DNA of 64,000 nucleotides from an uncultured Clostridia bacterium (lineage in GTDB: Bacteria; Bacillota; Clostridia; Oscillospirales; Ruminococcaceae). Numbering within the stretch: position 1 is the stretch's first letter; the number at the start of each line of letters is the position of its first letter. The stretch covers positions 1 through 64,000 of the forward strand of contig CANQXS010000006.1 of assembly GCA_947627875.1 (NCBI GenBank), written 5' to 3'. The position numbers and the translations under genes are program-made. Under the pieces are notes generated by a model, which was not told the origin of the DNA, did no database searches, and worked only from the letters and a program-made list of their open reading frames with translations. Positions 1 to 64,000 of this stretch are shown piece by piece.

Positions 1-510
1 ATATCTCATCAGGCAGGTACTTGTGGCTTACATATCCACGTCAATCGCGATTCATTCGGAGACACAAACGAAGATCAAGAGGCAAGCATCGGACGCTTGC
101 TTTTCTTCTTTGAGAAACACTGGGACGAGCTACTCAAGTTCAGCCGCAGAACTCAACGCCAGTTGGATAGCTGGGCGGCCCGCTATGGGTATAAGGACAA
201 CCCGAAAGCTATGCTGGAACACGCTAAGAAAGGTTCAAACAGGGGCAGATATGCCTGCATAAACCTTCTCAACTTCACTACGGTTGAGTTCAGAATCTTC
301 CGAGGAACGCTCAAACTCAACACCCTGCTTGCCACGCTTCAACTCGTGAACAAGATTTGCGACCTCGCGACCTGCCTGTCTGACGATGAGATACAGAACG
401 TCTCTTGGACGACTTTTGCCAAGTCCTGCACGTCGCCTGAGCTTGTTCAATATCTCAAGGAGCGGCAAATATACGTCAACGAACCCGTCGCTATTGAAGA
501 GGAGGTTTAA
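1..510 (+). CDS. Amidoligase family protein (amidoligase_2-like), 5'-truncated by window
   Basis: The frame is open from base 1 and ends at 510, so only the C-terminal ~169 residues are visible. They begin with a Cys-Gly-Leu-His-Ile-His-Val-Asn stretch (about residues 8-15 of the fragment), the His-x-His signature I associate with glutamine-synthetase-like amidoligase_2 proteins, and later contain a TVEFRIFRGTL motif, also typical of the family. Members are proposed to form amide or isopeptide bonds using ATP. The stop is two bases from a class II glutamine amidotransferase gene, the partner known from comparative genomics, so the two probably act together as an amidotransfer module. Substrate unknown. 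The ATP-binding N-terminal part lies outside the window. Confidence 0.75.
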   Translation: MSHQAGTCGLHIHVNRDSFGDTNEDQEASIGRLLFFFEKHWDELLKFSRRTQRQLDSWAARYGYKDNPKAMLEHAKKGSNRGRYACINLLNFTTVEFRIFRGTLKLNTLLATLQLVNKICDLATCLSDDEIQNVSWTTFAKSCTSPELVQYLKERQIYVNEPVAIEEEV

Positions 511-512
511 TT

Positions 513-1457
513 ATGTGCTGTCTGTTTGGAGTTTTGGATTATAACCGCAGTTTGAACAAAAGACAGATGAACCGTGTTCTCAATGTACTCTCAACTGCCT
601 GCGAGGTGCGAGGCACTGACGCCACCGGAATTGCTTACAATCACAGCGGAAAACTTCGCATTTACAAGCGACCTATCCCTGCTCACCTCATGAGGTTCAA
701 TGTTCCCGATGGGGTCAACGCGGTCATGGGACATACCCGAATGACTACTCAGGGCAGCGAGAAGCTGAACTTTAACAACCACCCGTTCTACGGCAAGGTT
801 GATGTGCCATTTGCCTTGGCTCACAACGGCGTAATTTATAATGATGAGAGGGTCAGGGAGGTTGAACGGCTTCCGGGTACTCATATCAAGACCGACAGTT
901 ATGTTGCCGTGCAGCTCATCGAGAATAAGAAAAAGCTTGATTTTGTAAGCCTGAAATATATGGCGGAGCAGCTTCAAGGTAGTATGACCATCACAGTTAT
1001 GGATAGCTCCGATAACCTTTATATAGTCAAAGGCGACAATCCCTTGTGCCTTTACTACTATCCCGAGCGAGGCTTGTATATCTACGCCTCTACCGAGGAG
1101 ATTTTGAAGGCTGGTCTGAAGAAGTTATATCTCAACTTTGGCAAATGCGAAAAGATTTCAATCGAGAGCGGTGAGATTCTGAGAATTGACAGCTCGGGAT
1201 ATAGAAAGAGGTCAGAGTTCAATGATTCTGGGCTGTACTATAATTATTGCTTCCCCTACCGTCATGGTTGGGACGATGACTGGTGGACATCATCATCGAA
1301 AACAATTTCGGACAAAATGGATCCCGCCGAGAAGCAATACTTCGAGGATCTCAAAGGCGTAGCCTGCCATTGTGGGTATATGCCGGAAGATATCGAGGAG
1401 CTTTACGAGGACGGATATACCCTCGATGAGATTGAGGAGTTTCTATTCGCCATATAG
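513..1457 (+). CDS. Class II glutamine amidotransferase (Ntn-hydrolase)
   Basis: 314 residues starting Met-Cys-Cys-Leu-Phe-Gly-Val; Cys2 would become the N-terminal nucleophile after Met removal, as in GlmS/PurF-type glutaminase domains. GHTRMTTQG and LAHNGVIYN match the glutamine-binding loops of class II GATases, and TDSYV follows. There is no synthetase or sugar-isomerase domain, only an acidic C-terminal tail of about 70 residues. It would release ammonia from glutamine for a partner. It starts 2 bp after the amidoligase stop with an AGGAGG site inside that gene's end, so the two are co-translated. The location in an integrative element rather than a biosynthetic operon suggests a modification or conflict role, which is inference. 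Confidence 0.85.
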   Translation: MCCLFGVLDYNRSLNKRQMNRVLNVLSTACEVRGTDATGIAYNHSGKLRIYKRPIPAHLMRFNVPDGVNAVMGHTRMTTQGSEKLNFNNHPFYGKVDVPFALAHNGVIYNDERVREVERLPGTHIKTDSYVAVQLIENKKKLDFVSLKYMAEQLQGSMTITVMDSSDNLYIVKGDNPLCLYYYPERGLYIYASTEEILKAGLKKLYLNFGKCEKISIESGEILRIDSSGYRKRSEFNDSGLYYNYCFPYRHGWDDDWWTSSSKTISDKMDPAEKQYFEDLKGVACHCGYMPEDIEELYEDGYTLDEIEEFLFAI

Positions 1458-1483
1458 TCCCGTTTGGGTACACTTAAACGGGA
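1458..1483 (+). terminator. Hairpin after the amidotransferase
   Basis: TCCCGTTT (1458-1465) pairs with AAACGGGA (1476-1483). No T-tract follows, so it is a weak or attenuating terminator at best. Confidence 0.4.
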
Positions 1484-1494
1484 CGCCGAAAAAG

Positions 1495-1536
1495 CGTTCC
1501 AAATAAGTCGGTTTTGCCCTTTTGGAACGTTCCAAA
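1495..1536. promoter_or_regulatory. Resolvase site/operator palindrome
   Basis: TTTGGAACGTTCCAAA at 1521-1536 is a perfect 16-bp palindrome 33 bp upstream of the serine resolvase start. A half-site GTTCCAAA lies at 1496-1503, about 25 bp away. Resolvases of this size normally act at nearby paired inverted sites and often autoregulate there, so this is probably the res site or operator. Confidence 0.55.
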
Positions 1537-1569
1537 TTTTTCAGCGACCCTATCGGGAAAGGAGTAACG

Positions 1570-2121
1570 ATGAAAGTAGGATACATACGAATCAGTTCCG
1601 CTGACCAGAATACTGCCCGTCAAGAGGTTCTGATGAGGGAGCTCGGCGTTGAGCAAGTTTACATCGACAAAATGAGTGGCAAAAATACGGATCGACCTGA
1701 GCTGAAAAAGATGATGTCTTTTGTCCGCGAAGGTGACACAGTGATTGTGGAATCAATCTCAAGGTTCGCAAGGAACACGAGAGACCTCTTGGACTTGGTG
1801 GAACAACTCACAAAGAAAAAGGTCGAGTTTGTGTCTAAAAAAGAATCCATCGACACGACCACCCCGACCAGCAAGTTTATGCTTACGATTTTCGGCGCCG
1901 TTGCAGAATTGGAGCGGGAATACATTTTACAGCGCCAGCGTGAGGGAATAGCAATCGCAAAAGAGAACGGAATTTACAAGGGCAGGGTTGCAAAGCCCTG
2001 CCCCGAGTTTGATGCAGTGATATCCCAGTGGAAAAGCGGCAGGATTTCCGCAGTCGAATCAATGAAGCAGCTCGGCATGACCAAGACAACTTTCTACCGA
2101 AGAGTGAAAGAGAAAAGTTAG
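1570..2121 (+). CDS. Small serine recombinase / resolvase-invertase
   Basis: 183 residues from the ATG at 1570, preceded by AAAGGAG; the 16 residues upstream in frame lack a ribosome site. VGYIRISSADQNTARQ carries the catalytic Ser (about residue 9), FARNTRDLL the resolvase helix with conserved Arg, and ELEREYILQRQREGI the family C-terminal catalytic-domain motif. A short helix-turn-helix follows (about 140-180, KTTFYRRV). This is the standard length for Tn3-type resolvases and Hin-like invertases. The palindrome just upstream is the likely binding site. It may resolve multimers of the element or invert a segment; no invertible inverted repeat pair is obvious nearby. Confidence 0.9.
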   Translation: MKVGYIRISSADQNTARQEVLMRELGVEQVYIDKMSGKNTDRPELKKMMSFVREGDTVIVESISRFARNTRDLLDLVEQLTKKKVEFVSKKESIDTTTPTSKFMLTIFGAVAELEREYILQRQREGIAIAKENGIYKGRVAKPCPEFDAVISQWKSGRISAVESMKQLGMTKTTFYRRVKEKS

Positions 2122-2151
2122 TGGCAGGATGGAGATCGCTCCATCCTGCCA
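2122..2151 (+). terminator. Strong hairpin after the resolvase gene
   Basis: TGGCAGGATGGAG (2122-2134) and CTCCATCCTGCCA (2139-2151) form a perfect 13-bp stem with an ATCG loop, beginning one base after the resolvase stop. No T-run follows. Nothing else clear lies between here and the regulator stop at 2240 except an orphan AGGAGG at 2194-2199. Confidence 0.6.
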
Positions 2152-2239
2152 TTCTTAGACGGTATAAGCGCCACTACGCTTGAAATGTCAACCAGGAGGT
2201 AACAATTTTTTTTAAAATTTTTCAGTGCCCTCAGGAGCG

Positions 2240-3490
2240 TTAATCCGAGTTGTTTCTAAATTGTATCTTCAGTGCGTTAGATATCGGAGATGTAAAAAAC
2301 GAGTTGCCTATATCTGGGATTGTGCAGAGCGCTGCAACCGCCTTAATTATTGATGCTACTTCACTGTATTGAATCTTGCCCGTATTCAATATTCTTTCAA
2401 GTGAGCTGAGAAGCTCAATATCATCGATGCCTTCTATGAGGGTTTTGAGTTTCTCCTGGATAATTTCATAATTAGACTCAAAAAATCTGCTTGAATCTAC
2501 GGGGTTATCTTCAATATAAAACCTGACAAAAAAAATTATCTTGTCCCACATTTTGAAGAATTTTTCCGCATCATACGCAGACTCAAAATCTAATGCGTCC
2601 GGGTGTTCCCAAAAGAAACATTCAATTCGGGTCGGCATATAATTATCCTCAGCTAATCCGAGGAGATATGCAGGTGAAACTCCAATTGCTTTGGCGATAG
2701 TTGGTATTTTTTCTACCGGGAGCGTTTTTATCTTATCCTGTTCTATTTTCATTACGTTTTGTCTTGTACACCCCAAAATTTTGCCCATTTCTTCTAAGGA
2801 CTTTCCTCTTTTGAGTCTGATTTCCCTGATTGCTTTGCTGTAGCTCTGGATTTTCTTATCCATATCCCACTCCATTATTATTATTTTAGTTTTTTTGCTG
2901 TCTTTGTCCGTTTCATTGTCGCCGTCCTCGTTCGAAATCTCATCGCCCCCGCTCGAAATCTCACCGTCCTCGTTCGGGATCTCATCTTTCCCGTTCGGAA
3001 CCTCTTCGCCCCCGTTCGGAACTTCTTCGTCCCCGTTCGGAATCTCATCTTCCTCGTTCGGAATTTCATCAGGCAGCAGCTGTGTTGTCTTCGCAATATT
3101 TGCCCAGTTCGGGACGTATCCTCTGAAGTTATTTTCAAGCAGTTCGAGAATGGCATCGATTTCATATTCAGAAAAACCTTTGAAGAAATCTATATAAGCT
3201 CGGTACTTATTGCGCAGGTTCACTTTCTGCTTAGCATGTTCAGCTTTTTTGCTTGTATAAAAGTCGTAAGCTGCCTTTTTAATGTCGTCATCGGTCTTAT
3301 CCAATGGATTATCAGCCTCGCTTGCTTCTTTGTCTTTAAAGCGATTGTAAAGCGCTGCAAGCTTATCGAGGTATTCATTACGAAGTTTGTTTGCCTTTTC
3401 GTGATATTCTACATCAAGCCGAATAAATGCCCGTGCAGACTTTTCTGTAAGTTTCAATGGTCTGTATTCCTTTATTATATCATCATCCAT
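2240..3490 (-). CDS. Element regulator: N-terminal helical domain, 7-residue repeat linker, XRE HTH
   Basis: 416 residues. The N-terminal ~135 residues are charged and helical and not recognised. Residues ~140-190 are seven 7-residue repeats of the type DEIPNEE/EEVPNGG, very acidic. Then comes an XRE/Cro-C1 helix-turn-helix (about 210-275: KAIREIRLKRGKSLEEMGKILGC, RQNVMKIEQ, SPAYLLGLAEDNY) and a C-terminal helical domain. An ATG at the HTH start hints that an ordinary repressor gene was fused to an upstream domain. It starts with AAAGGAG and is transcribed away from the excisionase/integrase genes. GTTGACA heptamers in the divergent region are its probable operators. Family repressors keep integrative elements quiescent. 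Confidence 0.7.
   Translation of the reverse strand: MDDDIIKEYRPLKLTEKSARAFIRLDVEYHEKANKLRNEYLDKLAALYNRFKDKEASEADNPLDKTDDDIKKAAYDFYTSKKAEHAKQKVNLRNKYRAYIDFFKGFSEYEIDAILELLENNFRGYVPNWANIAKTTQLLPDEIPNEEDEIPNGDEEVPNGGEEVPNGKDEIPNEDGEISSGGDEISNEDGDNETDKDSKKTKIIIMEWDMDKKIQSYSKAIREIRLKRGKSLEEMGKILGCTRQNVMKIEQDKIKTLPVEKIPTIAKAIGVSPAYLLGLAEDNYMPTRIECFFWEHPDALDFESAYDAEKFFKMWDKIIFFVRFYIEDNPVDSSRFFESNYEIIQEKLKTLIEGIDDIELLSSLERILNTGKIQYSEVASIIKAVAALCTIPDIGNSFFTSPISNALKIQFRNNSD
2928..3071 (-). repeat. 21-bp tandem repeats coding the acidic linker
   Basis: About seven in-frame copies of a 21-bp unit, visible on the plus strand as TTCGGAATCTCATCTTCCTCG variants, encode DEIPNEE-like heptads inside the regulator. 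Copies differ by a few bases. The unit length is a multiple of three, so copy-number changes would not shift frame. Confidence 0.85.
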
Positions 3491-3586
3491 TTTTCATTTC
3501 TCCTTTGCTAATATAATAATTACGGACAAGATGCGGAGCTTTCCGTGTCTTGCTTCACGTCTATTATGGCGTTTTGTAAACTGAAT

Positions 3587-3624
3587 GTCAACTCGTTGAC
3601 GATAGCTCATGAGGGGGGTTGACA
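3587..3624. promoter_or_regulatory. Operator cluster with GTTGAC(A) half-sites
   Basis: GTCAACTCGTTGAC (3587-3600) is a 14-bp palindrome; another GGTTGACA lies at 3617-3624. The second half-site coincides with the -35 box of the excisionase promoter, so a bound repressor would block it. An inverted copy AAATGTCAACC occurs at 2183-2193 beyond the regulator gene. Confidence 0.5.
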
Positions 3625-3647
3625 TTTTTTTGGGGGGAGGATACAAT
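3619..3647 (+). promoter_or_regulatory. Promoter of the excisionase gene
   Basis: TTGACA (3619-3624), 17-bp spacer, TACAAT (3642-3647): a near-consensus vegetative promoter reading right. A G-rich run GGGGGGAGG lies in the spacer. Transcription should start near 3654, leaving a ~60-nt leader before the excisionase. Confidence 0.65.
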
Positions 3648-3712
3648 GAACCTGCGATCGCAAAGCAGCCTGGTGACGTCAGGCAATAAATAAAAAAGGA
3701 GTCTGTAAAGCC

Positions 3713-3937
3713 GTGACAACATCAGGCTGCTATCCTCCTCCTCAAAAGATCTCGGAGCTTTCCGATCTTCTGACCATCGACGAAATGTGTAAATTTCTGG
3801 AAATTAGTCCCAAGACCGGCTATCGGTTGATCAAGCGAGGTGAAATCAAAGCCGTAAAAGTTGGCAGGTCATATCGCATCCCGAAGCAACATCTTCTGGA
3901 ATATTTTGGAATCTATACGGTTCAAAACAACGGCTGA
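3713..3937 (+). CDS. Excisionase-type HTH protein
   Basis: 74 residues, GTG start with AAAAAGGAG 14 nt upstream. LTIDEMCKFLEISPKTGYRLIKRGEIKAVKVGRSYRIPKQHL is the winged-HTH signature of excisionase-family DNA-binding proteins (MerR/AlpA-like fold). It sits directly upstream of the tyrosine integrase and presumably steers recombination toward excision. Its promoter overlaps the operator cluster, so it should be repressed by the upstream XRE regulator. ATG-less start is inferred from the ribosome site; no other start in frame is plausible. Confidence 0.85.
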   Translation: MTTSGCYPPPQKISELSDLLTIDEMCKFLEISPKTGYRLIKRGEIKAVKVGRSYRIPKQHLLEYFGIYTVQNNG

Positions 3938-3954
3938 GACACCGCAATATGCTG

Positions 3955-3983
3955 TGGACATTTGTTTAGTCTTATGGTATAAT
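3955..3983 (+). promoter_or_regulatory. Promoter of the tRNA-Ser element integrase
   Basis: TGGACA (3955-3960), 17 bp, TATAAT (3978-3983), 45 bp before the integrase ATG. This gives the integrase its own promoter separate from the excisionase. Confidence 0.6.
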
Positions 3984-4027
3984 AGCGGTGGCATGGCAGG
4001 TGTTCTGCAAAGAAAAGGAGGTTAACA

Positions 4028-5191
4028 ATGTATATCGCGGGACATCTAACTATTAAAAAGGGTCGCTATTACGCGGTTCTAAGCTATAATGACTCGCTTG
4101 GGAAGAGGCACGAAAAATGGGTTGCGACAGGGCTGCCTGTGAAAGGAAACAAGAAGCGGGCAGAGGAGTTTCTTATGAATCTTCGGAGGGATTTCATCCC
4201 GCCAGAGCCCCAAACGCCGGAGGAAGATATGACTTTCGCGGAGTTTTGCAGCGTGTTCCTCGATCTGGTCAAAGACACCATCGCCACTCCTACCTATTCT
4301 TCCTACGAGGGCATGCTGCGGCGGGCAATTATCCCATATTTCAAAAGCACAGGGGTATTGCTCAAAAATCTCGGAGCAAAGGATATCCAGCTATTTTACG
4401 CAAGCGAGATGAAGCGGGTCAGTGCCACGACCGTCATTCATTATCACGCGCTGATCCACAAGGCGCTCAAGTATGCGGTTAAAATTGACCTCATCGACGT
4501 CAATCCCGCCGACAATGTCGAACGTCCGAAACGGGAACATTTCGAGGCAGGTTTCTACAGCACCGAGGAAATGGGCAGGCTGTTTGAAGTTTCAAAGGGA
4601 ACCAAGCTGGAGATACCGATTCTGCTCGGAGCTTTCTATGGGTTGCGAAGGAGCGAGGTAATCGGACTGAAGTGGAACGCGATCGACTTCGAGCAGAACA
4701 CTATCACAATCAAGCACACCGTCACGAGCTGCAATATCAACGGCAGGATTGAGATTGTCGAGTCTGACACCACCAAGACCAAATCAAGTCTGAGGACTCT
4801 GCCGCTTGTCCCGTTTGTCAAGGAAAGGCTGCTCGCGCTGAAGGAGGAGCAGGAGAAAAACCGCCAACTGTGCGGACGAAGTTACAACAAAAAATACGCT
4901 GACTACGTCTGCGTCAACGAGGTCGGAAATCTCATCAAGCCCAACTATGTTTCTGAGTTTTTCCCGAAGCTTCTTGAAAAAAACGGTCTGAGGAGAATAA
5001 GGTTTCACGATCTTAGACACAGTTGCGCATCTCTGATGCTTGCCAACGGAGTCCCGATGAAACAGATTCAGGAGTGGCTCGGACACTCAGATTTCAGTAC
5101 AACAGCAAACATTTATGCCCACTTGGACAGTTCTTCAAAATTAAATTCTGCAAATGCTCTGATGGACTGTCTCGGCAAAGGCTCTGTTTAA
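4028..5191 (+). CDS. Tyrosine site-specific integrase (tRNA-Ser element)
   Basis: 387 residues with GGAGGT 5 nt before ATG. Order: arm-binding N-terminal domain (~1-60), SAM-like core-binding domain (~65-170), catalytic domain (~175-387). Catalytic residues visible: Arg207 in GLRRSEVIGLKW, His327 and Arg330 in HDLRHSCASLM, the LGHSD box, and nucleophile Tyr363 in ANIYAHLD. This is the Tn916/phage-type integrase of Gram-positive elements. It lies 170 bp from the 3' end of the tRNA-Ser gene, the normal arrangement for integration into the tRNA 3' part, so the element extends leftward beyond the window start. Confidence 0.95.
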   Translation: MYIAGHLTIKKGRYYAVLSYNDSLGKRHEKWVATGLPVKGNKKRAEEFLMNLRRDFIPPEPQTPEEDMTFAEFCSVFLDLVKDTIATPTYSSYEGMLRRAIIPYFKSTGVLLKNLGAKDIQLFYASEMKRVSATTVIHYHALIHKALKYAVKIDLIDVNPADNVERPKREHFEAGFYSTEEMGRLFEVSKGTKLEIPILLGAFYGLRRSEVIGLKWNAIDFEQNTITIKHTVTSCNINGRIEIVESDTTKTKSSLRTLPLVPFVKERLLALKEEQEKNRQLCGRSYNKKYADYVCVNEVGNLIKPNYVSEFFPKLLEKNGLRRIRFHDLRHSCASLMLANGVPMKQIQEWLGHSDFSTTANIYAHLDSSSKLNSANALMDCLGKGSV

Positions 5192-5299
5192 AGAGCCTTG
5201 CCGGCACACAAAAAATTCTCGCTGCAGTTCTCTCCTAAAGCAGCGGCAAATCTGATAATATATCTGAAAAAAGATATGCACCGGCTCGTAAAAAAATTG

Positions 5300-5350
5300 G
5301 CATGGTGTCTAAATTTAAAGCCCGACAAGACCAAATTATTGACACCATGC
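5300..5350. repeat. Inverted repeat between integrase and tRNA-Ser
   Basis: GCATGGTGTC (5300-5309) and GACACCATGC (5341-5350) are a perfect 10-bp inverted pair, 31 bp apart. They lie between the integrase gene and the tRNA, where integrase accessory or arm sites are expected. A role as hairpin terminator is also possible. Confidence 0.45.
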
Positions 5351-5361
5351 ACAAATTTTGG

Positions 5362-5447
5362 CGGAGGGGATGGGATTTGAACCCATGTGAGGTTGCCCTC
5401 TAACGGTTTTCAAGACCGCCCCGTTATGACCACTTCGGTACCCCTCC
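5362..5447 (-). tRNA. tRNA-Ser(UGA)
   Basis: The minus strand folds as a class II tRNA. The acceptor GGAGGGG pairs with CCCCTCC, the discriminator is G, and the anticodon loop CTTGAAA gives anticodon UGA. The variable arm is long and the T-arm GGTTCAAATCC is typical. CCA is not encoded. The 3' end faces the adjacent integrase, so this gene is the element's attachment site and remains intact. Confidence 0.93.
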
Positions 5448-5594
5448 GTAACAGCCTAATTTTCCCGGATTTTCAGCTCTTTGATTATGGCGAGAACTTT
5501 AAGCGAGAATTCAGAAAAAACAAAATTACAAAAACGCACAAATCCCCAATAATAAAGGGTTTACAGGGATAAGGCACCGTTTTTTGCGGAACAC

Positions 5595-5635
5595 TTTTCA
5601 AGACCGCCTCGTTATGACCGCTTCGATACCTCTCC
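5595..5635 (-). pseudogene. Broken 5' half of a second tRNA-Ser
   Basis: These 41 nt match the 5' half of the intact tRNA-Ser (5407-5447) at 37 positions, from the acceptor strand to the anticodon loop (TTGAAAA), then identity stops. No 3' half follows. The break at the anticodon loop is where many tRNA-targeting integrases cross over, so this may be the remnant of an earlier insertion or deletion. Confidence 0.75.
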
Positions 5636-5699
5636 TTATGGGCGGACAAATGCCCGCCCTGATATAATACCACAACGGCGCGGCGGTGTCAAGCAAAAT

Positions 5700-5921
5700 T
5701 TACTCCGCCTCTATTCTTTTCAGCTCCTTTATAAGATAGCTGTAGCGCGCCCTCAGCGACGAGCGCTCATAGATCATCGCCTCTATAAGATCTTCGTCCG
5801 AGACCTCGTTAAAGCCCGCGTCCGAGGCTTCGAGAGCAGCGGTTATCCCGCGGAGCTCCTCCGAAACGGCGCGTATTTTATCGTCGCGGCGGCTTTTTCT
5901 CTTTCTTTCGGTAAAAATCAT
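5700..5921 (-). CDS. Small charged protein, DUF2508-like
   Basis: 73 residues, almost all alpha-helical and charged, with a Lys/Arg-rich N-terminus. The C-terminal pattern DEDLIEAMIYERSSLRARYSYLIKELKR resembles the YaaL/DUF2508 small proteins of Firmicutes (function unknown). GGAGCGGGAAAG precedes the ATG. It is the first chromosomal gene beyond the tRNA-Ser locus and stands alone between it and the divergent downstream gene. Confidence 0.55.
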   Translation of the reverse strand: MIFTERKRKSRRDDKIRAVSEELRGITAALEASDAGFNEVSDEDLIEAMIYERSSLRARYSYLIKELKRIEAE

Positions 5922-6032
5922 CTTTCCCGCTCCTTATATGTGTATTCATACAAAAATATGCGGGACAACGCTTAGAAATTACCAAACTGCATATAATCTT
6001 TATATCAGATTTATAAGAAGGGAGAAGTCGGC

Positions 6033-6227
6033 GTGAGAGAACGAAAATGCGCAAGCGTGCGCTACTGCCCTCACCTCGGGCATAACGTTATAATGGAGGA
6101 GCGCCTCGGCGACGGAGGCTGCCCAAAGTGGGAATGCCTTAATAAGGAGGACTGCGGCTACCGCGAAATGGGCTGCCGAAATATGCTGCTTGAAGGCGCG
6201 AGCCTTGGTCAGACCGAAGCCGGATAA
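6033..6227 (+). CDS. Small cysteine-rich protein, unknown
   Basis: 64 residues from a GTG with GAAGGGAGAAG upstream. Cysteines at about residues 6, 12, 30, 35, 41 and 48 (RYCPHLGH, GGCPKWECLN, DCGYREMGC) suggest a zinc or metal knuckle. I do not recognise a named family. It precedes greA by 140 bp; a hairpin-like inverted stretch with T-rich tail (about 6231-6285) may terminate it. Confidence 0.6.
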   Translation: MRERKCASVRYCPHLGHNVIMEERLGDGGCPKWECLNKEDCGYREMGCRNMLLEGASLGQTEAG

Positions 6228-6366
6228 ACCTTCCGTCTCCCTTTCGGGAGGCGGATGCTTTGATTTTGCCGTTTTTTAAAGCATTTTTCCGCTTATACAT
6301 CTTGACACTGAGCCGAAACGCGGCTATAATGATTTTGTATATCATTATAAATCGGAGGTAATTTTT

Positions 6367-6843
6367 ATGGCAATAAAATCCACGAATATGTCCCGCGAGG
6401 GCTTCAACAGGCTCCAGGAGGAGCTCGAAAATCTTGTTACAGTCCGCAGAAAAGAAGTCGCCGAAAAGCTCAAAGAGGCGCGCTCCTACGGCGACCTTTC
6501 GGAAAACGCCGAATACGACGAGGCCAAAAACGAGCAGGGAATGCTCGAAGCCCAGATAGCCGACCTCGAAATGATAATCGCCAACGCCGTTATAGTCGAT
6601 TACGACAGCTTAAGCCTCGACGAAGTCGGCGTGGGCTCGATGGTGAAGCTCAAGGACTTCGACCTCGACGAAATAGTCGAATACCAGATAGTCGGCTCGA
6701 CCGAAGCCGACCCCGACAGCGGAAAGATTTCGGACGAGTCCCCCATCGGCAAAGCCTGCCTTAAAAAGCGCGTGGGCGACATATTTGAGGTCGACGCGCC
6801 CATCGGCACCCTTAAATTCGAGGTATTGGACATAAACAGATAA
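6367..6843 (+). CDS. greA: Transcription elongation factor GreA
   Basis: 158 residues, the usual GreA length. The N-terminal coiled-coil (about 5-75) contains LKEARSYGDLSENAEYDEAKNEQ, whose acidic tip (Asp, Glu) enters the RNA polymerase secondary channel to stimulate transcript cleavage. The C-terminal FKBP-like domain has DESPIGKACLKKRVGD and GTLKFEVLDI. GGAGGT lies 7 nt before ATG. It rescues backtracked polymerase in the cytoplasm. The lysS gene starts 9 bp after its stop with its own GGAG, a common greA-lysS operon in Firmicutes. Confidence 0.97.
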   Translation: MAIKSTNMSREGFNRLQEELENLVTVRRKEVAEKLKEARSYGDLSENAEYDEAKNEQGMLEAQIADLEMIIANAVIVDYDSLSLDEVGVGSMVKLKDFDLDEIVEYQIVGSTEADPDSGKISDESPIGKACLKKRVGDIFEVDAPIGTLKFEVLDINR

Positions 6844-6852
6844 GGAGAAAAT

Positions 6853-8430
6853 ATGACAGAGGAACTGATAAACCAAAGCCCTGCCGAGGAGCTTTCGGGC
6901 GAGGAGATAAACGAGCTGAAGAGAATAAGAATGGATAAGCTCGAAGCCCTCAAAGCCGACGGCAAGAACCCGTTTTTGATAACCAGCTTCGATTGGAACA
7001 TAACGAACTCCGAGCTAAAGGCGTATTACGTTAAGGAAGAAGAAAAGGCGAAGGAAGCCGCCGCGGGCGACGAAGAAGCCTTTGCCGCCGCTCTTGAAAA
7101 GATAAAGGAGACAAAATGGCGCGTTGCGGGAAGAATCCTCTCCCGCCGCGATATGGGAAAAGCCAACTTTATCGATATGCAGGACTCCACCGAGAGAATG
7201 CAGGTTTATATCCGCTCGAACGACGTTGGCGACGAGACCTTTGCCGACTTCAAGAAGTGGGATATAGGCGACATCGTAGGAATAGAGGGCTTCGTTTTCC
7301 GCACCCGCAGGGGCGAAATATCGCTCCACGCCACCGCAATAACCCTGCTCTCGAAGTCGCTGCTGCCGCTCCCCGAAAAGTGGCACGGCTTAAAAGACCG
7401 CGACACCCGCTACCGCCAGCGCTACGTTGACCTTATAGTCAACCCCGACGTAAGAAAGACCTTCATCACCCGCTCGAAGATAATAAGCTCTATCCGCCGC
7501 TGGCTCGATTCTCAGGGCTTTATCGAGGTCGAGACCCCGATGCTCGTTCACAACGCGGGCGGAGCCGCCGCAAGACCCTTCGAGACCCATTTCAATGCCC
7601 TTAACGAGGACCTGAGGCTCAGAATTTCGCTCGAGCTCTACCTTAAAAGGCTTATAGTCGGCGGGATCGACAGGGTTTATGAAATAGGGCGCGTATTCCG
7701 CAACGAAGGGCTCGACACCCGCCATAACCCCGAATTCACCCTTATGGAGCTCTATCAGGCTTATACCGACTACCACGGAATGATGGACCTGACTGAAAAC
7801 CTTTACAGGCACGTCGCCGAAGAGGTTTTAGGCACAACGCAGGTCCCTTGGGGCGACGTTGTCATCGACCTCGGCAAGCCGTTCGAGAGGATTACTATGG
7901 TCGACGCTGTGAAAAAGTATGCCGGCATCGATTGGAATGAGGTAAAATCCGACGAGGAAGCCTTTAAGATAGCCGACGAAAAGCATCTTGAATACGACAG
8001 AAAGCGCCATAAAAAGGGCGATATCCTCAACCTTCTGTTTGAAGAATACGTTGAGGAGCACCTCGTTCAGCCCACGTTCATAACGGATCACCCCGTTGAG
8101 ATAAGCCCGCTGACCAAGCGCAAGCCCGACAACCCCGACTATGTCGAGCGGTTCGAGATGTATATAAACTGCGGCGAGATGTGTAACGCCTACAGTGAGC
8201 TCAACGACCCGATAGACCAGCGCGAGCGGTTTATGAGGCAGGAGGAGCTTTTAAAGCTCGGCGATGAGGAGGCAAATTCGATAGACGAGGACTTTATGCG
8301 CGCCCTCGAAATAGGTATGCCCCCCACGGGCGGCATCGGCTTCGGCATCGACAGAATGATAATGCTCTTAACGAATTCCAGCGCGATAAGAGACGTTTTG
8401 CTCTTCCCAACGATGAAGTCCTTGAACTGA
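6853..8430 (+). CDS. lysS: Lysyl-tRNA synthetase, class II, with element-supplied C-terminus
   Basis: 525 residues. OB-fold anticodon-binding domain at ~60-175, then the class II core: motif 1 around FIEVETPMLVHNAGGAAARPFET, motif 2 in RVYEIGRVFRNEGLDTRHNPEFT, motif 3 in GIGFGIDRMIMLL near the end. It charges tRNA-Lys. An N-terminal extension of about 40 residues is longer than in the E. coli enzyme. The last residues FPTMKSLN are partly encoded by a mobile element that recombined at 8410-8418; the displaced native ending FPTMKSLEK is found at 22055-22084. The enzyme should stay active because only the last residues change. Confidence 0.96.
   Translation: MTEELINQSPAEELSGEEINELKRIRMDKLEALKADGKNPFLITSFDWNITNSELKAYYVKEEEKAKEAAAGDEEAFAAALEKIKETKWRVAGRILSRRDMGKANFIDMQDSTERMQVYIRSNDVGDETFADFKKWDIGDIVGIEGFVFRTRRGEISLHATAITLLSKSLLPLPEKWHGLKDRDTRYRQRYVDLIVNPDVRKTFITRSKIISSIRRWLDSQGFIEVETPMLVHNAGGAAARPFETHFNALNEDLRLRISLELYLKRLIVGGIDRVYEIGRVFRNEGLDTRHNPEFTLMELYQAYTDYHGMMDLTENLYRHVAEEVLGTTQVPWGDVVIDLGKPFERITMVDAVKKYAGIDWNEVKSDEEAFKIADEKHLEYDRKRHKKGDILNLLFEEYVEEHLVQPTFITDHPVEISPLTKRKPDNPDYVERFEMYINCGEMCNAYSELNDPIDQRERFMRQEELLKLGDEEANSIDEDFMRALEIGMPPTGGIGFGIDRMIMLLTNSSAIRDVLLFPTMKSLN
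8404..8425 (+). other. attL of the 13.65 kb element (in lysS 3' end)
   Basis: TTCCCAACGATGAAGTCCTTGAA at the lysS 3' end matches TTCCCGACGATGAAGAGCTTGGA at 22055. The exact shared core is ACGATGAAG (8410-8418). Left of it is native lysS; right of it the element restores frame and stop (Ser-Leu-Asn-stop). Confidence 0.85.
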
Positions 8431-8506
8431 CACATATACAACATATAGTGCTGTCAGACGTAAATAAGCCAATATAAAGCGCTTTTTCAAAATGAGCTTA
8501 TAGCAT

Positions 8507-8525
8507 TTATATCAATTTTATATCA
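8507..8525 (+). repeat. Left paired TTATATCA arm-type repeats
   Basis: TTATATCAATTTTATATCA: two TTATATCA copies in direct orientation 11 bp apart, one helical turn. The same pair occurs at 15134-15152 and, with one extra spacer base, near attR (21917-21936). Placement 90-130 bp inside both att sites fits integrase arm-binding sites. Confidence 0.55.
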
Positions 8526-8550
8526 AATGCCCTCAAAACCGGCATTAACG

Positions 8551-8582
8551 GCGTCCCGTTCTTATGAGCGGGGCGCTTTTTT
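8551..8582 (+). terminator. Rho-independent terminator at left end of element
   Basis: GCGTCCCG (8551-8558) and CGGGGCGC (8569-8576) form a stem, followed by TTTTTT. It would stop greA-lysS transcription, and in the excised circle any transcription crossing attP, before the small terminase gene. Confidence 0.75.
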
Positions 8583-8601
8583 GCGTTCAGAGGTGACTGA
8601 A

Positions 8602-9030
8602 ATGGCTGTTAATCGCGGAGGCAGACCGGCACTCTACTCAGAGCCGTCGAAAATGCAACAGGCAGTTGAGGCTTATTTTGAATTTTGCGCAGGAAAAACG
8701 GTATTTGATAAAAACGGCAGACCTATAACCGTGGACGCACACCCGCCTACAATAACAGGTCTTGCTTTGGCGCTCGGCTTTTCCTCACGCAAAGGTTTGT
8801 TTGATTATCAGCGCAAGCCGATGTTTCGCGACATTGTAGATACCGCTAAGCTTCGTGTGGAGCAGTACGCAGAAGAAAGCTTGTTTGATAGTGAGCGGGT
8901 CAATGGGGCAAAGACCTATCTCTTGAGTTGTTTTCACTGGGGCGGCGAAGCTAAAAAAGAAAAAAGCAAGGTCACAGCTACACAGGTCAGAATTATTTAT
9001 AAATCAACAGACACGGAGGCATTACCATGA
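8602..9030 (+). CDS. Phage terminase small subunit (gp3-like DNA packaging)
   Basis: 142 residues from the ATG at 8602 (AGAGGTG upstream); an in-frame ATG at 8527 is less likely because the intervening segment overlaps the terminator. The pattern GRPALYSEPSKMQQAVEAYF, then HPPTITGLALALGFSSRKGLFDY, then an amphipathic helix and WGGEAKKE matches the P22-gp3-type packaging family. Small terminases recognise pac/cos DNA and guide the large subunit. No large terminase exists in this element, so a helper phage would have to provide the motor. Its ATGA overlap with the next gene indicates coupled translation. Confidence 0.85.
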   Translation: MAVNRGGRPALYSEPSKMQQAVEAYFEFCAGKTVFDKNGRPITVDAHPPTITGLALALGFSSRKGLFDYQRKPMFRDIVDTAKLRVEQYAEESLFDSERVNGAKTYLLSCFHWGGEAKKEKSKVTATQVRIIYKSTDTEALP

Positions 9031-9437
9031 AAGCGCACATTTCAGCAAGCAGCAGTAAAATAGCGGTTCCGATTAAAGATAAAACCGGAAAAGCGGTCTG
9101 CACAGTGTTTCTTGATCCGTCAGGCGCAGAATTTAAGAAGAAATATCGGAAAGCGATCGGCAAAATCAAGAAAATAGGTGAGCGGCTTATTAACATAAGT
9201 ATCAATGCTGACGGCAGTCCTGCCGATCCGCAATATGCCAAAGCTCTGAACAAAGCGGAACGTGAAACAAAGCAGATCATAAAAGAGCTTTACCCGATGG
9301 ACAACGACTATTTGTTTGAAATCCGTAGACCGTTTGCGTCTGTTAAAGGTGATTTTTACTGTACGCACGTTCTGACTTTACTGCAAAACGCAGTGCAGAA
9401 TATATTAAATACCAATTCGGCAAGTGGGGTGATTTAA
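9027..9437 (+). CDS. Unknown phage-type protein before the tape measure
   Basis: 136 residues, overlapping the terminase stop by 4 bp. Sequence is not recognised: a short beta-rich N-terminus (ISASSSKIAVPIKD), a basic helical middle and a C-terminal helical end. In tailed phages the gene at this position before the tape-measure gene is often a tail tube or tail assembly chaperone. That role is only suggested by position. Confidence 0.6.
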   Translation: MKAHISASSSKIAVPIKDKTGKAVCTVFLDPSGAEFKKKYRKAIGKIKKIGERLINISINADGSPADPQYAKALNKAERETKQIIKELYPMDNDYLFEIRRPFASVKGDFYCTHVLTLLQNAVQNILNTNSASGVI

Positions 9438-9538
9438 TGTTTATTCCTGAGTTTGTGTGCGGGCTTATCGTTGGCGCTGTCGGCGCGACAGCGGCTATTT
9501 TCACTGCTGCGATCCTGTACCAGAAGAAGAAAAAGTAA
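9437..9538 (+). CDS. 33-residue membrane peptide
   Basis: Starts at the last base of the previous stop (TAATG overlap) and reads MFIPEFVCGLIVGAVGATAA then a short hydrophobic stretch and a QKKKK tail: one membrane span with a basic cytoplasmic end. Too short for most gene finders, but the coupling to the upstream gene and clean reading frame support expression. Function unknown; a holin-like or tail-associated peptide is conceivable. Confidence 0.5.
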   Translation: MFIPEFVCGLIVGAVGATAAIFTAAILYQKKKK

Positions 9539-9577
9539 AACAGCAAACACATCATAGGCGAAAGGTGGTGAAAAAAT

Positions 9578-12500
9578 ATGGCAGATGTAAATGACGGCTC
9601 GCTGATATTCGATACTGAATTAGACGAAAGCGGTTTTGAAAAAGGTACAAATAAGCTGCTTTCAATGATTAAGTCGCTGACCGATGAGGTTCACATGATG
9701 GGCGACAATATGATGTCCTCATTCAACAAGGTAATACCCCTCTTACAATCTGTGGCTAATTCTGCGGCAACAATCAGTGAAAATCTGACGGGGACAGCTA
9801 CACAGACGACGGCGGCGAATGAACAGATCATTGACACCGAACAGCGGGTCAGCGATTCCGTTAAGCACGCCGCCGACGACATAACTCACCAGACCGAAGT
9901 CACCGAGAATTACGGCGGTGCGGCTCGCAGTGTGCAGGGTTCGGTTTCCTCACTGGAAAAGGAAATCAATTCTCTTAGTTCGGGATTACAGTCAGTTTCC
10001 AGTAGTGCAGAGACAGGTTTTGCAAACGGCAACGCCGTACTGGCTTTTGACAGTAAAATCCGGGCGCTTGAGCAGAGGCTTGAGGAAGCCCGTACAAAGC
10101 TCGCTGAGTTTGGCAATACAAGCTTACCAACCGAGGCGTACACGACGCTCTCAGCGCAAATCTCAAAGGCTGAGCAAGCATTATTCCGTCTGTACGATAG
10201 ACGCGACACGATGGAAGAAATGGGCGTCAAGGAAAGCTCTAAGCAGTGGGAACGTCTCGCTATTCAGATTGAGAACGCCGAAGCGCTTGTAGCTCAATAT
10301 GAGCGGGAGCGTGACAATCTGGCGTCAAACGGCGGTGCGTTTATCAAGGGATCTGAGACGGACGAATATTCACGTATGCAGGCGTCACTTGACGCGGCAA
10401 ACGATACGCTTGTCCGAAACAAGAGCCTGATAGATCAGGAAGCCCTCGCACAGGCGCGCCTGAACGTCCTCACGGCGCAGGAAGCCGTCGCGTCGGCTAA
10501 TACCACACAGGCACGTGAAGCGGCGTTAGAGCGCCTAAGAGCCGCACAGGCGGAGCTTAACAACTTGGCTAACTCTATGTCGAACAAAACCGACACCGGC
10601 GAAATGGCACCCACAGAAGCGAAAATAAGCGCATGGACGCGTTTCGGTGCGGCTTTACGTTCCTCCGGGAGCGCGGCGCTCAGCGTGACAGCTACACTGG
10701 CGAAGATACCGTTTCAGGTGACAGCAAAAGGAATACAAAAACTATCTTCCGGTATCAAAACCTTTATCAACAATGCGAAAAAAGCACACAAAGAATCTAA
10801 CTTCCTTGTAAAATCGCTCACCAGTCTGAAACGTATGCTTATTACCAGAATTAAGCGTATGTTTATCAGCGCGATTTTCAACGAGGTCAAAGAATCCTTA
10901 AAAACACTCGCTCAATTCTCCGACGCGTTTAATGACGCTATGTCAAATGTTAAGAACGGGTCGAAAGAGCTGTCCGGCAATCTCGCAGTCAGCCTCGGAA
11001 ACGTCCTACAGAGCTTTGAGCCTATCATTACCGGCTTGCTTGATAAGCTGTCAACTGTATTCACCTACATAAATGCTTTATTCGCGGTATTGAGTGGAAA
11101 ATCCACTATGACTGTAGCAAAAAAGCAGACCGAATCATACCGCGACAGTTTAGATGACGCGGCGGACTCGGCAAAAGATCTGAAAAATCAGGTTTACGGA
11201 TTTGACGAGCTGAACAAGCGCAGCGGCGATAACGGTTCCGGGTCTAAAGATGGGTCGGATCTTTACGAGGAAGTCCCGATAGAATCCGTCATACCGGAAA
11301 AGCTCAAAGAGACGTTTGACGAGCTTAAAGACCTTTGGGACAACGGCGAATACTTCAATTTCGGAAAGAAATTTGCAGAGCTGTTAAACTCGGCTATTCA
11401 GTCGGTAGACGATTGGATAAACGGCACATTCCGTCCAAAAGGCGTGGAGTGGACTAAGAACATTTCCGAAGTCTTAAACGGTGTCGTCGCCGGTTTTGAT
11501 TGGAGCTTGTTAGGAAAAACTATCGCCGACGGAATGAACGCGATAGCAGACATTTTTAATACGTTCTTTACAACATTCAATTTTGAAGCGCTCGGAAAGG
11601 GCATAGGCGAAAGCGTAAACAGTTGGTTCAGTAATATCGACTGGCAGCTACACGCAACGACGATAGCGAACGGATTAAACGCTATAATCAGTCTGATTCA
11701 CGGTTTTGTCACTGAACTTAACTGGGCGGCAGCCGGTGATTCAATCGCGACTTTCGTTCAGACGTTCTTTGAAGCGGTCGATTGGAATAAAGCCGCTGAT
11801 ACGATCTCGACGGCAATAAACGGAATTGTGGACACATTCCAACACTTTATCGACGGCGTAGACTGGCACGGTATAGGCTCAGATCTGACGTCAAGTCTGT
11901 CTGACGCGCTAATCGGTATTGACTGGAAAGCGACGTTTCAAGCAGTTGTAGACGGTGTTAATTCTCTTGAAGAACTGATTTTAGGCGCGATTCACGGTAT
12001 TGACTGGGGCGGCGTTGCTACCGCGCTTGGCGAGGGCATAAACGGTCTCGATATTCAGGAATTGCTTACAAACGCGTTTCAGATTATTACCGACTTTATT
12101 TCCGGCGCGCTGACATTTGCAACAGAGTTTATTGAAACGGTAGACTGGTCTGAACTCGCTCAAAAGCTGTGGGATAGTTTTGTTAAGATCCTCACCGACA
12201 CGGATTGGCTCGGTTTGGTGCGTCAGGCGTTTGAGCTGTTAGGCGCAGCTATCGGTGGCGCAGGTGCTTTTATCGTAACTTTAGGTGAAAACATCTGGGA
12301 CGCTCTTAAATCCGCTTGGGAAGACGTCAAGACCTATTTCAGCGAATATATAGACGCCTTTGGTGGAGATATTGTAGACGGTCTGTGGGCGGGTATCAAA
12401 AACGCTTTTGCTAATGTCGGCACTTGGATTTATGATAACCTGCTGTTGCCGTTCTGGAATGCCCTTTGTGACGCGTTCGGTATTGCCTCACCGTCAACGG

Positions 12501-13777
12501 TTATGATGGAAGCAGGAAAATATATCGTTGAGGGATTCCTCAACGGCATTACAAGCGCTTGGCACACGATCACCGATTTCTTTGGTGACGCGTGGGACGG
12601 TATCAAAACCACTGCTTCTACAGCTTGGGACGCTGTTAAAACTAAAGCTTCTACCGCATGGGAGGGTATAAAGTCAAGCGCTATCGGTGAAAAAGTTTCC
12701 GGCATTATCTCAAATGCTAAAGACATGGGATCGGAAATCAAAACTAACCTCTCGACCGCGTGGGATAATGTCAAAACTAAAGCCTCTAACGCTTGGAGCA
12801 ATATCAAAACTACTATCGCGGATAAAGTGTCGCAGACGAAAGATAAAGTCAGCGAAACAAGCGATAAAATCAAAACCGGGCTGTCTGACGCATGGTCTGA
12901 TACCAAATCCGACGCAACGGAGCTGTGGAGCGAGATTAAAACATCGGTTTCGGATAAATTCAACACTCTGAAAACCGCTCTTGACGCCACTTCAAACAAC
13001 ATCAAAACAGCAATTCAGAAATCTTGGACGTCGGTCAACACTGAGGCAAAAACCTCTTGGCAGACTATCAAGACGACTGTTTCCAACCTGTGGACGAGCT
13101 TGAAATCCGAGCTTGGAAAAACGGATTGGCGCTCTTTGGGGTCTAACCTTGTAAACGGTATCAAATCCGGTATTTCAAGTGCTTGGGCTTCCTTAAAATC
13201 CACTGTAAGCAGCTTAGCGTCCGGTCTTACAAGTACATTGAGAAGCGTGTTCGCGATTCATTCCCCGTCTAAAGTATGGGCCGAGATAGGCGAATACTTA
13301 GACTTAGGTCTGAAAAAGGGCATGAAAGACGAGGAACATTCCGTGCTGTCTACCGTCGCCGATATGGCGAAAAACATTAACAGCGAATTAGGCACAGAAC
13401 AAGCTACACTACAGATTGGCGCTGAAAGCGACGCGCTGTTAAGCCGACTGAACGGAATAGCTGAACGTCTGGCATATATCGTGAACGCGTTCAGGGGCAT
13501 AAACGACGCGCTCAACCGTATGACCGTGTTCAACATTCCGGCGATAGCGTCAGGCGCGGAAGTGCCTTATAAGACACGTCTCAGCGCAGACACGCCCGGT
13601 ACTCAGACGGTCGGTATCTCAGACGATCTGGACGAGCTGTTATCCGATCACTCTTACCTGCTCAGACAGATTCTTGCATTACTTGAGCGCTCTAAGCTCG
13701 GCATTAACTCAGATGAGCTTGCACAGGCTATCGCCTACGCTTTACGCGGCGCTACAAGAGGATACGGAAGCGTTTAG
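9578..13777 (+). CDS. Phage tail tape-measure-like protein
   Basis: 1399 residues, AAAGGTGGTG before ATG. The N-terminus (NDGSLIFDTELDESGFEKGTNKL) is the start typical of Clostridia phage tape-measure proteins. Coiled-coil with Ala/Glu repeats spans ~20-340. A region of ~35-residue repeats built on G-x-N-A-I-I/V-D-W motifs (~590-880) has Trp-rich spacing. A second Trp/Lys repeat zone (~1000-1190, SxAWDxVKTKAS) follows. The terminal domain has FAIHSPSKVWAEIGEYLDLGLKKG, a motif found near the end of many tape measures. In phages it sets tail length and passes DNA. No other tail gene accompanies it here, which is odd. Tail length implied at ~1.5 A per residue is about 200 nm. Confidence 0.85.
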   Translation: MADVNDGSLIFDTELDESGFEKGTNKLLSMIKSLTDEVHMMGDNMMSSFNKVIPLLQSVANSAATISENLTGTATQTTAANEQIIDTEQRVSDSVKHAADDITHQTEVTENYGGAARSVQGSVSSLEKEINSLSSGLQSVSSSAETGFANGNAVLAFDSKIRALEQRLEEARTKLAEFGNTSLPTEAYTTLSAQISKAEQALFRLYDRRDTMEEMGVKESSKQWERLAIQIENAEALVAQYERERDNLASNGGAFIKGSETDEYSRMQASLDAANDTLVRNKSLIDQEALAQARLNVLTAQEAVASANTTQAREAALERLRAAQAELNNLANSMSNKTDTGEMAPTEAKISAWTRFGAALRSSGSAALSVTATLAKIPFQVTAKGIQKLSSGIKTFINNAKKAHKESNFLVKSLTSLKRMLITRIKRMFISAIFNEVKESLKTLAQFSDAFNDAMSNVKNGSKELSGNLAVSLGNVLQSFEPIITGLLDKLSTVFTYINALFAVLSGKSTMTVAKKQTESYRDSLDDAADSAKDLKNQVYGFDELNKRSGDNGSGSKDGSDLYEEVPIESVIPEKLKETFDELKDLWDNGEYFNFGKKFAELLNSAIQSVDDWINGTFRPKGVEWTKNISEVLNGVVAGFDWSLLGKTIADGMNAIADIFNTFFTTFNFEALGKGIGESVNSWFSNIDWQLHATTIANGLNAIISLIHGFVTELNWAAAGDSIATFVQTFFEAVDWNKAADTISTAINGIVDTFQHFIDGVDWHGIGSDLTSSLSDALIGIDWKATFQAVVDGVNSLEELILGAIHGIDWGGVATALGEGINGLDIQELLTNAFQIITDFISGALTFATEFIETVDWSELAQKLWDSFVKILTDTDWLGLVRQAFELLGAAIGGAGAFIVTLGENIWDALKSAWEDVKTYFSEYIDAFGGDIVDGLWAGIKNAFANVGTWIYDNLLLPFWNALCDAFGIASPSTVMMEAGKYIVEGFLNGITSAWHTITDFFGDAWDGIKTTASTAWDAVKTKASTAWEGIKSSAIGEKVSGIISNAKDMGSEIKTNLSTAWDNVKTKASNAWSNIKTTIADKVSQTKDKVSETSDKIKTGLSDAWSDTKSDATELWSEIKTSVSDKFNTLKTALDATSNNIKTAIQKSWTSVNTEAKTSWQTIKTTVSNLWTSLKSELGKTDWRSLGSNLVNGIKSGISSAWASLKSTVSSLASGLTSTLRSVFAIHSPSKVWAEIGEYLDLGLKKGMKDEEHSVLSTVADMAKNINSELGTEQATLQIGAESDALLSRLNGIAERLAYIVNAFRGINDALNRMTVFNIPAIASGAEVPYKTRLSADTPGTQTVGISDDLDELLSDHSYLLRQILALLERSKLGINSDELAQAIAYALRGATRGYGSV

Positions 13778-13807
13778 GGCAGTGGTAAGGGCCCTTACAA
13801 AAAGATC

Positions 13808-13833
13808 AGGAGCGGGCAATATAACCCGCTCCT
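13808..13833 (+). terminator. Hairpin after the tape-measure gene
   Basis: AGGAGCGGG (13808-13816) pairs with CCCGCTCCT (13825-13833). No T-run. A similar hairpin (GGGGCGGG / CCCGCTCC) sits at 20477-20499 before the integrase, so it may be an element-specific structure. Confidence 0.5.
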
Positions 13834-13881
13834 GTCAAACGCTCTTACAGGTAGATAATAAATCATACTGCAAATGGCTGT

Positions 13882-14024
13882 CTACAGAAATGTCTACAAA
13901 TTTGACTACAGTTTTATAATTTGTAGTCAAATTTTACTACAAAATCTACAATGCTACTACAATATTGTAGACGCTTCAAATCCTTTATTTACGCTGTTTT
14001 TAATACTTTGTCTACACTTCTACA
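13882..14024. repeat. CTACA iteron cluster in 504-bp non-coding gap
   Basis: Ten CTACA pentamers in 143 bp: plus strand at 13882, 13894, 13906, 13938, 13946, 13957, 14012 and 14020, minus strand at 13922 and 13966. Several belong to TGTCTACA or GACTACA contexts and spacing of the first three is exactly 12 bp. The segment is AT-rich and lies in the only long non-coding gap of the element (13778-14281). A replication origin or a terminase packaging site are the likeliest readings. The rest of the gap holds short inverted stretches (for example CGCACACG.../CGTGCG near 14090-14113) and no gene I can support. Confidence 0.6.
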
Positions 14025-14281
14025 ATATAGTCTAAATAGACTTAAAAAATGGCGTATAGGGGATATAAATACCGCCTAACACGCCTGAACGCACACGTCT
14101 ATAACGCGTGCGTGAGACTGTAGTTTGCGTCGTAACACCCGCTCATGTTAAGGATAAACTTACAGCAACAAGAAAGCACCATTTTGATAATCGCCCGTGG
14201 TGCAGTAAAGTAACGCTCATACGCGCGCGGGTAAGAAGCTGACCGCAGTGGGCGGAATGTAACATCGGAGTTGAAAGCTAA

Positions 14282-15052
14282 ATGACCAACGAGGAATTAG
14301 TTACTCTCATCAAAGCCGGAGACAGAAGCAAAATGTTTGACTTGTGGCAGCAGAATCAAGGCTTTATCTGCAAAAAAGCTCAGAAAATACTAACGGCGCT
14401 GACCGACGCCGGACGTTGCGGTGCGGATTTTGATGATCTCGTACAGACAGCATACATAGGACTTGACAAAGCGGTAAAAGCTTATGATCCTGACAAAGGT
14501 TTTGCATTTATTACCTACTTTGGCAAGGTGCTTAACTCTGTCTTATGGAACAGCGTCGGCTTTCACGACGGCGCTATGTCTGACGCGTTGGATAACTCGG
14601 TCAGTCTTGAAACGCCGCTCGGAAACGAACCCGGTTGCGAAACGCTTGAAGATGTCATAGCCGATTCCGCTGATGAAGCAGGCGAGGTCATAGACGATAT
14701 ATGTATGCAACAGCTACACGGGATTATTGAGGAGGTACTGTCTGAATCTGAAAAGACCCGTGCAGACGTTATAAAAATGCACTTCTTCTTGGATATGACT
14801 AATGATGAAATAGCAGAAAAAACCGCTGTACCGGTCTGCTTAGTAAAACAGTGGCTGACAATTCCTGCTTTGCGCCGGGAGTTAAAAGGCTTGAAAGCCG
14901 ATAAGTACAGGTCGGCAATAGATCAGGTGCTCGACCTGAGAACAGACTTTTATAAAACCGGAAGTGCCAAAAATCAATCGAATCCTGTAGAACCCATTGT
15001 TGAGTGGCGGGAACAGCAAAGAGAGAAATATACAAAACGGCTGTTTCAATAG
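14282..15052 (+). CDS. Sigma-70-like regulatory protein of the element
   Basis: 256 residues, start preceded by CGGAGTTGAAAG. Residues ~30-100 (DFDDLVQTAYIGLDKAVKAYDPDKGFAFITYFGKVLNSVLW) are a clear sigma region 2 (core binding and -10 recognition). Residues ~155-195 (RADVIKMHFFLDMTNDEIAEKTAVP) look like a degenerate region 4 HTH. Phages and mobile elements of Firmicutes use such factors to drive late genes. It may activate the terminase/tape-measure operon, which is transcribed in the same direction but lies upstream of it. Confidence 0.75.
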   Translation: MTNEELVTLIKAGDRSKMFDLWQQNQGFICKKAQKILTALTDAGRCGADFDDLVQTAYIGLDKAVKAYDPDKGFAFITYFGKVLNSVLWNSVGFHDGAMSDALDNSVSLETPLGNEPGCETLEDVIADSADEAGEVIDDICMQQLHGIIEEVLSESEKTRADVIKMHFFLDMTNDEIAEKTAVPVCLVKQWLTIPALRRELKGLKADKYRSAIDQVLDLRTDFYKTGSAKNQSNPVEPIVEWREQQREKYTKRLFQ

Positions 15053-15133
15053 CGTACAATGAAATCAATAACGGCGCAGAAAGCGCATAAATAAAAGCTT
15101 TGTCGGACACCTCAAGAGAAGAAATCGACAAAA

Positions 15134-15152
15134 TTATATCAATATTATATCA
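15134..15152 (+). repeat. Internal paired TTATATCA repeats
   Basis: TTATATCAATATTATATCA: same two direct copies with 11-bp period as at the left end (8507-8525). Its presence between the late-type genes and the repressor is unexplained; it may be a shared regulator site rather than an integrase arm site. Confidence 0.5.
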
Positions 15153-15163
15153 AAAAAATTATA

Positions 15164-15195
15164 AAGCCCTCTTTCCTTGACATTAAAGAGGGCTT
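15164..15195. terminator. Bidirectional terminator between convergent genes
   Basis: AAGCCCTCTTT (15164-15174) and AAAGAGGGCTT (15185-15195) form an 11-bp stem, with A-rich sequence on the left and T-rich on the right, between the sigma-like gene and the convergent repressor gene. Confidence 0.8.
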
Positions 15196-15213
15196 GCTTG
15201 ACTTACAGCAGCA

Positions 15214-15828
15214 TTATTTTAAATGGGGATTGTTTTTGTCGAGATCATCTTTTAGTGACTGCAACCTTTTTTCTAACAGAGCTTCCAAATCGTCTTGAGA
15301 AATAACTTCTCTTGCTCCATCAAGTTTTTTCAAGCCTGAAATAAAGCGCTCATTCAGGTAGTTATTTTTATAATCGAAATCGCTGTCGCGATAAACCGGG
15401 AAAATAACAGCAGGATATTTGATTTCTCGATTTGTATACTCATACGGTTCAGGCTCAGGTCCGTCATCATAATTCGGCGGTGCAAGTTCAGCAATAGCTA
15501 CTTCTTCAATCGATATACGTCCAACTGAAAGCCAATCTGCGAGGATCTGAGCTATACCGTAAGTAGAAATATCTGTTTTCCCCTTTTTCCCACGTCCTAA
15601 TAACTCATCAACAGAAACATCAAAATAGTTTGCAAGCGCTATAAGTTCAGCCGAGTTTGGTAGGGCTTTGGAATTTACCATATTTGACACTTTGCTCTGA
15701 TAGATTCCCGTTCCCTCTGCAACATCTGTCTGATTACAATCTTTTGCTGTCATAAGATCCGTGAGTTTTTTGCCAAGAACACGTTTTATATCTGCTTTAT
15801 CTGGTTGCAGATTTTCAATCTTATTCAA
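15214..15828 (-). CDS. XRE-family repressor of the lysS element
   Basis: 204 residues from a TTG at 15828 with GGAGG 8 nt upstream; in-frame codons further upstream run through the promoter region and lack a ribosome site. HTH at ~15-70 (LGKKLTDLMTAKDCNQTDVAEGTGIYQSKVSNMVNSKALP, DVSVDELLGRG). The C-terminal half is acidic and Pro-rich, then helical, without a LexA-like Ser-Lys protease signature I can see. It is divergent from the excisionase-like and primase genes. The 17-bp palindrome at 15931 is the likely operator. It is the probable master repressor, in the position of Stl in staphylococcal islands. Confidence 0.8.
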   Translation of the reverse strand: MNKIENLQPDKADIKRVLGKKLTDLMTAKDCNQTDVAEGTGIYQSKVSNMVNSKALPNSAELIALANYFDVSVDELLGRGKKGKTDISTYGIAQILADWLSVGRISIEEVAIAELAPPNYDDGPEPEPYEYTNREIKYPAVIFPVYRDSDFDYKNNYLNERFISGLKKLDGAREVISQDDLEALLEKRLQSLKDDLDKNNPHLK

Positions 15829-15930
15829 TGATATAACCTCCAATATTTTATATAAAATCCAGATAATAAAATCTAAAAACTCATATAATATCTGAATTGC
15901 ATATATTATATCATTGTGATACAATAATGT

Positions 15931-15947
15931 CAAGACGAAACGTCTTG
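15931..15947. promoter_or_regulatory. Palindromic operator of the divergent region
   Basis: CAAGACGAAACGTCTTG: perfect 7-bp arms with AAA centre, 33 bp before the 15980 gene. Half-similar copies AAGACGGAACGTGA and AAGACGGAATGTGA occur near attR (about 21950 and 22022). Upstream AT-rich sequence 15840-15930 holds both divergent promoters. Confidence 0.6.
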
Positions 15948-15979
15948 AAAAGTTATAAATTTTTAAGGAGGAGTATCTC

Positions 15980-16192
15980 ATGCAGATGAGAAACAAAACG
16001 CACTTCCCTGAGCAGGAAGTGAAAACGGGCGGCATAGATGAAGCTTGCACCCGTTATTGTTTGGGAAAAGCGACAATGAGAAAAGTGGCTGAATCGGCGA
16101 ACGCGGTAATTAGAATAGGGAAACGCTATCTTGTAAATTTTGAAAAAGTGGACAGGTACTTAAACAGCATTTCAGATGACGGGAGGCCCTAA
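15980..16192 (+). CDS. Small excisionase-like HTH protein (DUF6462-like)
   Basis: 70 residues, AAGGAGGAG 9-14 nt before ATG. The core ACTRYCLGKATMRKVAESANAVIRIGKRYLVNFEKVDRYLNS has the helix-turn-wing pattern of excisionase/AlpA-like proteins, closest in my memory to Clostridia DUF6462 proteins. It is the first gene of the rightward operon after the divergent operator and is followed 3 bp later by the primase gene. Likely excision or early regulation. Confidence 0.65.
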   Translation: MQMRNKTHFPEQEVKTGGIDEACTRYCLGKATMRKVAESANAVIRIGKRYLVNFEKVDRYLNSISDDGRP

Positions 16193-16195
16193 CGC

Positions 16196-18511
16196 ATGAG
16201 TGAGACCAAAAGCCTTAAAAGCTCAGCGCTGCATTACGCGTCAATGGGTTGGAAAGTTTTCCCGCTCAGACCGGGCGCTAAAACTCCCGCAACGCGAAAC
16301 GGATTTAAAGACGCCACTACAGATTACGCAAAGATAGAATCGTGGTGGACAAGCAATCCGGATTATAATATAGGCTTTGCGACCGGAGATAATCTGTTTG
16401 TGATCGATGTTGATAAGGGCGAGGGAAAAGACGGGGATATAGCCTTGAGATTCTGGCAGACTATTAACGGGCAGTTCCCGGTTACATCAAGCACAGAGAC
16501 GCCCAGAGGCGGCAGACACTATTTTTTCAGATCTTCCGAAGCAGTAAAAAGCCGTGTCGGGGTATTTGAGGGGGTAGATGTACGCGGACTGGGCGGATAT
16601 GTTGTTTTACCGCCGAGTACAGTCAAAGGAAAGGTTTACATGTGGATTGATCACCCGAGTATTGTCGGAATTTCAGAAGCCAATGAAAACGTGCTTGCAT
16701 TTGTACAGCACGGAAGCAAAAAGCCGACAAATGCAGACGCAGAGGCGGGAAAGCGCTCCGATGATGAGCCCGAAGCTTTACCTGCAATTCTTACCACATC
16801 TGACGACGGCAAATCTCTTGGTGAAATTTTGGCGGCATTTGCAGAGCGGGGAATTACGCTTCCACCGTGGGCAGCGACAGAGGTCCCGGAGGGAAAGCGA
16901 ACAGATACATTAGTACGCCTGCTTGGATTTTTTCAAGGAATAGGCTTGGCGGATTCTGACCTGTACGCAGTTATCAGAGCATTTAATGCTGAGTGCTGTA
17001 ATCCTCCGCTTGAGGATTCAGAGCTTGTCAGAGAGGTATTTCCCGCTTTGGCTCGATGGGTAAAAGGATCATCACCTCAAGCAAAAATGCTTGCCCTGCT
17101 TTGCGAACTGCGCGAAATCAGACCAGAACAGCGTTTTAAGTGGTCCGACGCGGGGAATGCCGAATTATTTGCAGAACTTTCTGCTGACAGGTTTAAATAT
17201 GTTCACCAACGGCGGGCATGGTATGTATATCGCGGAAAAGTATGGGAAAAGGACACTACTAACCAGAGTTATACCGCCGATCAAGCAAGAAGTATCGGCA
17301 ACGCGCTAAGCAGCTACACGGCTGACTTGTCAGATGAAAAAATCCGCGCGGAATATAAGAAGTTTGTAGGCAAATGGCAGACACTTAAAACGCGTGAGAC
17401 GATTTTAAGGGATTCCGCAACATTGCCGAGGCTGTGCTTGGGAGTTGAAGCTTTCGACCAAAACCCTTATCTGCTGAACTGTTTAAACGGAACTCTCGAC
17501 TTGCGCGCCGCGGATTTTTGGGAGCATGATCCCGGGGACTTGTTAAGCCGTATCTCCGGTGTAAGCTTTGACCCCACCGCAAAATGTGACCGGTGGATCC
17601 AATTTATTGACGAAATCACTGAGGGCGACGTGGAACTTGCAAGATACATTCAAAAGATTCTGGGGTATTGTCTTTCAGGCGACACGTCACGAGAGTGCTT
17701 TTTCATTGCATACGGACCCATGTCCCGAAACGGCAAGGGTGTTTTAATTGATGTTTTTAGTCGGCTTCTTGGCGACTATGCTTCGGCGGCGTCACCTGAG
17801 ACGTTAGCACTCCGTAAAAACTCCGATTCGCGGCTTGCGTCAGGCGACATAGCCCGATTGCAGGGATCACGCTTTGTTGCTGTTTCAGAACCCGGTAAGG
17901 ATCTGACGCTCAACGCAGCGCTCGTAAAACAATTAAGCGGCGGGGACACCGTTACCGCAAGGGCGCTTTATGAAAGCGAGATTGAATTTAAGCCGCAGTT
18001 TAAGCTGTTTATTGCAACTAACCATTTACCGTATGTATCAGATTCGACGCTTTTCACATCTGACCGGTTGAAAGTCATTCCGTTCAATCGTCATTTTTCG
18101 GAAAGAGAACGGGATCCCGAGCTCAAAAGAAAGTTGACAACTCCCGAGGCCCTGAGCGGCGTTTTGAACTGGGCGCTTGAGGGGTGGAAGATGTTACAGT
18201 CTGAGGACCTGACGGATCCGCCTGCTGTTAAGCAGGCGATAAACGACTATCAGTCAATCGCAGATAAAGTTGGTTGCTTTGTTGCCGATCAGCTTCAATC
18301 CGCAGAAAATAAAAAGACCCCGCTCAAGCAGGTTTATACTGCATATCAATACTGGTGCGGCGAAGCAGGCTTGCGCCCGGAGGGTATCAGTGAATTTCTA
18401 AAATCTCTTGCTTCCGCAGGGATTATAACCAAACGGGCGCGGCCTGACGGCGCAGAAAGAACAGCGGCAGCGGCTCAAATGATAATTGGCTACAAGCTGA
18501 AAAATAGTTAA
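16196..18511 (+). CDS. Prim-Pol / D5-type primase-helicase
   Basis: 771 residues. N-terminal bifunctional primase/polymerase domain (~10-165) shows GWKVFPLRPGAKTPATRNGF, FVIDVDKG with the metal-binding Asp-x-Asp, and GGRHYFFR. Middle D5_N-like domain (~300-470) then SF3-type helicase with Walker A GPMSRNGKG (~507-515), Walker B region and a sensor FIATNHLPYV. This is the P4-family phage/plasmid replication protein; satellites such as P4 and SaPIs use the same plan to start replication at their own origin. The nested palindrome immediately after the stop is a candidate origin. It gives the element autonomous replication capacity after excision. Confidence 0.93.
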   Translation: MSETKSLKSSALHYASMGWKVFPLRPGAKTPATRNGFKDATTDYAKIESWWTSNPDYNIGFATGDNLFVIDVDKGEGKDGDIALRFWQTINGQFPVTSSTETPRGGRHYFFRSSEAVKSRVGVFEGVDVRGLGGYVVLPPSTVKGKVYMWIDHPSIVGISEANENVLAFVQHGSKKPTNADAEAGKRSDDEPEALPAILTTSDDGKSLGEILAAFAERGITLPPWAATEVPEGKRTDTLVRLLGFFQGIGLADSDLYAVIRAFNAECCNPPLEDSELVREVFPALARWVKGSSPQAKMLALLCELREIRPEQRFKWSDAGNAELFAELSADRFKYVHQRRAWYVYRGKVWEKDTTNQSYTADQARSIGNALSSYTADLSDEKIRAEYKKFVGKWQTLKTRETILRDSATLPRLCLGVEAFDQNPYLLNCLNGTLDLRAADFWEHDPGDLLSRISGVSFDPTAKCDRWIQFIDEITEGDVELARYIQKILGYCLSGDTSRECFFIAYGPMSRNGKGVLIDVFSRLLGDYASAASPETLALRKNSDSRLASGDIARLQGSRFVAVSEPGKDLTLNAALVKQLSGGDTVTARALYESEIEFKPQFKLFIATNHLPYVSDSTLFTSDRLKVIPFNRHFSERERDPELKRKLTTPEALSGVLNWALEGWKMLQSEDLTDPPAVKQAINDYQSIADKVGCFVADQLQSAENKKTPLKQVYTAYQYWCGEAGLRPEGISEFLKSLASAGIITKRARPDGAERTAAAAQMIIGYKLKNS

Positions 18512-18521
18512 ATGTGCTTAA

Positions 18522-18616
18522 TGTGTGCTTCGTGTGCTTTCTTTTCTGTAAACCCCTATATATACTATAATTCTTATATATATACTTTACAGAAACAGAG
18601 GCACACGAAGCACACA
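18522..18616. repeat. Nested 95-bp palindrome after the primase gene (origin candidate)
   Basis: Outer arms TGTGTGCTTCGTGTGC (18522-18537) and GCACACGAAGCACACA (18601-18616) are perfect 16-bp complements. Inner arms TTTCTGTAAA (18543-18552) and TTTACAGAAA (18586-18595) are perfect 10-bp complements. The core is AT-only TATATATAC-type sequence. It begins 11 bp after the primase-helicase stop. The outer arm also holds direct GTGTGCTTcGTGTGCTT repeats. It could be the replication origin or, less likely, a terminator. Confidence 0.65.
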
Positions 18617-18647
18617 CCTAAAATTTTCCAAAAGGAGAAAAAGAACT

Positions 18648-19214
18648 ATGTTAGTATCGTATTTCAGTGCTTCACTTAACCGGTTTATAGAGTGTGACGA
18701 AGCAAAAAAGCTTTCGCCGGGCGATCTTAAAAAACTGTTGGCTGAGTTGGCAGAGAGAAACGGTCACAAAATAGTGTGGCGCAATGATCGGGTTTGTGAC
18801 TTGCTTCCGGTAATACGCGGCGTTTTTCCGTGGTATGACGCGCCGATCAACGATGTAGTTGATTACTATTTTGTAAAATATGATTTTGCCGATGATGTGT
18901 CCTTTAAAATCAATGAAAATATTGACTTCGACAGTTACAGCATAGCAGGAATTTTCGATGATTCGCACGGTTATATTTTACTGCTTCACAAGAACGCAGG
19001 CGGACCGTTTTCTTGGTGTGTGCAGTATGCCGGTGGTGGGAAATACTTCAACGACTTTCACAGTGCGGCGGTTTATGTAATATACCGTTTCAACGGAAAG
19101 CTTACGTCCGATGAATACAATAAGCTGATGACGGCTGTTGAGGAACACAGTCGAACCGGTGAACCGCTCAAATACCCGCTTTCAAATTCAGCAAGTCAAC
19201 GCCTCCCTGCGTAA
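18648..19214 (+). CDS. Unknown element protein
   Basis: 188 residues, AAAAGGAGAAAAAG before ATG. Mixed alpha/beta, no signal peptide or membrane span, no motif recognised. The acidic, aromatic-rich middle (FPWYDAPINDVVDYYFVKYDFADDVSF) is notable. It stands alone after the palindrome and may be transcribed from inside it. Accessory genes at this position in satellites often interfere with helper phage; nothing in the sequence proves this. Confidence 0.6.
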   Translation: MLVSYFSASLNRFIECDEAKKLSPGDLKKLLAELAERNGHKIVWRNDRVCDLLPVIRGVFPWYDAPINDVVDYYFVKYDFADDVSFKINENIDFDSYSIAGIFDDSHGYILLLHKNAGGPFSWCVQYAGGGKYFNDFHSAAVYVIYRFNGKLTSDEYNKLMTAVEEHSRTGEPLKYPLSNSASQRLPA

Positions 19215-19229
19215 GTCAGACAGCGTGAG

Positions 19230-19442
19230 CTACACCGCGTCAGTTACATATTCAAGAATATCTCCCGGCTGACAGTTAAGCAGTCGGCAAAGTGCTTCGA
19301 TGTTTTCCCAAGATACCGGTTCTGAATTTCTTAGCTTTTGCACGGTAGATTCGCTGAGCAGCTTTTCTTTTCTGATCTTGTATGTAGTTATCCCTACAGA
19401 TTTAAGCGCGTCAAGCACATTCATTTTGTATGTCATTGGCAT
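19230..19442 (-). CDS. Small XRE/Cro-type HTH protein
   Basis: 70 residues from ATG at 19442 with GGGGGC 7 nt upstream; a longer reading through upstream codons lacks a ribosome site. LKSVGITTYKIRKEKLLSESTVQKLRNSEPVSWENIEALCRLLNCQPGDILEYV is a minimal Cro-like HTH of the YozG/DUF-type family common in Clostridia. It is divergent from the small gene operon 19651-21802 and may control the integrase branch. Confidence 0.8.
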   Translation of the reverse strand: MPMTYKMNVLDALKSVGITTYKIRKEKLLSESTVQKLRNSEPVSWENIEALCRLLNCQPGDILEYVTDAV

Positions 19443-19650
19443 TATATACGCCCCCATAATATTTATTTGAAATATTGTAACATATTTTATGCACGAAATC
19501 AAGTGTATAAAATAGACAAATACGTGCGCTAATTTTCGTGTATATTGCCTATTGATTATGAACGAGAAATAGTGTATATTATAATTACAGTCAAGGAGAA
19601 AACAACCTCCACCCACCACCAAAAAATTTATTGAAAAGGGGATCATTACA

Positions 19651-19932
19651 ATGACAAACAGACAGCTTGACAACCGCGTTAAGAAGCTCCAAGAACTTGA
19701 GGCACAGATCAGCGACTTTGAAGCTCAGGCAGACGCCCTCCGGGGCGAACTCAAAGCCGACCTCACCGAAAAGGGAGAGGACGAACACAACACCGGCAGC
19801 TTCATCATCCGTTGGAAAGAGATCATAAGCAAGAGGCTTGACAGCAAAGCTCTCAAAGCCGCTCTTCCGGACGTGTTCAACACCTACAGCAAGGAAAGCA
19901 GCAGCAAGCGCTTCACAGTTACAGCCGCTTGA
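19651..19932 (+). CDS. Small coiled-coil phage protein
   Basis: 93 residues, AAAAGGGG upstream. N-terminal coiled coil (~1-45, LDNRVKKLQELEAQISDFEAQADALRGELKADL) then a short beta part and KALPDVFNTYSK-like helix ending SKRFTV. Similar small proteins occur in early regions of Clostridia phages; function unknown. A terminator hairpin follows directly. Confidence 0.6.
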   Translation: MTNRQLDNRVKKLQELEAQISDFEAQADALRGELKADLTEKGEDEHNTGSFIIRWKEIISKRLDSKALKAALPDVFNTYSKESSSKRFTVTAA

Positions 19933-19943
19933 CGCAAGAAAAA

Positions 19944-19977
19944 GTCCCCGGAGGCTTGCACAGAGCCCACCGGGGAC
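19944..19977 (+). terminator. Hairpin after the coiled-coil gene
   Basis: GTCCCCGG (19944-19951) pairs with CCGGGGAC (19970-19977), with extra pairing inside the loop. No T-run. Confidence 0.55.
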
Positions 19978-20052
19978 GACCCCACCACCATGGGATCAGC
20001 TATATTATAGCAGATCGACTAATAAAAATCAAGATATGAAAGGAAATACAAT

Positions 20053-20286
20053 ATGGACACTATTAAAACTCTATTCTTAGAATACTTGGAAAGTAACAGT
20101 AAGGATCCAAAAGAAGCGGAAGTATCTAAAATCAGCGGTCTGCTTGACACAGCGATAGAAGCCGGGAGAAAAAATGAAGCGATAGAAAAAGCCGCTGACT
20201 ATGAGCTCGCAGCGCGTGAAGCGGGATTTTACGCCGGATTTAAGGCGGCGCAGTCAATTCTTAATAAAACGGAGGCGAGTAATTGA
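20053..20286 (+). CDS. Small helical protein, unknown
   Basis: 77 residues, predicted all-helical and charged, with an Ala-rich C-terminal half (AADYELAAREAGFYAGFKAAQSIL) typical of small phage proteins. AAAGGAAATACAAT precedes ATG. It ends one base before the next gene's ATG region; probably one operon through the integrase. Confidence 0.55.
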   Translation: MDTIKTLFLEYLESNSKDPKEAEVSKISGLLDTAIEAGRKNEAIEKAADYELAAREAGFYAGFKAAQSILNKTEASN

Positions 20287-20287
20287 A

Positions 20288-20464
20288 ATGGCGAAAACTT
20301 TACATCTCGATCTGTCGCAAATCGGAGAGGCGGACAAGCGTAATCTATGCAGTACGTTCTTAGACGCGATAGAAAGATTCTACGATGATCCGGAAAACGT
20401 AAAAAAGTTTAACGCTTGGAAGAAAGCACAGCACCCGGACGCTTCATCTCAGGAGAAATATTAA
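20288..20464 (+). CDS. Small conserved phage/ICE-type protein
   Basis: 58 residues from ATG at 20288 with GAGGCG upstream. It reads as one helix followed by FYDDPENVKKFNAWKKAQHPD. The ending resembles another small gene in this window (56977-57150: FYESEEGQREFAEWKWQQE), so both probably belong to one family of small proteins found next to recombinases in Clostridia. Function unknown. Confidence 0.55.
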   Translation: MAKTLHLDLSQIGEADKRNLCSTFLDAIERFYDDPENVKKFNAWKKAQHPDASSQEKY

Positions 20465-20476
20465 ACTACAGACGCA

Positions 20477-20499
20477 GGGGCGGGCAACTGTCCCGCTCC
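20477..20499 (+). terminator. Hairpin before the integrase gene
   Basis: GGGGCGGG (20477-20484) with CCCGCTCC (20492-20499). Same loop start (CAA) and stem core as the hairpin at 13808-13833. It lies between the small gene and the integrase and could limit readthrough. Confidence 0.45.
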
Positions 20500-20521
20500 G
20501 CTCAGACTATGGAGGCTTATA

Positions 20522-21802
20522 ATGGCAAAACAGGAAGTAAAAAAGAGAAAAGACACAAAGGGGCGCAACCTTAAAGACGGCGAAATGCAACTACCCGATG
20601 GGCGATATAAATATCAGTACATAGACGCAAAGGGCGCGCGCAAAGCTGTTTACAGTTGGAAACTTTTGCCGACTGATCGGATCCCCGCAGGAAAGCGCGA
20701 CAGTTTAAGCTTGCGTGAAAAGGAAGAAGAGATAGCCGCTGACAACCGGGACGGGATAGATGGCAAGGCAGCAGGTAAAATCACACTTAACCAGATGTTT
20801 GAAATCTATATGTCCGGCAAGGTTAATTTAAAGCAGTCTACCCGCACAAATTACCTCTATATGTACCAAAATTACATATATGACACCATAGGCACGAGAG
20901 CTCTGAAAAGCATTAAATACAGCGATATAATCCAGTTTTATAACGCGCTGATACAGGAAAAAGGATTCAAGCCGAACAGCATGGAGATAATTCATACAAT
21001 TCTGCACCCGACATTTACTTTAGCTGTACGCGACGGATATATCAGAACGAACCCGACCGAGGGCGTTATGGCTGATATAAAGAAAAGTCATAACTGGGAA
21101 AAGCCGAAGCGGCACGCGCTGACCGTTGTCGAACAAAGCCTGCTGATATGTTTTCTCTCTCAGTCTGAGATGTACGGTCACTGGCTCCCGATGATTACAA
21201 CCTTTTTAGGAACCGGTTGCCGCGTCGGTGAGCTGATCGGTCTGAGATGGCAGGACATAGACTTTAAAAACGGCACTATAAGCATAAATCACAATCTGAT
21301 ATATCGACAGCAGGATAACGGTCACATGGAGTTGCACGTTACCACTCCGAAAACAAGCGCAGGTTGTAGAACTATACCGCTGTTAAAAGAAGTACGCGAA
21401 GCCTTACAGCAGGAGCGTATCAAGCAGTTACAGACCGGAGGGAAAAGCGTGACGGTGGACGGCTATACAGGTTTTATATTTACCAACCGCTTCGGAGATG
21501 TGTATACACCGATGTCAATCAACAGGGCGATTGACAGAATAATTCTCGCGGCTAACGCTTGGGAAGCAGAGCGGGCGGCTGAGGAGCTGAGAACGCCGGT
21601 TGTTATTCGGCATTTTTCCGTTCATAATTTGCGACATACGTTCTGCACCCGCTTTTGTGAAAACGAAACCAACATAAAAGTTATTCAAGAGATAATGGGT
21701 CACAGCGATATAACGACCACTATGAACATATACGCCGAGGCAACGGAACAAAAGAAAAAAGAAGCGTTCATAAACCTTGAGGGCAAGATAAAAATTTCAT
21801 AG
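20522..21802 (+). CDS. int: Tyrosine integrase of the lysS element
   Basis: 426 residues, GGAGG upstream. N-terminal arm-binding region (~1-60), SAM-like core-binding domain (~80-185), catalytic domain (~190-426). Active-site residues: Arg234 in GTGCRVGELIGLRW, His368 and Arg371 in HNLRHTFCTRF, MGHSDI box, nucleophile Tyr404 in MNIYAEA. It lies 260 bp from attR in the 3' end of lysS, the usual arrangement, and is followed by a strong terminator. It should catalyse integration at and excision from the lysS 3' end. Confidence 0.95.
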   Translation: MAKQEVKKRKDTKGRNLKDGEMQLPDGRYKYQYIDAKGARKAVYSWKLLPTDRIPAGKRDSLSLREKEEEIAADNRDGIDGKAAGKITLNQMFEIYMSGKVNLKQSTRTNYLYMYQNYIYDTIGTRALKSIKYSDIIQFYNALIQEKGFKPNSMEIIHTILHPTFTLAVRDGYIRTNPTEGVMADIKKSHNWEKPKRHALTVVEQSLLICFLSQSEMYGHWLPMITTFLGTGCRVGELIGLRWQDIDFKNGTISINHNLIYRQQDNGHMELHVTTPKTSAGCRTIPLLKEVREALQQERIKQLQTGGKSVTVDGYTGFIFTNRFGDVYTPMSINRAIDRIILAANAWEAERAAEELRTPVVIRHFSVHNLRHTFCTRFCENETNIKVIQEIMGHSDITTTMNIYAEATEQKKKEAFINLEGKIKIS

Positions 21803-21807
21803 ACAGG

Positions 21808-21840
21808 GCGCTGCGGTTGATAAAACCGTGGCGCTTTTTT
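21808..21840 (+). terminator. Terminator of the integrase operon
   Basis: GCGCTGCGGTT (21808-21818) pairs with AACCGTGGCGC (21824-21834), followed by TTTTTT. Strong intrinsic terminator. Confidence 0.85.
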
Positions 21841-21854
21841 AATTTGTGAATCTA

Positions 21855-21883
21855 TTGACTTGCGTACTGAAAAGAGGTATAAT
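21855..21883 (+). promoter_or_regulatory. Outward-reading consensus promoter at right end
   Basis: TTGACT (21855-21860), 17 bp, TATAAT (21878-21883). It lies after the integrase terminator and reads out through attR toward the restriction-modification genes; in the excised circle it would read across attP toward the terminase gene. Confidence 0.6.
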
Positions 21884-21916
21884 ATATATGAATTTGAATA
21901 TAAAATCGACGACGAT

Positions 21917-21936
21917 TTTATATCAGAATTTATATC
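21917..21936 (+). repeat. Right paired TTATATCA arm-type repeats
   Basis: TTATATCAGAATTTATATCA: two TTATATCA copies 12 bp apart, mirroring the left-end pair. Followed by AAGACGGAACGTGA (~21950) and AAGACGGAATGTGA (~22022), a second direct repeat pair. Confidence 0.55.
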
Positions 21937-22054
21937 AATTACAACTATCAAGACGGAACGTGATAAACCGAAAAATTGTATAAATGCCCGTAAAACATAG
22001 GCTTTAAAACAAAGACAGATTAAGACGGAATGTGACAAAACAACACCCGTTCAA

Positions 22055-22084
22055 TTCCCGACGATGAAGAGCTTGGAGAAGTAA
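22055..22084 (+). other. attR with displaced native lysS 3' tail
   Basis: TTCCCGACGATGAAGAGC... continues in frame as Thr-Met-Lys-Ser-Leu-Glu-Lys-stop (ACG at 22061, TAA at 22082-22084), the expected native ending of lysyl-tRNA synthetase. It is not attached to any gene here. With 8410-8418 it defines an element of 13,651 bp. Confidence 0.85.
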
Positions 22085-22101
22085 AAGTGCGATTCCCATT
22101 T

Positions 22102-22120
22102 GATGATACATAGTATCATC
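22102..22120. promoter_or_regulatory. Palindrome upstream of the restriction gene
   Basis: GATGATAC-ATA-GTATCATC, perfect 8-bp arms, 27 bp before the endonuclease ATG. It resembles an operator or control box; no controller gene is visible next to it. Confidence 0.5.
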
Positions 22121-22146
22121 AGGCTAATATATAAGGACGGTTTGCT

Positions 22147-22791
22147 ATGATACCAATACCACTTGATTTACAAGAAAAATTTGAATTTCAGAATTACGGT
22201 CATGCTTTAGAGATATTGACTGATGCCTTTTTTCCGGAATGGATTGAGATTCAAGATTGTTTGCGGAAGCTAAGGATTACAGTTGACGATTTGAAAAGAG
22301 CCGGAGGAAATGAAAGCCCTATACCAAAAAAATTCGATGATGTTCTGTATCCTTATGGATGGCGTGAGATTAGAATTACAGGTGATATGGTTGTAAAGAT
22401 GTATCCGCGTCAAACGGCACAACGTAGAGGCAGGTTTTCAAACGAACCTTCTGATGAAAAGTTAATAACTGGTTATATAGACGGACATAATATTGATTTC
22501 TTGAAGAATCGTGTTGCCTTTGACCTTGAATGGAACAGCAAGGATCAAACCTTTGACCGCGACTTGCTTGCTATGAGAACCTATTTTGAATGTGGTCTTG
22601 TCGATGTAGGTGTTATCGTTACTCGCGCAGAAGAACTGAACGATATTTTCAATGAAATAGGTATAATGTCAAAATATGGGGCTTCAACAACTTGGATGGG
22701 CAAACTGGAATACCGCTTGAAATCGCGTAGAAATGGTGGCTGTCCTATTTTGGCTGTCGGTATCAAAAAGGCGTGCGTGGAAGGATACTGA
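22147..22791 (+). CDS. BglII/BstYI-family type II restriction endonuclease
   Basis: 214 residues, AAGGACGG upstream. The pattern GHALEILTDAFFPEWIEIQDCL near the start, GWREIRITGDMVVK in the middle, NRVAFDLEWNSKDQTFDRDLLAMRTYFECGLVDVGVIVTR with probable catalytic Asp/Glu residues (DxxxEWN) and the family ending GGCPILAVGIKKACVEG fit the BglII-type endonuclease family, which cuts GATC-centred six-base sites. The adjacent methyltransferase starts one base later, completing a type II system. It lies just outside attR of the phage-like element. Confidence 0.8.
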   Translation: MIPIPLDLQEKFEFQNYGHALEILTDAFFPEWIEIQDCLRKLRITVDDLKRAGGNESPIPKKFDDVLYPYGWREIRITGDMVVKMYPRQTAQRRGRFSNEPSDEKLITGYIDGHNIDFLKNRVAFDLEWNSKDQTFDRDLLAMRTYFECGLVDVGVIVTRAEELNDIFNEIGIMSKYGASTTWMGKLEYRLKSRRNGGCPILAVGIKKACVEGY

Positions 22792-22792
22792 T

Positions 22793-23467
22793 ATGACTAC
22801 TCTTGAAGAAACCATTAAGGATTTAATGGATTTTACAAACGGAAAAAAATACAAAACAATTTATGCTGATCCACCATGGCAATTTAAAAACAGAACAGGA
22901 AAGGTCGCTCCTGAGCACAAACGTTTAAGTCGCTATTCTACAATGACGCTTGAGGATATTAAATCATTGCCCGTCGAAAAGATTGCAGACGAAAAAAGTC
23001 ATTTATATCTTTGGGTGCCCAATGCTCTTCTTCCTGAAGGACTTGAAGTCATGAGAGCGTGGGGTTTTGAATATAAAACCAATTTGATTTGGGAAAAAGT
23101 CAGAAAAGACGGTCAGCCGGACGGCAGGGGAGTAGGATTTTATTTTCGTAATGTGACCGAAATTCTTTTGTTTGGGATAAAAGGTGACAAAAATCGAACT
23201 CTTGATGTTGGCAGATCGCAAGTCAATTTACTTCGGACAATGAAACGTGAGCATAGCCGTAAGCCTGATGAATTCGTTTCGTTAATAGAATCTTGTTCCA
23301 GCGGTCCGCGTATCGAATTATTTGCTCGCGGGAATCGTGATGAATGGGATATGTGGGGCAACCAAGCTGTTGACGAATACGAGCCGGATTGGAGCACTTA
23401 TGCAAATCACACGAAAGCATCAAATATGCGAAAATGTGAACAGTTACGAGGAGATAAGCATGATTGA
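22793..23467 (+). CDS. MT-A70-family DNA adenine methyltransferase
   Basis: 224 residues from ATG at 22793, two bases after the endonuclease stop; the in-frame upstream ATG at 22733 lies inside the endonuclease. DPPW (from Asp26) is the N6-adenine methyltransferase motif IV; YSTMTLEDIKSLPV, HLYLWVPN, GFEYKTNLIWEK, GVGFYFRNVTEILLFG and RKPDEF...IELFAR are the standard MT-A70 blocks including the SAM-binding ones. It should modify the sites cut by the BglII-like enzyme. Type II partner methylases of BglII relatives are usually other classes, so the pairing with MT-A70 is of interest. Confidence 0.88.
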   Translation: MTTLEETIKDLMDFTNGKKYKTIYADPPWQFKNRTGKVAPEHKRLSRYSTMTLEDIKSLPVEKIADEKSHLYLWVPNALLPEGLEVMRAWGFEYKTNLIWEKVRKDGQPDGRGVGFYFRNVTEILLFGIKGDKNRTLDVGRSQVNLLRTMKREHSRKPDEFVSLIESCSSGPRIELFARGNRDEWDMWGNQAVDEYEPDWSTYANHTKASNMRKCEQLRGDKHD

Positions 23468-23501
23468 AGTCGAACAGAAATAATAATACATCATAAATAA
23501 C

Positions 23502-23527
23502 GCCCCCGATTCTCAAGAGTCGGGGGC
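23502..23527 (+). terminator. Terminator of the restriction-modification pair
   Basis: GCCCCCGA...TCGGGGGC stem (23502-23527) with AGATTTATT after it; convergent to the next hairpin. Confidence 0.75.
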
Positions 23528-23543
23528 AGATTTATTGACAAAA

Positions 23544-23569
23544 TCCCCTCAGCACGAAGCCGAGGGGGA
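23544..23569 (-). terminator. Terminator of the sortase/pilus operon
   Basis: TCCCCTC (23544-23550) and GAGGGGGA (23562-23569) bracket the end of the minus-strand sortase operon; T-rich sequence follows on the minus strand. Confidence 0.65.
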
Positions 23570-23583
23570 TCGTTTATGCCTAT

Positions 23584-24453
23584 TTATTTTACCCTTTTCG
23601 CCACTACTACGAAGCGCTGGGTGCTGTCTTTGCCGCAGGTGGAGAGAGTTAAAAGCTCGTCTCCGAATTCTGCGGTTATACCTGTGTCGTAAAGCTTTGC
23701 GGCTTCAACGCCGGCTATATATTCGTTGAATACCGCTTCGTCGGTGAGGTCGGTGTAGTTATACCAGCGGAAAACATCGGTGTCGGTGGTGAGATATATT
23801 TTTGCGTAAAACGCCGCCATTATCTCGTATTCGCCGCGCTCTTCAAGAGTATCGAATATTACCGTTTTGTGCTCTTTCCAGAAATCCTCCTTGCGGTAAT
23901 CCATAAGCGCCGCGAACATCGTGCCGTTTTTCATATGATGCCCGAACAGGAGATAATTTCCGCAGCCGGCATAGCACTTCGCGTCCATAAAAGGAACTCC
24001 GCTTGCGGAATACTTCTTTTGGAACGAGCGGTGGAGATAATACTCGGGATTATCGGGCGTGTGCATAACGGGGTAGTCGATTTTTGTACCCTCTATCGTT
24101 ATCCAGCCGAAAAGGTCGGGATTTTCGGCGTAGAGCTCGTCGTATCTGCCGGTTATATCTTCATCCTCGGGAGCCTCTTCCGCGGCTTCGGTGACGGCTC
24201 CCTCGGGGGGTTCCGCTTCGCCTGAGTCTTCTTCGCCGTCGCCTATGTATATCTCGGTTGCGGAATCGCTCGGCTTGCGGCTCGATTCGGAGGCGCCGAT
24301 CCTCTTTTTGAGGTCGTCGAAAGCCTGATCCTCCTTCGCGTTTCTAACGGTCTGAAAGATCACTATGGCGCCCGAGGTTATAAACACTGCGATAAGCAGC
24401 ACCATAGCCGTTATCAGCAGCGGTTTTTTAATGCTTTTGCCGCTCTTGCCCAT
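23584..24453 (-). CDS. srtB: Class B sortase
   Basis: 289 residues. One N-terminal membrane span (~11-33), an acidic low-complexity linker (~55-100), then the sortase domain. LLFGHHMKNGTMF holds the catalytic His (172/173), TLSTC the nucleophile Cys273, and the Arg280 in STQRF completes the triad; the GHHM form and length are class B. It anchors surface proteins to peptidoglycan on the outer membrane face. It is the last gene of the pilus-like operon and close to a giant protein with a VPETG sorting signal, its probable substrate (class B sortases of C. difficile use (S/P)PxTG-type signals). Confidence 0.93.
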   Translation of the reverse strand: MGKSGKSIKKPLLITAMVLLIAVFITSGAIVIFQTVRNAKEDQAFDDLKKRIGASESSRKPSDSATEIYIGDGEEDSGEAEPPEGAVTEAAEEAPEDEDITGRYDELYAENPDLFGWITIEGTKIDYPVMHTPDNPEYYLHRSFQKKYSASGVPFMDAKCYAGCGNYLLFGHHMKNGTMFAALMDYRKEDFWKEHKTVIFDTLEERGEYEIMAAFYAKIYLTTDTDVFRWYNYTDLTDEAVFNEYIAGVEAAKLYDTGITAEFGDELLTLSTCGKDSTQRFVVVAKRVK

Positions 24454-24467
24454 AGATATTCCTCCCG

Positions 24468-25523
24468 TCAGATCATTCTGCGCTTGAGCTGCTCCGCGTT
24501 TACGGCATAGCCCAGCGCCGTCTCCCTGTCGATAAGCCCCTCTTTATAGAGATTAAGGATAGACTGGTCCATAGTTATCATTCCCTCGGCGCTGCCCGAG
24601 GTTATCGCATTGTCGATTTGGTGGCTCTTGCTGTCGCGGATAAGGCTCTTTATGGCGCTGTTCATATGCATAATTTCATACGCCGGAACCATTCCGCCGT
24701 CCTTAGCGGGAATGAGCTGCTGCGACACAACGGTATGGAGCACCGAGCTGAGCTGAATTCTAATCTGAGCCTGCTGTGCAGATGGGAACGAGTCGATAAT
24801 TCTGTCGATCGTATTCACCGCGCCGCTCGTATGCAAAGTCGCGATTATAAGGTGGCCGGTTTCTGCGGCGGTCATCGCAGTGCGGATAGTCTCGTGGTCG
24901 CGCATTTCGCCCAACAGAATTACGTCGGGCGCCTGCCTGAGGCAAGCGCGCAGGGCGGTTAGATAGTTTTCGGTGTCGATAGCTATTTCGCGCTGGCTTA
25001 TAATGCTCTTTCGGTCGCGGTGAAGGTATTCGATAGGGTCTTCAAGGGTGATTATATGGCAGCTACGCGTTGAGTTCACGCGGTCGATTATGCAGGCCTG
25101 AGTGGTGGATTTGCCGCTGCCCGCAGTACCCGTTACGAGCACCATTCCGTGGTCGACCTCGGCAAGGTTAATAACCTGCTCGGGGATATGCATCTTTTGA
25201 TAATCGGGGATATTGAACGCCACTACCCTTACGACCGCAGCCATCGAGCCGCGCTGACGGTAGGCGTTTATTCTGAACCTCGCCAAGCCCCCTATGGCAA
25301 ACGAAAAGTCGTCGTCGCCGCATTCGAGGTAGCGGCTCATATCGCGCCCTGCCTGAGCGTAAAGGTCCGTTATCAGGCGCTCGGTCTCCTGGGGGAACAC
25401 CTTTTCGTCGCCGATGCTGCGTATGCTGCCTTTGATTTTGCAGCTCACGGTTCCGCCCGCTACTATAAACAGGTCGGACGCGCCCTCCTCGACCGCCGTT
25501 CTGAGATAATCAACTATTTCCAT
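24468..25523 (-). CDS. pilT: PilT/GspE-family secretion ATPase
   Basis: 351 residues, typical PilT length. N-terminal domain (~1-110), Walker A GTAGSGKST (~131-139), Asp box around IITLEDPIEYLH, Walker B APDVILLGEMRD and His box TGHLIIATLHTSGAVNTIDRIIDSFP. PilT normally powers retraction, but it is the only ATPase in this locus, so it may drive assembly too. It sits between the pilin-like genes and the sortase in one minus-strand operon. Confidence 0.92.
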   Translation of the reverse strand: MEIVDYLRTAVEEGASDLFIVAGGTVSCKIKGSIRSIGDEKVFPQETERLITDLYAQAGRDMSRYLECGDDDFSFAIGGLARFRINAYRQRGSMAAVVRVVAFNIPDYQKMHIPEQVINLAEVDHGMVLVTGTAGSGKSTTQACIIDRVNSTRSCHIITLEDPIEYLHRDRKSIISQREIAIDTENYLTALRACLRQAPDVILLGEMRDHETIRTAMTAAETGHLIIATLHTSGAVNTIDRIIDSFPSAQQAQIRIQLSSVLHTVVSQQLIPAKDGGMVPAYEIMHMNSAIKSLIRDSKSHQIDNAITSGSAEGMITMDQSILNLYKEGLIDRETALGYAVNAEQLKRRMI

Positions 25524-25540
25524 TATTTACTCCTTGTGCT

Positions 25541-25972
25541 TTATTCGCCCGTCCAGATATTAAGCCCGTAATCCGGCTCCCAATCGGCTGTATATGCCGC
25601 CTGCCAGCGAAGAATTATATAGTCGTCGCCAAGACCGTTTTCAAACATAACCTCGACGAAAAGCTCCTGAGTGTCTGAAATAGGGCAGCTGTAGCTCGCG
25701 GTTACTGTCATTCCGTCGGGGGTATCCGACGAAAGCTCGACCCCCTCGGGGACTTCGCGGTTTCTGAGCTGAGCAAGTATCCTTTCGGCTTCCGCGTCGG
25801 CTCCGTAATAATCCGAAACGGCTTCTATCGAGGAATCGCGCAGCCTGTTTTCGGCAAGGACAGTCGACATCGAGAGCATCGCGAAGACCGTAAGGCAGAG
25901 GACCGCGAAAATTACGAGCAGCGAGCTTCCGCCGACTGCCGGCGGAGAAAAGCGCTTTCTTTCTTCGTTCAT
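25541..25972 (-). CDS. Minor pilin-like protein
   Basis: 143 residues. A short basic N-terminus (about 17 residues), one hydrophobic helix (LLVIFAVLCLTVFAMLSMS) followed by a Glu/Arg helix and a beta-rich C-terminal half: the shape of type IV minor pseudopilins (GspK/ComGG-like). No clear Gly-Phe prepilin cleavage site. Two bp from the preceding gene's stop; part of the pilus operon. Confidence 0.6.
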   Translation of the reverse strand: MNEERKRFSPPAVGGSSLLVIFAVLCLTVFAMLSMSTVLAENRLRDSSIEAVSDYYGADAEAERILAQLRNREVPEGVELSSDTPDGMTVTASYSCPISDTQELFVEVMFENGLGDDYIILRWQAAYTADWEPDYGLNIWTGE

Positions 25973-25973
25973 A

Positions 25974-26414
25974 TCAGTCCGCTCCCTTCTGCCAGGCGAC
26001 GGTTATTTCAAAGAGCGCCTCGCCGTCGGTGCCGTAAACTCCGACCGTAGCCTCTGCAAGACCTTTGGTCTCCGAGTTTTTCGGAGAAGCCTTGAGGACA
26101 TATTCGGCGTCGCCCTCCGCGGCGTTCCAATCCGAGCCGTAGCCGACGGTGAAGCCTTCGCCATCGGTATAGCTTCCGCCGAGAAGGCTGCTTACCGCTT
26201 TGAGCGCCTCAGCTTCGCCGCAGCCCGACTTTCCTTCGCTTTTAATAAGCTCTGCGGCGGACTGAACGCGCAATACCGCCATATCGCGGTCGGCGCCGCG
26301 CTCGGAAGCGGTATCCGACCAAACGAACATCCTCAGGCAGAGGACAGCCGCGAGCGCGAACACCAATATCATAACTGCCTGCTCCATAAGAGCAAGAGGG
26401 GCTTTGCTTCTCAC
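25974..26414 (-). CDS. Minor pilin-like membrane protein
   Basis: 146 residues: N-terminal ALMEQAVMILVFALAAVLCLRMFVW is a transmembrane helix with a Glu soon after a small residue, similar to Glu5 of pseudopilins; the rest is extracellular alpha/beta. Overlaps the upstream gene's stop by 4 bp. Function by context only. Confidence 0.6.
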   Translation of the reverse strand: MRSKAPLALMEQAVMILVFALAAVLCLRMFVWSDTASERGADRDMAVLRVQSAAELIKSEGKSGCGEAEALKAVSSLLGGSYTDGEGFTVGYGSDWNAAEGDAEYVLKASPKNSETKGLAEATVGVYGTDGEALFEITVAWQKGAD

Positions 26415-26890
26415 CGCTCACTCCCCCTTCCTTCGCGAAGCGAAAGCATAAGCTTTTCACCGTCGGAGAGCTCGGCGGTCAGAAGACCGTCGCTGAGCTT
26501 CAGGCTCAGGGAATCCGCCTTGATTATCTTTTCGCCGTCGTCGGCAGAGCTTTCGGTATCAGCCGATGCAAATATCTCTCTGAGCCAGCCGTCGAAGCAA
26601 TAAACGCGGGTTATATATTCCCTGCCGCCGATGTTTTCGGAGATGCAGAGGGAATCTACGCCGTCGAACTTCTCAACGTAAATGCTGTTGCCGAGGGGCG
26701 CCTGCCGCACCTTTGTCGATACATACTGCAAGCAGGTCCGCGCGGCAAATGTCTCGCGGTCGCGCGCGGTAAGGCGGCTGTAAGCCTCTGAGCCCGTAAG
26801 AAGAACGGAAAGTATGCACGCGGCAAAAACTCCGAAGAGAACGAGGGCTATCAGGCTGTCTATACGGTGATTTTCACTTTTATGACTCAT
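26411..26890 (-). CDS. DUF4860-like pilin-associated protein
   Basis: 159 residues. IDSLIALVLFGVFAACILSVLL membrane helix at ~9-30, then GSEAYSRLTARDRETFAARTCLQYVSTKVRQA and an extracellular domain. This matches DUF4860 proteins found in Clostridia type IV pilus-like loci, where they look like pseudopilins (GspJ-type). Co-translated with its neighbours. Confidence 0.65.
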   Translation of the reverse strand: MSHKSENHRIDSLIALVLFGVFAACILSVLLTGSEAYSRLTARDRETFAARTCLQYVSTKVRQAPLGNSIYVEKFDGVDSLCISENIGGREYITRVYCFDGWLREIFASADTESSADDGEKIIKADSLSLKLSDGLLTAELSDGEKLMLSLREGRGSER

Positions 26891-26895
26891 TCCCG

Positions 26896-27243
26896 TTACC
26901 TCTCTGCTTCGCCTTCAGTCTCTGTTATCTCAAGCACCGTGAAATCGGGCATAAGATTCGAGGCAAAAGCCCTGTAGTCTACATAATACCTGCTGTCGTC
27001 GATCTGCAGCCCGTATTTTTCCTTCATATAGTCGATAGTAGGAGGATAAACCCCCTCCGAAGCGTAGCAAGCAGCGGCGGTCCTTCTTATCGACTCCTCG
27101 AGCTGGCGCTTGCCCTCATCGCTGCTGCTGTTTTCGATGTTCGAGATCCCCGTGAAGAAGCAGAGGATCACCGCCGCGATTATGAGCGGCATCACAAGAC
27201 CCCGAAGGGCGCCGAGCAGACGCAATTTTGAACTCTTACCCAT
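26896..27243 (-). CDS. Minor pilin-like protein
   Basis: 115 residues: one N-terminal span (LRGLVMPLIIAAVILCFFTG), helix with RQLEESIRRTAAACYASEGVYP and PTIDYMKEKYGLQIDDSRYYVDY, a segment seen in several Clostridia pilus loci. Six bp separate it from the GspF-like gene stop-start region. Confidence 0.55.
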   Translation of the reverse strand: MGKSSKLRLLGALRGLVMPLIIAAVILCFFTGISNIENSSSDEGKRQLEESIRRTAAACYASEGVYPPTIDYMKEKYGLQIDDSRYYVDYRAFASNLMPDFTVLEITETEGEAER

Positions 27244-27249
27244 TTCGCG

Positions 27250-28296
27250 TCACCCGATAGAAGTCATTATGTTCATAAGCGGGAGCATTACCGCCAAAAG
27301 GATTATTCCGACAAGGGCGGAGGTCACCATTACGAGCGCGGGCTCTACCCTTGCGACTGATTCCTCGAGGGCGGTCTCGCTCTCCTCCGAGAGCCTGCGG
27401 GCTATCTGCTCCATAGCCGCGTCGCCGGTTCCGCTTCTGAGACCTATCTCCAAAAGCCTGCATTCGGCGTTGGGCAGCGCGCCCGAAGCCTTCATAGCCG
27501 CCGAGAGGGATTCGCCGTTTTCAAGGCGCTTTTTGCAGTCTTCACATCTTGCCTTCGCCGAGGGAACGCTGTCGAGAAGCGAGCCGGCGAGCGTAAGAGC
27601 CTCTTCGAGAGGCAGACCGCTCGAAAGACCCATCGAGAGCGACTGCGCGAAGCAGGCGGTGTTTATCTTTCTTGAAACGCCGCGGTCTCCCATACGGCTC
27701 CTCCAGGCACCCGTGAGCTTTTCGCGGAAGGAAGGTATTGCCGCAAAGAGGATCAGGAAGAGAACCACGATACCGAGAATAACGCAGAGCACCGGCATAG
27801 CGGCGTCGAGCGCCCTGCCGAGCGAAAGGAGCCCTCCGGCGATACCCGTGAGGCTCGCGCCGAGATAGGCATAGACCTCGTTGAATACCGGCAGGACTTT
27901 TATCAGAAGCACGCCTATTACCGCGAGCATTATTATCAGAAGAATTGCGGGGTAAAGCAGCGCCGACCTGACCTGATGGTCGAGCCTCGCCCTGTCCTCG
28001 TAGTAGCGCGCAAGCGCGGAAAGCGCCTCTTCGGTCCTGCCCGACCTTTCGCCGACCTCTAAAAGACCGCAGACGTAATCGGGAAATCTCCCGCACTGCT
28101 TCACCGCGTCGGCAAGCGACACGCCGTTATCGGCGCTGTTTGCAAGCTCCGTGAGCATTTCGCGGTATTGCCCGTCGGTCTCTTCGTCAGCCAAAAGCGC
28201 AAGACCGTCCCCCACGCCTACTCCGGAATGGATCAGCAGGGACAGCCCCAGGCAGAATGCGCTTATTTCGCCGTTTGACAGCATTTTCTTTTTCAT
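27250..28296 (-). CDS. pilC: Type II secretion/type IV pilus inner-membrane protein (GspF/PilC)
   Basis: 348 residues with two T2SSF domains (~10-130 and ~205-340) and three to four membrane helices (for example SALLYPAILLIIMLAVIGVLLIKVLPVF and the C-terminal VMVTSALVGIILLAVMLPLMN). VGERSGRTEEALSALARYYEDR and EIGLRSGTGDAAMEQIARRL are family blocks. It forms the platform that couples the ATPase to pilin insertion. First gene of the operon. No prepilin peptidase or major pilin is in view. Confidence 0.9.
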   Translation of the reverse strand: MKKKMLSNGEISAFCLGLSLLIHSGVGVGDGLALLADEETDGQYREMLTELANSADNGVSLADAVKQCGRFPDYVCGLLEVGERSGRTEEALSALARYYEDRARLDHQVRSALLYPAILLIIMLAVIGVLLIKVLPVFNEVYAYLGASLTGIAGGLLSLGRALDAAMPVLCVILGIVVLFLILFAAIPSFREKLTGAWRSRMGDRGVSRKINTACFAQSLSMGLSSGLPLEEALTLAGSLLDSVPSAKARCEDCKKRLENGESLSAAMKASGALPNAECRLLEIGLRSGTGDAAMEQIARRLSEESETALEESVARVEPALVMVTSALVGIILLAVMLPLMNIMTSIG

Positions 28297-28329
28297 AGGT
28301 ATTCCCCCAAATTATGTAATAAAGCCTAT

Positions 28330-28355
28330 GCAGGAGGACCCGAAGACCCTCCTGC
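28330..28355 (-). terminator. Terminator after the transglutaminase gene
   Basis: GCAGGAGG (28330-28337) pairs with CCTCCTGC (28348-28355) between the transglutaminase-like gene and the pilus operon; T-rich sequence follows on the minus strand. Confidence 0.6.
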
Positions 28356-28367
28356 CGTGGTTTTTAG

Positions 28368-29738
28368 TCAATAGAAGAACTTGGCAACGTAATTTTTGCC
28401 GTTGCCTATGTATTTCATAGTGGTTTCGCTCTTTTTGCCTGTTGAAGCAAATGTGGGATCCATTCGCTGCCAGGACTCTCCGTCGAAGTAGATGGCGTTA
28501 TCGATCCAGCCGTCTTCCTCGGTCCATACGCTTATCCAGGCGTGGTAGTTGGTTCCGGTGTATCCGACCACAAGCTTGCAGGGAATGCACTGGCTTCGCA
28601 GCATTCCCGACATAAGCCCCGCGTAGTCGAGACAGATGCCCTTTTTGTTTTCAAGCACGCTGTCGAGGTCCGGAACATAGCTCGTTATGCTTCCGCCCTT
28701 TACCCTGTCGGCAAAATCGTAGTCATAGCTCAGCCCGCCGACGACTTCGTCGTAAATTGCCGCGACCTTTTCGAGGGTGTCGTCAAGGTCTTCGCAGACC
28801 TCGGCTGCCTTTGAAACGGTATCGGGCGCAGCCTCGAAATTGACGTATTGGTTCGAGCGGAGGAAGGGCGCAAACTCGTCGTCTAACTTTACTTTTATGC
28901 TCTTTACAAGTATCTGAGCATAAGAAGTGCCCTTGACGTTTTCGTAAATGCCTATCTGATAGGTTCCGTCGCCGTCGGAAAGCGGGAAAGCGGACCATTC
29001 GCCGGGCTCGAGATTATATTGATATTGCGTAGTAGGTCCGACGACCAGGGCTTTTAACCGGTTTGACGTTGACGACGTAAACTTAGCCATCACATAGCCC
29101 TCGCCGGTGTTCGAGTAGTCGATAACGGCGTCGCTGTTGCGCTCTTCGAGCGTTCCCGGGGCGCTCACCTCGGGATAGGAAGGAGGCTCGGGCTCGGAAG
29201 CCGACGTTGCTATCTTCGTGTCCTCAATGGTGATTAGGCCGGCGGTCGGGTCGGTAGTCTCCGAGGACTTTTCCGTCTCCGCCGCTTTAGTCGCCCCCTC
29301 TGTTTCGGAGGTCTCCTTGGGCTTCTCGGTATCCGTCGTCCCCGCGGTTTCGGTAGATTCCGAAGACTTTGCCGGCTCGGTCGGCTCCGTAGGCTCGGTG
29401 GGTTTTTCGCTTTCTGTGCTTACCACCGGCGGCTCGGGCTCCTCCGTCTGCTCTTCGATGACCTGCTCGGCGGTAGTTACCGCCACTGCCGACGAAGTCT
29501 GGAACACGGTCGGCTCCGAGACGGCGGGCTCTTCCGATATCGGAGAGCTCTGCGTCGACTTTTCGCTTTCCGAGACCGTTTCGACCTTGGGCTCGGTCTT
29601 AAGCTCGGTCGCCTGCGTTTTTTCCGACGCGGGCGATGTTGTTTTTTCCTGCCTGACGGCCGCCTGCGAACAGGCGGTCGTCAGAAGAAGGATAGTTAAT
29701 GTTGTCAGGATCAGTACATTTTTCAATATTTTCTGCAC
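28368..29738 (-). CDS. Transglutaminase-domain lipoprotein
   Basis: 456 residues from a GTG at 29738 (AAAGGAG 8 nt upstream); the ATG ten codons earlier lacks a ribosome site. Lipoprotein signal with lipobox LTTAC (Cys about residue 23), a long Glu/Thr/Ser/Pro linker (~30-190) that spans the wall, a small beta domain, then a transglutaminase-like core (~310-430). The core has NKKGICLDYAGLMSGMLRSQ with the catalytic Cys, a His in NYHAWISVW and an Asp region at WQRMDPTF. Such proteins are cysteine proteases, crosslinkers or binding proteins on Gram-positive surfaces. Position between the pilus-like operon and the giant adhesin suggests surface maturation. Confidence 0.82.
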   Translation of the reverse strand: MQKILKNVLILTTLTILLLTTACSQAAVRQEKTTSPASEKTQATELKTEPKVETVSESEKSTQSSPISEEPAVSEPTVFQTSSAVAVTTAEQVIEEQTEEPEPPVVSTESEKPTEPTEPTEPAKSSESTETAGTTDTEKPKETSETEGATKAAETEKSSETTDPTAGLITIEDTKIATSASEPEPPSYPEVSAPGTLEERNSDAVIDYSNTGEGYVMAKFTSSTSNRLKALVVGPTTQYQYNLEPGEWSAFPLSDGDGTYQIGIYENVKGTSYAQILVKSIKVKLDDEFAPFLRSNQYVNFEAAPDTVSKAAEVCEDLDDTLEKVAAIYDEVVGGLSYDYDFADRVKGGSITSYVPDLDSVLENKKGICLDYAGLMSGMLRSQCIPCKLVVGYTGTNYHAWISVWTEEDGWIDNAIYFDGESWQRMDPTFASTGKKSETTMKYIGNGKNYVAKFFY

Positions 29739-29774
29739 TGAACACACTCCTTTTGAATGTTTGAACACTTATGT

Positions 29775-32700
29775 TCAGTCTTCATTTGCCTTTGACTTTT
29801 TTCTTTCCGCAAGAAGTGCTGCGAGTATTGCGCTGATTCCGAGTCCGGAAGCGATCATCAGGCTGATCCAGAGAGCGAGTTTGCTGTCGTCGCCGGTCTC
29901 GGGAACCATATCGAACAGCGGGATATCAATGTCAGGAATATCGACGAGAGGAGTTTCGGTGTTCGGGATCTCGGTGGTAGGAATATCCTCATCGGGGATA
30001 TCGGTGAGCGGGATATCGGGCTCAGGAATATCGGGCTCAGGTCTATCGATCTCGGGCTCGGGCTCGTCGGGCTGATCTTCATCGGGCTGATCGGGTGTGG
30101 TGGTAGTGGTGCTGTTGGTGATTACGAATCCTGCTTCGGCATTGCCGCTTGTTGTAGAGATCCAGTTTTCGAAGCTGTCTTCAACAACGAAGTAGGAGAT
30201 CATATGTCCGTCTTCCGCGTAGACCGGCAGGTCGTTGAAGCTGCCGAACCAGTTGGTCGCCGCGCTGATCGTAATGGCTGAGCCTTCGGGGACTCCGTCG
30301 GCGTAGAGCCTTACGGTGATGACAGCGTTGTCGGGAGCAGCGGTGCGGATTCCGTTGACATACCATTCCTTAACAACGGGAATGTTGCGGAGCTCGGTGT
30401 AGATATTGGTAACGGTGATGTGGCTCTCGGTGTCGGCTATTACGACTACGCTGCCCTGTCCGTTTACTTCATATCTGTAGCCGGGGATGGATGCGTTCTC
30501 TTCGGTTACGGTGTAGGTGCCGGGAACGAGGTTTTCAAGAGTTGCGCTGCCGTTGCCGGTGATGCGTACGGTTTCGGAATATCCGTCGGGTCCGGTGACG
30601 TAGAAGGTGTATTCCTTATTCGCTGCGCCTGCGTTCTCGCCGCCGACTACGTTCTTAGTGATGGTCAGCGAACCGACTATCTGATCGTAGGTGTTGGTGA
30701 TCTCTACGGGAATGATGTCATCCATCGTAACGGTTACGGTGCCTTCGCCGGTGACGTTGAGCCTGTAGCCTTCAACGTTGGCGTCGCGCTCGGTAACGGT
30801 GTAGCTGCCGATAGCGAGGTTATCTACTCTTGCAGTGCCTTCGCCGGTAATGCTTACCGAAACGGTGTTGCCGGTTTTGTCATTGGTGATGTCGAAGGTG
30901 TAGGTCTTATTGGCAGTTATCGCGTTGCCGCCGACTACCTTCTTGGTGATCTCGATAGAGCCAACCTGCTGGTCGTAGGTGTTGGTAACGGTGACCTCGG
31001 CTTCGCCGCCTTCGGGAACGGTCGCGTTGCCGTCCGCGGTAACGGTAAGGCTGTAGCCGCTTACCTGAGCCTCAGCAGTTCTCTCGGTCACGGTGTATAC
31101 GCCGGGAACGAGTTTATCGAGAGTCTTTACGGTATTTGCGGTGAGTTCAAGGGTGGTGCTGTATCCGTTAGGTCCGGTGATGTCGAAGTAGAAGACCTTA
31201 TCAGCGGGAATCGAGCCGCCGTTGACTACAACGCTCTTTCTGATGGTAAGGGAACCGAGTTCCTTATAGGTGTTGGTGATCTGAACATCGGTCTCGCTCT
31301 GTCCGACTTCTACGGTTGCGACTCCGTTGCCGGTAACTTCGAGGTTGTAACCTTCGATATCGCCGTTTACTTCCTTAACGGTGTAAGTGCCGGGCTTGAG
31401 GTTGTCAATGGTTACGCTCTTATTAGCCTCAACGGTTACCTTATTGGTGTAGTCGTCGGGACCGGCAATCTCAAACTCGTATTCCTTGCCTGCGATTGCA
31501 TCACCGCCTCCAACTACTATCTTTTCGATCTTGAGAGAACCGAGCTTAGAATATTCGTTGGTAATGGTAACTTTTTCTGCGACGTTGTTGGCAATCGATA
31601 CGGTTACGTTGTCGCCGCTGACGTTGATGAGCTCATAGCCGTTGACCTTGGTAGACTCTTCTACTTCGCTTACGGTGTATTCGCCGGGCTGAAGCTTTGT
31701 GAGGGTTACGGTCCAGTTGTTCTCAGCGTTGAGGATAACGGTGTTGCTGTAAGTCTCATCGGAATTGGTAACTTTGAAGGTGAAGGAAAGGTTGCTCTTT
31801 TCCTTATCGGTGAGTTCGTTAAGACCGAGATAGTTCTTGGTGAGAGTGAGCTTGCCAAGTTCTTCATACTTGTTGGTGATGTCGATGTTGGCTACGAGCT
31901 GCTCGGCGGAGAGGGTTGCAGCGCCTTCGCCGGTGACTTTTACGAGTACGAATCCGTCGACGTCGGCGCCCATTTCCTTAACGGTGTAGGTACCCCAAGT
32001 GAGGTTATCAACTTCGGTGGTGCCGTTGCCGACTACGGAAACGATTCTCTTAAGACCGTAAGGATCGGTGATCTCGAAGTAGTAGGTCTTGGATGCCGCT
32101 TCATCGCCGCCGCCTTCAACGGTCTTGGTGATGATAAGCTTGCCGCGCTTCTCGGTGTACTTGTTAGTTACGTTGTAGACGGTGTTGCTGCCAAGATCAA
32201 CTTCAGCGACCTCGTTGGCAATAACCTCGAGGGTGTAGCCGGGGATGTCGGCGTTTCTCTCGGTTACGATATACTGACCGGGAACGAGGTTGTAAAGGGT
32301 CTTGGTCCAACCGTTAGCTGCATTCAACTCTACGGTATCTATAACAGCTTTACTCGGACCGGTTAAGGGATTGGAGACAATTCCTTCGATATCGAAGAAG
32401 TAGGTTGCGTTTGCAGCTGCCTCGCCGCCGCCGATGACCGTCTTATTGATGGTCAGTGAGCCGAACATCGGAAGGGTCTTGGAGTAGCGGTTTACAATAG
32501 CTGCGGTATTGTTGCTGCCGCTGTTGACTGTGATCTTGCCATCGCCGGTGGTGGTAAGGATCCAACCGGTCTCATTGCCGTCAAGCTCTTCAATATTGTA
32601 TTCGCCGGGGATAAGATCCTTGAGGGTTATTTCGCTGTTGCCTTTTATGGTTACAGTTTTGCTGTATCCGTTCGGACCGGTAATCACAAAGGTGAACTCT

Positions 32701-35700
32701 CTGTTGATGAGATATTCCTTAACCGGTACGCTCTCGCCGGTGGCAGGGTCGGTAACGAAGTCTGCCTCGGATTCGGAAGCGGTGGTTACATCGGCTTCGG
32801 CTTCGGCTGAAGTGGTTACCTCAGCTTCGGTCTCAGCGGAGGTGGTTACCTCGGCTTCGCTCTCGGAAGCGGTGGTGATTTCGGGCTCATTCTCAGAAGC
32901 AGTGGTTGCTTCGGGAACCTCAGCGGGAGCAGCAGGGGCATCGACGCTGTCGCTGTCCATAGCGGGCTGAGCTTCGGTCTCGGGAGCGGTAGTAACTGCG
33001 GGCTCGGGAGTAGTGGTGGCTTCAGGCTCATTCTCGGGAGCGGTGGTTACTTCGGACTCGCCTTCGTCGCCGGTTTCGTTGCCGGCAGCCGGAGCGGCTT
33101 CGTCAACCTCAACTATCTTCTTGATAGTGAGGGAAGCAAGTTCTTCTTCGTAGATGTTGGTGACAGTTGCAACTTTGATTGTCGCATTCTCGCCGACGGT
33201 TACGGTTACTACGGCTGAGTGATTGCCTTCTTTGTCAATAGTCCAGTTCCTGATGACGCCGTCTGTACCGGTAGCGGTGATGGTCTCGGGAGTCTGGCTG
33301 CTTTCACCGAAGAGCTCGGTCACGGTGTAGGTGCCAGGCTTGAGGTCATTAACGGTGGTTTCACCCTCGCCGATTACGGTGGCGTAAACAACTTCCTTAG
33401 TTTCGTTGTTCTTGATCTCGAAGTCGAAGGAATACTTATTGAGTTCTTCGGCGGTAGGTCTTTCGCTGCTGTTGAAGTCAATGTCCTTCTTAATGGTCAG
33501 GCTGCCGAGTTCTTCGCTGTAGGTGTTGGTGATAGTGGGTATTGCGATCTCGGTCTTTTCGCCTTCGGCGACTACTTCAACGGTTATAGCGTGAGACTCG
33601 GTCTCATCGAGGCGCCATACCTTTGCGCCTTCGGTGACGGTCAGTACGTCGCCGGTAAGTTCTTCAACGATGTAGGTGCCGACAGGAAGGTGGGCAAGAG
33701 TACCCTTGAAATCGTTGGAGCTGTCGAGTGTGATATACTCGGTGGTTTCGCCGTCGGGATAGGTTACCTTGAACTGGAATGCCTTGCCTTCGAGGCTGAA
33801 CTCGTCGGAGCCTGCGGCGAATGCAACTTTCTTTGCAAACTCGAGGTCGCCGTACTGCTTGTCGTAGGTGTTTGTGACATTCGCAGTTGTTTCTTTGCCT
33901 TTTTCGACCGTTACGGTGACATTGTCGGAAGCGGTGAGTTTCCAACCGGGTATCTCGATGCCGGTGATGTCCTCAACAACGGTGTATTCGCCGGGGACGA
34001 GTCCGGAGAGGGTGTCGCTTCTCTTGGAATCGGATACCGTGAGAGTTCCGACTTTTTCGCCGTTCGCGTCGCCCTTGTGGACGGTGAAGGTGTAGACCTG
34101 CTTGAAGTGCTCGGCGGGAGCTTCGGTCTCTTCGCCGTTGTCGGTAAAGACGAAGTCCTTCTCAACGGTGAGCTTGCCGCGCTCATCGGTGTAGGTGTTG
34201 GTGATGGTGGCGGTTGCAAGCGCGAGGTTTACGCCTTCCTCAGTGATATCATCGGGTCTAACGGTGACTATCACAGTGTGGTCGCTGTTATCGCCAGCAA
34301 GAGTCCATTCGCCATTAGCGCCGTCGGCGTCGGTGAACTTGATGGTCTTTACTTTATCGGTAAGTTCGGTGATGGTGTATTCGCCGGGGATAAGACCGTT
34401 GATCTCGAAGGCGCTTGCGCCCTTGACGGTCGTCTGCATATCGAAGCCTTCGGGGCCGGTGATTCTGAAGGTGAACTCGGTGTAAGCTATAGCCTCGTTC
34501 GGGATATCGGCAACGTTCTTGAATATCTTCAGGCTGCCGGAGTCTCTGTTGTTAGTAACGGTGACGGTTGCGGTGACGTCGGAGGTTATAGTGCCGCTCG
34601 CGTTAGTGTAAACAGGGGCGTCATATCCGTCGATGTGGTTTGTTTCGGTAACGGTGTATTCCGCTCCGTAGGGCAGACCGTTTACGGTTATGGTCTCGCC
34701 CGCCTTGAGGGATACGGTAGCCTTGCCGTTGGCGAAGGTTACGGTGGTGTTTACGGGAGATACGGTTACGAATTTGTTACCGTCGATCTCGTCCGTAATT
34801 CTGGCGTTCTTAACAGCATCATACTTGCCTTCAGCGCCGGTAACGGTGATATCGAAGCTGAATTCTTCGGAATCGGGGTCGTATTTGGGGTTAGTCTTAT
34901 ATGTGCCGGTTACTTCCTTCGTAACGCTGAGGCTGCCGGGACGGGCTTCGTAGCGGTTGATAAGTTTTGCGCTCTCAACTGTTTCGAGGCTGGCGGCGTC
35001 GACCTTAACGGTGGCGGAAGTAGTGCTGTTCTCGGGCTTGAAGTCGTAGTGCTCGATCTTAACATCGTTGGCAGCAGCGGTATTTTCAACAACGCTGTAA
35101 TCGCCGTAAGGAAGTCCGTCGATCTGAACGGTCTCGTCTGCGCTGATCGTGAACTCTGCAACGCCGTTGACGAACACTGCCTTTTCGCCGGAAGCTGCTC
35201 CGGCTCCGAAGGTCTTCTCGCCGTCGGTTGCCGTTGTTGTAATCCTTGCGAGATTGAACTCGCCATTAAGAGTAGAGTTCTTGCCCAAACCGGTGACGGT
35301 TACGGTGAAGGTTCTGTTGAGGTCGCCGGGTCTGATGCCTTCAACGGTCTTGGTGACCGCGATGCTGCCGGTAGGAGCATAGACGTTAGTGAAGGTTACG
35401 GCTGCGCCCTTGCCGATGTAAGAATCGGTACCGTTGGTGTAAGCGCATCTTACTTCTAACTTATCGTCGCCGTCGCTGTTCTCTACGAATACCTGAACAT
35501 TCCATGTCGACTTGTCGTAGGTGAAGAACGGGTCGTTGTTGTTGTCAACTTCCTTGATGGTGTAGTTGTGAACGCCGATCTCGGAGTAATCAATAACAAC
35601 TAAATTGCCTTCAGGAGAATAGAACGGTACGTTCTGCTGGAAGCCTTCGCTGCCCTTGTCGGTTACGGTGGCGGTTCCGAGAAGGTCACCCTTCTCGTCA

Positions 35701-38700
35701 CGAAGCTCGAAGGTGTAGGTCTTTATCTCTTTGTCTACTCTCGCGGGTCCTTCCACTATCTTAGTGACGGTCGGGAAGAACTGGGCCTTGCGGGTGTAGC
35801 GGTTGGTGATTTCGACGGAGGCGACAACGGTCTGAGCTTCGCCGTCAGCGGTTACTTCAACCTTGCCCTCTCCGGTGACGCCGGCGAAGGTCCATTCTTC
35901 GTTGACGATTTCTTTCTTGCCCGCAACTTCCGTTTCAACCTTATAGACTATCGGATCTTTCTCATCCTTATCGTCTTCGGTCACGTTGTAGGTGCCGGTG
36001 GGAAGTCCCGTGATTTCGACGGTCTTGCCGGGAGCAACCTCGACCTTAGCGGTGCCGTTTTCAAACTTTGCTACTCCGACGGCGACAGGGGGATTTTCAT
36101 CATTCTGCAAAGTGAAGGTGCCGTTGAGTGTTGTATCGGTCAGCGAAGTAATGATGAAGGTGTAGGTCTTGCCGCTGAGCTTAAGCTTATCCTTGTCGAT
36201 TTCGTCGTTGATGGTCTTGGTAAGCTTGAGGGAGCCGGTCTTTCTGGTGTTGACTGCCTCGACGGTAGCGGTGCCGTTAGTAGGAATCACGCCGGTCTCG
36301 CCGGTCCAAGAAGTTACATAATTGCCGTTTTCAGTCTCGGTAACGGTGTAGGTTACGCCCGCAGGGAGACCGTTGATTGTAATGCTCTCGCCGTCCGAAA
36401 GCTTAACTTCTTTTGTAATGCCGTTAGTGAAGGTAACAGTCTCCTCGGTTTTGGTACCGTCAGCCTTAATTCTAACGGCGGTGTAATCGCCGGTAACAGG
36501 CTTGCCGTCATATCCGAGCCCGAGTTCAACCGTGAAGGTGAATTCTTCATTGCTGAGACCGTTTGCGGATACGGCGTTCTTGGTTCCGCCGAGCTTGACG
36601 GTCTTGGTGACAGTCAGGCTGCCGTCTTTCTTCTTGTTGGTGGCGGTAACGGTAACGCCGGTCTCGCCTTCGAGGATAGTGCCTGTTTTGGGTTCAATGC
36701 CGACTTGCTCATACTCGGGTCTTGTCGAGAGAACCTCGACGACATTGTAGGTAGCGCCAACGGGGAGGTTTTCGGCGGTAACGGTCTTGCCGGCTGTTAA
36801 AGTGACGTGGGCTGTGCCGTTTTCGAAGTACATACCGCCATACTGACCTGTGATAGTTTCGCTCAGAGTAACGGTAAAGGTGAACTCGTCGTTCTTCGAC
36901 TTGTCGTCCTGAATGCTGTTAACCTTCTTGGTGAGCGAGAGCTTGCCAACCTTTCTGGTGTTGGTGGCAGTAACTTTAGCATCAGCGCCCGCGGTTATAG
37001 TGCCGGTGGTGGTATTGCCTTCCCAAGAGGTATCATAATTCGCATGGGATTCGGTAACGGTGTAGGTTACGTTTGCGGGGAGACCTTCGATTGTAACGTT
37101 CTCACCGGCTTTAAGCTCAACTTCTGCACTGCCGTTCGTGAACACGACAGGTTCGGTTGCGGAAGTGCCGTCAGTCTTAACTCTGGTAGCGCTGTAGGTG
37201 CCGTTGAGCTTGGTCTCTTCGTCGCGACTTTTCTCAGCGTTAAACTTCTTGAAGCCGGAGATAGTAACGGTGAACTCGAATTTCTCATCGGGATTAGTGG
37301 TGCTGCCGTCAGTGCCGTCGCCGTTCTTCTGTACGACCGTCTTCTTAAGGGTGAGGCTGCCCGACGTTCTGGTGTTGGTGAAGGTTACAGCAGCATCGTC
37401 ATTGAGAGTGCCGGAGGTTACCCCTGTCGCTTCGGAAGTGTAATCGTTATCGGTGTCTTCGGTGATAGTGTAGCCGACAGTCTGCGGGAGATCCTTAATC
37501 TTGTAGGTCTGACCGTCGCTGAGCTCTACTGTTACCTTGCCGTCAGAGCTAACAACAGCATCGGTGGTAGCTACGTCGTTGATTGTAGCCTTGAAGCTGC
37601 GGCCTGCGACCAGATCCTTGTTAGTAGAGAACTCAATGGTGAACTTGAACTTCTTCGCGGTATCGACGTTGTTGCCATCGGCTTCCGAGTTCTTCTTCTG
37701 AGAGTCTATAACCTGCTTCGTAAGAGAGAGGTTCTTGGAATCGTAGTTGTCGAAAACGATGCCGGAAGGAACAGCTTCAGGTTCTGCAAGAGTTACGCCG
37801 TTTCTGTCTATAATTTTGGTAACGGTCTTATTGCCCTGAGTGTAGGTAGTAGTTGTTACCGTTCTTGTGATGTGGCGCAAATTGCCGCTATCCGCAACTG
37901 GCAATTCTTTTGTTACCGTAGTTGTTTTTCCGGTCAGAGCAATTTCAATCTTGTATACGGATTTATCCCAGTTTGTGACTGTTTCGTCGTTTTCCGGAAT
38001 GATTTCTTTTGCATAGAAAGTAATTGTGCCGCTTTTGATGTTGCCCTTGGCATCTTTTTGGGTGTTCGTAATATAATCTTTAAGGGTCTTGTATTCGGTG
38101 AATTCAAATGCAAAATTACCGGCTTCGTCATTAGTAGCCTTTGCCGCAAGATTCTTGCACTCTTTATCGAAGTACAAACCAACAGTGTATCTACCCGCCT
38201 GATTTGCAGCAGTTGCGCCGTTAAGCTTCTTGCTTGCAGTAAGGTTAAGCTTAAGATACTCAAATTTGAATTCCTGAGATGAATGAGTTCCGAAGTAAAG
38301 GCTGCCGTTGCAACCGATACCGCCGCCGTGAACGGAGGAGGTGTTTCCATAGATTTCGACGCCGCCGTACTGCTGCAAAGCCTTCTTAGCCAAAGCTATT
38401 GATTCATCAGAGGGATTTGCTTTAAGAGCAACGAGCGAGTTCTTTGCTGCAGCAATTATTTCATTATCTTCAAGTGTTCTGACTTTTTCACTGCCATGCT
38501 TGAATTCGTATTTTGCAGAGCCGCCGCCAGCCATATAGTTGGAAACGAGCGCGGAGCCGGCAGTGTAGAAGTCGGCAGAGTTAGCACCGGTAATCCCAGC
38601 TGCAACTGCCTGAGTGTAGTTATCGACAACATTTCCTGCGGTCTTTCTTCCTCTGTTGTCTCCGTAATAGGCATTCGGACCGGGGGTGTCTGTCTCAGTA

Positions 38701-39536
38701 CGAGCCTTTCCTTCTGCTGTGTTGTTATAGAGAGCAACGCCATCGGTATCGACAAGCGCAGACTCGCCATGGCAGCATCCGGCAATACCGCCGCCAAAGC
38801 CGGCAGCTGAGTTATCATAAACAAGAGCGTTTTTCAAAGTTGCCTGAGCGCCGTTGTTGACGTAAAGTCCGCCGCCGCCGAGGTCGGTCTTGGAATTGCA
38901 CTTGTTATAGCAAATTGTACCACCGTTGATGTATGCTTTACCGTAAACGAATATACCGCCGCCCTCGCCCGCGTAGTTGCCTTTTGCTACTTGAGACACC
39001 GTGCCGTCTAAGTTTACGGTCTCGTTATAGCTTATAGTACCGCCGTTCATATTCAGTATTGCGCCGTTTTCGACGAAGATACCGCCGCCGCGGTTTGCAG
39101 TGTTATTGGTAATAGTACCGCTATTGAAGTTCAGCGTTCCGTTATAGATGTAAACGCCGCCGCCGCAATAGAACGTGCCTCCGTTACCGGGCTCCATAGC
39201 GGATTCTGTCTTTGCGTCGCCGGTACCGCCGGTAATTGTAAGGCTTCCGTTGATAGTGACCGTTGCGCCGCCTTTAATCAGTATTGCACTATGATGATTA
39301 TAACCTGAAGCATCTATAGTTCCTCTACCATTAAGAGTGACGCTTTGGGAGGTATTGATAACGATATAACCTTTGTAAGTATCGTTGATCGTATACGTTC
39401 CAGAGTCTTTTATCTCCCACACGCCTTTAGACGGTCTTGTGAAAGCCGCTTCGACAATCGTCGACACGCCGGGCATGCTGAGAATAAACATCAGCGCCAG
39501 GCCTATTGCCAAAAGCTTCTTTAACATTTTTGTCAT
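29775..39536 (-). CDS. Giant repetitive sortase-anchored surface adhesin
   Basis: 3253 residues, GGAGG before ATG. Signal peptide ~1-31. Residues ~40-440 carry GGG-rich repeats such as GGGIFVENGAILNMNGG, a right-handed beta-helix like that of autotransporter/pectate-lyase folds. From ~440 to ~3050 come about 21 tandem beta-sandwich repeats (SLTITKxVVGG..., LxPGxYTVTE, ITNxYxxxG), the DUF5979/SpaA-like type, then one Cna-B-like unit. A Pro/Asp/Ile spacer (~3125-3205), VPETG (~3211-3215), a hydrophobic helix and ERKKSK tail form a sorting signal. Repeats of this type often hold isopeptide bonds. Around residues 2150-2270 a Thr/Glu-rich low-complexity insert interrupts one repeat. Probably a fibrillar adhesin. 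Confidence 0.93.
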   Translation of the reverse strand: MTKMLKKLLAIGLALMFILSMPGVSTIVEAAFTRPSKGVWEIKDSGTYTINDTYKGYIVINTSQSVTLNGRGTIDASGYNHHSAILIKGGATVTINGSLTITGGTGDAKTESAMEPGNGGTFYCGGGVYIYNGTLNFNSGTITNNTANRGGGIFVENGAILNMNGGTISYNETVNLDGTVSQVAKGNYAGEGGGIFVYGKAYINGGTICYNKCNSKTDLGGGGLYVNNGAQATLKNALVYDNSAAGFGGGIAGCCHGESALVDTDGVALYNNTAEGKARTETDTPGPNAYYGDNRGRKTAGNVVDNYTQAVAAGITGANSADFYTAGSALVSNYMAGGGSAKYEFKHGSEKVRTLEDNEIIAAAKNSLVALKANPSDESIALAKKALQQYGGVEIYGNTSSVHGGGIGCNGSLYFGTHSSQEFKFEYLKLNLTASKKLNGATAANQAGRYTVGLYFDKECKNLAAKATNDEAGNFAFEFTEYKTLKDYITNTQKDAKGNIKSGTITFYAKEIIPENDETVTNWDKSVYKIEIALTGKTTTVTKELPVADSGNLRHITRTVTTTTYTQGNKTVTKIIDRNGVTLAEPEAVPSGIVFDNYDSKNLSLTKQVIDSQKKNSEADGNNVDTAKKFKFTIEFSTNKDLVAGRSFKATINDVATTDAVVSSDGKVTVELSDGQTYKIKDLPQTVGYTITEDTDNDYTSEATGVTSGTLNDDAAVTFTNTRTSGSLTLKKTVVQKNGDGTDGSTTNPDEKFEFTVTISGFKKFNAEKSRDEETKLNGTYSATRVKTDGTSATEPVVFTNGSAEVELKAGENVTIEGLPANVTYTVTESHANYDTSWEGNTTTGTITAGADAKVTATNTRKVGKLSLTKKVNSIQDDKSKNDEFTFTVTLSETITGQYGGMYFENGTAHVTLTAGKTVTAENLPVGATYNVVEVLSTRPEYEQVGIEPKTGTILEGETGVTVTATNKKKDGSLTVTKTVKLGGTKNAVSANGLSNEEFTFTVELGLGYDGKPVTGDYTAVRIKADGTKTEETVTFTNGITKEVKLSDGESITINGLPAGVTYTVTETENGNYVTSWTGETGVIPTNGTATVEAVNTRKTGSLKLTKTINDEIDKDKLKLSGKTYTFIITSLTDTTLNGTFTLQNDENPPVAVGVAKFENGTAKVEVAPGKTVEITGLPTGTYNVTEDDKDEKDPIVYKVETEVAGKKEIVNEEWTFAGVTGEGKVEVTADGEAQTVVASVEITNRYTRKAQFFPTVTKIVEGPARVDKEIKTYTFELRDEKGDLLGTATVTDKGSEGFQQNVPFYSPEGNLVVIDYSEIGVHNYTIKEVDNNNDPFFTYDKSTWNVQVFVENSDGDDKLEVRCAYTNGTDSYIGKGAAVTFTNVYAPTGSIAVTKTVEGIRPGDLNRTFTVTVTGLGKNSTLNGEFNLARITTTATDGEKTFGAGAASGEKAVFVNGVAEFTISADETVQIDGLPYGDYSVVENTAAANDVKIEHYDFKPENSTTSATVKVDAASLETVESAKLINRYEARPGSLSVTKEVTGTYKTNPKYDPDSEEFSFDITVTGAEGKYDAVKNARITDEIDGNKFVTVSPVNTTVTFANGKATVSLKAGETITVNGLPYGAEYTVTETNHIDGYDAPVYTNASGTITSDVTATVTVTNNRDSGSLKIFKNVADIPNEAIAYTEFTFRITGPEGFDMQTTVKGASAFEINGLIPGEYTITELTDKVKTIKFTDADGANGEWTLAGDNSDHTVIVTVRPDDITEEGVNLALATATITNTYTDERGKLTVEKDFVFTDNGEETEAPAEHFKQVYTFTVHKGDANGEKVGTLTVSDSKRSDTLSGLVPGEYTVVEDITGIEIPGWKLTASDNVTVTVEKGKETTANVTNTYDKQYGDLEFAKKVAFAAGSDEFSLEGKAFQFKVTYPDGETTEYITLDSSNDFKGTLAHLPVGTYIVEELTGDVLTVTEGAKVWRLDETESHAITVEVVAEGEKTEIAIPTITNTYSEELGSLTIKKDIDFNSSERPTAEELNKYSFDFEIKNNETKEVVYATVIGEGETTVNDLKPGTYTVTELFGESSQTPETITATGTDGVIRNWTIDKEGNHSAVVTVTVGENATIKVATVTNIYEEELASLTIKKIVEVDEAAPAAGNETGDEGESEVTTAPENEPEATTTPEPAVTTAPETEAQPAMDSDSVDAPAAPAEVPEATTASENEPEITTASESEAEVTTSAETEAEVTTSAEAEADVTTASESEADFVTDPATGESVPVKEYLINREFTFVITGPNGYSKTVTIKGNSEITLKDLIPGEYNIEELDGNETGWILTTTGDGKITVNSGSNNTAAIVNRYSKTLPMFGSLTINKTVIGGGEAAANATYFFDIEGIVSNPLTGPSKAVIDTVELNAANGWTKTLYNLVPGQYIVTERNADIPGYTLEVIANEVAEVDLGSNTVYNVTNKYTEKRGKLIITKTVEGGGDEAASKTYYFEITDPYGLKRIVSVVGNGTTEVDNLTWGTYTVKEMGADVDGFVLVKVTGEGAATLSAEQLVANIDITNKYEELGKLTLTKNYLGLNELTDKEKSNLSFTFKVTNSDETYSNTVILNAENNWTVTLTKLQPGEYTVSEVEESTKVNGYELINVSGDNVTVSIANNVAEKVTITNEYSKLGSLKIEKIVVGGGDAIAGKEYEFEIAGPDDYTNKVTVEANKSVTIDNLKPGTYTVKEVNGDIEGYNLEVTGNGVATVEVGQSETDVQITNTYKELGSLTIRKSVVVNGGSIPADKVFYFDITGPNGYSTTLELTANTVKTLDKLVPGVYTVTERTAEAQVSGYSLTVTADGNATVPEGGEAEVTVTNTYDQQVGSIEITKKVVGGNAITANKTYTFDITNDKTGNTVSVSITGEGTARVDNLAIGSYTVTERDANVEGYRLNVTGEGTVTVTMDDIIPVEITNTYDQIVGSLTITKNVVGGENAGAANKEYTFYVTGPDGYSETVRITGNGSATLENLVPGTYTVTEENASIPGYRYEVNGQGSVVVIADTESHITVTNIYTELRNIPVVKEWYVNGIRTAAPDNAVITVRLYADGVPEGSAITISAATNWFGSFNDLPVYAEDGHMISYFVVEDSFENWISTTSGNAEAGFVITNSTTTTTPDQPDEDQPDEPEPEIDRPEPDIPEPDIPLTDIPDEDIPTTEIPNTETPLVDIPDIDIPLFDMVPETGDDSKLALWISLMIASGLGISAILAALLAERKKSKANED

Positions 39537-39627
39537 GTCTGTTTCCTCCTTAACCTTATATCTATCTCATTCCCTTAGCTTATGGGGAAAAGTTGCCATC
39601 GGTAAGCCGAGATTGGCTTCCGTTATC

Positions 39628-39655
39628 ATTGTATCACAAAATATAAATTTTGCAA
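39628..39655 (-). promoter_or_regulatory. Promoter of the adhesin gene
   Basis: On the minus strand TTGCAA (39655-39650), 16 bp, TACAAT (39633-39628), ~95 nt upstream of the adhesin start. AT-rich sequence behind it (39656-39705) could carry activator sites. Confidence 0.5.
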
Positions 39656-39708
39656 GGACTTTGTGAAAAATGCAATCTAAAATGTGAATTTGGAAAAATT
39701 TTTATCGA

Positions 39709-40455
39709 TTAGGCGGTCGCCCAGAGGTTTTTACCCCCCCCGAGCGGATTTCCGCCGCCGATATATTCGTAATACGCCTGCTGCATCGCCTTCAGGCTCC
39801 GCTGGCGGATAAGGACTATATCGCCTGTCGAGAGGTAGAACGAGCGGTCTACCTTAATGATGTAGTCCATATTCACTATAAAGCTCTGGGAGCACCGCAG
39901 GAACCTTTTATCGGGGAGCTCGCTCTCTATTTCGTCGAGGCGCTTATATATATTGTATGTCTGCCCGCCATGGCGGTGAAGGATACAGCGGTTGTTGATG
40001 CTCTCGATATATAATATTTCCCTGAGCGGGACTCGGTGAACCGAGCCGCGCTGCTTTATCGGGTAGGTCTGCTCCCTTATTCCTCGCATGACCCTGCCGA
40101 TAACGTCGGCGAGCTTATCGAGCGACGCGGGTTTTAATATGTAGCCCTGCGCGCCGACGTCGTAACCGTCGATGGCGAAATCAGACGTAGCGGTAAGAAA
40201 CACAATAGCCCCGGCAAAGCCTATTTCGCGCAGCTTCCGCGCAACGTCGATGCCGAGGTGATCCTCCATATAGATGTCTAAAAGAACAAGGTCGAACCAG
40301 GCTCCGTCGCGCACGTCGTCCAAGAGAACGAGCCCCGTTTCGTATGGGAACACTTCGGGAACGGGCTGCATTTCTTCGCGCTCAAAAACTTCGGACAACA
40401 GCGAGCAGACCATCTCGCGGTCGATCGAGCTGTCGTCACAAACGGCTATATTCAA
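39709..40455 (-). CDS. LytTR-family response regulator
   Basis: 248 residues from a TTG at 40455, six bp after a run of nine G on the minus strand that serves as ribosome site; longer in-frame readings lack one. Receiver domain (~1-125): DD acidic pair, phospho-acceptor Asp in LVLLDIYMEDHLG, Thr/Ser in FLTATSDFAIDGY, Lys in YILKPAS. LytTR DNA-binding domain (~145-240): REILYIESINNRCILHRHGG, FLRCSQSFIVNMDYI. No partner kinase is adjacent. It lies upstream of the adhesin in the same direction, so it may regulate it. A second C8 run (39734-39741) sits in the last codons. Confidence 0.88.
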   Translation of the reverse strand: MNIAVCDDSSIDREMVCSLLSEVFEREEMQPVPEVFPYETGLVLLDDVRDGAWFDLVLLDIYMEDHLGIDVARKLREIGFAGAIVFLTATSDFAIDGYDVGAQGYILKPASLDKLADVIGRVMRGIREQTYPIKQRGSVHRVPLREILYIESINNRCILHRHGGQTYNIYKRLDEIESELPDKRFLRCSQSFIVNMDYIIKVDRSFYLSTGDIVLIRQRSLKAMQQAYYEYIGGGNPLGGGKNLWATA

Positions 40456-40636
40456 TATTATCCCCCCCCCGTAAACCTTCTGTTTAAATCTTACAGTTGA
40501 GTTTTTCAGACTACAATACAAGGTAATTATACAACATAGTCGATTAAAAGTCAATGTTTTTTTAGCAGACAGATTTTGTTTTATTCAGCATTAAAGCGTT
40601 GAAATCCCGAAAAAAATATGTTAAGCTTATTATGCC

Positions 40637-40663
40637 TGAAACCTCGGCGCGACTTTTTGCGAC
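40637..40663 (+). promoter_or_regulatory. Predicted ECF promoter of the first sigma operon
   Basis: TGAAAC (40637-40642), 17 bp, CGAC (40660-40663), with CTTTTTGCGA in the spacer. The second ECF gene has the same layout (TGCAAC, CTTTTTGCGA, CGAT at 58395-58420). This suggests autoregulation by related sigma factors. Confidence 0.5.
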
Positions 40664-40698
40664 TTAATATATGAAGACATATGAGAGGAAGTGTCGGA

Positions 40699-41253
40699 TT
40701 GGAAGACGAAGCCATTATATCGCTCTATTTCGAGCGCAGCGAATCGGCAATAGCCGAAACGGATAAAAAATACGGCGGGCTCTGCCGCTCGGTCGCCGAC
40801 CGCATACTCGGCTCGCGGCAGGATTCGGAGGAATGCGTTCAGGACGCCTACCTTGGGGTTTGGAACGCGATACCGCCCTCCCGCCCGAACGACTTAAGGG
40901 CGTTTGTTCTGAGGATAACCCGCAACATTTCGCTTTCGCGGCTGCGCAAAAAGCTCGCGAAAAAGCGCGGAGCCGACCTCGAGGTCTCGCTCGAAGAGCT
41001 CGGAGCGGTGCTCCCCGATAAGAGCATCAGCCCCGACGCGGAGGACAGCCGGATAGCCGACGCGATAAACGAATTTTTAGGCGGGTTAGATTCCTGCTCG
41101 CGGGCGGTATTTATGCGCAAATACTGGTTTTTCGACTCGGTCGAAGAGATAGCGAAGCGCTTCGGCTTCAGCGAGCCGAAGGTCAAATCGAGCCTGTTCA
41201 GAACGCGCGAAAAGCTGAGAAAGTTTCTTGAGGAAAGGGGGATAAGGATATGA
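40699..41253 (+). CDS. ECF-family RNA polymerase sigma factor
   Basis: 184 residues from TTG at 40699 (AGAGGA 9 nt upstream); an ATG at 40681 lacks a ribosome site. Region 2 ~15-85 (KYGGLCRSVADRILGSRQDSEECVQDAYLGVWNAIPPSRPNDLRAFVLRITRNISLSRLRK), region 4 ~120-180 (LDSCSRAVFMRKYWFFDSVEEIAKRFGFSEPKVKSSLFRTREKLRKFL). The ATGA-type overlap with the next gene couples its synthesis to a membrane protein that should be its anti-sigma factor. Signal unknown. Confidence 0.92.
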   Translation: MEDEAIISLYFERSESAIAETDKKYGGLCRSVADRILGSRQDSEECVQDAYLGVWNAIPPSRPNDLRAFVLRITRNISLSRLRKKLAKKRGADLEVSLEELGAVLPDKSISPDAEDSRIADAINEFLGGLDSCSRAVFMRKYWFFDSVEEIAKRFGFSEPKVKSSLFRTREKLRKFLEERGIRI

Positions 41254-43898
41254 ATATACCGCGAATCGCCGACCTGCTTTCTTATGCCGACGACGGCTAT
41301 ATCTCTGAGGCGGTCGATTTCAGACCCGCAAAAAGGCGCAGTCTGCGCGGATATGCCGCGATAGCCGCCTGCATCGCAATAGCGCTTGTTTCCGTGGGCG
41401 TGTTTGCGCTGACGCGAAGCATTAGGATAGAAAAGCGCGAGCCGCTGCCGTCGGGAACATTCACCACTGCCTCAGACGGCGAGGAGCCCTCGCGCGGAAC
41501 GGCTATCCCCCTCCCCTTCGGAGACGATATCGGCAAAGACTCCGAATCCGAGGAGCTTCGCGGGTTCTTTGAGCCCTGCGTTCAAAAGCTCGACGATATC
41601 CCCGAGGAGCTTCTGAGCCTCGTTCCCGAAGAAGATTACGAGAGCTGGGCGGAATCGCTCGGAGAGATTTGGCAGACGGCTCCCTCGAGCATAGAGGACT
41701 ACCCCAACATTTACAGCTTTATAACCCGCTTCGGCGTTGACGACGACGAGGTCCGCGGGGCGGTGACGACGATGACCGAGGAGGAGCTCGACACCCTGCT
41801 CGAAGGCGACGTTGAAAAGATAACCCTTACGTTTGCCTCGGAATATTCCATAGTTTCGGGGGAAAACGTATACAGCCCCTACTGGGTATACGTCCACGAG
41901 GTCGAGGACTACGAAACCGCGGGGCTCACCCCCGTGGAGATAGAGAACAAGCTCAGCTATTACGCGAGCTTTAAGTATAACGATATGGCGCGGGAATTCT
42001 TTGAGAACAAGCTTAACGAATTTATCGTTCCCTTGGGCGACGGCGTAACGCTGATGTATCGGGATTCCACGCTGATATATAACTACGATCTGCCGCTCGT
42101 GATGAAGGAGTTCGCGGTCATAGATATCGAGCAGGATTCGAGCGAAGTGCTCTATCTTATAGACAACGACCCCGAAAGCGGCGACAAAAACATCTATGCG
42201 GCGGTGTATATGTGGGATCAGCTAATAACCATCGGGCGTGACTCCGAAAAGAGCTTTGACGCGTTTGAAGCGTTTTGCAGCTATGCCGGACGCTCCGACT
42301 ACTATAAGAGCTTTACTCCGGTTCCGCGCGGAACGGTGGTGCGCCTCGCCTGGGACGGTCTTTACGAGACTGCTCCCGAGGGCGAGCCGAGGCGGCTTAC
42401 CTGGCTCTCGCGGCTCCAGTTCTCGGATTCGGATTGCGCATATTCCGAAGCGGAGCTCGAAGAATTTGCAGAAAAGCTCGAGGGACACTATCTTAACTGC
42501 GAGGAATTCGAGAATTTTGCGTTTCTCAACAACCCCGGTCCCGAAGTCATAGGAAACGGCTATGAGCTGATAGGCGGCGCAGAGCCCTATAAGCTCGTCC
42601 CCAATCTCTCGGGCGAGCGCGATGAGCTTATAGCAACACTCGATTCGATAGACTTCGAGCCGAGCCGCGAAAGCTACATCTATTATTACGGCGTATTCGA
42701 CGAGGGCAGAAGGATCGACTACGAGTTTTACTATCTTTTGGACTGCTATATCACTCCCGAGAGCATGCACGCCATTCAGGCGCTTTCGGGCTACAGCTTC
42801 ACGCCCGTTTGGAAGACGAGCGGCAACTACGCCAACCACGCCGACGGCAAGGGGCATATGACCGAGAGGACGACCGTTTACTGCCTCGGCGACGACTACA
42901 GGCTTTTATGCTACGACTTCCCGATAGAGCAGGAAAACGGCGACACCCTTTACGCACAGGTCTTCAGAAAAGACGCTTCGCCCTATGACGGGCTCGACCC
43001 AGACGGCTTTGAAAAGCTCTCCGACTACTACGAGCTCCTTTACCGCTATGCGCGAAGCAGCGCCGCGGCATATTATAAGGGCAAATACTACCACTGCGTG
43101 CCATATCACCCGTCGGCGGAGGAGATAGAGCGATTCAAAGCCGAGGGAGAATATATCGGCGAAAGCGTTTACAAGCCATCTATGCCGGTTGAAGAGATGT
43201 TCGACTACAACGGTCCGAACGCCCTAAAATACGACGAGGGACCCGCTATGATAGGCGAATCGGACTACGACAGACTGCTAAGGCTGCTGAAAACACACAC
43301 CGAAGACGGCAGCTATACATCGCCCGGGGATAAGCTCTTTGACCTCGGAGAATTTGAATACTACGACTACCGCGAGGACAACAGCTATGATTGCTTTGTC
43401 GGGAACCTTATGCCGGGCGTGCCGCTCTACCGCTCGGGGAATTATATAATGGCAATACCCTACGCGCCTATCTATAACGGCGAGCTCGAGCCGATAGCCG
43501 CGCGGCTCTACTACTGCGGCAGCGAGTCTATGGAGCTGCCAAGCAGCACGGAAACCGAGGAATATACCGAGCGCCTCGAAAGGGAGTATTCCGAAACCGA
43601 CGGGGCTCACGAAATCGTCTCGGAGAAGACCGGTCAGCGCTGGGAGCTCTGCGAAACAACGCCGACGCGCGCCGAAATAAACGAGTTCCGCTATTACGGG
43701 AACCAAATCGACTATGCGTGGTTCGACCTTGAGAGCCACTGGACGAGCGGCTCGGGCCGGCAGTTCAACATCGCAAACGCCCTGCCCGACGGCGAGCGTC
43801 AGGAGCGGGCGAGGTGCTACGCCTGCGGCGATATGCTCCTTCTGGAATTCGACGAGCCGAAGGGCGGAGTATACGGCAGGATATATCGGCTGAAATAG
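41250..43898 (+). CDS. Very large membrane protein coupled to ECF sigma (probable anti-sigma)
   Basis: 882 residues, start overlaps the sigma stop. The first ~30 residues (IPRIADLLSYADDGYISEAVDF) look like the short cytosolic anti-sigma segment of Clostridia ECF operons, then RRSLRGYAAIAACIAIALVSVGVFAL is one membrane span (~28-54). The remaining ~820 residues are extracellular, rich in Tyr, Asp and Glu, with YYCG/YxCG-type repeats and no family I recognise. Typical anti-sigma factors have 100-300 residues outside, so this is a giant sensor. It may detect a surface or wall component. Confidence 0.7.
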   Translation: MNIPRIADLLSYADDGYISEAVDFRPAKRRSLRGYAAIAACIAIALVSVGVFALTRSIRIEKREPLPSGTFTTASDGEEPSRGTAIPLPFGDDIGKDSESEELRGFFEPCVQKLDDIPEELLSLVPEEDYESWAESLGEIWQTAPSSIEDYPNIYSFITRFGVDDDEVRGAVTTMTEEELDTLLEGDVEKITLTFASEYSIVSGENVYSPYWVYVHEVEDYETAGLTPVEIENKLSYYASFKYNDMAREFFENKLNEFIVPLGDGVTLMYRDSTLIYNYDLPLVMKEFAVIDIEQDSSEVLYLIDNDPESGDKNIYAAVYMWDQLITIGRDSEKSFDAFEAFCSYAGRSDYYKSFTPVPRGTVVRLAWDGLYETAPEGEPRRLTWLSRLQFSDSDCAYSEAELEEFAEKLEGHYLNCEEFENFAFLNNPGPEVIGNGYELIGGAEPYKLVPNLSGERDELIATLDSIDFEPSRESYIYYYGVFDEGRRIDYEFYYLLDCYITPESMHAIQALSGYSFTPVWKTSGNYANHADGKGHMTERTTVYCLGDDYRLLCYDFPIEQENGDTLYAQVFRKDASPYDGLDPDGFEKLSDYYELLYRYARSSAAAYYKGKYYHCVPYHPSAEEIERFKAEGEYIGESVYKPSMPVEEMFDYNGPNALKYDEGPAMIGESDYDRLLRLLKTHTEDGSYTSPGDKLFDLGEFEYYDYREDNSYDCFVGNLMPGVPLYRSGNYIMAIPYAPIYNGELEPIAARLYYCGSESMELPSSTETEEYTERLEREYSETDGAHEIVSEKTGQRWELCETTPTRAEINEFRYYGNQIDYAWFDLESHWTSGSGRQFNIANALPDGERQERARCYACGDMLLLEFDEPKGGVYGRIYRLK

Positions 43899-44309
43899 CA
43901 AAACCGCCTCGGACTTTATGCCCGAGGCAGCGGTATTTTACAAATCTATCCGAATATAATGCCTTTCGTCGGCTATTTTTTCGACCTTCCCGCCGTTGGC
44001 AAACGCCGTGCGTATCGAAGCAACGATACGGAGTACGAAAATTAAAGGGGTCCCCTCAAAGTCGTAAGACTTTGTGGGGAAAAGCCGGAGCGACGGAGTG
44101 AATGAGCGGCGGCATTCATCAGCTTATAAAAATGCCGCCGCGAACGATACGAAGTCCGCGACGACGTGGTGCGTGGTAACATGCCAAAAGCTCTAAAGGC
44201 TTTTGGCACTGCGGTTTCCCGTTTCCGACTGCGTTTTAACCGCTTGGTAATTCATACAGCGTTTTTTATAATTTCGGCGAAACCGCGGTCCCCCCATTCT
44301 GCACATGGA
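43899..44309. other. Non-coding gap with hairpins and dispersed repeats
   Basis: No gene supported. GCCTCGGACTTTATGCCCGAGGC (43907-43929) can end the sigma operon. Other hairpins: CAAAGTC-GTAA-GACTTTG near 44057-44075, GGCGGCATT.../AATGCCGCC (44109-44138), CCAAAAGC.../GCTTTTGG (44182-44205). Contains a copy of a dispersed repeat (44023-44075) and a partial copy at 44144-44158. Confidence 0.6.
44023..44075 (+). repeat. Dispersed repeat, copy A (ACGATACG...GGGGTCCCC plus GTAA hairpin)
   Basis: The 33 nt 44023-44055 match 57252-57284 with 3 differences. Each copy is followed by a hairpin with different stem sequence but the same GTAA loop (here CAAAGTC-GTAA-GACTTTG). A partial third copy, ACGATACGAAGTCCG, lies at 44144-44158. 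Confidence 0.7.
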
Positions 44310-45401
44310 TTATCCCCTGCACCCCACCGGGGTGCAGGGGATAATGGTGCAGTTAAGCAATCCAAATCCGAACCAACTTTCAGCCTTGCTATCGTCGTTG
44401 AGCATCTTCATAGTTTCGTTGACGACCAAATCCTCTATCCAGTCTTTTTTGACAGGCTTTTTGTGGCACTCCGCGCGCTTCTTCTTGACCGAAACGCACT
44501 TGTAATAATGATGAACGTTCCCCGTCCTGCTCGTTCCGCTTTCACCGCATAGGTATGCCCCGCAGTATCCGCAAAACAGCTTCGTCGTGAGAAGATAATC
44601 GTCCTCTGCCTTATGCCGCGCAGGGGCTTTTTTATTTTCCGAGAGCCTGTCCTGCACCCTGCCGAACACATCTTTAGAAACGATCGCGGGTATGCCGTCG
44701 GGAATAATGATGTCTCGGTATGTATATTCTCCGATATATCTGCGATTTTTCAAAAGGTGCTGAACGCTGTTGTAATTCAGAGGCAGACCCCTGCTGTTTT
44801 TCACACCTTTCTCGTTGAGATAGTCGAGAATGTCAGTCATAGTCGCACCCTCGTCATACTGCTGAAAAGCTTCTGTAATAAACGGGGCGGTCAGCGGGTC
44901 GATCTGAAAATGCCGCTCGCTGTCAATCATATAGCCGATAGGCAGAGTGCCGCCGTTATACTTTGCTTTCAGAGCGTTTTCGGTCATACCGCGAATGACC
45001 TTTTCGGATAAATCGGCGGAATAATATTCGGCGTAACCCTCCAGAACGGATTCGAGGATAATTCCCTCTGCGCCCTCGGAAATAATCTCCGTAGCAGAAA
45101 CGACCTTGACGCCGTTCTTTTTCAGCAGAGCTTTATACCTCGCGCTGTCATACCTGTTTCGGGCGAAACGGTCGAGCTTCCAGACAATGACCATATCAAA
45201 TAAATGCTTGCCGCTGTCTTTGATCATATTCTGAAACTCTGGGCGGTTGTCGGTCTTTGCAGAAAATGCGCGGTCGATATAATGCCGCAGAACGGTTATG
45301 CCGTTTTTCTCGGCAAACGCGGTGCATTCGCGGATCTGCCCCTCGATGCTTTCCTCGCGCTGATTGTCCGAGGAATAGCGGGCGTAAATTACGGCGGTTA
45401 T
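44310..45401 (-). pseudogene. Decayed large serine recombinase
   Basis: The frame encodes ITAVIYARYSSDNQREESIEGQI (catalytic Ser), VWKLDRFARNRYDSARYK, the recombinase domain and the zinc-ribbon region CGYCGAYLCGESGTSRTGNVHHYYKC, then stops being family-like about 20 residues before the end, near 44375. Intact members have ~520 residues; this has ~360. The start also appears lost: GGGAGG sits 7 nt before ATA, exactly where an ATGA overlap with the upstream HTH stop would be; one G-to-A change turns ATGA into ATAA. Upstream in-frame ATG 45476 lies inside the HTH gene without a ribosome site. Confidence 0.75.
44311..44343. repeat. 33-bp near-perfect palindrome
   Basis: TATCCCCTGCACCCC (44311-44325) and GGGGTGCAGGGGATA (44329-44343) are perfect complements around ACC. 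It overlaps the truncated end of the serine recombinase reading frame, so the break point lies at or just right of it. It could be a REP-like element. Confidence 0.75.
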
Positions 45402-45763
45402 TTTTCTGCCTCCCTTATCAGTCTTATCAATGTTTGCTTCAGCCTCTCGCTCATCGGCGACTTCGGGTCGAAGCACATTTCAACAAATTTTTCAATCTCG
45501 GGGCCGGTCTCGGACAACCTTACGTTGCATTCATAAACCTTTCCCTGCGGGCGGTCGGTTCGCCCGAAAATATAGTCGAGCGACACGTCAAAATAATCCG
45601 CATAGCGGGTCAAAACGGCAATGCTCGGCTCGGCGGTGCCGTTCTCGTAACGGTTCAGGCTCGACTGCTTAACGCCTACCACCTCGCCCATTTTCTCCTG
45701 CGACAGCTTAACGCCCTTGCGAAGCTCCCGCAGGCGTTTTGCGACAATGCTGACTTCCGGCAT
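45398..45763 (-). CDS. XRE-family HTH regulator
   Basis: 121 residues from ATG at 45763 with AAGGAGATG upstream. HTH ~8-62 (VAKRLRELRKGVKLSQEKMGEVVGVKQSSLNRYENGTAEPSIAVLTRYADYFDVSLDYIFGRTDRP), then an acidic tail with DPKSPMSERLKQTLIRLI. It is the usual regulator preceding large serine recombinases in Clostridia, coupled to that gene. A TAA stop overlaps the recombinase's mutated start. Confidence 0.88.
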   Translation of the reverse strand: MPEVSIVAKRLRELRKGVKLSQEKMGEVVGVKQSSLNRYENGTAEPSIAVLTRYADYFDVSLDYIFGRTDRPQGKVYECNVRLSETGPEIEKFVEMCFDPKSPMSERLKQTLIRLIREAEK

Positions 45764-45858
45764 ATAATCATCTCCTTGCAAAATGATTATAACACAAATC
45801 AGAATTATTTGCAATAGCCTGTTTGCATAAATTATGAAAAAGTTTCGGAGCAAGCACA

Positions 45859-45924
45859 GCAAGTGTAGCCACACTTGCGAAAAATTGCTTGCTATTCTGA
45901 AACCTAATTGCAGAATAGCAAGCA
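45859..45924. repeat. Paired hairpins upstream of the HTH gene
   Basis: GCAAGTGT-AGCC-ACACTTGC (45859-45878) and TGCTTGCTATTCTG (45886-45899) with CAGAATAGCAAGCA (45911-45924), both perfect. They lie in the 252-bp gap between the HTH gene and the immunity gene, which holds no gene. Confidence 0.6.
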
Positions 45925-46015
45925 CATCCGGTGGGTACCCATACGGATAATTTTTGTTTTGGGAGCCCTTGCCCAAAACTGAAAATTCTCATTTTATTTC
46001 TTACGCCGCTTATTA

Positions 46016-46420
46016 CTATTGCAACTCCACGTCTGACCCTGAATATCCTCCGCACACCAATACACAAACAATTTCATAAAGCAAATCCTTGCCGTCGGAG
46101 GTCGTATAAAGATTTGCGCAAGAGGTTACAACCGGGCTGAGATTCCCAAGCCACGGAGCAGGCTTTTTTAAGTCGCTCATGTCATAGACTGCTTTTTCGG
46201 GAGGAATCTTTGACAGCTCATCACGAATCAGGTTAAATTGCCTTGCCGTCTCGATGGCGTTTGACGCGTTGCATTTTCCCGAAGCCAAAAAGTCAAGTGC
46301 AAGAGGTATGCTTTTTTTGAGTTTACCGAGCCTGACCTCTACCGTAGAATATATGGAATATAAAATATCGCTTGTCCCAAGTTCTGCGATTTTTTTGCTG
46401 TCAACGGTTCTTATAATCAT
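46016..46420 (-). CDS. Imm70-like immunity protein
   Basis: 134 residues. The pattern SKIPPEKAVYDMSDLKKPAPWLGNLSPVVTSCANLYTTSDGKDLLYEI matches the Imm70 family as I remember it (L-x-P-P-x-x-x-V-W/Y-D-x-x-D-L ... P-W-G ... T-x-D-G-x-D-L). Imm70 proteins neutralise polymorphic toxins. It starts 10 bp after the nuclease toxin stop, the standard toxin-immunity order. Cytoplasmic, no signal peptide. Confidence 0.72.
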   Translation of the reverse strand: MIIRTVDSKKIAELGTSDILYSIYSTVEVRLGKLKKSIPLALDFLASGKCNASNAIETARQFNLIRDELSKIPPEKAVYDMSDLKKPAPWLGNLSPVVTSCANLYTTSDGKDLLYEIVCVLVCGGYSGSDVELQ

Positions 46421-46429
46421 AAATCCACC

Positions 46430-47617
46430 TCACAATATTTCGACTGGTATATCGTTGTAAATTTCTGATAAAGCCTCTTTTATTTTTATTATAGCATTTT
46501 CAACTACTTCTTTATTGAACCCTCGGTTTCTCGTGTCAAGCAAAATTTTTTGAGTAGAATTTGCCGGAAGATTCTCAACTCTTGCCGCTACCTGCTCTTT
46601 CAAAGTATGACATAATGAATTTACGTTATTGGGGTTGGATAAGTCATAATTCTTCACTTCTACGGCTTCTAAATGACCATTTACATCTATAGCAATATCG
46701 GGTCTTGTTGCGCCCGGCGTTCCGAATGGAACTTCTTCTCCGTTAAGATAACTAACCTGTTCCTTTCCGGGGTATTTTTCCAAAGCATATTTTTCAGAAT
46801 CGCGCCATGTGGGTACGGTCTTTGCGGGTCTTACTGCTTTTATAATTTCACCTATCGCGCCTTTAGCGGCACCTGCAATAGCTCCCCATTTGAAGCTTTC
46901 ACTTCCCGATATAAGTGCCTCTTTCAGCGCAGTCTTTATGTCATGAGTTTCAAATCCGGTGATAATTGCAGAAGCTGCCGCACTTAATCCTGCCGAAAAC
47001 AGAGCATGGCTTCCGGCAGTTTTAGCTGACGACAGAAAGACTGCTGTCACGATTTGAGGCGCGCCTAAAGCCTGCGACGCCACAAATACCGTTACGCTGA
47101 TAAGTATGACACCGCTGCCTATCGCTACGTTTTTTATAATTTCGCTGACCGAGCCGTCATACTCCTCAAGTGCCTGAACAGCGGTTTCTCCGTTTTCGTC
47201 AAGAGTAAAAACAAATTTCTCGTCGCCGAGTTCGGCTAAAATTTCTTCGAGAGTATATCCGAAATAGATATTTTCTGCCGAGTTATATTCAATTTCTTCC
47301 AGATATTCTTTTGAGATATATGACGCCGACACATCTTCAACGATATAATCATCGCTCGGAAAAGAGTATTCCAAAGACGAGTACAGGCTGTCCTCGACAT
47401 ATTGAAGCAGCCGCTCGTCTCCGAGCCGCTCAAGGTCGAGTGAATCGATATAATCTTCTTCGGAAAATACAATTTCGACAGGCAGCGTTTCACTTATATC
47501 AGCAGATACAATAATATCCTGCGTTGTGTCGGATATGGGATTGTCTGAGTCAATATTCCCCGCGCACCCTGTGAAAATCATCATGCAGGCAATCAAAAAG
47601 GCAATAATTCTTTTCAT
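46430..47617 (-). CDS. Lipoprotein with C-terminal PD-(D/E)xK-type nuclease toxin domain
   Basis: 395 residues. Lipoprotein signal with FTGC lipobox (Cys18). The middle (~135-235) has two or three hydrophobic helices (SGVILISVTVFVASQAL, IVTAVFLSSAKTAGSHALFSAGLSAAASAII), then YLNGEEVPFGTPGATRPDIAIDVNGHLEAVEVKNYDL with Asp...Glu-x-Lys like the toxin nuclease domains of polymorphic systems, followed by QVAARVENLPANSTQKILLDTRNRG. These usually degrade DNA or RNA. It is co-transcribed with an Imm70-like gene downstream and starts 2 bp after a surface protein gene. Delivery as a lipoprotein rather than by a WXG/LXG protein is unusual. Confidence 0.75.
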   Translation of the reverse strand: MKRIIAFLIACMMIFTGCAGNIDSDNPISDTTQDIIVSADISETLPVEIVFSEEDYIDSLDLERLGDERLLQYVEDSLYSSLEYSFPSDDYIVEDVSASYISKEYLEEIEYNSAENIYFGYTLEEILAELGDEKFVFTLDENGETAVQALEEYDGSVSEIIKNVAIGSGVILISVTVFVASQALGAPQIVTAVFLSSAKTAGSHALFSAGLSAAASAIITGFETHDIKTALKEALISGSESFKWGAIAGAAKGAIGEIIKAVRPAKTVPTWRDSEKYALEKYPGKEQVSYLNGEEVPFGTPGATRPDIAIDVNGHLEAVEVKNYDLSNPNNVNSLCHTLKEQVAARVENLPANSTQKILLDTRNRGFNKEVVENAIIKIKEALSEIYNDIPVEIL

Positions 47618-47619
47618 AT

Positions 47620-49413
47620 TTACCCCTTTCTCGACCTGACAACTACTGCAATACCGACGGCTATAATCGCCAAAATAATTATTATCGCTGCCGCAGGGAA
47701 GCTTTTGCTCTCGGCTTCGGGCTCATCTGCTGCCGCTTCAACAACCTCGGTTTCGGGTGCTTCGGTAGTTTCCGCAACAGTCGTAACAGCCGCTTCCGTC
47801 ACTTCCGGCGCGGGTTCGGTCTTTTCGACAGCCGTCGGCATAACTATCGTTCCGTCGTCGTTTATGACTGCGCCCTGTTCGACCATTGCGGCTATTTCAT
47901 CGAGCGTAAATCCCGCATTTTTCGCGTTCATCGACGCTTTCATCACCGAATCGCTGCCGACATAAATTTTCTTGACTGTGCTGCTTCCGGTCGTAGGATT
48001 TTTGACTTCGATGGTATAAATTCCCTCTTTAGTGTATGGTTCACCTTCCTTTGCAGGATGATTGAACCGCACGTCCTCGGTGTAACCGTTCGCGCCCTTT
48101 GTCCAGACGGAATGCGTTACATTTATCAAAAGATACCGCGATTTTGCAAGGTCAAGTTTGAAGCCGTTTTCGGTCACGGAGCTGTCCGAAAGCTCGCTCC
48201 CGGTCGCGACGTCGAACGGATATACCATGCAATTTCCGTTTCTCACGCTGAACGAAAAAGCAATTCTGTAATCGTTTTTCTTGTTTATGCCCTTGCTGTC
48301 GAGTATTTCATAGTCGAGCGCGACCTCATAATCGCCCTCTTCAAAGAGCTGAATTTTGACGTCGGCACTTGCGGAGGTTATCGCTTCGAGGTAATTCTGG
48401 TAGATTATCGGGTCACCCTTATGCCCCTCATAGTCGGTCTTTCTGATGATGAGCGTGCCGCGCCCGAAGTCGGTCTGCGGGGTCTGGAAATACTTGTCGT
48501 AGCCGTCTTTGTCGTCGGCTATAACCAATTTTTCATTGCCATAAAGGCAGTCAATGTCCTGCTCCAGTTTGAACCACAGCGTCACCCTGTCGCCGACGTT
48601 TTTGAGAAAAACATTGCTGTCGGTCTTACTTGTGAACCCGCTAACATAAAACTCCCCGAGCGTCCAGCCGTAGTGCGGGTCGTCTTTGTCGATGTCGATT
48701 TCGCCGGAATATCCGTTGTCCTTGCCGGTGTTTATGACTTTGCCGAGAGTGAATTTTATTTCATCCGGATTTGATTTTGCAGATTCATATCCCGCATAAA
48801 ATTCGTAAACCTCAGCAACTTTTTTGCGCTCATAGTTATTCTTGTTTACAAACAAAATCTTTGTATAGTCAGTCTTTTTCTCAAGCTCGTACGCAACAAT
48901 CACGCGGTAAAAGCAGCCGTTATTGAGCTGAATGTCGAGCGAGGAATACTCCGCACTCGCGTTATTTTCAAGGTCCGTCACAATTTTATTGACCGTCCAC
49001 TTTTCGCCGTCCAGAGATGTCTGAAAGACGACCGCGCCCGTTTCTATTTTCCCGCCGAGGTCAATTCCGTCAACGGATTTTTTGCTGTCGGATATAAGAT
49101 GCCAATCTTCCTCAGAAGCGTTTGCAAGCGTGGGACTGTATGTATATTTCAGAGTTAATGCCCCGCCGTCAGGCACGGTGTATTCGGGAACGTACCCAGA
49201 ATCGGGGTCAGGCACAGCCTCGCCCTCTACCGAAAAAGTGCCGAGCAAAGCCTGCTCCGTGGTATTGATAGGCACTGCCGAGGAAATCTCATACCCGCTT
49301 TTCTCCGAAAATTCATAGACCGCAGACTGCGGGGAAATGCTGTCCGCATAAACCGCGCACGACAGAAGCAGGGCGATTATCGCCGCCGATAAAAATACAA
49401 AAATCCGTTTCAT
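47620..49413 (-). CDS. Signal-peptide, C-terminally anchored surface protein, unknown
   Basis: 597 residues from ATG at 49413 (GTGAGG upstream); the longer reading has no ribosome site. Signal peptide (RIFVFLSAAIIALLLSCAVYA), a large beta-rich ectodomain (~30-510), a helix with GFTLDEIAAMVEQGAVINDDG, Thr/Glu/Pro-rich linker and a C-terminal membrane helix (AAAIIIILAIIAVGIAVVV) with RSRKG tail. No sorting motif seen. It is the first gene of the toxin-immunity operon, two bp upstream of the toxin, so it may display or partner it. Confidence 0.65.
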   Translation of the reverse strand: MKRIFVFLSAAIIALLLSCAVYADSISPQSAVYEFSEKSGYEISSAVPINTTEQALLGTFSVEGEAVPDPDSGYVPEYTVPDGGALTLKYTYSPTLANASEEDWHLISDSKKSVDGIDLGGKIETGAVVFQTSLDGEKWTVNKIVTDLENNASAEYSSLDIQLNNGCFYRVIVAYELEKKTDYTKILFVNKNNYERKKVAEVYEFYAGYESAKSNPDEIKFTLGKVINTGKDNGYSGEIDIDKDDPHYGWTLGEFYVSGFTSKTDSNVFLKNVGDRVTLWFKLEQDIDCLYGNEKLVIADDKDGYDKYFQTPQTDFGRGTLIIRKTDYEGHKGDPIIYQNYLEAITSASADVKIQLFEEGDYEVALDYEILDSKGINKKNDYRIAFSFSVRNGNCMVYPFDVATGSELSDSSVTENGFKLDLAKSRYLLINVTHSVWTKGANGYTEDVRFNHPAKEGEPYTKEGIYTIEVKNPTTGSSTVKKIYVGSDSVMKASMNAKNAGFTLDEIAAMVEQGAVINDDGTIVMPTAVEKTEPAPEVTEAAVTTVAETTEAPETEVVEAAADEPEAESKSFPAAAIIIILAIIAVGIAVVVRSRKG

Positions 49414-49546
49414 TTTTGCCTCACATTTTTTAGATTTATGGGGGTAAATTAAGATGTAAACATAATAATTATATACCGAAATCGGGGAAAAGTAAAGACT
49501 GGATTCTACATTTTTGTATATTACACAATATTTTTTGATTTTGCTA

Positions 49547-49575
49547 TTGACATCTGTATACATTTGTATTATAAT
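49547..49575 (+). promoter_or_regulatory. Consensus promoter of the RHH/SPFH operon
   Basis: TTGACA (49547-49552), 17 bp, TATAAT (49570-49575). The spacer contains the palindrome TGTATACA (49555-49562), a possible operator for the RHH protein encoded next. Both strands of 49440-49546 are AT-rich. Confidence 0.75.
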
Positions 49576-49625
49576 TAAGCTGTAATCACAGTCACGATAT
49601 TCTCCCACTCTTATGAGGTAACGAT

Positions 49626-49832
49626 ATGCCCGAAAAAAAGCTTTTAATCCCTGCAAAAAAATACAATGGCGATACGTCTGTTGTATCTGCCCGTCTGCCT
49701 GTCCAGATGATCAAGGACATTGACATGATTGCTGAAAAAACATGTCGCAATCGCAACGAAATAATTCTGCTCTGCTTGGAGTACGCCATCGAAAATATCG
49801 AAATTTCCGAAGATGAAAAGAGGGTGCTTTGA
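49626..49832 (+). CDS. Ribbon-helix-helix-like small regulator
   Basis: 68 residues. SVVSARLPVQMIKDIDMIAEKTCRNRNEIILLCLEYAIENIEI is a CopG/Arc-type ribbon-helix-helix pattern. The stop overlaps the next gene's ATG. It may repress its own promoter through TGTATACA. Confidence 0.7.
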   Translation: MPEKKLLIPAKKYNGDTSVVSARLPVQMIKDIDMIAEKTCRNRNEIILLCLEYAIENIEISEDEKRVL

Positions 49833-50341
49833 TGAAAAAGTTTATTGTCGCAGCCGCAGTGTTTGAAATCTGCGTGATAATATGTTTTACGGCAGCGGTG
49901 ATTGCTCTGCCGTCCGTTTCTATCGCTTTTCTTGCAGTGCTGTGCCTGCTTCTCCTTTTTATACCGTTTTTAATATGGGGCATTCACTACATAGTCAGGC
50001 ACGAAAGAGCGGCAGACAACAGAGTAAAAGAAAATCGCTCGGTCTACTATGAATTTGAAAAGCTTAAATCAAAGCTGAACCGCCTGAACCCCGAGGCTGA
50101 AAAGAAAGCGGCAGCCATGATAGACAGCCTGCTTGAAGCTATAAAATATTCCGATTATGATACTTGGACTGATGTTTCCGATATTGATGATGAAATTCGT
50201 AAAAAAGCAATGCTTATGTCGGCAGAGATAGACAGTCTTTCTGATATAAACTCCGAGGATATAAGCAGCCTCGAAAGCATTTCGGACGATGTAAAGGCGT
50301 TGATTAAAGACCGGGATATACAGATAAGGCTTAACAAATAA
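49832..50341 (+). CDS. Two-span membrane protein, unknown
   Basis: 169 residues from ATG at 49832 (AGAGGG upstream, overlapping the previous stop). Two hydrophobic helices (~4-28 and ~32-55), then a long charged coiled-coil region with ISSLESISDDVKALIKDRD. No family recognised. Part of the SPFH/zinc-ribbon operon. Confidence 0.6.
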   Translation: MKKFIVAAAVFEICVIICFTAAVIALPSVSIAFLAVLCLLLLFIPFLIWGIHYIVRHERAADNRVKENRSVYYEFEKLKSKLNRLNPEAEKKAAAMIDSLLEAIKYSDYDTWTDVSDIDDEIRKKAMLMSAEIDSLSDINSEDISSLESISDDVKALIKDRDIQIRLNK

Positions 50342-50356
50342 AGGGGGGCAAATGAA

Positions 50357-51400
50357 ATGGCGTTGTTTGAAGTTGTAAAATATGACGGGAGTCCTGATGT
50401 TTTTGCATGGAAATACCCAAACGAAGAACTTGGGACATGGACTCAGCTTATTGTGAACGAATCGCAGGAAGCTGTTTTATACAAAAACGGTCGTGCGCTC
50501 GACCTGTTCCAAAGCGGTCGGTATACCCTCGACACGTCCAATATTCCTATCCTGCGAGGGCTGATAAATCTTCCGTTCGGCGGGCAATCTCCTTTTACTG
50601 CTGAGGTCTGGTATGTCAATAAGAAAAGTACCTTGGATATAAAATGGGGAACACAGTCGCCTATTCAGCTTCAAGACCCGAAATATTCCGCATTTGTCCC
50701 CGTAAGGGCATACGGACAGTTCGGAATATGCATTGATAACTCAAAGCAGTTTCTTTCAAAGCTTGTCGGAACGCTGACCGAATTTGACAAAACCGCGCTG
50801 ACAAACCATTTCCGCGGGATATATCTGACAAGGGTCAGGGACGCCGTGTCCTCTTATCTTATACATAATAAAATAAGCGTCATGGAAATAAATTCGTATC
50901 TGAACGAGCTTTCGGAGTTTCTCAAGGACGAGATACAGCCGACCATGGCAGAGTACGGCATAAAGCTGCTCAATTTCTATGTCAGCAATATAAACGTGCC
51001 GGAGGACGACCCGGCAGTAATGCAGCTCAAAAAGGCTCTTGCCAAAAAGTCGGAGATGGAAATCGTCGGATACAATTATCAGCAGGCGAGGACGTTCGAT
51101 ACTCTTGAAAGCGCAGCCAAGAACGAGGGTGGAATGTCGGGACTTATGGGAGCAGGAATCGGTCTCGGTCTCGGGGCAAATATAGGCGGTGCGCTCGGCA
51201 AGCAGATGGGAGAACTGTCGAAGAGCCTTAACCCCGAAGCCGAAACGGTAACCTGCCCTAACTGCGGGACTGTAATAAATCATAAGAATCCCAAATTCTG
51301 TCCCGAATGCGGCAAGCCTTTTGAAAAGGTATGCCCGAAATGCGGAAGCAAAGTCGTAGCGGGAGCAAAATTTTGCATGGAATGCGGGGAGAAGATATGA
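50357..51400 (+). CDS. SPFH-domain protein with C-terminal zinc ribbons (YdjI-like)
   Basis: 347 residues, GGGGGGC upstream. SPFH/band-7-like core (~1-250, FEVVKYDGSPDVFAWKYP, LVGTLTEFDKT...FRGIYLTRVRDAVSSYL), a Gly-rich segment (GLMGAGIGLGLGANIGGALGK) and two Cys4 ribbons at the end (CPNCGTVINHKNPKFCPECG, CPKCGSKVVAGAKFCMECG). YdjI of B. subtilis acts with PspA/YdjH at the membrane in envelope stress. Its stop overlaps the next gene. Confidence 0.88.
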   Translation: MALFEVVKYDGSPDVFAWKYPNEELGTWTQLIVNESQEAVLYKNGRALDLFQSGRYTLDTSNIPILRGLINLPFGGQSPFTAEVWYVNKKSTLDIKWGTQSPIQLQDPKYSAFVPVRAYGQFGICIDNSKQFLSKLVGTLTEFDKTALTNHFRGIYLTRVRDAVSSYLIHNKISVMEINSYLNELSEFLKDEIQPTMAEYGIKLLNFYVSNINVPEDDPAVMQLKKALAKKSEMEIVGYNYQQARTFDTLESAAKNEGGMSGLMGAGIGLGLGANIGGALGKQMGELSKSLNPEAETVTCPNCGTVINHKNPKFCPECGKPFEKVCPKCGSKVVAGAKFCMECGEKI

Positions 51401-52065
51401 AAGTATGGCAAAAGTTAGCCGCAGCCGCTATCGGGGGACTTCTGCTCAACAAGGTTCAGAACGCCCTTGAGAAAAAAGCCGAATGCGATGAAGCCGAGGC
51501 AAGACGAATAGAGCTTGAGAATGAACATTCCGCGCTTGAAAACGAGCGCATTCAGGACGAAATAGACAGGGAAAACGAGCGTGTAAAAAGAGAGCGGGAA
51601 CGCCTTGAAGCAGAAAAGCTCAGGCAGGAATCTTGGAAAGGTTTTGAAGATGAAATATCCGAAAGCGACTTCAAACTGATGGTAGCCGCTGCCAAGAAGG
51701 GCATTAACAGATTGGTCAGCCTTACCAGCGTCGGGCCTATCGTATACGGAACGGTACTTTCCGAGAGCGGAGATTATCAGTGGGATTTTCAAGTGGACTT
51801 TAATGACTTCGGGCAGATTACCGGTACTTACTATGTATACGGGGAGCAAAAGTATGATACCATCGTGAATAAGGTGGCGAATACTATTAAAGGCTATATT
51901 GAAAACTTCCCGTTTGAATATATAGACGACGAAACTGATAACTGTTTGCAGGAAATACCATACACCGAATTTAAATTCTGCCCAAACTGCGGGCGTGAAA
52001 TTGTCGTTAAGGGTTCAAAGTTCTGCACTTTCTGCGGTAAAGCTTTAATAAACACTGAAATTTAG
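51397..52065 (+). CDS. Zinc-ribbon protein with coiled coil
   Basis: 222 residues from ATG at 51397, overlapping the previous stop. A hydrophobic start (KLAAAAIGGLLLNKVQ), a long charged coiled coil (~25-90), an alpha/beta domain and one C-terminal Cys4 ribbon FCPNCGREIVVKGSKFCTFCG. Operon partner of the SPFH protein; function unknown. Confidence 0.75.
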   Translation: MKVWQKLAAAAIGGLLLNKVQNALEKKAECDEAEARRIELENEHSALENERIQDEIDRENERVKRERERLEAEKLRQESWKGFEDEISESDFKLMVAAAKKGINRLVSLTSVGPIVYGTVLSESGDYQWDFQVDFNDFGQITGTYYVYGEQKYDTIVNKVANTIKGYIENFPFEYIDDETDNCLQEIPYTEFKFCPNCGREIVVKGSKFCTFCGKALINTEI

Positions 52066-52237
52066 GGTCTCGCCGCACAATTATTTTGGTGCAGACGCGC
52101 AGTCAGATTTTTCGTCAGATGAAGTAAAAACCGGAGTTAATACTTTGTGTATTGACGAGGATTTTTGCAAAATCTGACGGAAAATATGCAAGCGGATGTG
52201 CCAAAAAGGCGTTAGCCGCTAATTGTGCGGTGAGACC
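52066..52237 (+). repeat. 172-bp structured repeat, copy 1
   Basis: Terminal arms GGTCTCGCCGCACAATTA (52066-52083) and TAATTGTGCGGTGAGACC (52220-52237) pair throughout with one G-T wobble. The element matches 52985-53156 in opposite orientation at about 149 of 172 positions. Together the two copies bracket one gene. Interpretation: MITE-like element or structured RNA. Confidence 0.85.
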
Positions 52238-52258
52238 ATAGAAAAAGAGGGAGAAAAA

Positions 52259-52960
52259 ATGACTACCACCTGTCCGAAATGCGGAGCCGAAGTATACGGA
52301 AAATTTTGTGTAATGTGCGGAGAAAAAATCCCGGAGGACGAAGAAACTCCGAGAGAAGTTAAAAGAATGCAGATGAAATGCAACGCTTGCAACGGTGTGA
52401 TGACTTTCGATTCGGATCAGTCGATACTGTCATGCCCGTTCTGCGGGTCTAAGGAAATCGTTTTGGAGAGCGACGCCGTTGCGGTTCAGAAAATAAAAAG
52501 CTCCGCTCAAAAGGAAATAGCGGTTGAAAAGCTTCATTCCAAAGAACGTCTCAGCGCAAGGCGCGACGATATACAGGTCATGAAGATGCGCTATAAGATA
52601 CGCAATAATATAAGTCAGCACATAGTCGGCTTTTTGTGGCTGATCGTTGCCGTTGTCGCAGTTCTGATTCTCGTATTTTATATGCGTACTCTTGCAAAAA
52701 TGCCTATATCCCATGACAGCTACATAAATCAGAATTGGCTTGTTGTAAAAGTCCAGTTGGAGGACGCAGGCTATAAGCATATAGAATTTGTCGCTTCCGA
52801 AAAAGGCGGCGACGCGAATCAGGCGGCAGAAAATGGCAGCGTTTACTGGGTTACCGTAAACGGAAACCCCGATTTTTCCAAAGGAAAACTGTATTCCAAG
52901 AAAAGCATTATCAGGATTTATTATTACGGCAACGCAGCCAATGCCGGAAACGGTTCATAA
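52259..52960 (+). CDS. Zinc-ribbon membrane protein with PASTA-like domain
   Basis: 233 residues from ATG at 52259 (AGAGGGAG upstream). Two N-terminal Cys4 ribbons (CPKCGAEVYGKFCVMCG and CNACNGVMTFDSDQSILSCPFCG), then a linker, a span (HIVGFLWLIVAVVAVLILVFYM, ~125-150) and an ectodomain with VVKVQLEDAGYKHIEF, like PASTA/penicillin-binding-protein-associated repeats. The gene is bracketed by inverted 172-bp repeats, as if a cassette. Probably linked to the following lipoprotein, which has the same domain. Confidence 0.75.
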   Translation: MTTTCPKCGAEVYGKFCVMCGEKIPEDEETPREVKRMQMKCNACNGVMTFDSDQSILSCPFCGSKEIVLESDAVAVQKIKSSAQKEIAVEKLHSKERLSARRDDIQVMKMRYKIRNNISQHIVGFLWLIVAVVAVLILVFYMRTLAKMPISHDSYINQNWLVVKVQLEDAGYKHIEFVASEKGGDANQAAENGSVYWVTVNGNPDFSKGKLYSKKSIIRIYYYGNAANAGNGS

Positions 52961-52984
52961 TCGGTTTTCGCGCTCTTGATTCAA

Positions 52985-53156
52985 GGCACCACCGCGCAAT
53001 TAGCGGCTAACGCCTTTTTGGCGCATCTACTTGCATATTTTTCGTCATATTTCACAAAAATCCTCGCTAATACACAAAGTATTAGCTCCGGTTTTTGTTT
53101 CATCTGACAAAAAATCTGACTGCGTATCTGCACCAAAATAATTGTGCGGTGGCGCC
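52985..53156 (-). repeat. 172-bp structured repeat, copy 2 (inverted)
   Basis: Read on the minus strand it starts GGCGCCACCGCACAATTA and ends TAATTGCGCGGTGGTGCC. The outer stem differs from copy 1 at several bases, but changes occur on both sides so pairing is mostly kept (one G-T wobble and one A-C mismatch in 18). Confidence 0.85.
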
Positions 53157-53192
53157 TTAACAGAATCAAAATAAATATGGGAGAGATATATA

Positions 53193-54770
53193 ATGAAAAA
53201 GCTTGTCGCTTTGATAACTGCCGTAATCCTGTTACTTGGACTTTGCTCTTGTGGCGACGGCGCAATCAAAATTCCTAACAGCTCAATTTATTACATGGGA
53301 CGGGATTATTCGCTTATAATATCTGAACTCACCGAAGCAGGTTTTACCAACATAAACACAGAGATACTGGACGATTTGACCTCTCAGAGTTCGCTTTCGG
53401 ACGGCTCGGTCGAAAGCATTTCCGTTGACGGAAAGACCGAGTTTGAAGCCAAGGAACGCTTTTTGCCCGACGCACCGATTATAATAACATACCATATCAT
53501 TCCAAAGCTATTCCCGCCAATATCTTCTGGCGAAATACAGGATATTTCTTTCACCGACATAGGTCAGAAATTTACCGATTCGGGCTTTACCAATGTTAAG
53601 GTTCGTGAAGAATATGATTTAGATCCCGATAATCTTCAGTCAGAATATAAAAACGAAGTAAAAATCAACGGAAATACCTCTTTTACAACCGCCGACAGCG
53701 TTCCTTTTGATTCGGATATTGAAGTTATTTGTCATCTTCCGTATGAAAAGTACAGCGTCACCGTTGAAATAGACTTTATTCCGAATCTGATTTTCAGCAA
53801 GTACGATGTCGTCCTTTCCGTAGACGGTCAGGACATGGGAAAGCTCACGCACGGTCAGGACTATACATACACAGACGTATTAAAAGAGGGAAAGCACACA
53901 CTAAAATTCAGAAACTCCACCTCGTCGTCAGTGACCGGAGAAGTGACGCTTGATGTAACGTCCGAGCTTGACGCGATGTATCAGATAAGCTGTTACAGCG
54001 GCAGCATAGACGTCAAAACGGTTTATGTAGACTATAAGACAAACCTTGCAGAAAATGAAGCAAAAGTCATGCATTCGGAAGCCTCTTACAAAAACTACAA
54101 TTATAAAACAGTAGTCAAGGATTTGCAGGACGCCGGATTTACAAATATTACCGCAGCTCCCGTGTATGACATCATATGGGGAATCACGGAAGAAGAATCG
54201 GTCAAAAGCGTCACCATAGCGGGAAGAAGCGATTTCAGACGCGGAGATATATTCAAAAAAGACGCCGAAATAGTCATTGTATATCATATGAGCTATGAGG
54301 ACGATCCTGCAAACCAAACGCAGGCTCCAAGCCAGACGACTGCTGCCGATAAACAGGAGGATACTCCAAAAGTCTCTGAAAGCTACAGCGTATTTTACTC
54401 CACAAACGACAGAAAAACCGTCAAAAACGGCAACTCCGGCGTTTATGCTTATAAAAGCGAGGGCGGCACTTATGACAATTACTGGATAATTGACTTCGAC
54501 GACAAGTGCGTATATTTCTTCAGCGACGGAAACGGCGATTCGACCTGTAACAGAGTGCCTATGGTCTCGGGCGACCTGAACACAGTGCTGATAATCACCT
54601 ATCACGATGTTGACGGCTCGGAGTGGTCATACGGTATGCACTTCGACTGGGCAAAGCAGCCGAATCATCTTGTCGTAGAGGACGAGAGCCACTATACCTA
54701 TGATTATTATGTGACTGACCTGGAAGATGCACTGAAAATACGGGACGAAAAGACGATTTATGATTATTAA
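53193..54770 (+). CDS. Lipoprotein with PASTA-like repeats
   Basis: 525 residues. Lipobox LGLCSC (Cys about 18-20). PASTA-like units are seen at ~30-95 (DYSLIISELTEAGFTNINTEIL), ~115-170 (FTDIGQKFTDSGFTNVKV) and ~305-360 (YKTVVKDLQDAGFTNITA); the middle holds a beta-sandwich (VDGQDMGKLTHGQDYTYTDVLKEGKHTLKF). A Thr/Gln linker (~370-390) leads to a C-terminal domain with DDKCVYFFSDGNGDS. PASTA domains bind muropeptides or beta-lactam-like ligands. The preceding membrane protein shares the same domain. Confidence 0.72.
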   Translation: MKKLVALITAVILLLGLCSCGDGAIKIPNSSIYYMGRDYSLIISELTEAGFTNINTEILDDLTSQSSLSDGSVESISVDGKTEFEAKERFLPDAPIIITYHIIPKLFPPISSGEIQDISFTDIGQKFTDSGFTNVKVREEYDLDPDNLQSEYKNEVKINGNTSFTTADSVPFDSDIEVICHLPYEKYSVTVEIDFIPNLIFSKYDVVLSVDGQDMGKLTHGQDYTYTDVLKEGKHTLKFRNSTSSSVTGEVTLDVTSELDAMYQISCYSGSIDVKTVYVDYKTNLAENEAKVMHSEASYKNYNYKTVVKDLQDAGFTNITAAPVYDIIWGITEEESVKSVTIAGRSDFRRGDIFKKDAEIVIVYHMSYEDDPANQTQAPSQTTAADKQEDTPKVSESYSVFYSTNDRKTVKNGNSGVYAYKSEGGTYDNYWIIDFDDKCVYFFSDGNGDSTCNRVPMVSGDLNTVLIITYHDVDGSEWSYGMHFDWAKQPNHLVVEDESHYTYDYYVTDLEDALKIRDEKTIYDY

Positions 54771-54791
54771 GTGATTCTGCGGAATAAAAAG

Positions 54792-54825
54792 CCGAGTGCT
54801 GTTCAGATGAACGGTACTCGGTTTT
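54792..54825 (+). terminator. Terminator of the SPFH/PASTA operon
   Basis: CCGAGTGCTGTTCA (54792-54805) pairs with TGAACGGTACTCGG (54808-54821) at 12 of 14 positions, followed by TTTT. Confidence 0.75.
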
Positions 54826-54859
54826 ATGCTGTAAATAGGGAATGAATCCAATGAAAGCT

Positions 54860-55076
54860 GGTTTTGTTGCTGCGGGGCTGCCCTCATCAAGAACGATTGA
54901 TTCGGTTGCCCCGCAGACAAAACCCCGCGTTCATCAGAAACCGTCGGTTTCGTGGCACACGACCTTGCAGGCAAGGTCTAGTGTGTTATACCTTTTGCTG
55001 TTGACTGTCCCGAGAAAAGGTTTTTGTGTATATGCACACTTCACTAAGCAGGAGGCAGGCAAAAAGCAAAAGGTAT
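54860..55076. repeat. Three-hairpin intergenic element
   Basis: GGTTTTGTTGCTGCGGGGC (54860-54878) pairs with GCCCCGCAGACAAAACC (54908-54924) apart from a 2-nt bulge. GACCTTGC-AG-GCAAGGTC (54961-54978) is a perfect hairpin. ATACCTTTTGCT (54988-54999) pairs with AGCAAAAGGTAT (55065-55076). The 307-bp gap has no gene; a reading frame through it looks spurious. It may be a non-autonomous element or RNA. Confidence 0.55.
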
Positions 55077-55077
55077 A

Positions 55078-55902
55078 TCAACTATCGGCGTTTTTCTCGC
55101 TTTCATTCGGCAAATCTTTCAGCAGCTCCGTCCCGAACGTCCTAATAATCTTCTGCATGTTTTCATCAATATTTCCCGACGATTTTACGACGTTCGCAAT
55201 CGTCACGCTTATCTGTTCCGGCGTGAGTTTCGTCACGTCCTGAGGCTTAAAGGCTGCCAAAATCTTCTCCAGAAATTCTTTATTCGCTCTGTTGTCGGCA
55301 CTGGCGGCAGTGTTCTTCTTTATGTCCTTGACTGCCGTCATAAATTCATACTGTATGTTAATGAGCTGCTCGGCTTTGAAATTCGGCTTGGACAATACGA
55401 CCGCTTTCCTGACCTTTTTCGCCTTGGGGTTGACCTTTCCTGCAAAATCCCGCATAGATTTTGTGAAATCGTTCTGTCCCTCGACCATCTGCGCGAAATA
55501 GTCGCTTGAATAGAAGTCAATCAAGAGCAGTGCCTTAATAAAGTGCGGGTCAACGAGCAGCTCGTTCAAAACGTCGATCGGTACAGTGCGAGAGATGATA
55601 TTAGTCGCCGCGTTCTCGGTTAAACCCAACTCCTCCGCGTCAATTATTTGGTGCCGCGGGATATCCGTCACGCCCAACAGATAATCCGTCGAACAGCCGA
55701 AAATCTTGGCAAGTTTGACTATCTGCTCAATTCCGAGTGTATCCGTCTTTCCACTCATAAAGCGGTTTAGTGTGGCTTCGGAGATGCCTATTTCCTTTGC
55801 AAGTTTTGCTTGCGAAGATTTATTGTCCCTGATCCAGTCGGAAATCTGGTCGCGGATCGTAAATTTTAAATATTCTTTCGGCACAAAATCACTTCTTTTC
55901 AT
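55078..55902 (-). CDS. XRE-family repressor, long C-terminal domain
   Basis: 274 residues using ATG at 55902; a GTG at 55884 with GAAGTG upstream is an alternative. HTH ~18-75 (IRDNKSSQAKLAKEIGISEATLNRFMSGKTDTLGIEQIVKLAKIFGCSTDYLLGVTDIP). The rest is helical and Lys-rich, without a protease motif. It is divergent from the 56126 gene; the GAACATTTGTTC palindrome at 55956 lies between them. Probably the regulator of a small integrated module with the genes to 57150. Confidence 0.8.
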   Translation of the reverse strand: MKRSDFVPKEYLKFTIRDQISDWIRDNKSSQAKLAKEIGISEATLNRFMSGKTDTLGIEQIVKLAKIFGCSTDYLLGVTDIPRHQIIDAEELGLTENAATNIISRTVPIDVLNELLVDPHFIKALLLIDFYSSDYFAQMVEGQNDFTKSMRDFAGKVNPKAKKVRKAVVLSKPNFKAEQLINIQYEFMTAVKDIKKNTAASADNRANKEFLEKILAAFKPQDVTKLTPEQISVTIANVVKSSGNIDENMQKIIRTFGTELLKDLPNESEKNADS

Positions 55903-55955
55903 TGGTAGTTTCACTAACATTATACACCTTGACGCGAAAGAAATCAATACTTTTT

Positions 55956-55969
55956 AGAACATTTGTTCT
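55956..55969. promoter_or_regulatory. GAAC-N4-GTTC palindrome (LexA-box-like)
   Basis: AGAACATTTGTTCT is a perfect 14-bp palindrome containing GAACATTTGTTC, close to the Gram-positive LexA/DinR box (CGAAC-N4-GTTCG) but with A/T instead of C/G at the ends. Between divergent genes; may be the XRE operator instead. Confidence 0.45.
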
Positions 55970-56125
55970 GAAATTTTCTTAAAATTTTGCTCTCGTCTTG
56001 CAAATCTGCAAGATTTGAGGGTAAATTTTTTCGATTTCCTGCGAAAATGACGGTTTTGGAAGATTTTCGCGTTTCTGCGTTATAATTTAATCAGGCAGTT
56101 GCCAAAAAACTTAAAGGAGGATTTT

Positions 56126-56404
56126 ATGAAAATCAAACGACGAACGGACTACTTTCTCGTCCCGCAGGAGGCACTTTGCGACAGGCGGCTGTCGCTTGAA
56201 CAACTCGGATTTTTATGCACTCTGTATGACTTGCAGGGTGAAAAAACCGACGAGTGGAGCTTGGCGGGGCAGTGCAGGATAACTGTCGGGGAGGTGATAG
56301 AAATGCTTAAAAGTCTGACCGATTTGGGGTACTTAAGCAGGTGTGACGGCGGGTATGTGCTTTACAACAGTCCTGATTTCAACCCATATTTTCAAGGAAG
56401 TTGA
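56126..56404 (+). CDS. Small winged-HTH, replication-initiator-like protein
   Basis: 92 residues from ATG at 56126 with AAAGGAGG. KIKRRTDYFLVPQEALCDRRLSLEQLGFLCTLYDLQGEKTDEWSLAGQCRITVGEVIEMLKSLTDLGYLSR is the helix-winged-helix of RepA-N/helix-turn-helix conjugative-element proteins. No catalytic residues. It is divergent from the XRE repressor. Confidence 0.65.
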   Translation: MKIKRRTDYFLVPQEALCDRRLSLEQLGFLCTLYDLQGEKTDEWSLAGQCRITVGEVIEMLKSLTDLGYLSRCDGGYVLYNSPDFNPYFQGS

Positions 56405-56465
56405 AATTAGCGAAGTTTCTGACGGATAAGTGAACAAATTTCACTGCTTAGCGGCACGTCGTGGA

Positions 56466-56647
56466 GTGTAAGCAATACGCTGTAAAGCGTGAGATTACAC
56501 GGAATGGCTCAAACTCACGTCAGGCTGTGAAAACGACTACCCATGCTAGTGAGCAACTGTTCACGCCGCCAAAATGGAGCGGCTGAAAGGAAAAAGAAAA
56601 ATGCACTGTATAGCGTAAGTGAGTCGCTATGTAATGCAAGCCTTTCA
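56466..56647 (+). ncRNA. Multi-hairpin structured RNA candidate
   Basis: Pairings seen: GTGTAA (56466-56471) with TTACAC (56495-56500), enclosing ACGCT-GTAA-AGCGT. CTCAC (56514-56518) pairs with GTGAG (56549-56553), and GCCGC (56565-56569) with GCGGC (56579-56583). TGAAAGG (56584-56590) pairs with CCTTTCA (56641-56647) and encloses TGCA/TGCA and ATAGCG (56610-56615)/CGCTAT (56625-56630). No reading frame with a ribosome site lies in the 276-bp gap. The order of helices suggests a folded RNA, possibly a leader for the gene at 56681. I cannot name the class. Confidence 0.55.
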
Positions 56648-56680
56648 CTGACTGGCAAAAATAATTTTTAGGAGGAATTT

Positions 56681-56893
56681 ATGAGTATCAGAAACGAAAT
56701 CAAAGCAAACATCGTCCGTGCAGGGTTCACTATGCAGGAAGCCGTGGACAAGCTGGCAACTGACTACGGTTGGAGCGACAGCGTTTCAAATTTTTCGGGC
56801 AAGCTGGGCCGCGAATCTCTACGGTATAAAGAAGCCGTCGAGCTTGCCGACGCGCTCGGGTATGAAATTATCTGGCAAAAGCGGACGAGGTAA
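56681..56893 (+). CDS. Small XRE-like protein
   Basis: 70 residues, AGGAGG upstream. IRNEIKANIVRAGFTMQEAVDKLATDYGWSDSVSNFSGKLGRESLRYKEAVELADALGYEIIW is an XRE-like HTH of a conserved small Clostridia family. It follows the structured RNA candidate by 34 bp. Confidence 0.7.
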   Translation: MSIRNEIKANIVRAGFTMQEAVDKLATDYGWSDSVSNFSGKLGRESLRYKEAVELADALGYEIIWQKRTR

Positions 56894-56976
56894 TCAGAAA
56901 TTTATCGAGGAGGTGATAAACTAAGTGAAATCGGAAGCCGTGGGAAATTGCATCTTGTAAAGTCTTGGAGGTACTT

Positions 56977-57150
56977 TTGAGCAGACGAAAAAAGTTAGTA
57001 AACAACACTGCTATACCGCAGCACAAAATTGAGGCGATCGCTCGCTGCCTGTTACCCGACATCCTCGCATTTTACGAAAGCGAAGAGGGTCAGCGCGAGT
57101 TCGCCGAGTGGAAGTGGCAGCAGGAAGAAAACAAGGTGCAGAAAAATTGA
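56977..57150 (+). CDS. Small conserved protein next to recombinase-type modules
   Basis: 57 residues from TTG at 56977 with GGAGG 7 nt upstream. IEAIARCLLPDILAFYESEEGQREFAEWKWQQEENK resembles the product of 20288-20464. Function unknown. Followed by a hairpin (about 57159-57186, AGGCGTACC...GGTGCGCCT) with T-run, a good terminator. Confidence 0.6.
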   Translation: MSRRKKLVNNTAIPQHKIEAIARCLLPDILAFYESEEGQREFAEWKWQQEENKVQKN

Positions 57151-57159
57151 ATAAAAGGA

Positions 57160-57190
57160 CAGGCGTACCGAGCGGTGCGCCTGTTTTTTG
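57160..57190 (+). terminator. Terminator after the small conserved gene
   Basis: ACAGGCGTACCG...CGGTGCGCCTGT stem with TTTTTTG after it, 10 bp beyond the stop. Confidence 0.75.
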
Positions 57191-57547
57191 TTATTTCTTT
57201 TTTCTTGGTCCTCGCGGTTTTGAGAAGCGTAGCATTGAAAAGCCGCTGCGAACGATACGAAGTCCGAAAATAAAAGGGGTCCCCGAAAATGCGTAAGCAT
57301 TTTTGAAAAAGAGGCGGGGCTGTAACTGCCGTGGTGCCAATATAAGCGTTATTTCTTGCCGTTCGCTCTCGCTCGCCAAACAAAGCGTTAAAACTTGCTT
57401 TTCGCCTTCCCTCGGCGTTTCGGATTGCCTCGGTCGGCTCAAAGAGTTTTAAACGCGTTGTTAATCGGATTGGCTCGCGGAGCTCACGGAGAAATAATCG
57501 CGTATATGCGCACCAAATAAAAAATCCGCCTACGCGGATTTTTTATT
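57191..57547. other. Gap with dispersed repeat copy B
   Basis: No gene supported. 57252-57284 is the second copy of the ACGATACG...GGGGTCCCC repeat, followed by AAATGC-GTAA-GCATTT (57287-57302). Sequence between 57340 and 57500 is repetitive-looking GC-rich spacer with CGTTCGCTCTCGCTCGC, typical of decayed insertion sites. Confidence 0.6.
57252..57304 (+). repeat. Dispersed repeat, copy B
   Basis: Same 33-nt core as 44023-44055 with 3 differences and a GTAA-loop hairpin after it whose stem differs from copy A (AAATGC/GCATTT versus CAAAGTC/GACTTTG). Confidence 0.7.
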
Positions 57548-57552
57548 TGGTG
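57511..57552. terminator. Perfect 19-bp inverted repeat at the tRNA-Leu 3' end
   Basis: CACCAAATAAAAAATCCGC (57511-57529) and its exact complement at 57534-57552, with a 4-nt loop. It includes the encoded CCA end of the tRNA and has T-runs on both strands, so it is a bidirectional terminator. Confidence 0.8.
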
Positions 57553-57631
57553 CGGGTAACAGGACTTGAACCTGCACGGGGGTGCCACCAGAACCTAAAT
57601 CTGGCGCGTCTGCCAATTCCGCCATACCCGC
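57548..57631 (-). tRNA. tRNA-Leu(UAG), CCA encoded
   Basis: Minus strand: acceptor GCGGGTA/TACCCGC, A discriminator followed by encoded CCA, D-arm GGCGGAATTGGCAGACGC, anticodon stem CCAGA/TCTGG with loop TTTAGGT (anticodon UAG), variable arm, T-arm GGTTCAAGTCC. Intact. Confidence 0.93.
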
Positions 57632-57664
57632 GTGCAGTTATAATATCACTTTTTTCAGCGCTTG

Positions 57665-58264
57665 TCAATTCCGCCCGCGCAATATTTTCCTTTTGCCCCA
57701 AAGCTTCTTTATCTCAGGTAGCGCGCAGACCACAGCTCCAGCAGCGGCGAACACTATCAGCAGCCAGAAGAACCACCAGAGGTTATACTCATATAAAAGC
57801 GCTTTCAGACCGGTACTCACCCTCACGGTTACGCCGTCTCCCACAATACCGGAGAAGTGGTTTCCGCTCACTCCGCTCGCGACATCTTCGACCCATGTCG
57901 CCCCGGTTACCGAAGCATAGACCGACATAACTATTATTATAAGCGCCGATACCGCCATCATAATAGCGCCGGCGACCCTGCAAATGAGCTTTTTGCCGAT
58001 TTTTGACCACTCCGAAACCCGCTCGCCTTGAGGCTTGCTCGGCTCGGGCGCGGGCTCGTCGAGGTCGAGAGAGTCGTTTAAGAGCCTGTCGATGCTCACG
58101 TTAAAAATGCGGCTTATGCTCATAAGGTTCACGGCGTCGGGCAGGGCGTCGCCGCTCTCCCACTTCGAGAGCGCCTGCCGCGAAACGCCTATTTTTTCGG
58201 CGAACTGCTCCTGAGTGAGCCCCTCTCTGCGGCGTATTTTCTGAAGCTTTTCCGATGTAGTCAT
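57665..58264 (-). CDS. XRE HTH protein with two membrane helices
   Basis: 199 residues from ATG at 58264 with AAAGGAGGT. HTH ~5-65 (TTSEKLQKIRRREGLTQEQFAEKIGVSRQALSKWESGDALPDAVNLMSISRIFNVSIDRLL). Then linker and two transmembrane helices (~95-120 and ~160-185), the last ending in a Lys/Arg tail. Membrane-tied HTH proteins of this form occur widely in Clostridia and may respond to envelope state. Stands alone. Confidence 0.82.
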   Translation of the reverse strand: MTTSEKLQKIRRREGLTQEQFAEKIGVSRQALSKWESGDALPDAVNLMSISRIFNVSIDRLLNDSLDLDEPAPEPSKPQGERVSEWSKIGKKLICRVAGAIMMAVSALIIIVMSVYASVTGATWVEDVASGVSGNHFSGIVGDGVTVRVSTGLKALLYEYNLWWFFWLLIVFAAAGAVVCALPEIKKLWGKRKILRGRN

Positions 58265-58394
58265 TATTATGACCTCCTTTGTGATTTTCTGACCCGATTT
58301 TACCACCTTGGCGGCAAAGTGTCAATAAACGCGGGTTTTCAATGGCGCAACAAAACTTTACATTCGCTTTGCAATCTGATAATATTTATTTCTG

Positions 58395-58420
58395 TGCAAC
58401 CTTTTTGCGATTTTGACGAT
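58395..58420 (+). promoter_or_regulatory. Predicted ECF promoter of the second sigma operon
   Basis: TGCAAC (58395-58400), 16 bp containing CTTTTTGCGA, CGAT (58417-58420), about 45 bp before the sigma start. Similar to the motif at 40637-40663. Confidence 0.5.
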
Positions 58421-58464
58421 ATATAAGTTAGGCGCCTGAAAAAATCAAAGGATAGGAGATGTTT

Positions 58465-59022
58465 ATGCAGGACGTACAAATAGTGGAGCTGTTTTTGCGG
58501 CGCGACGAAGAGTCGCTCTCGGAGGCTCGGCAAAAATACGGCGGCTATCTCAAAAAGATCGCCTATAATATCCTTGGCGACTTCGGGGAAAGCGAGGAGT
58601 GCTTAAACGACGCTCTGCTTCGGGCTTGGAACTCTATTCCGCCCCAGAAGCCCGACGACCTTCGCACATACCTCGTTATGCTTACCCGCCGCTGCGCGGT
58701 TGATACTCTCAGAAAGCGCACGAGGCAGAAGCGCAGGTCGGCGGAGTATTCCGTTTCGCTCGAGGAGCTCGATATAAGCCTCTCGGACGGCAACACCCCC
58801 GAGCGCGAGGTCGAGCTCGGGCTCCTGACGTCGGCAATAAACGACTGGCTCAATACCCTGCCGCCGATCCAACGGCAGGCATTCGTGGGGCGCTATTATT
58901 TCTGCGACCCCGTGAATCAAATCGCAAAATACCTCGGCATCAGCCCGACCAACGCCAAAACGCTGCTCAGGCGGGCGAGGCTGAGCCTGAAGGCATATCT
59001 TGAAAAGGAGTGTATAATATGA
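58465..59022 (+). CDS. ECF-family RNA polymerase sigma factor
   Basis: 185 residues from ATG at 58465 (GGAG 6 nt upstream; another ATG two codons earlier abuts the site). Region 2 ~20-85 (KYGGYLKKIAYNILGDFGESEECLNDALLRAWNSIPPQKPDDLRTYLVMLTRRCAVDTLRK), region 4 ~125-180 (LPPIQRQAFVGRYYFCDPVNQIAKYLGISPTNAKTLLRRARLSLKAYL). Same family as the 40699 gene. Coupled by ATGA to its membrane partner. Confidence 0.93.
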   Translation: MQDVQIVELFLRRDEESLSEARQKYGGYLKKIAYNILGDFGESEECLNDALLRAWNSIPPQKPDDLRTYLVMLTRRCAVDTLRKRTRQKRRSAEYSVSLEELDISLSDGNTPEREVELGLLTSAINDWLNTLPPIQRQAFVGRYYFCDPVNQIAKYLGISPTNAKTLLRRARLSLKAYLEKECII

Positions 59023-59618
59023 AAAAAGAGTTACTCGAAAAGGCTATAGAGGGTATATCCGAGAGCGCCGTTGCGGACGTCGCCTCATTAAGAGAAAACA
59101 CCGCCGCAAAGAGCCGCAGGCTTCCGAAAATCGCTGCCGTCGCCGCCGTTATAGCGGTATGCGGAGCTATGGCGGTCGCTGTCGCGGCGGGCGGCGGGCT
59201 TATCGACGTTAAAAACCCGTTCGGAACGGTTATCGGGCAGGAATACGTCGGCGACGCAAGCGGTGATTTAAAGGTGAGCCTTATCGGTTTTAATGAAAAC
59301 GGTCCGGAGCTCAGAGTCGAAAAGACCGACCCCGATTCAAAGCTCGACCTCAACGGCTGCACCTTCACCCCGCTCGGCTACGCCGTAAAAGACGAAAGCG
59401 GAAAAACAGTCCTCGGCGACGGGTCAGACTTAAAGTGCGCCGAAGAATGGTATGAAGCGCTCGGCTGCGGCACCTATACGTTCGAGATCGACGGCTTAAG
59501 AGCGGAATCAAAGGGCGATCAGCCGCTCGAAATAAACGGCAGATGGACGACCGTGTTCACTGTTTCGCTCGTCGACGGCAAATACACCTGCACCGCAGAA
59601 TATATTCCGCTGCCGTAA
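59019..59618 (+). CDS. Membrane anti-sigma-like protein
   Basis: 199 residues, ATG overlapping the sigma stop. Cytosolic N-terminus (~1-40, KELLEKAIEGISESAVADVASLREN), one Ala-rich span (~44-66), then a ~130-residue beta-rich external domain (DLKVSLIGFNENGPELRVEKTDPDSKLDLNGCTFTPLG). Normal size for the family, in contrast to the 882-residue protein at 41250. Confidence 0.8.
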   Translation: MKKELLEKAIEGISESAVADVASLRENTAAKSRRLPKIAAVAAVIAVCGAMAVAVAAGGGLIDVKNPFGTVIGQEYVGDASGDLKVSLIGFNENGPELRVEKTDPDSKLDLNGCTFTPLGYAVKDESGKTVLGDGSDLKCAEEWYEALGCGTYTFEIDGLRAESKGDQPLEINGRWTTVFTVSLVDGKYTCTAEYIPLP

Positions 59619-59633
59619 TCCGCACGGCATAGA

Positions 59634-59660
59634 AAAGAGGGGTTTAACCCCTCTTTTTTT
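59634..59660. terminator. Bidirectional terminator
   Basis: AAAGAGGGG (59634-59642) and CCCCTCTTT (59648-59656) with T/A runs on both sides, between the anti-sigma gene and the convergent aminopeptidase gene. Confidence 0.9.
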
Positions 59661-59666
59661 GCTTTA

Positions 59667-61232
59667 TTAAGCTTCGAGAGCGTAGCCGCCGTCGGGAGTG
59701 CGGGTGAGCTTTGTGCGGAAGAACTCCGCCGCCGCGCGCTCGAGATAGAGCGTATCCATCGAGCCCGCGGTCTCGTAGCTCGAATGCATCGCGAGCTGGG
59801 CAAGACCTATATCCGCAGTCGGAATCGAGAGCCGAGTCGCCGAGATATTTCCGAGAGTCCCGCCTCCCGGCTTGTCTGAGCGGTTGGCAAATGTCTGGAC
59901 CGGCACCCCAACTGCCGCGCAGATTTTCTTGAATATCGCCGCAGATACCGCGTCGGTCGCGTAGGACTGCCGCGCGTTGAATTTGAGGACTATACCGCCG
60001 TTCATAAACGGGCGGTTTACCGGATCGGCGTATTCGGGGTGGTTCGGGTGGACGGCGTGGGCGTTGTCGGCAGAGAGCGCGAAGCTCTGAGAGAGCATCT
60101 GCGCCTTGTTCTTTCCGAGCGCCGAGCAGATGCGTTCGACCGCAGTCACCAAGAAGTCGGAATCGGCGCCCTGAGCGGTCCTGCTGCCGACCTCTTCGTT
60201 GTCGAAAACGGCAAGGAGCGAAACGGTATCGCGGTTGCCGCCCGCCAAAAGCCCCTGCAAGCCCGCGTAGGCACACTGCATATCGTCGAGCCTCGGCGAC
60301 GAGACGTATTCCCTGTCGGCTCCCCAAACCGCTCCGGCGGTCTTGTTATATAGGTAGAGGTCTGCCCCGAGGATATCCTTTTCGCGGACTCCCGCGGCAT
60401 CGGCGACGCTCTGCATAAGCGTTCCCTTAGCCTTCTCGGAGCCGAGAAGCGGGATAGTATCGACCTGCGGGTTAAAAGCAAAGCCGTCGTTTACGTTGCG
60501 CTGCATATGGATAGCGACGTTAGGGATCACGACCGTCATATTCTCGAGGTTTACGAGCTGGGTCTTTACGCCGCCAGGGGTCGAAACTGCCGCCCTTCCC
60601 GCGACGGAAAGCGGTCTGTCGAGCCAGGAAGACATTATTCCGCCGCCGTAAGCCTCGGTGTTGAGGCGGATATAATGCCCGATGGTCTCGAGCTCGGCGT
60701 CGGGCTTGAGCTTAAAGGTGGGGCTGTCGCAATGCGCGGCATAGATATTGAAGCCCCGAGGGTCGCCCTCGCCCACCTTAAACGCGAGCACCGCCGAGCC
60801 GTTTCGGGTCACGAAATACTTCCCGCCCGGGGCTATCTGCCAATCCTCCCATTCGCCGAGAGGCTCGAAGCCCTCGTTTGAGAGCTTGCGGACGATATTA
60901 TCGACGGCGTGGAACGTAGTCGGCGAAGCGGCGATAAAGGCGGTGAGCTTTTCTGCGCTCGAGCGGTTGTCGGTCATATCGATGAGGTTTTCGCCGTCGG
61001 GCGAGGCGTTATCCGCCGAGTGACCCATTTCTGCGGTCAGCCCGAGGATATATTCGCTCGAAACGTCGTAGAGCCTGATGAGGCGCTTTAAGGTCTCGGG
61101 GTTGGGGGCGGTATCGCCGTTTTCATATCTCGAGAGCGACTTGTTGGATATCCCGATGGCGTCAAAAACGTCCATCTGGGAAAGCCCTCTGCGCTTGCGC
61201 GCCTTTCTTAAGCGCTCGCCGAATGTTGTCAT
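59667..61232 (-). CDS. M18 aspartyl aminopeptidase fused to N-terminal XRE HTH domain
   Basis: 521 residues; stand-alone M18 enzymes have ~430. Residues ~1-68 are a clean XRE HTH (FGERLRKARKRRGLSQMDVFDAIGISNKSLSRYENGDTAPNPETLKRLIRLYDVSSEYILGL). The M18 part (~85-521) has metal ligands in YAAHCDSPTF (His), FDNEEVGSRTAQG (Glu-Glu), SADNAHAVHPNHPEY (Asp, His) and AMHSSYETAGSMD (His), plus LDRPLSVAGR. M18 aminopeptidases remove N-terminal acidic residues in large dodecameric shells. No stop or ribosome site separates the two domains, so a DNA-binding metallopeptidase is predicted. Role could be regulatory sensing of peptides. Confidence 0.9.
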   Translation of the reverse strand: MTTFGERLRKARKRRGLSQMDVFDAIGISNKSLSRYENGDTAPNPETLKRLIRLYDVSSEYILGLTAEMGHSADNASPDGENLIDMTDNRSSAEKLTAFIAASPTTFHAVDNIVRKLSNEGFEPLGEWEDWQIAPGGKYFVTRNGSAVLAFKVGEGDPRGFNIYAAHCDSPTFKLKPDAELETIGHYIRLNTEAYGGGIMSSWLDRPLSVAGRAAVSTPGGVKTQLVNLENMTVVIPNVAIHMQRNVNDGFAFNPQVDTIPLLGSEKAKGTLMQSVADAAGVREKDILGADLYLYNKTAGAVWGADREYVSSPRLDDMQCAYAGLQGLLAGGNRDTVSLLAVFDNEEVGSRTAQGADSDFLVTAVERICSALGKNKAQMLSQSFALSADNAHAVHPNHPEYADPVNRPFMNGGIVLKFNARQSYATDAVSAAIFKKICAAVGVPVQTFANRSDKPGGGTLGNISATRLSIPTADIGLAQLAMHSSYETAGSMDTLYLERAAAEFFRTKLTRTPDGGYALEA

Positions 61233-61234
61233 AA

Positions 61235-61723
61235 TTATTCCTCGCTTTCTTTATCAGCTTTTATTTCCTTTAAGTGGTTAAGATGTATTCCTATATGCCC
61301 TATCGCCAGAGGCACTACAAAAAGCGCAAGGTGGGTGTTCCTGCCGTAGACCGCCAAAAGCGCGAACGCCGCGACCGGAAGGACAGCCCCCGCGACGGGT
61401 ATTCCGAAAAGACCGGAATAGAAATCCTCGAGGCGCTTTTCGCTCTTAAAATAGCGTATCCACCAAACCTCGTAGAGTATCATGCACACCGCCGAGGCTG
61501 TAAGCCAGAGGAGCCAAGGGTTTAGACCCTGCGGGTTGAATTCGCGGTATATCGGCGATATCATAGTTACGCCGACCTCGCCTATCCGCTCGAGGATACC
61601 GAGTATCCTGTCCTCCTTCTTAAGGCTTTCATAGCCCTTCGGCTTGTTTTTTATCCAAACTATATTCGGGACGTAAAGCGCTATGAGCCATATCAGCCCG
61701 ATATAAGAAAATCCGAGCGTCAC
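61235..61723 (-). CDS. Four-span membrane protein, unknown
   Basis: 162 residues from GTG at 61723 with GGGG 7 nt upstream, starting four bp after the nucleosidase stop; the long reading starting at 61819 lies inside that gene. Four predicted spans with WWIRYFKSEKRLEDFYSGLFGIPVAGAVLPV. Common uncharacterised Clostridia membrane protein. Ends three bp before the aminopeptidase gene start, so the three minus-strand genes probably form one operon. Confidence 0.7.
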   Translation of the reverse strand: MTLGFSYIGLIWLIALYVPNIVWIKNKPKGYESLKKEDRILGILERIGEVGVTMISPIYREFNPQGLNPWLLWLTASAVCMILYEVWWIRYFKSEKRLEDFYSGLFGIPVAGAVLPVAAFALLAVYGRNTHLALFVVPLAIGHIGIHLNHLKEIKADKESEE

Positions 61724-61727
61724 GCCG

Positions 61728-62411
61728 TCACCCCAGCTTTTCAAGAACTCCGAGCATCGCACGAACGCAGCTCCCCGCCGCCTCCGAGACCATAGCCTCG
61801 AATTCCTCTGCTCCGGCATTTACGCTGTCCGAGACAGCTTTTATCATCAGCGCCGGAACCCCCGCGCGGTTGGCGGTGAGAAGTATCCCCGCAGATTCCA
61901 TTTCGCATATCTTCGCGCCGAAAAGACGGTTGAGCTCGCGCTTTCTTTCGGGCGAGCCGACGAATTTATCCGCCGAGGCGCATATCACCCTCACAAGAGA
62001 GGGCTCGGCGGCTGTAGCCGCGCTTATAAGCTCCTCTGAGGCGGGGATATAAACGTCGGGGTAATCGGGGTAGCGCCCGGGCTCACAGCCGTCTATCTCC
62101 GAGAGGTCGAAGTCGTAATGAACGACCTTTTCAACTACTACCGCCCGAGTTAAAGTCATATCGTCGGAGAGCCCGCCGCATATCCCGAAGTTTACTATCA
62201 TCTCAACGCCGTATTTAGTTATCAGCATCTGGGTCGCGGAGGCGGCGTATATCTCCCCCACCCCGCTCTTTACGACGTAAAGGGTGTTCTTTCCTATTCC
62301 GTAGGACCTTACCTCGTATCCGCCGAAGCTCTCGACTCCGAGGGGCTCGCCTATTCTCAAAAGAAGCGCCTCGACCTCGCTCGCCATAGCAACTATCATA
62401 CCTATTTTCAT
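61728..62411 (-). CDS. mtnN: 5'-methylthioadenosine/S-adenosylhomocysteine nucleosidase
   Basis: 227 residues from ATG at 62411 (AAAGGA 9 nt upstream). GMIVAMASEVEALL, VVKSGVGEIYAASATQMLITKYGVEMIVNFGICGGL, and the catalytic ICEMESAGILLTANRAGVPALMIKAVSDSV block (Glu-Met-Glu and Asp of the PNP/UDP family) are present. It hydrolyses MTA and SAH in the methionine/SAM recycling path, cytoplasmic. Confidence 0.92.
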   Translation of the reverse strand: MKIGMIVAMASEVEALLLRIGEPLGVESFGGYEVRSYGIGKNTLYVVKSGVGEIYAASATQMLITKYGVEMIVNFGICGGLSDDMTLTRAVVVEKVVHYDFDLSEIDGCEPGRYPDYPDVYIPASEELISAATAAEPSLVRVICASADKFVGSPERKRELNRLFGAKICEMESAGILLTANRAGVPALMIKAVSDSVNAGAEEFEAMVSEAAGSCVRAMLGVLEKLG

Positions 62412-62586
62412 TTTTTTGGATCCTTTCAAAGCTCTTTATGCTTATTTTAACACCCGCCGCGCGATTTTTCAACACTTATTCCGAACAATACTCCAATAAT
62501 TCTGCAAAATTTCATAATTCGGACACACTTACCGCCCGAATATGCTATATAATAAGATTATGGAAAATCTGTTCGGAGGGATAATT

Positions 62587-63261
62587 ATGGCAAAAATACT
62601 TATTGTTGACGATGAGGCGAAGATCCGCGAGGTCGTTAAGGAATACGCCGCATTCGAGGGCTACGAGGTAGTCGAGGCTGCCGACGGAATGGAAGCGGTT
62701 GAAAAGGTAAAAGCCGACCACGATTTCGACTGCATTATCCTCGATATCATGATGCCGAAGTTAGACGGCTATTCCGCCTGCAAGGAGATAAAGAAAATTA
62801 AGAACATCCCCGTTATAATGCTCTCGGCGCGCGGCGAGGAATACGACAAGCTCTTCGGCTTCGAGGTGGGTATCGACGACTACGTTGTAAAGCCTTTTTC
62901 GCCGAAGGAGCTTATGGCAAGGATAAAGGTCGCTATTAAGAGAAGCTCGCGCGAACCTGTCGAAGATGTCCTTACCTATAAGGGGCTCGTCATCAACTTT
63001 GCCGCCCGCGACGTTATCATCGACGGCAAGCGCGTCCAGATGACCCCGAAGGAGTATGACATTCTTTTCTTCCTCGCAAAGAATATGAACATCGCGATGT
63101 CGCGCGAGAAGCTCCTTGAAGAGGTCTGGGGCTTCGACTTTTACGGCGACGACCGCACCGTTGACACCCACATAAAAATGCTCCGCAACAGCCTCGGTCC
63201 TTACCGCGACCTCATCGTTACTCTGAGAGGAATGGGGTATAAATTTGACAACATCAAATAA
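62587..63261 (+). CDS. OmpR/PhoB-family response regulator
   Basis: 224 residues from ATG at 62587 with CGGAGGG; an in-frame ATG at 62542 has no site. Receiver (~1-120): VDDEAKIREVV, phospho-acceptor in CIILDIMMPKLDG, VIMLSARGEEYD, Lys in YVVKPFSPKEL. Winged-helix domain (~135-222): LTPKEYDILFFLAKNMNIAMSREKLLEEVWGFDFYGDDRTVDTHIKMLRNSLG. Its stop lies inside the following kinase gene start, so both are co-translated. Confidence 0.95.
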   Translation: MAKILIVDDEAKIREVVKEYAAFEGYEVVEAADGMEAVEKVKADHDFDCIILDIMMPKLDGYSACKEIKKIKNIPVIMLSARGEEYDKLFGFEVGIDDYVVKPFSPKELMARIKVAIKRSSREPVEDVLTYKGLVINFAARDVIIDGKRVQMTPKEYDILFFLAKNMNIAMSREKLLEEVWGFDFYGDDRTVDTHIKMLRNSLGPYRDLIVTLRGMGYKFDNIK

Positions 63262-64000
63262 AAAAGCTCGGCGGGCTCTTTCGCTCCGCTCGACGATATG
63301 GGTATACTTCGCGGTATTTACCGCCGTTATACTCATTCTCGTCTGGTTCTTTCAGGTCTTCACGCTCGATAAATACTACGAAGCGACCACCCGCTCGAAG
63401 ATATACAGAATCGCCGCAGCCATAAACTCGGGGTTCGATTCTGAGCGCCCGCTTTCAAACCGCACCCTTATCGAGGACCTCGCCCACAGCAACACGATGA
63501 CCGTTGTGGTTACCGACCTCAACGGCAACCCGATGATATCGGCAGACTTTCTGGGCGGCTTCTCGGCTCTTACCGCGGGCGGAGGCTATAAGCTCTTCGA
63601 CTTCCGTTCGGAGGTCCTTAAAAGCGAAACCGGCTACTTCCTCTCGGTTATGACAAACGAGCGCTTCAACACCACCGAATTCATCTACGGCGGTAGGCTC
63701 GGCGACGATTACCTTGTTTTCATCAATTCCTCGCTCGAACCGATAGGACCCGTCGCAGAGGTAATAAAGGAACAGCTTGTTTTTATCTCGCTGATAACCC
63801 TGCTGCTCGGTCTGTTTATAACGTTCCTGCTCTCAAACCGCCTCTCGCGCCCCTTTAAACACATCACCGCCGCAGCCGAACGGCTCGCCTCGGGCGACTA
63901 TACCACCCATTTCGAGGGCGGAGGATATGCCGAGATAAACGAGCTCTCTGACGCGCTCAACTACGCGGGCTCAGAGATATCGAAGGTCGATTCGCTGAGA
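63245..64000 (+). CDS. Sensor histidine kinase, 3'-truncated by window
   Basis: Starts at TTG 63245 (GGGG 7 nt upstream), overlapping the regulator stop by 17 bp, and remains open to the window end (252 codons). First span ~18-40 (WVYFAVFTAVILILVWFFQVF), external sensor part ~41-175 (NSGFDSERPLSNRTLIEDLAHSNTMTVVVTDLNGNPM), second span ~176-198, then a HAMP domain (LSRPFKHITAAAERLASGDYTTHFEGGGYAEINELSDALNYAGSEI). The dimerisation and ATPase parts lie outside. Partner of the OmpR-type regulator. Confidence 0.9.
   Translation, partial: MTTSNKKARRALSLRSTIWVYFAVFTAVILILVWFFQVFTLDKYYEATTRSKIYRIAAAINSGFDSERPLSNRTLIEDLAHSNTMTVVVTDLNGNPMISADFLGGFSALTAGGGYKLFDFRSEVLKSETGYFLSVMTNERFNTTEFIYGGRLGDDYLVFINSSLEPIGPVAEVIKEQLVFISLITLLLGLFITFLLSNRLSRPFKHITAAAERLASGDYTTHFEGGGYAEINELSDALNYAGSEISKVDSLR

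Follow-up and report, generated by a model that had tools for sequence, protein, structure and literature searches.

What kind of element is inserted at the lysS gene of this uncultured Clostridia bacterium, carrying a small terminase (TerS) and a full-length tape measure protein (TMP) with hardly any other recognised virion gene: a satellite, a decaying prophage, or another kind of mobile DNA? In the window, by which we mean the whole 64,000-nucleotide stretch that was analysed, the 3' end of lysS is present twice, at 8404 and 22055, with the element between the copies. The att-core copies, TTCCC(A/G)ACGATGAAG, are spaced 13,651 bp apart, in agreement with the 13.65 kb given in a preliminary description. 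Domain scans bear out the integrase, repressor, excisionase-like gene, Prim-Pol/D5 primase-helicase, TerS, and 1399-residue TMP named there; the same inventory had overlooked a tail assembly chaperone (TAC), a 33-aa hydrophobic peptide, a sigma factor-like gene, and a cluster of CTACA motifs (Table 1). The core is PICI-like (int, rep, xis-like, primase-helicase), and the left end is a morphogenesis operon, TerS-TAC-33aa-TMP, followed by the sigma-like gene.

Table 1. Genes and candidate sites of the element, with positions in the window.
Feature	Position	Strand	Basis and remarks
attL core TTCCCAACGATGAAG	8404..8418	+	Within lysS 3' end
Putative integrase arm-type site TTTATATCAATTTTATATCAAA	8506..8527	+	Identical in sister L133 by alignment of left ends
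Terminator-like hairpin, TerS operon leader	8550..8577	+	12 pairs, then TTTTTT
TerS, small terminase, 142 aa	8602..9030	+	PF16677, phrog_606; longer frame from 8527
TAC (orf136), phrog_11299 kin	9027..9437	+	HMM; start overlaps TerS stop
33-aa hydrophobic peptide	9437..9538	+	Sequence; start overlaps TAC stop; in the place of Gp15 in related phages
TMP, full-length tape measure, 1399 aa	9578..13777	+	PHROG matches; intact frame; 33-nt repeats
CTACA/TGTAG cluster, ten motifs	13882..14024	+	Unique in the window
Sigma-70-like factor (regions 2 and 4)	14282..15052	+	Domain scans
Cro/C1-type HTH repressor	15214..15828	-	Domain scans; probable TTG start at 15828, preceded by GGAGG, with the frame open to 16050; 55% to L133
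Repressor promoter TTGACA-17-TATAAT and adjoining palindrome TCAAGACGAAACGTCTTGA	15905..15948	-	Sequence
Excisionase-like, DUF6462	15980..16192	+	Domain scans
Prim-Pol/PriCT/D5 primase-helicase	16196..18511	+	PF09250 (Prim-Pol) and D5_N PF08706; 72% to L133
orf188, no assigned function	18648..19214	+	73% to L133
Small HTH_26 protein	19230..19457	-	Start uncertain, open frame to 19673; 58% to L133
orf93, no assigned function	19651..19932	+	68% to L310, 32% to L133
orf77, no assigned function	20053..20286	+	39% in both L133 and L310
orf87, no assigned function	20201..20464	+	44% to an L310 ORF
Tn916-type tyrosine integrase	20522..21802	+	PF02920/PF00589; 70% to both L133 and L310
Outward promoter TTGACT-17-TATAAT	21855..21883	+	3' of int terminator
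attR core TTCCCGACGATGAAG	22055..22069	+	att-core copy, right end

TerS matches PF16677 (E = 1.5e-13) and phrog_606 (E = 1.2e-13) and is 39-47% identical to ten TerS proteins from related phage and prophage loci. Its start at 8602 is plausible: AGAGGTGA lies directly upstream, the leader hairpin reaches no further than 8577, and alignments of the longer frame with most homologues begin no earlier than its residue 26. TAC was recognised by an HMM built without it (E = 5.4e-15, against E = 1.5 for the next-best ORF in the window). Start-stop overlaps couple TerS, TAC, and the 33-aa peptide, for which the PHROG scan gave no match. TMP matches 27 PHROG families, the best being phrog_1535 (E = 4e-72). 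A phage TMP can be aligned with it end to end, identity to the phage TMPs compared is at most 37%, and certain phage TMPs of its kind (1393-1398 aa) are nearly equal to it in length.

Translating both strands from stop to stop gave 288 peptides of 25 aa or more, which we compared with the 646 ORF products of 47 phage or prophage loci, accepting E-values up to 0.01. Matches were confined to TerS, TAC, TMP, the primase, and a single small HTH protein. The comparison revealed no further head or tail gene known from related phages, intact or broken, the TerL, portal, capsid, tube, and baseplate genes of a prophage included, and it bears out the earlier claim that frameshifted remains of other structural genes are missing. 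Pfam and PHROG scans gave no lysis gene among the matches of the named element proteins and neither a relaxase nor a conjugation domain in those scanned; no capsid-remodelling gene was recognised, with orf188, orf93, orf77, and orf87 lacking an assigned function. The element fits a general definition of satellites, i.e., 7-20 kb with att repeats, an integrase, and regulation and replication genes (PMC13376191). It also has no complete virion module, only TerS, TAC, and TMP being recognised, while a strict definition with zero structural proteins would leave it out, owing to TMP.

Two sister elements were found, neither with the element's complete gene set. L133, a 6.9-kb element at lysS in a congeneric genome (primase 72% and integrase 70% identical), has no TerS, TAC, or TMP. 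L310, a 7.5-kb IMG/VR contig with a lysS-type attR and an integrase 70% identical, carries TerS and TAC in another order and place; no TerL is present within the contig, and its replication gene is of a different, VapE-like kind. TMP is not visible in L310, the contig of which begins inside the replication gene. No second TMP-bearing satellite was found among the relatives examined; viral-contig scans with TMP, the primase, TAC alone, or orf188 gave no relative, and a scan with a primase alignment gave three weak ones. In the TAC tree, the element and L310 have the two longest branches (3.53 and 2.38), and the tree needs two changes; with branches this long, the two satellite TACs may or may not share a satellite ancestor. 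Since one sister is bare and the other has TerS and TAC without TerL, the element is best read as belonging to a lineage of satellites whose morphogenesis genes can be exchanged. The preliminary description, too, had proposed a satellite rather than a decaying prophage.

Where do the morphogenesis genes come from? The source families of TAC and TMP, and in some records of TerS too, are siphophages with an A118-like TAC-Gp15-TMP cassette. These differ from the element in possessing a virion module and in having Gp15 next to TAC in nearly all cases examined. Apart from the element, TAC has 19 places in 377 family genomes; all 19 have Gp15 next to TAC, and none has TerS there. Two family genomes carry TerS and TAC on one contig, 8-10 kb apart. 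The element itself lacks Gp15, which normally neighbours TAC, and this counts against our preferred reading (below). Of the 4 records reached via TerS, 3 contain TerS, TerL, portal, TAC, Gp15, and TMP, as does 1 of the 20 reached via TAC. Wherever a phage record has both TerS and TAC, as four do, TerS is encoded upstream of TAC-Gp15-TMP and in the same direction. The element's TerS has no match in 19 of the 20 TAC-reached records, many of which are fragments, nor in the three genomes with the best TMP matches, so TerS, TAC, and TMP do not always form one set. The helper is likely a siphophage of the kind in which, in some members, the three genes do occur together.

The helper prophage that the preliminary description wanted sought did not turn up in this genome, where the element is the sole match of TerS, of TAC, and of TMP; on two contigs with TerL matches, the surrounding stretches gave no module HMM match. 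A TerL-like gene present genus-wide was followed as a helper lead and proved to be part of an isolated locus of head genes. This TerL is in the same broad family (HMM E = 2e-61) as the expected partner TerL, whose family is known from gene neighbourhoods alone, and it might conceivably still pair with the satellite TerS.

On balance, the gene content suggests that the element is probably a satellite at lysS whose TerS steers helper packaging to satellite DNA and whose TAC and TMP enter chimeric, helper-built tails. The helper would be a siphophage with the same TerS and TAC-Gp15-TMP families. After excision, the element would replicate with its own primase, and circularisation would place the operon after int and the right-end promoter; late control might come from the leader hairpin and the sigma-like factor. 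Satellite TerS would then bring helper TerL to the satellite DNA, and satellite TAC would load the satellite's TMP into tails whose tube, Gp15, and baseplate come from the helper, yielding transducing particles with chimeric tails. The satellite TMP might set a new tail length, although some phage TMPs are, as noted, almost as long. More tentatively, we propose that TerS, TAC, and TMP form one exchangeable operon expressed from the circle in a siphophage satellite of Clostridia, that its DNA leaves in satellite-tailed particles, and that this would be a convergent, non-Vibrio case of chimeric tails in a lysS family whose sisters have none or part of the module.

The element could instead be a satellite whose TAC and/or TMP chiefly sabotage the helper's tail assembly, as decoys, and are dispensable for its own particles. 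We consider such interference unlikely: a full 1399-aa TMP, alignable end to end, would be costly for this purpose, and the pairing of TAC with TMP is what chimeric assembly requires and what PLEs use (PMC12987554). It would nevertheless fit the long branches of both satellite TACs, the missing Gp15 neighbour, and the presence in L310 of TAC with no visible TMP, and tail assembly is a known target of defence (PMC11364771, PMC10884400).

Improbable, in our view, is a deletion derivative, i.e., what is left of a prophage after loss of Gp15, of the whole stretch separating TerS from TAC, and of all genes past TMP. It agrees with the gene order of the four phage records described above, in which TerS precedes TAC-Gp15-TMP in the same direction; some related primases sit in prophages with TerL and portal, and the sisters are so few that gain and loss of the module cannot be separated from them. 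Against it are the bare sister at the same site, L310 with its differently placed TerS and TAC and no TerL, the lack of recognised remnants of other virion genes, and the start-stop overlaps that join TerS, TAC, and the 33-aa peptide, while the TAC branch of 3.5 and the low TMP identity disfavour a recent loss. Recent prophage decay was rejected as the main reading in view of the bare sister, L310, the absence of recognised remnants, and this deep divergence. The same element with a complete structural module, named in the preliminary description as the sign of a deletion derivative, was sought in the relatives examined and not found. Primase relatives at up to 45% identity are located partly in prophages; the 27 stretches tested with HMMs had no TAC or TMP match, the remainder being compared by blastp. 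Among phage records, four close tblastn matches to the integrase were examined, none with a module HMM match. That the phage genes are passengers of an integrative element, with no role in transfer, is very improbable: other mobile DNA does carry related integrases (45-57%), in one case next to lysS on a faecal-virome contig of 23 kb, but neither relaxase nor conjugation domains turned up in the scanned proteins, and the sister L310, whose integrase is of the element's type, again has TerS and TAC.

How does the element compare with known satellites? PICI/SaPI-like elements are marked by int, repressor, xis-like gene, primase-helicase, and TerS without TerL; genes for capsid size redirection are a PICI feature, though not a universal one. 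The element has this set, with divergent repressor and xis and a primase-replication module, and differs in adding TAC and a full TMP and in having no recognised capsid-remodelling gene. Like the cf-PICIs it is a satellite with virion genes, but domain scans and the remnant comparison revealed no capsid, portal, or TerL gene, and hence not the capsid and packaging genes that define cf-PICIs. The small integration and replication core, as seen in L133, resembles those of PICMIs and Streptococcus thermophilus satellites; the element differs from PICMIs, for which neither a capsid-remodelling gene nor terS is reported (PMC10803314), in having terS, and from the S. thermophilus satellites, which are said to be without structural genes (PMC13376191), in having TMP.

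The view that supplying a tape measure is not known from described satellites is outdated. PLE satellites of Vibrio cholerae supply TAC and TMP of their own, and in part BhuB, to the chimeric tails that they build, as published in 2026 from western blots, mass spectrometry, tail lengths by EM, and deletions; loss of tmp lowers transduction by approximately 96% (PLE1), 99% (PLE4), and 99.9% (PLE11), and the authors call for further work to decipher the benefit (PMC12987554). Putative tmp genes are also drawn for some cf-PICIs (Extended Data Fig. 10 legend, PMC12987554). Chimeric tails have so far been demonstrated in print only for PLEs. The element shares with them the possession of its own tac and tmp genes, a likeness in gene content. 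It is not filed as a PLE because its genus lies with Clostridia, another phylum; its tail genes are siphophage-type, whereas those of PLEs are of the contractile phage ICP1, and it differs further in having TerS, a replication gene of the Prim-Pol/D5 kind, and integration at lysS. What is new here is a siphophage-type satellite in Clostridia that joins TerS with TAC and TMP, with a bare sister as natural control. If our preferred reading is true, a second, apparently unrelated lineage has the TAC-TMP pair and tail takeover would be a broader satellite strategy, offering comparative handles on which genes suffice, whether the helper must supply Gp15, and whether tail length changes.

Two candidate sites deserve mention. 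The CTACA cluster is possibly a packaging, replication, or regulatory site; it is not present in L133, and a role as the family's replication origin is unsupported, given that this sister with its 72% identical primase has none. The outward promoter beyond int would, on the excised circle, read over attP into TerS. A similar promoter is present in both sisters, and in L310 it precedes an 83-aa ORF.

The 3' end of lysS is repeated and the att cores flank the intervening DNA, giving an element size of 13,651 bp, in agreement with the 13.65 kb of the preliminary description. Contig C6, whose initial 64 kb make up the window, belongs to a 2.57 Mb genome assembled in 50 contigs. PHROGs and Pfam back the integrase (Tn916-type), repressor, excisionase-like protein (DUF6462/xis-like), primase-helicase (Prim-Pol/D5), small terminase (TerS) and tape measure protein (TMP) named earlier, and identify a sigma-like factor as well. 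Between TMP and the sigma-like gene lies a cluster of CTACA/TGTAG motifs; when folded as single-stranded DNA, a 186-nt stretch around it outperforms 200 of 200 shuffles.

Coordinates of the element, its surroundings and related loci
Feature	Sequence	Position	Remark
attL core	window	8404	
lysS end	window	8430	
CTACA/TGTAG cluster	window	13882-14024	ten motifs in about 145 bp
attR core	window	22055	second copy of lysS 3' end
BglII-type restriction endonuclease and MT-A70 methyltransferase	window	22147-23467	adjoining attR on its outer side; the predicted outward promoter lies upstream
weakly primase-helicase-like region	L134	2930-6091	lysS-adjacent DNA of the genus (G413, G315) or its relative
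weakly primase-helicase-like region	L149	1861-3513	lysS-adjacent DNA of the genus (G413, G315) or its relative
weakly primase-helicase-like region	L140	8831-10483	lysS-adjacent DNA of the genus (G413, G315) or its relative
Phage head locus	L248 (own genome, contig C7)	11619-18532	isolated

A search of 31 genus genomes, using 18 kb of the window sequence as query, found the element core at lysS in one other genome, G414, and TerS, TMP, the sigma-like gene and the tail assembly chaperone (TAC) discussed below were all missing from it. Its att copies lie 6,908 bp apart, the first gene past lysS is the repressor, and identities to the element are 55% (repressor), 44% (xis-like), 72% (primase), 73% (orf188) and 70% (integrase). 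Genome G412 has 87 bp of left-end-like DNA past lysS, up to the contig end. Other lysS-adjacent DNA in G413 and G315 has a CGGTGTATACACC motif and encodes weakly primase-helicase-like proteins of 1053 or 550 aa; the genome that the window comes from has a related gene at another place (G000:C23). By its appearance, lysS is a hotspot for insertions.

The earlier structural inventory was right about TerS and TMP and overlooked a TAC, orf136, which lies between them. This ORF has no noteworthy match in PHROG or Pfam; blastp linked it to a gene in prophage DNA of G158, the second one upstream of TMP; there the TAC-adjacent gene is Pfam Phage_Gp15. Scanning viral contigs with the G158 protein and its G282 homologue yielded 32 loci, from which 22 different sequences plus the two seeds were made into a 24-sequence HMM, leaving orf136 out. 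Among 552 window ORFs orf136 scored E=5.4e-15, the next ORF E=1.5. TAC occurs in 20 of 377 family genomes, the element's own included (E up to 1e-4); at the 19 other places Gp15 always adjoins it and TerS never does. A gene-order search gave 8 of 394 genomes (two already met in other searches), and in one, G510, a TMP match directly follows TAC with no Gp15 match between, so absence of Gp15 is rare, not unique.

Related TerS genes were found at 226 viral-contig loci. Among the best 80, which include some records also reached by other searches, 68 have a downstream large terminase (TerL) match, 3 are too short and 9 have no TerL match. One of these nine, L310, is 7,469 bp long. Its genes run from a VapE-like gene through TAC, a 117-aa ORF, TerS and relatives of orf93 (68% identity), orf87 (44%) and orf77 (39%) to the integrase (70%); a promoter at the right end, then an 83-aa ORF and finally a lysS-type attR come after it, the contig itself being without lysS. 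L331 (IMG/VR contig 3300010275_000439), likewise with TerS and no TerL match, encodes a DnaB-type helicase, an orf93 relative (32%) and a partial, distant integrase (26%); it is a possible TerS-only satellite. L298, also among the nine, has a portal gene.

Ten TerS proteins from related loci share 39-47% identity with the element's TerS; for TMP, the closest of eight phage proteins in global alignments reaches 37% over 1,108 positions. Four phage records combine TerS, TerL, portal, TAC, Gp15 and TMP: three of four first reached via TerS (G419-G421; the G422 stretches read lack the full set) and one of 20 reached via TAC (G431). The G431 TerS match contains one TGA in the read-through search, yet a 171-aa frame is present there. 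TerS and TAC also share a contig in family genomes G274 and G306. No match to TerS turned up in the remaining 19 TAC records, often fragmentary, or in G158, G282 and G103, which counts against TerS, TAC and TMP being a fixed set. HMM E-values at these various loci are not independent, because the HMMs were seeded partly from them.

The idea that supplying a tape measure is a strategy not known from described satellites does not hold. According to PMC12987554, the Vibrio cholerae satellites PLE build satellite-encoded TAC and TMP, and partly BhuB, into their tails, and PLEs are named the first family known to put their own TAC and TMP in tails; some cf-PICIs are drawn there with putative tmp genes. 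TAC and TMP are common to PLE and our element; the latter also has TerS. Among the papers listed by full-text searches, a scope that largely excludes subscription papers and preprints, none described a satellite combining TerS with TAC and TMP.

A terminator-like hairpin lies upstream of TerS, and the repressor has a perfect TTGACA-17-TATAAT promoter with an adjoining palindrome. A promoter 3' of int (TTGACT-17-TATAAT in the window and G414, TTGACT-17-GATAAT in L310) is predicted to read outward from the integrated element. That it would read into TerS on the excised circle is a guess, since L310 has an ORF between promoter and attR and G414 has no TerS after it. Consensus scans lend these sites weak support: they returned 33 promoter-like sites where 19.8 would be expected, and 25 terminator-like ones where the expectation is 15.1.

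The proposed helper prophage did not emerge from the element's own genome, where TerL matched on C10 (over the cut-off) and C2 (below it), the stretches around both gave no module HMM match, and no second TerS, TAC or TMP relative was found. Contig C7 carries an isolated head locus in which a 161-aa TerS-like ORF is accompanied by TerL, portal and major capsid genes and by three genes of unknown function. The stretch scanned gave no match to an integrase, a tail gene or TMP, and the genes downstream by eye resemble amino-acid biosynthesis genes. The locus may represent a domesticated capsid or a system like a gene-transfer agent. TerL-like matches occur in 30 of 31 genus genomes, and the nine head loci read, our own included, fall into two conserved versions.
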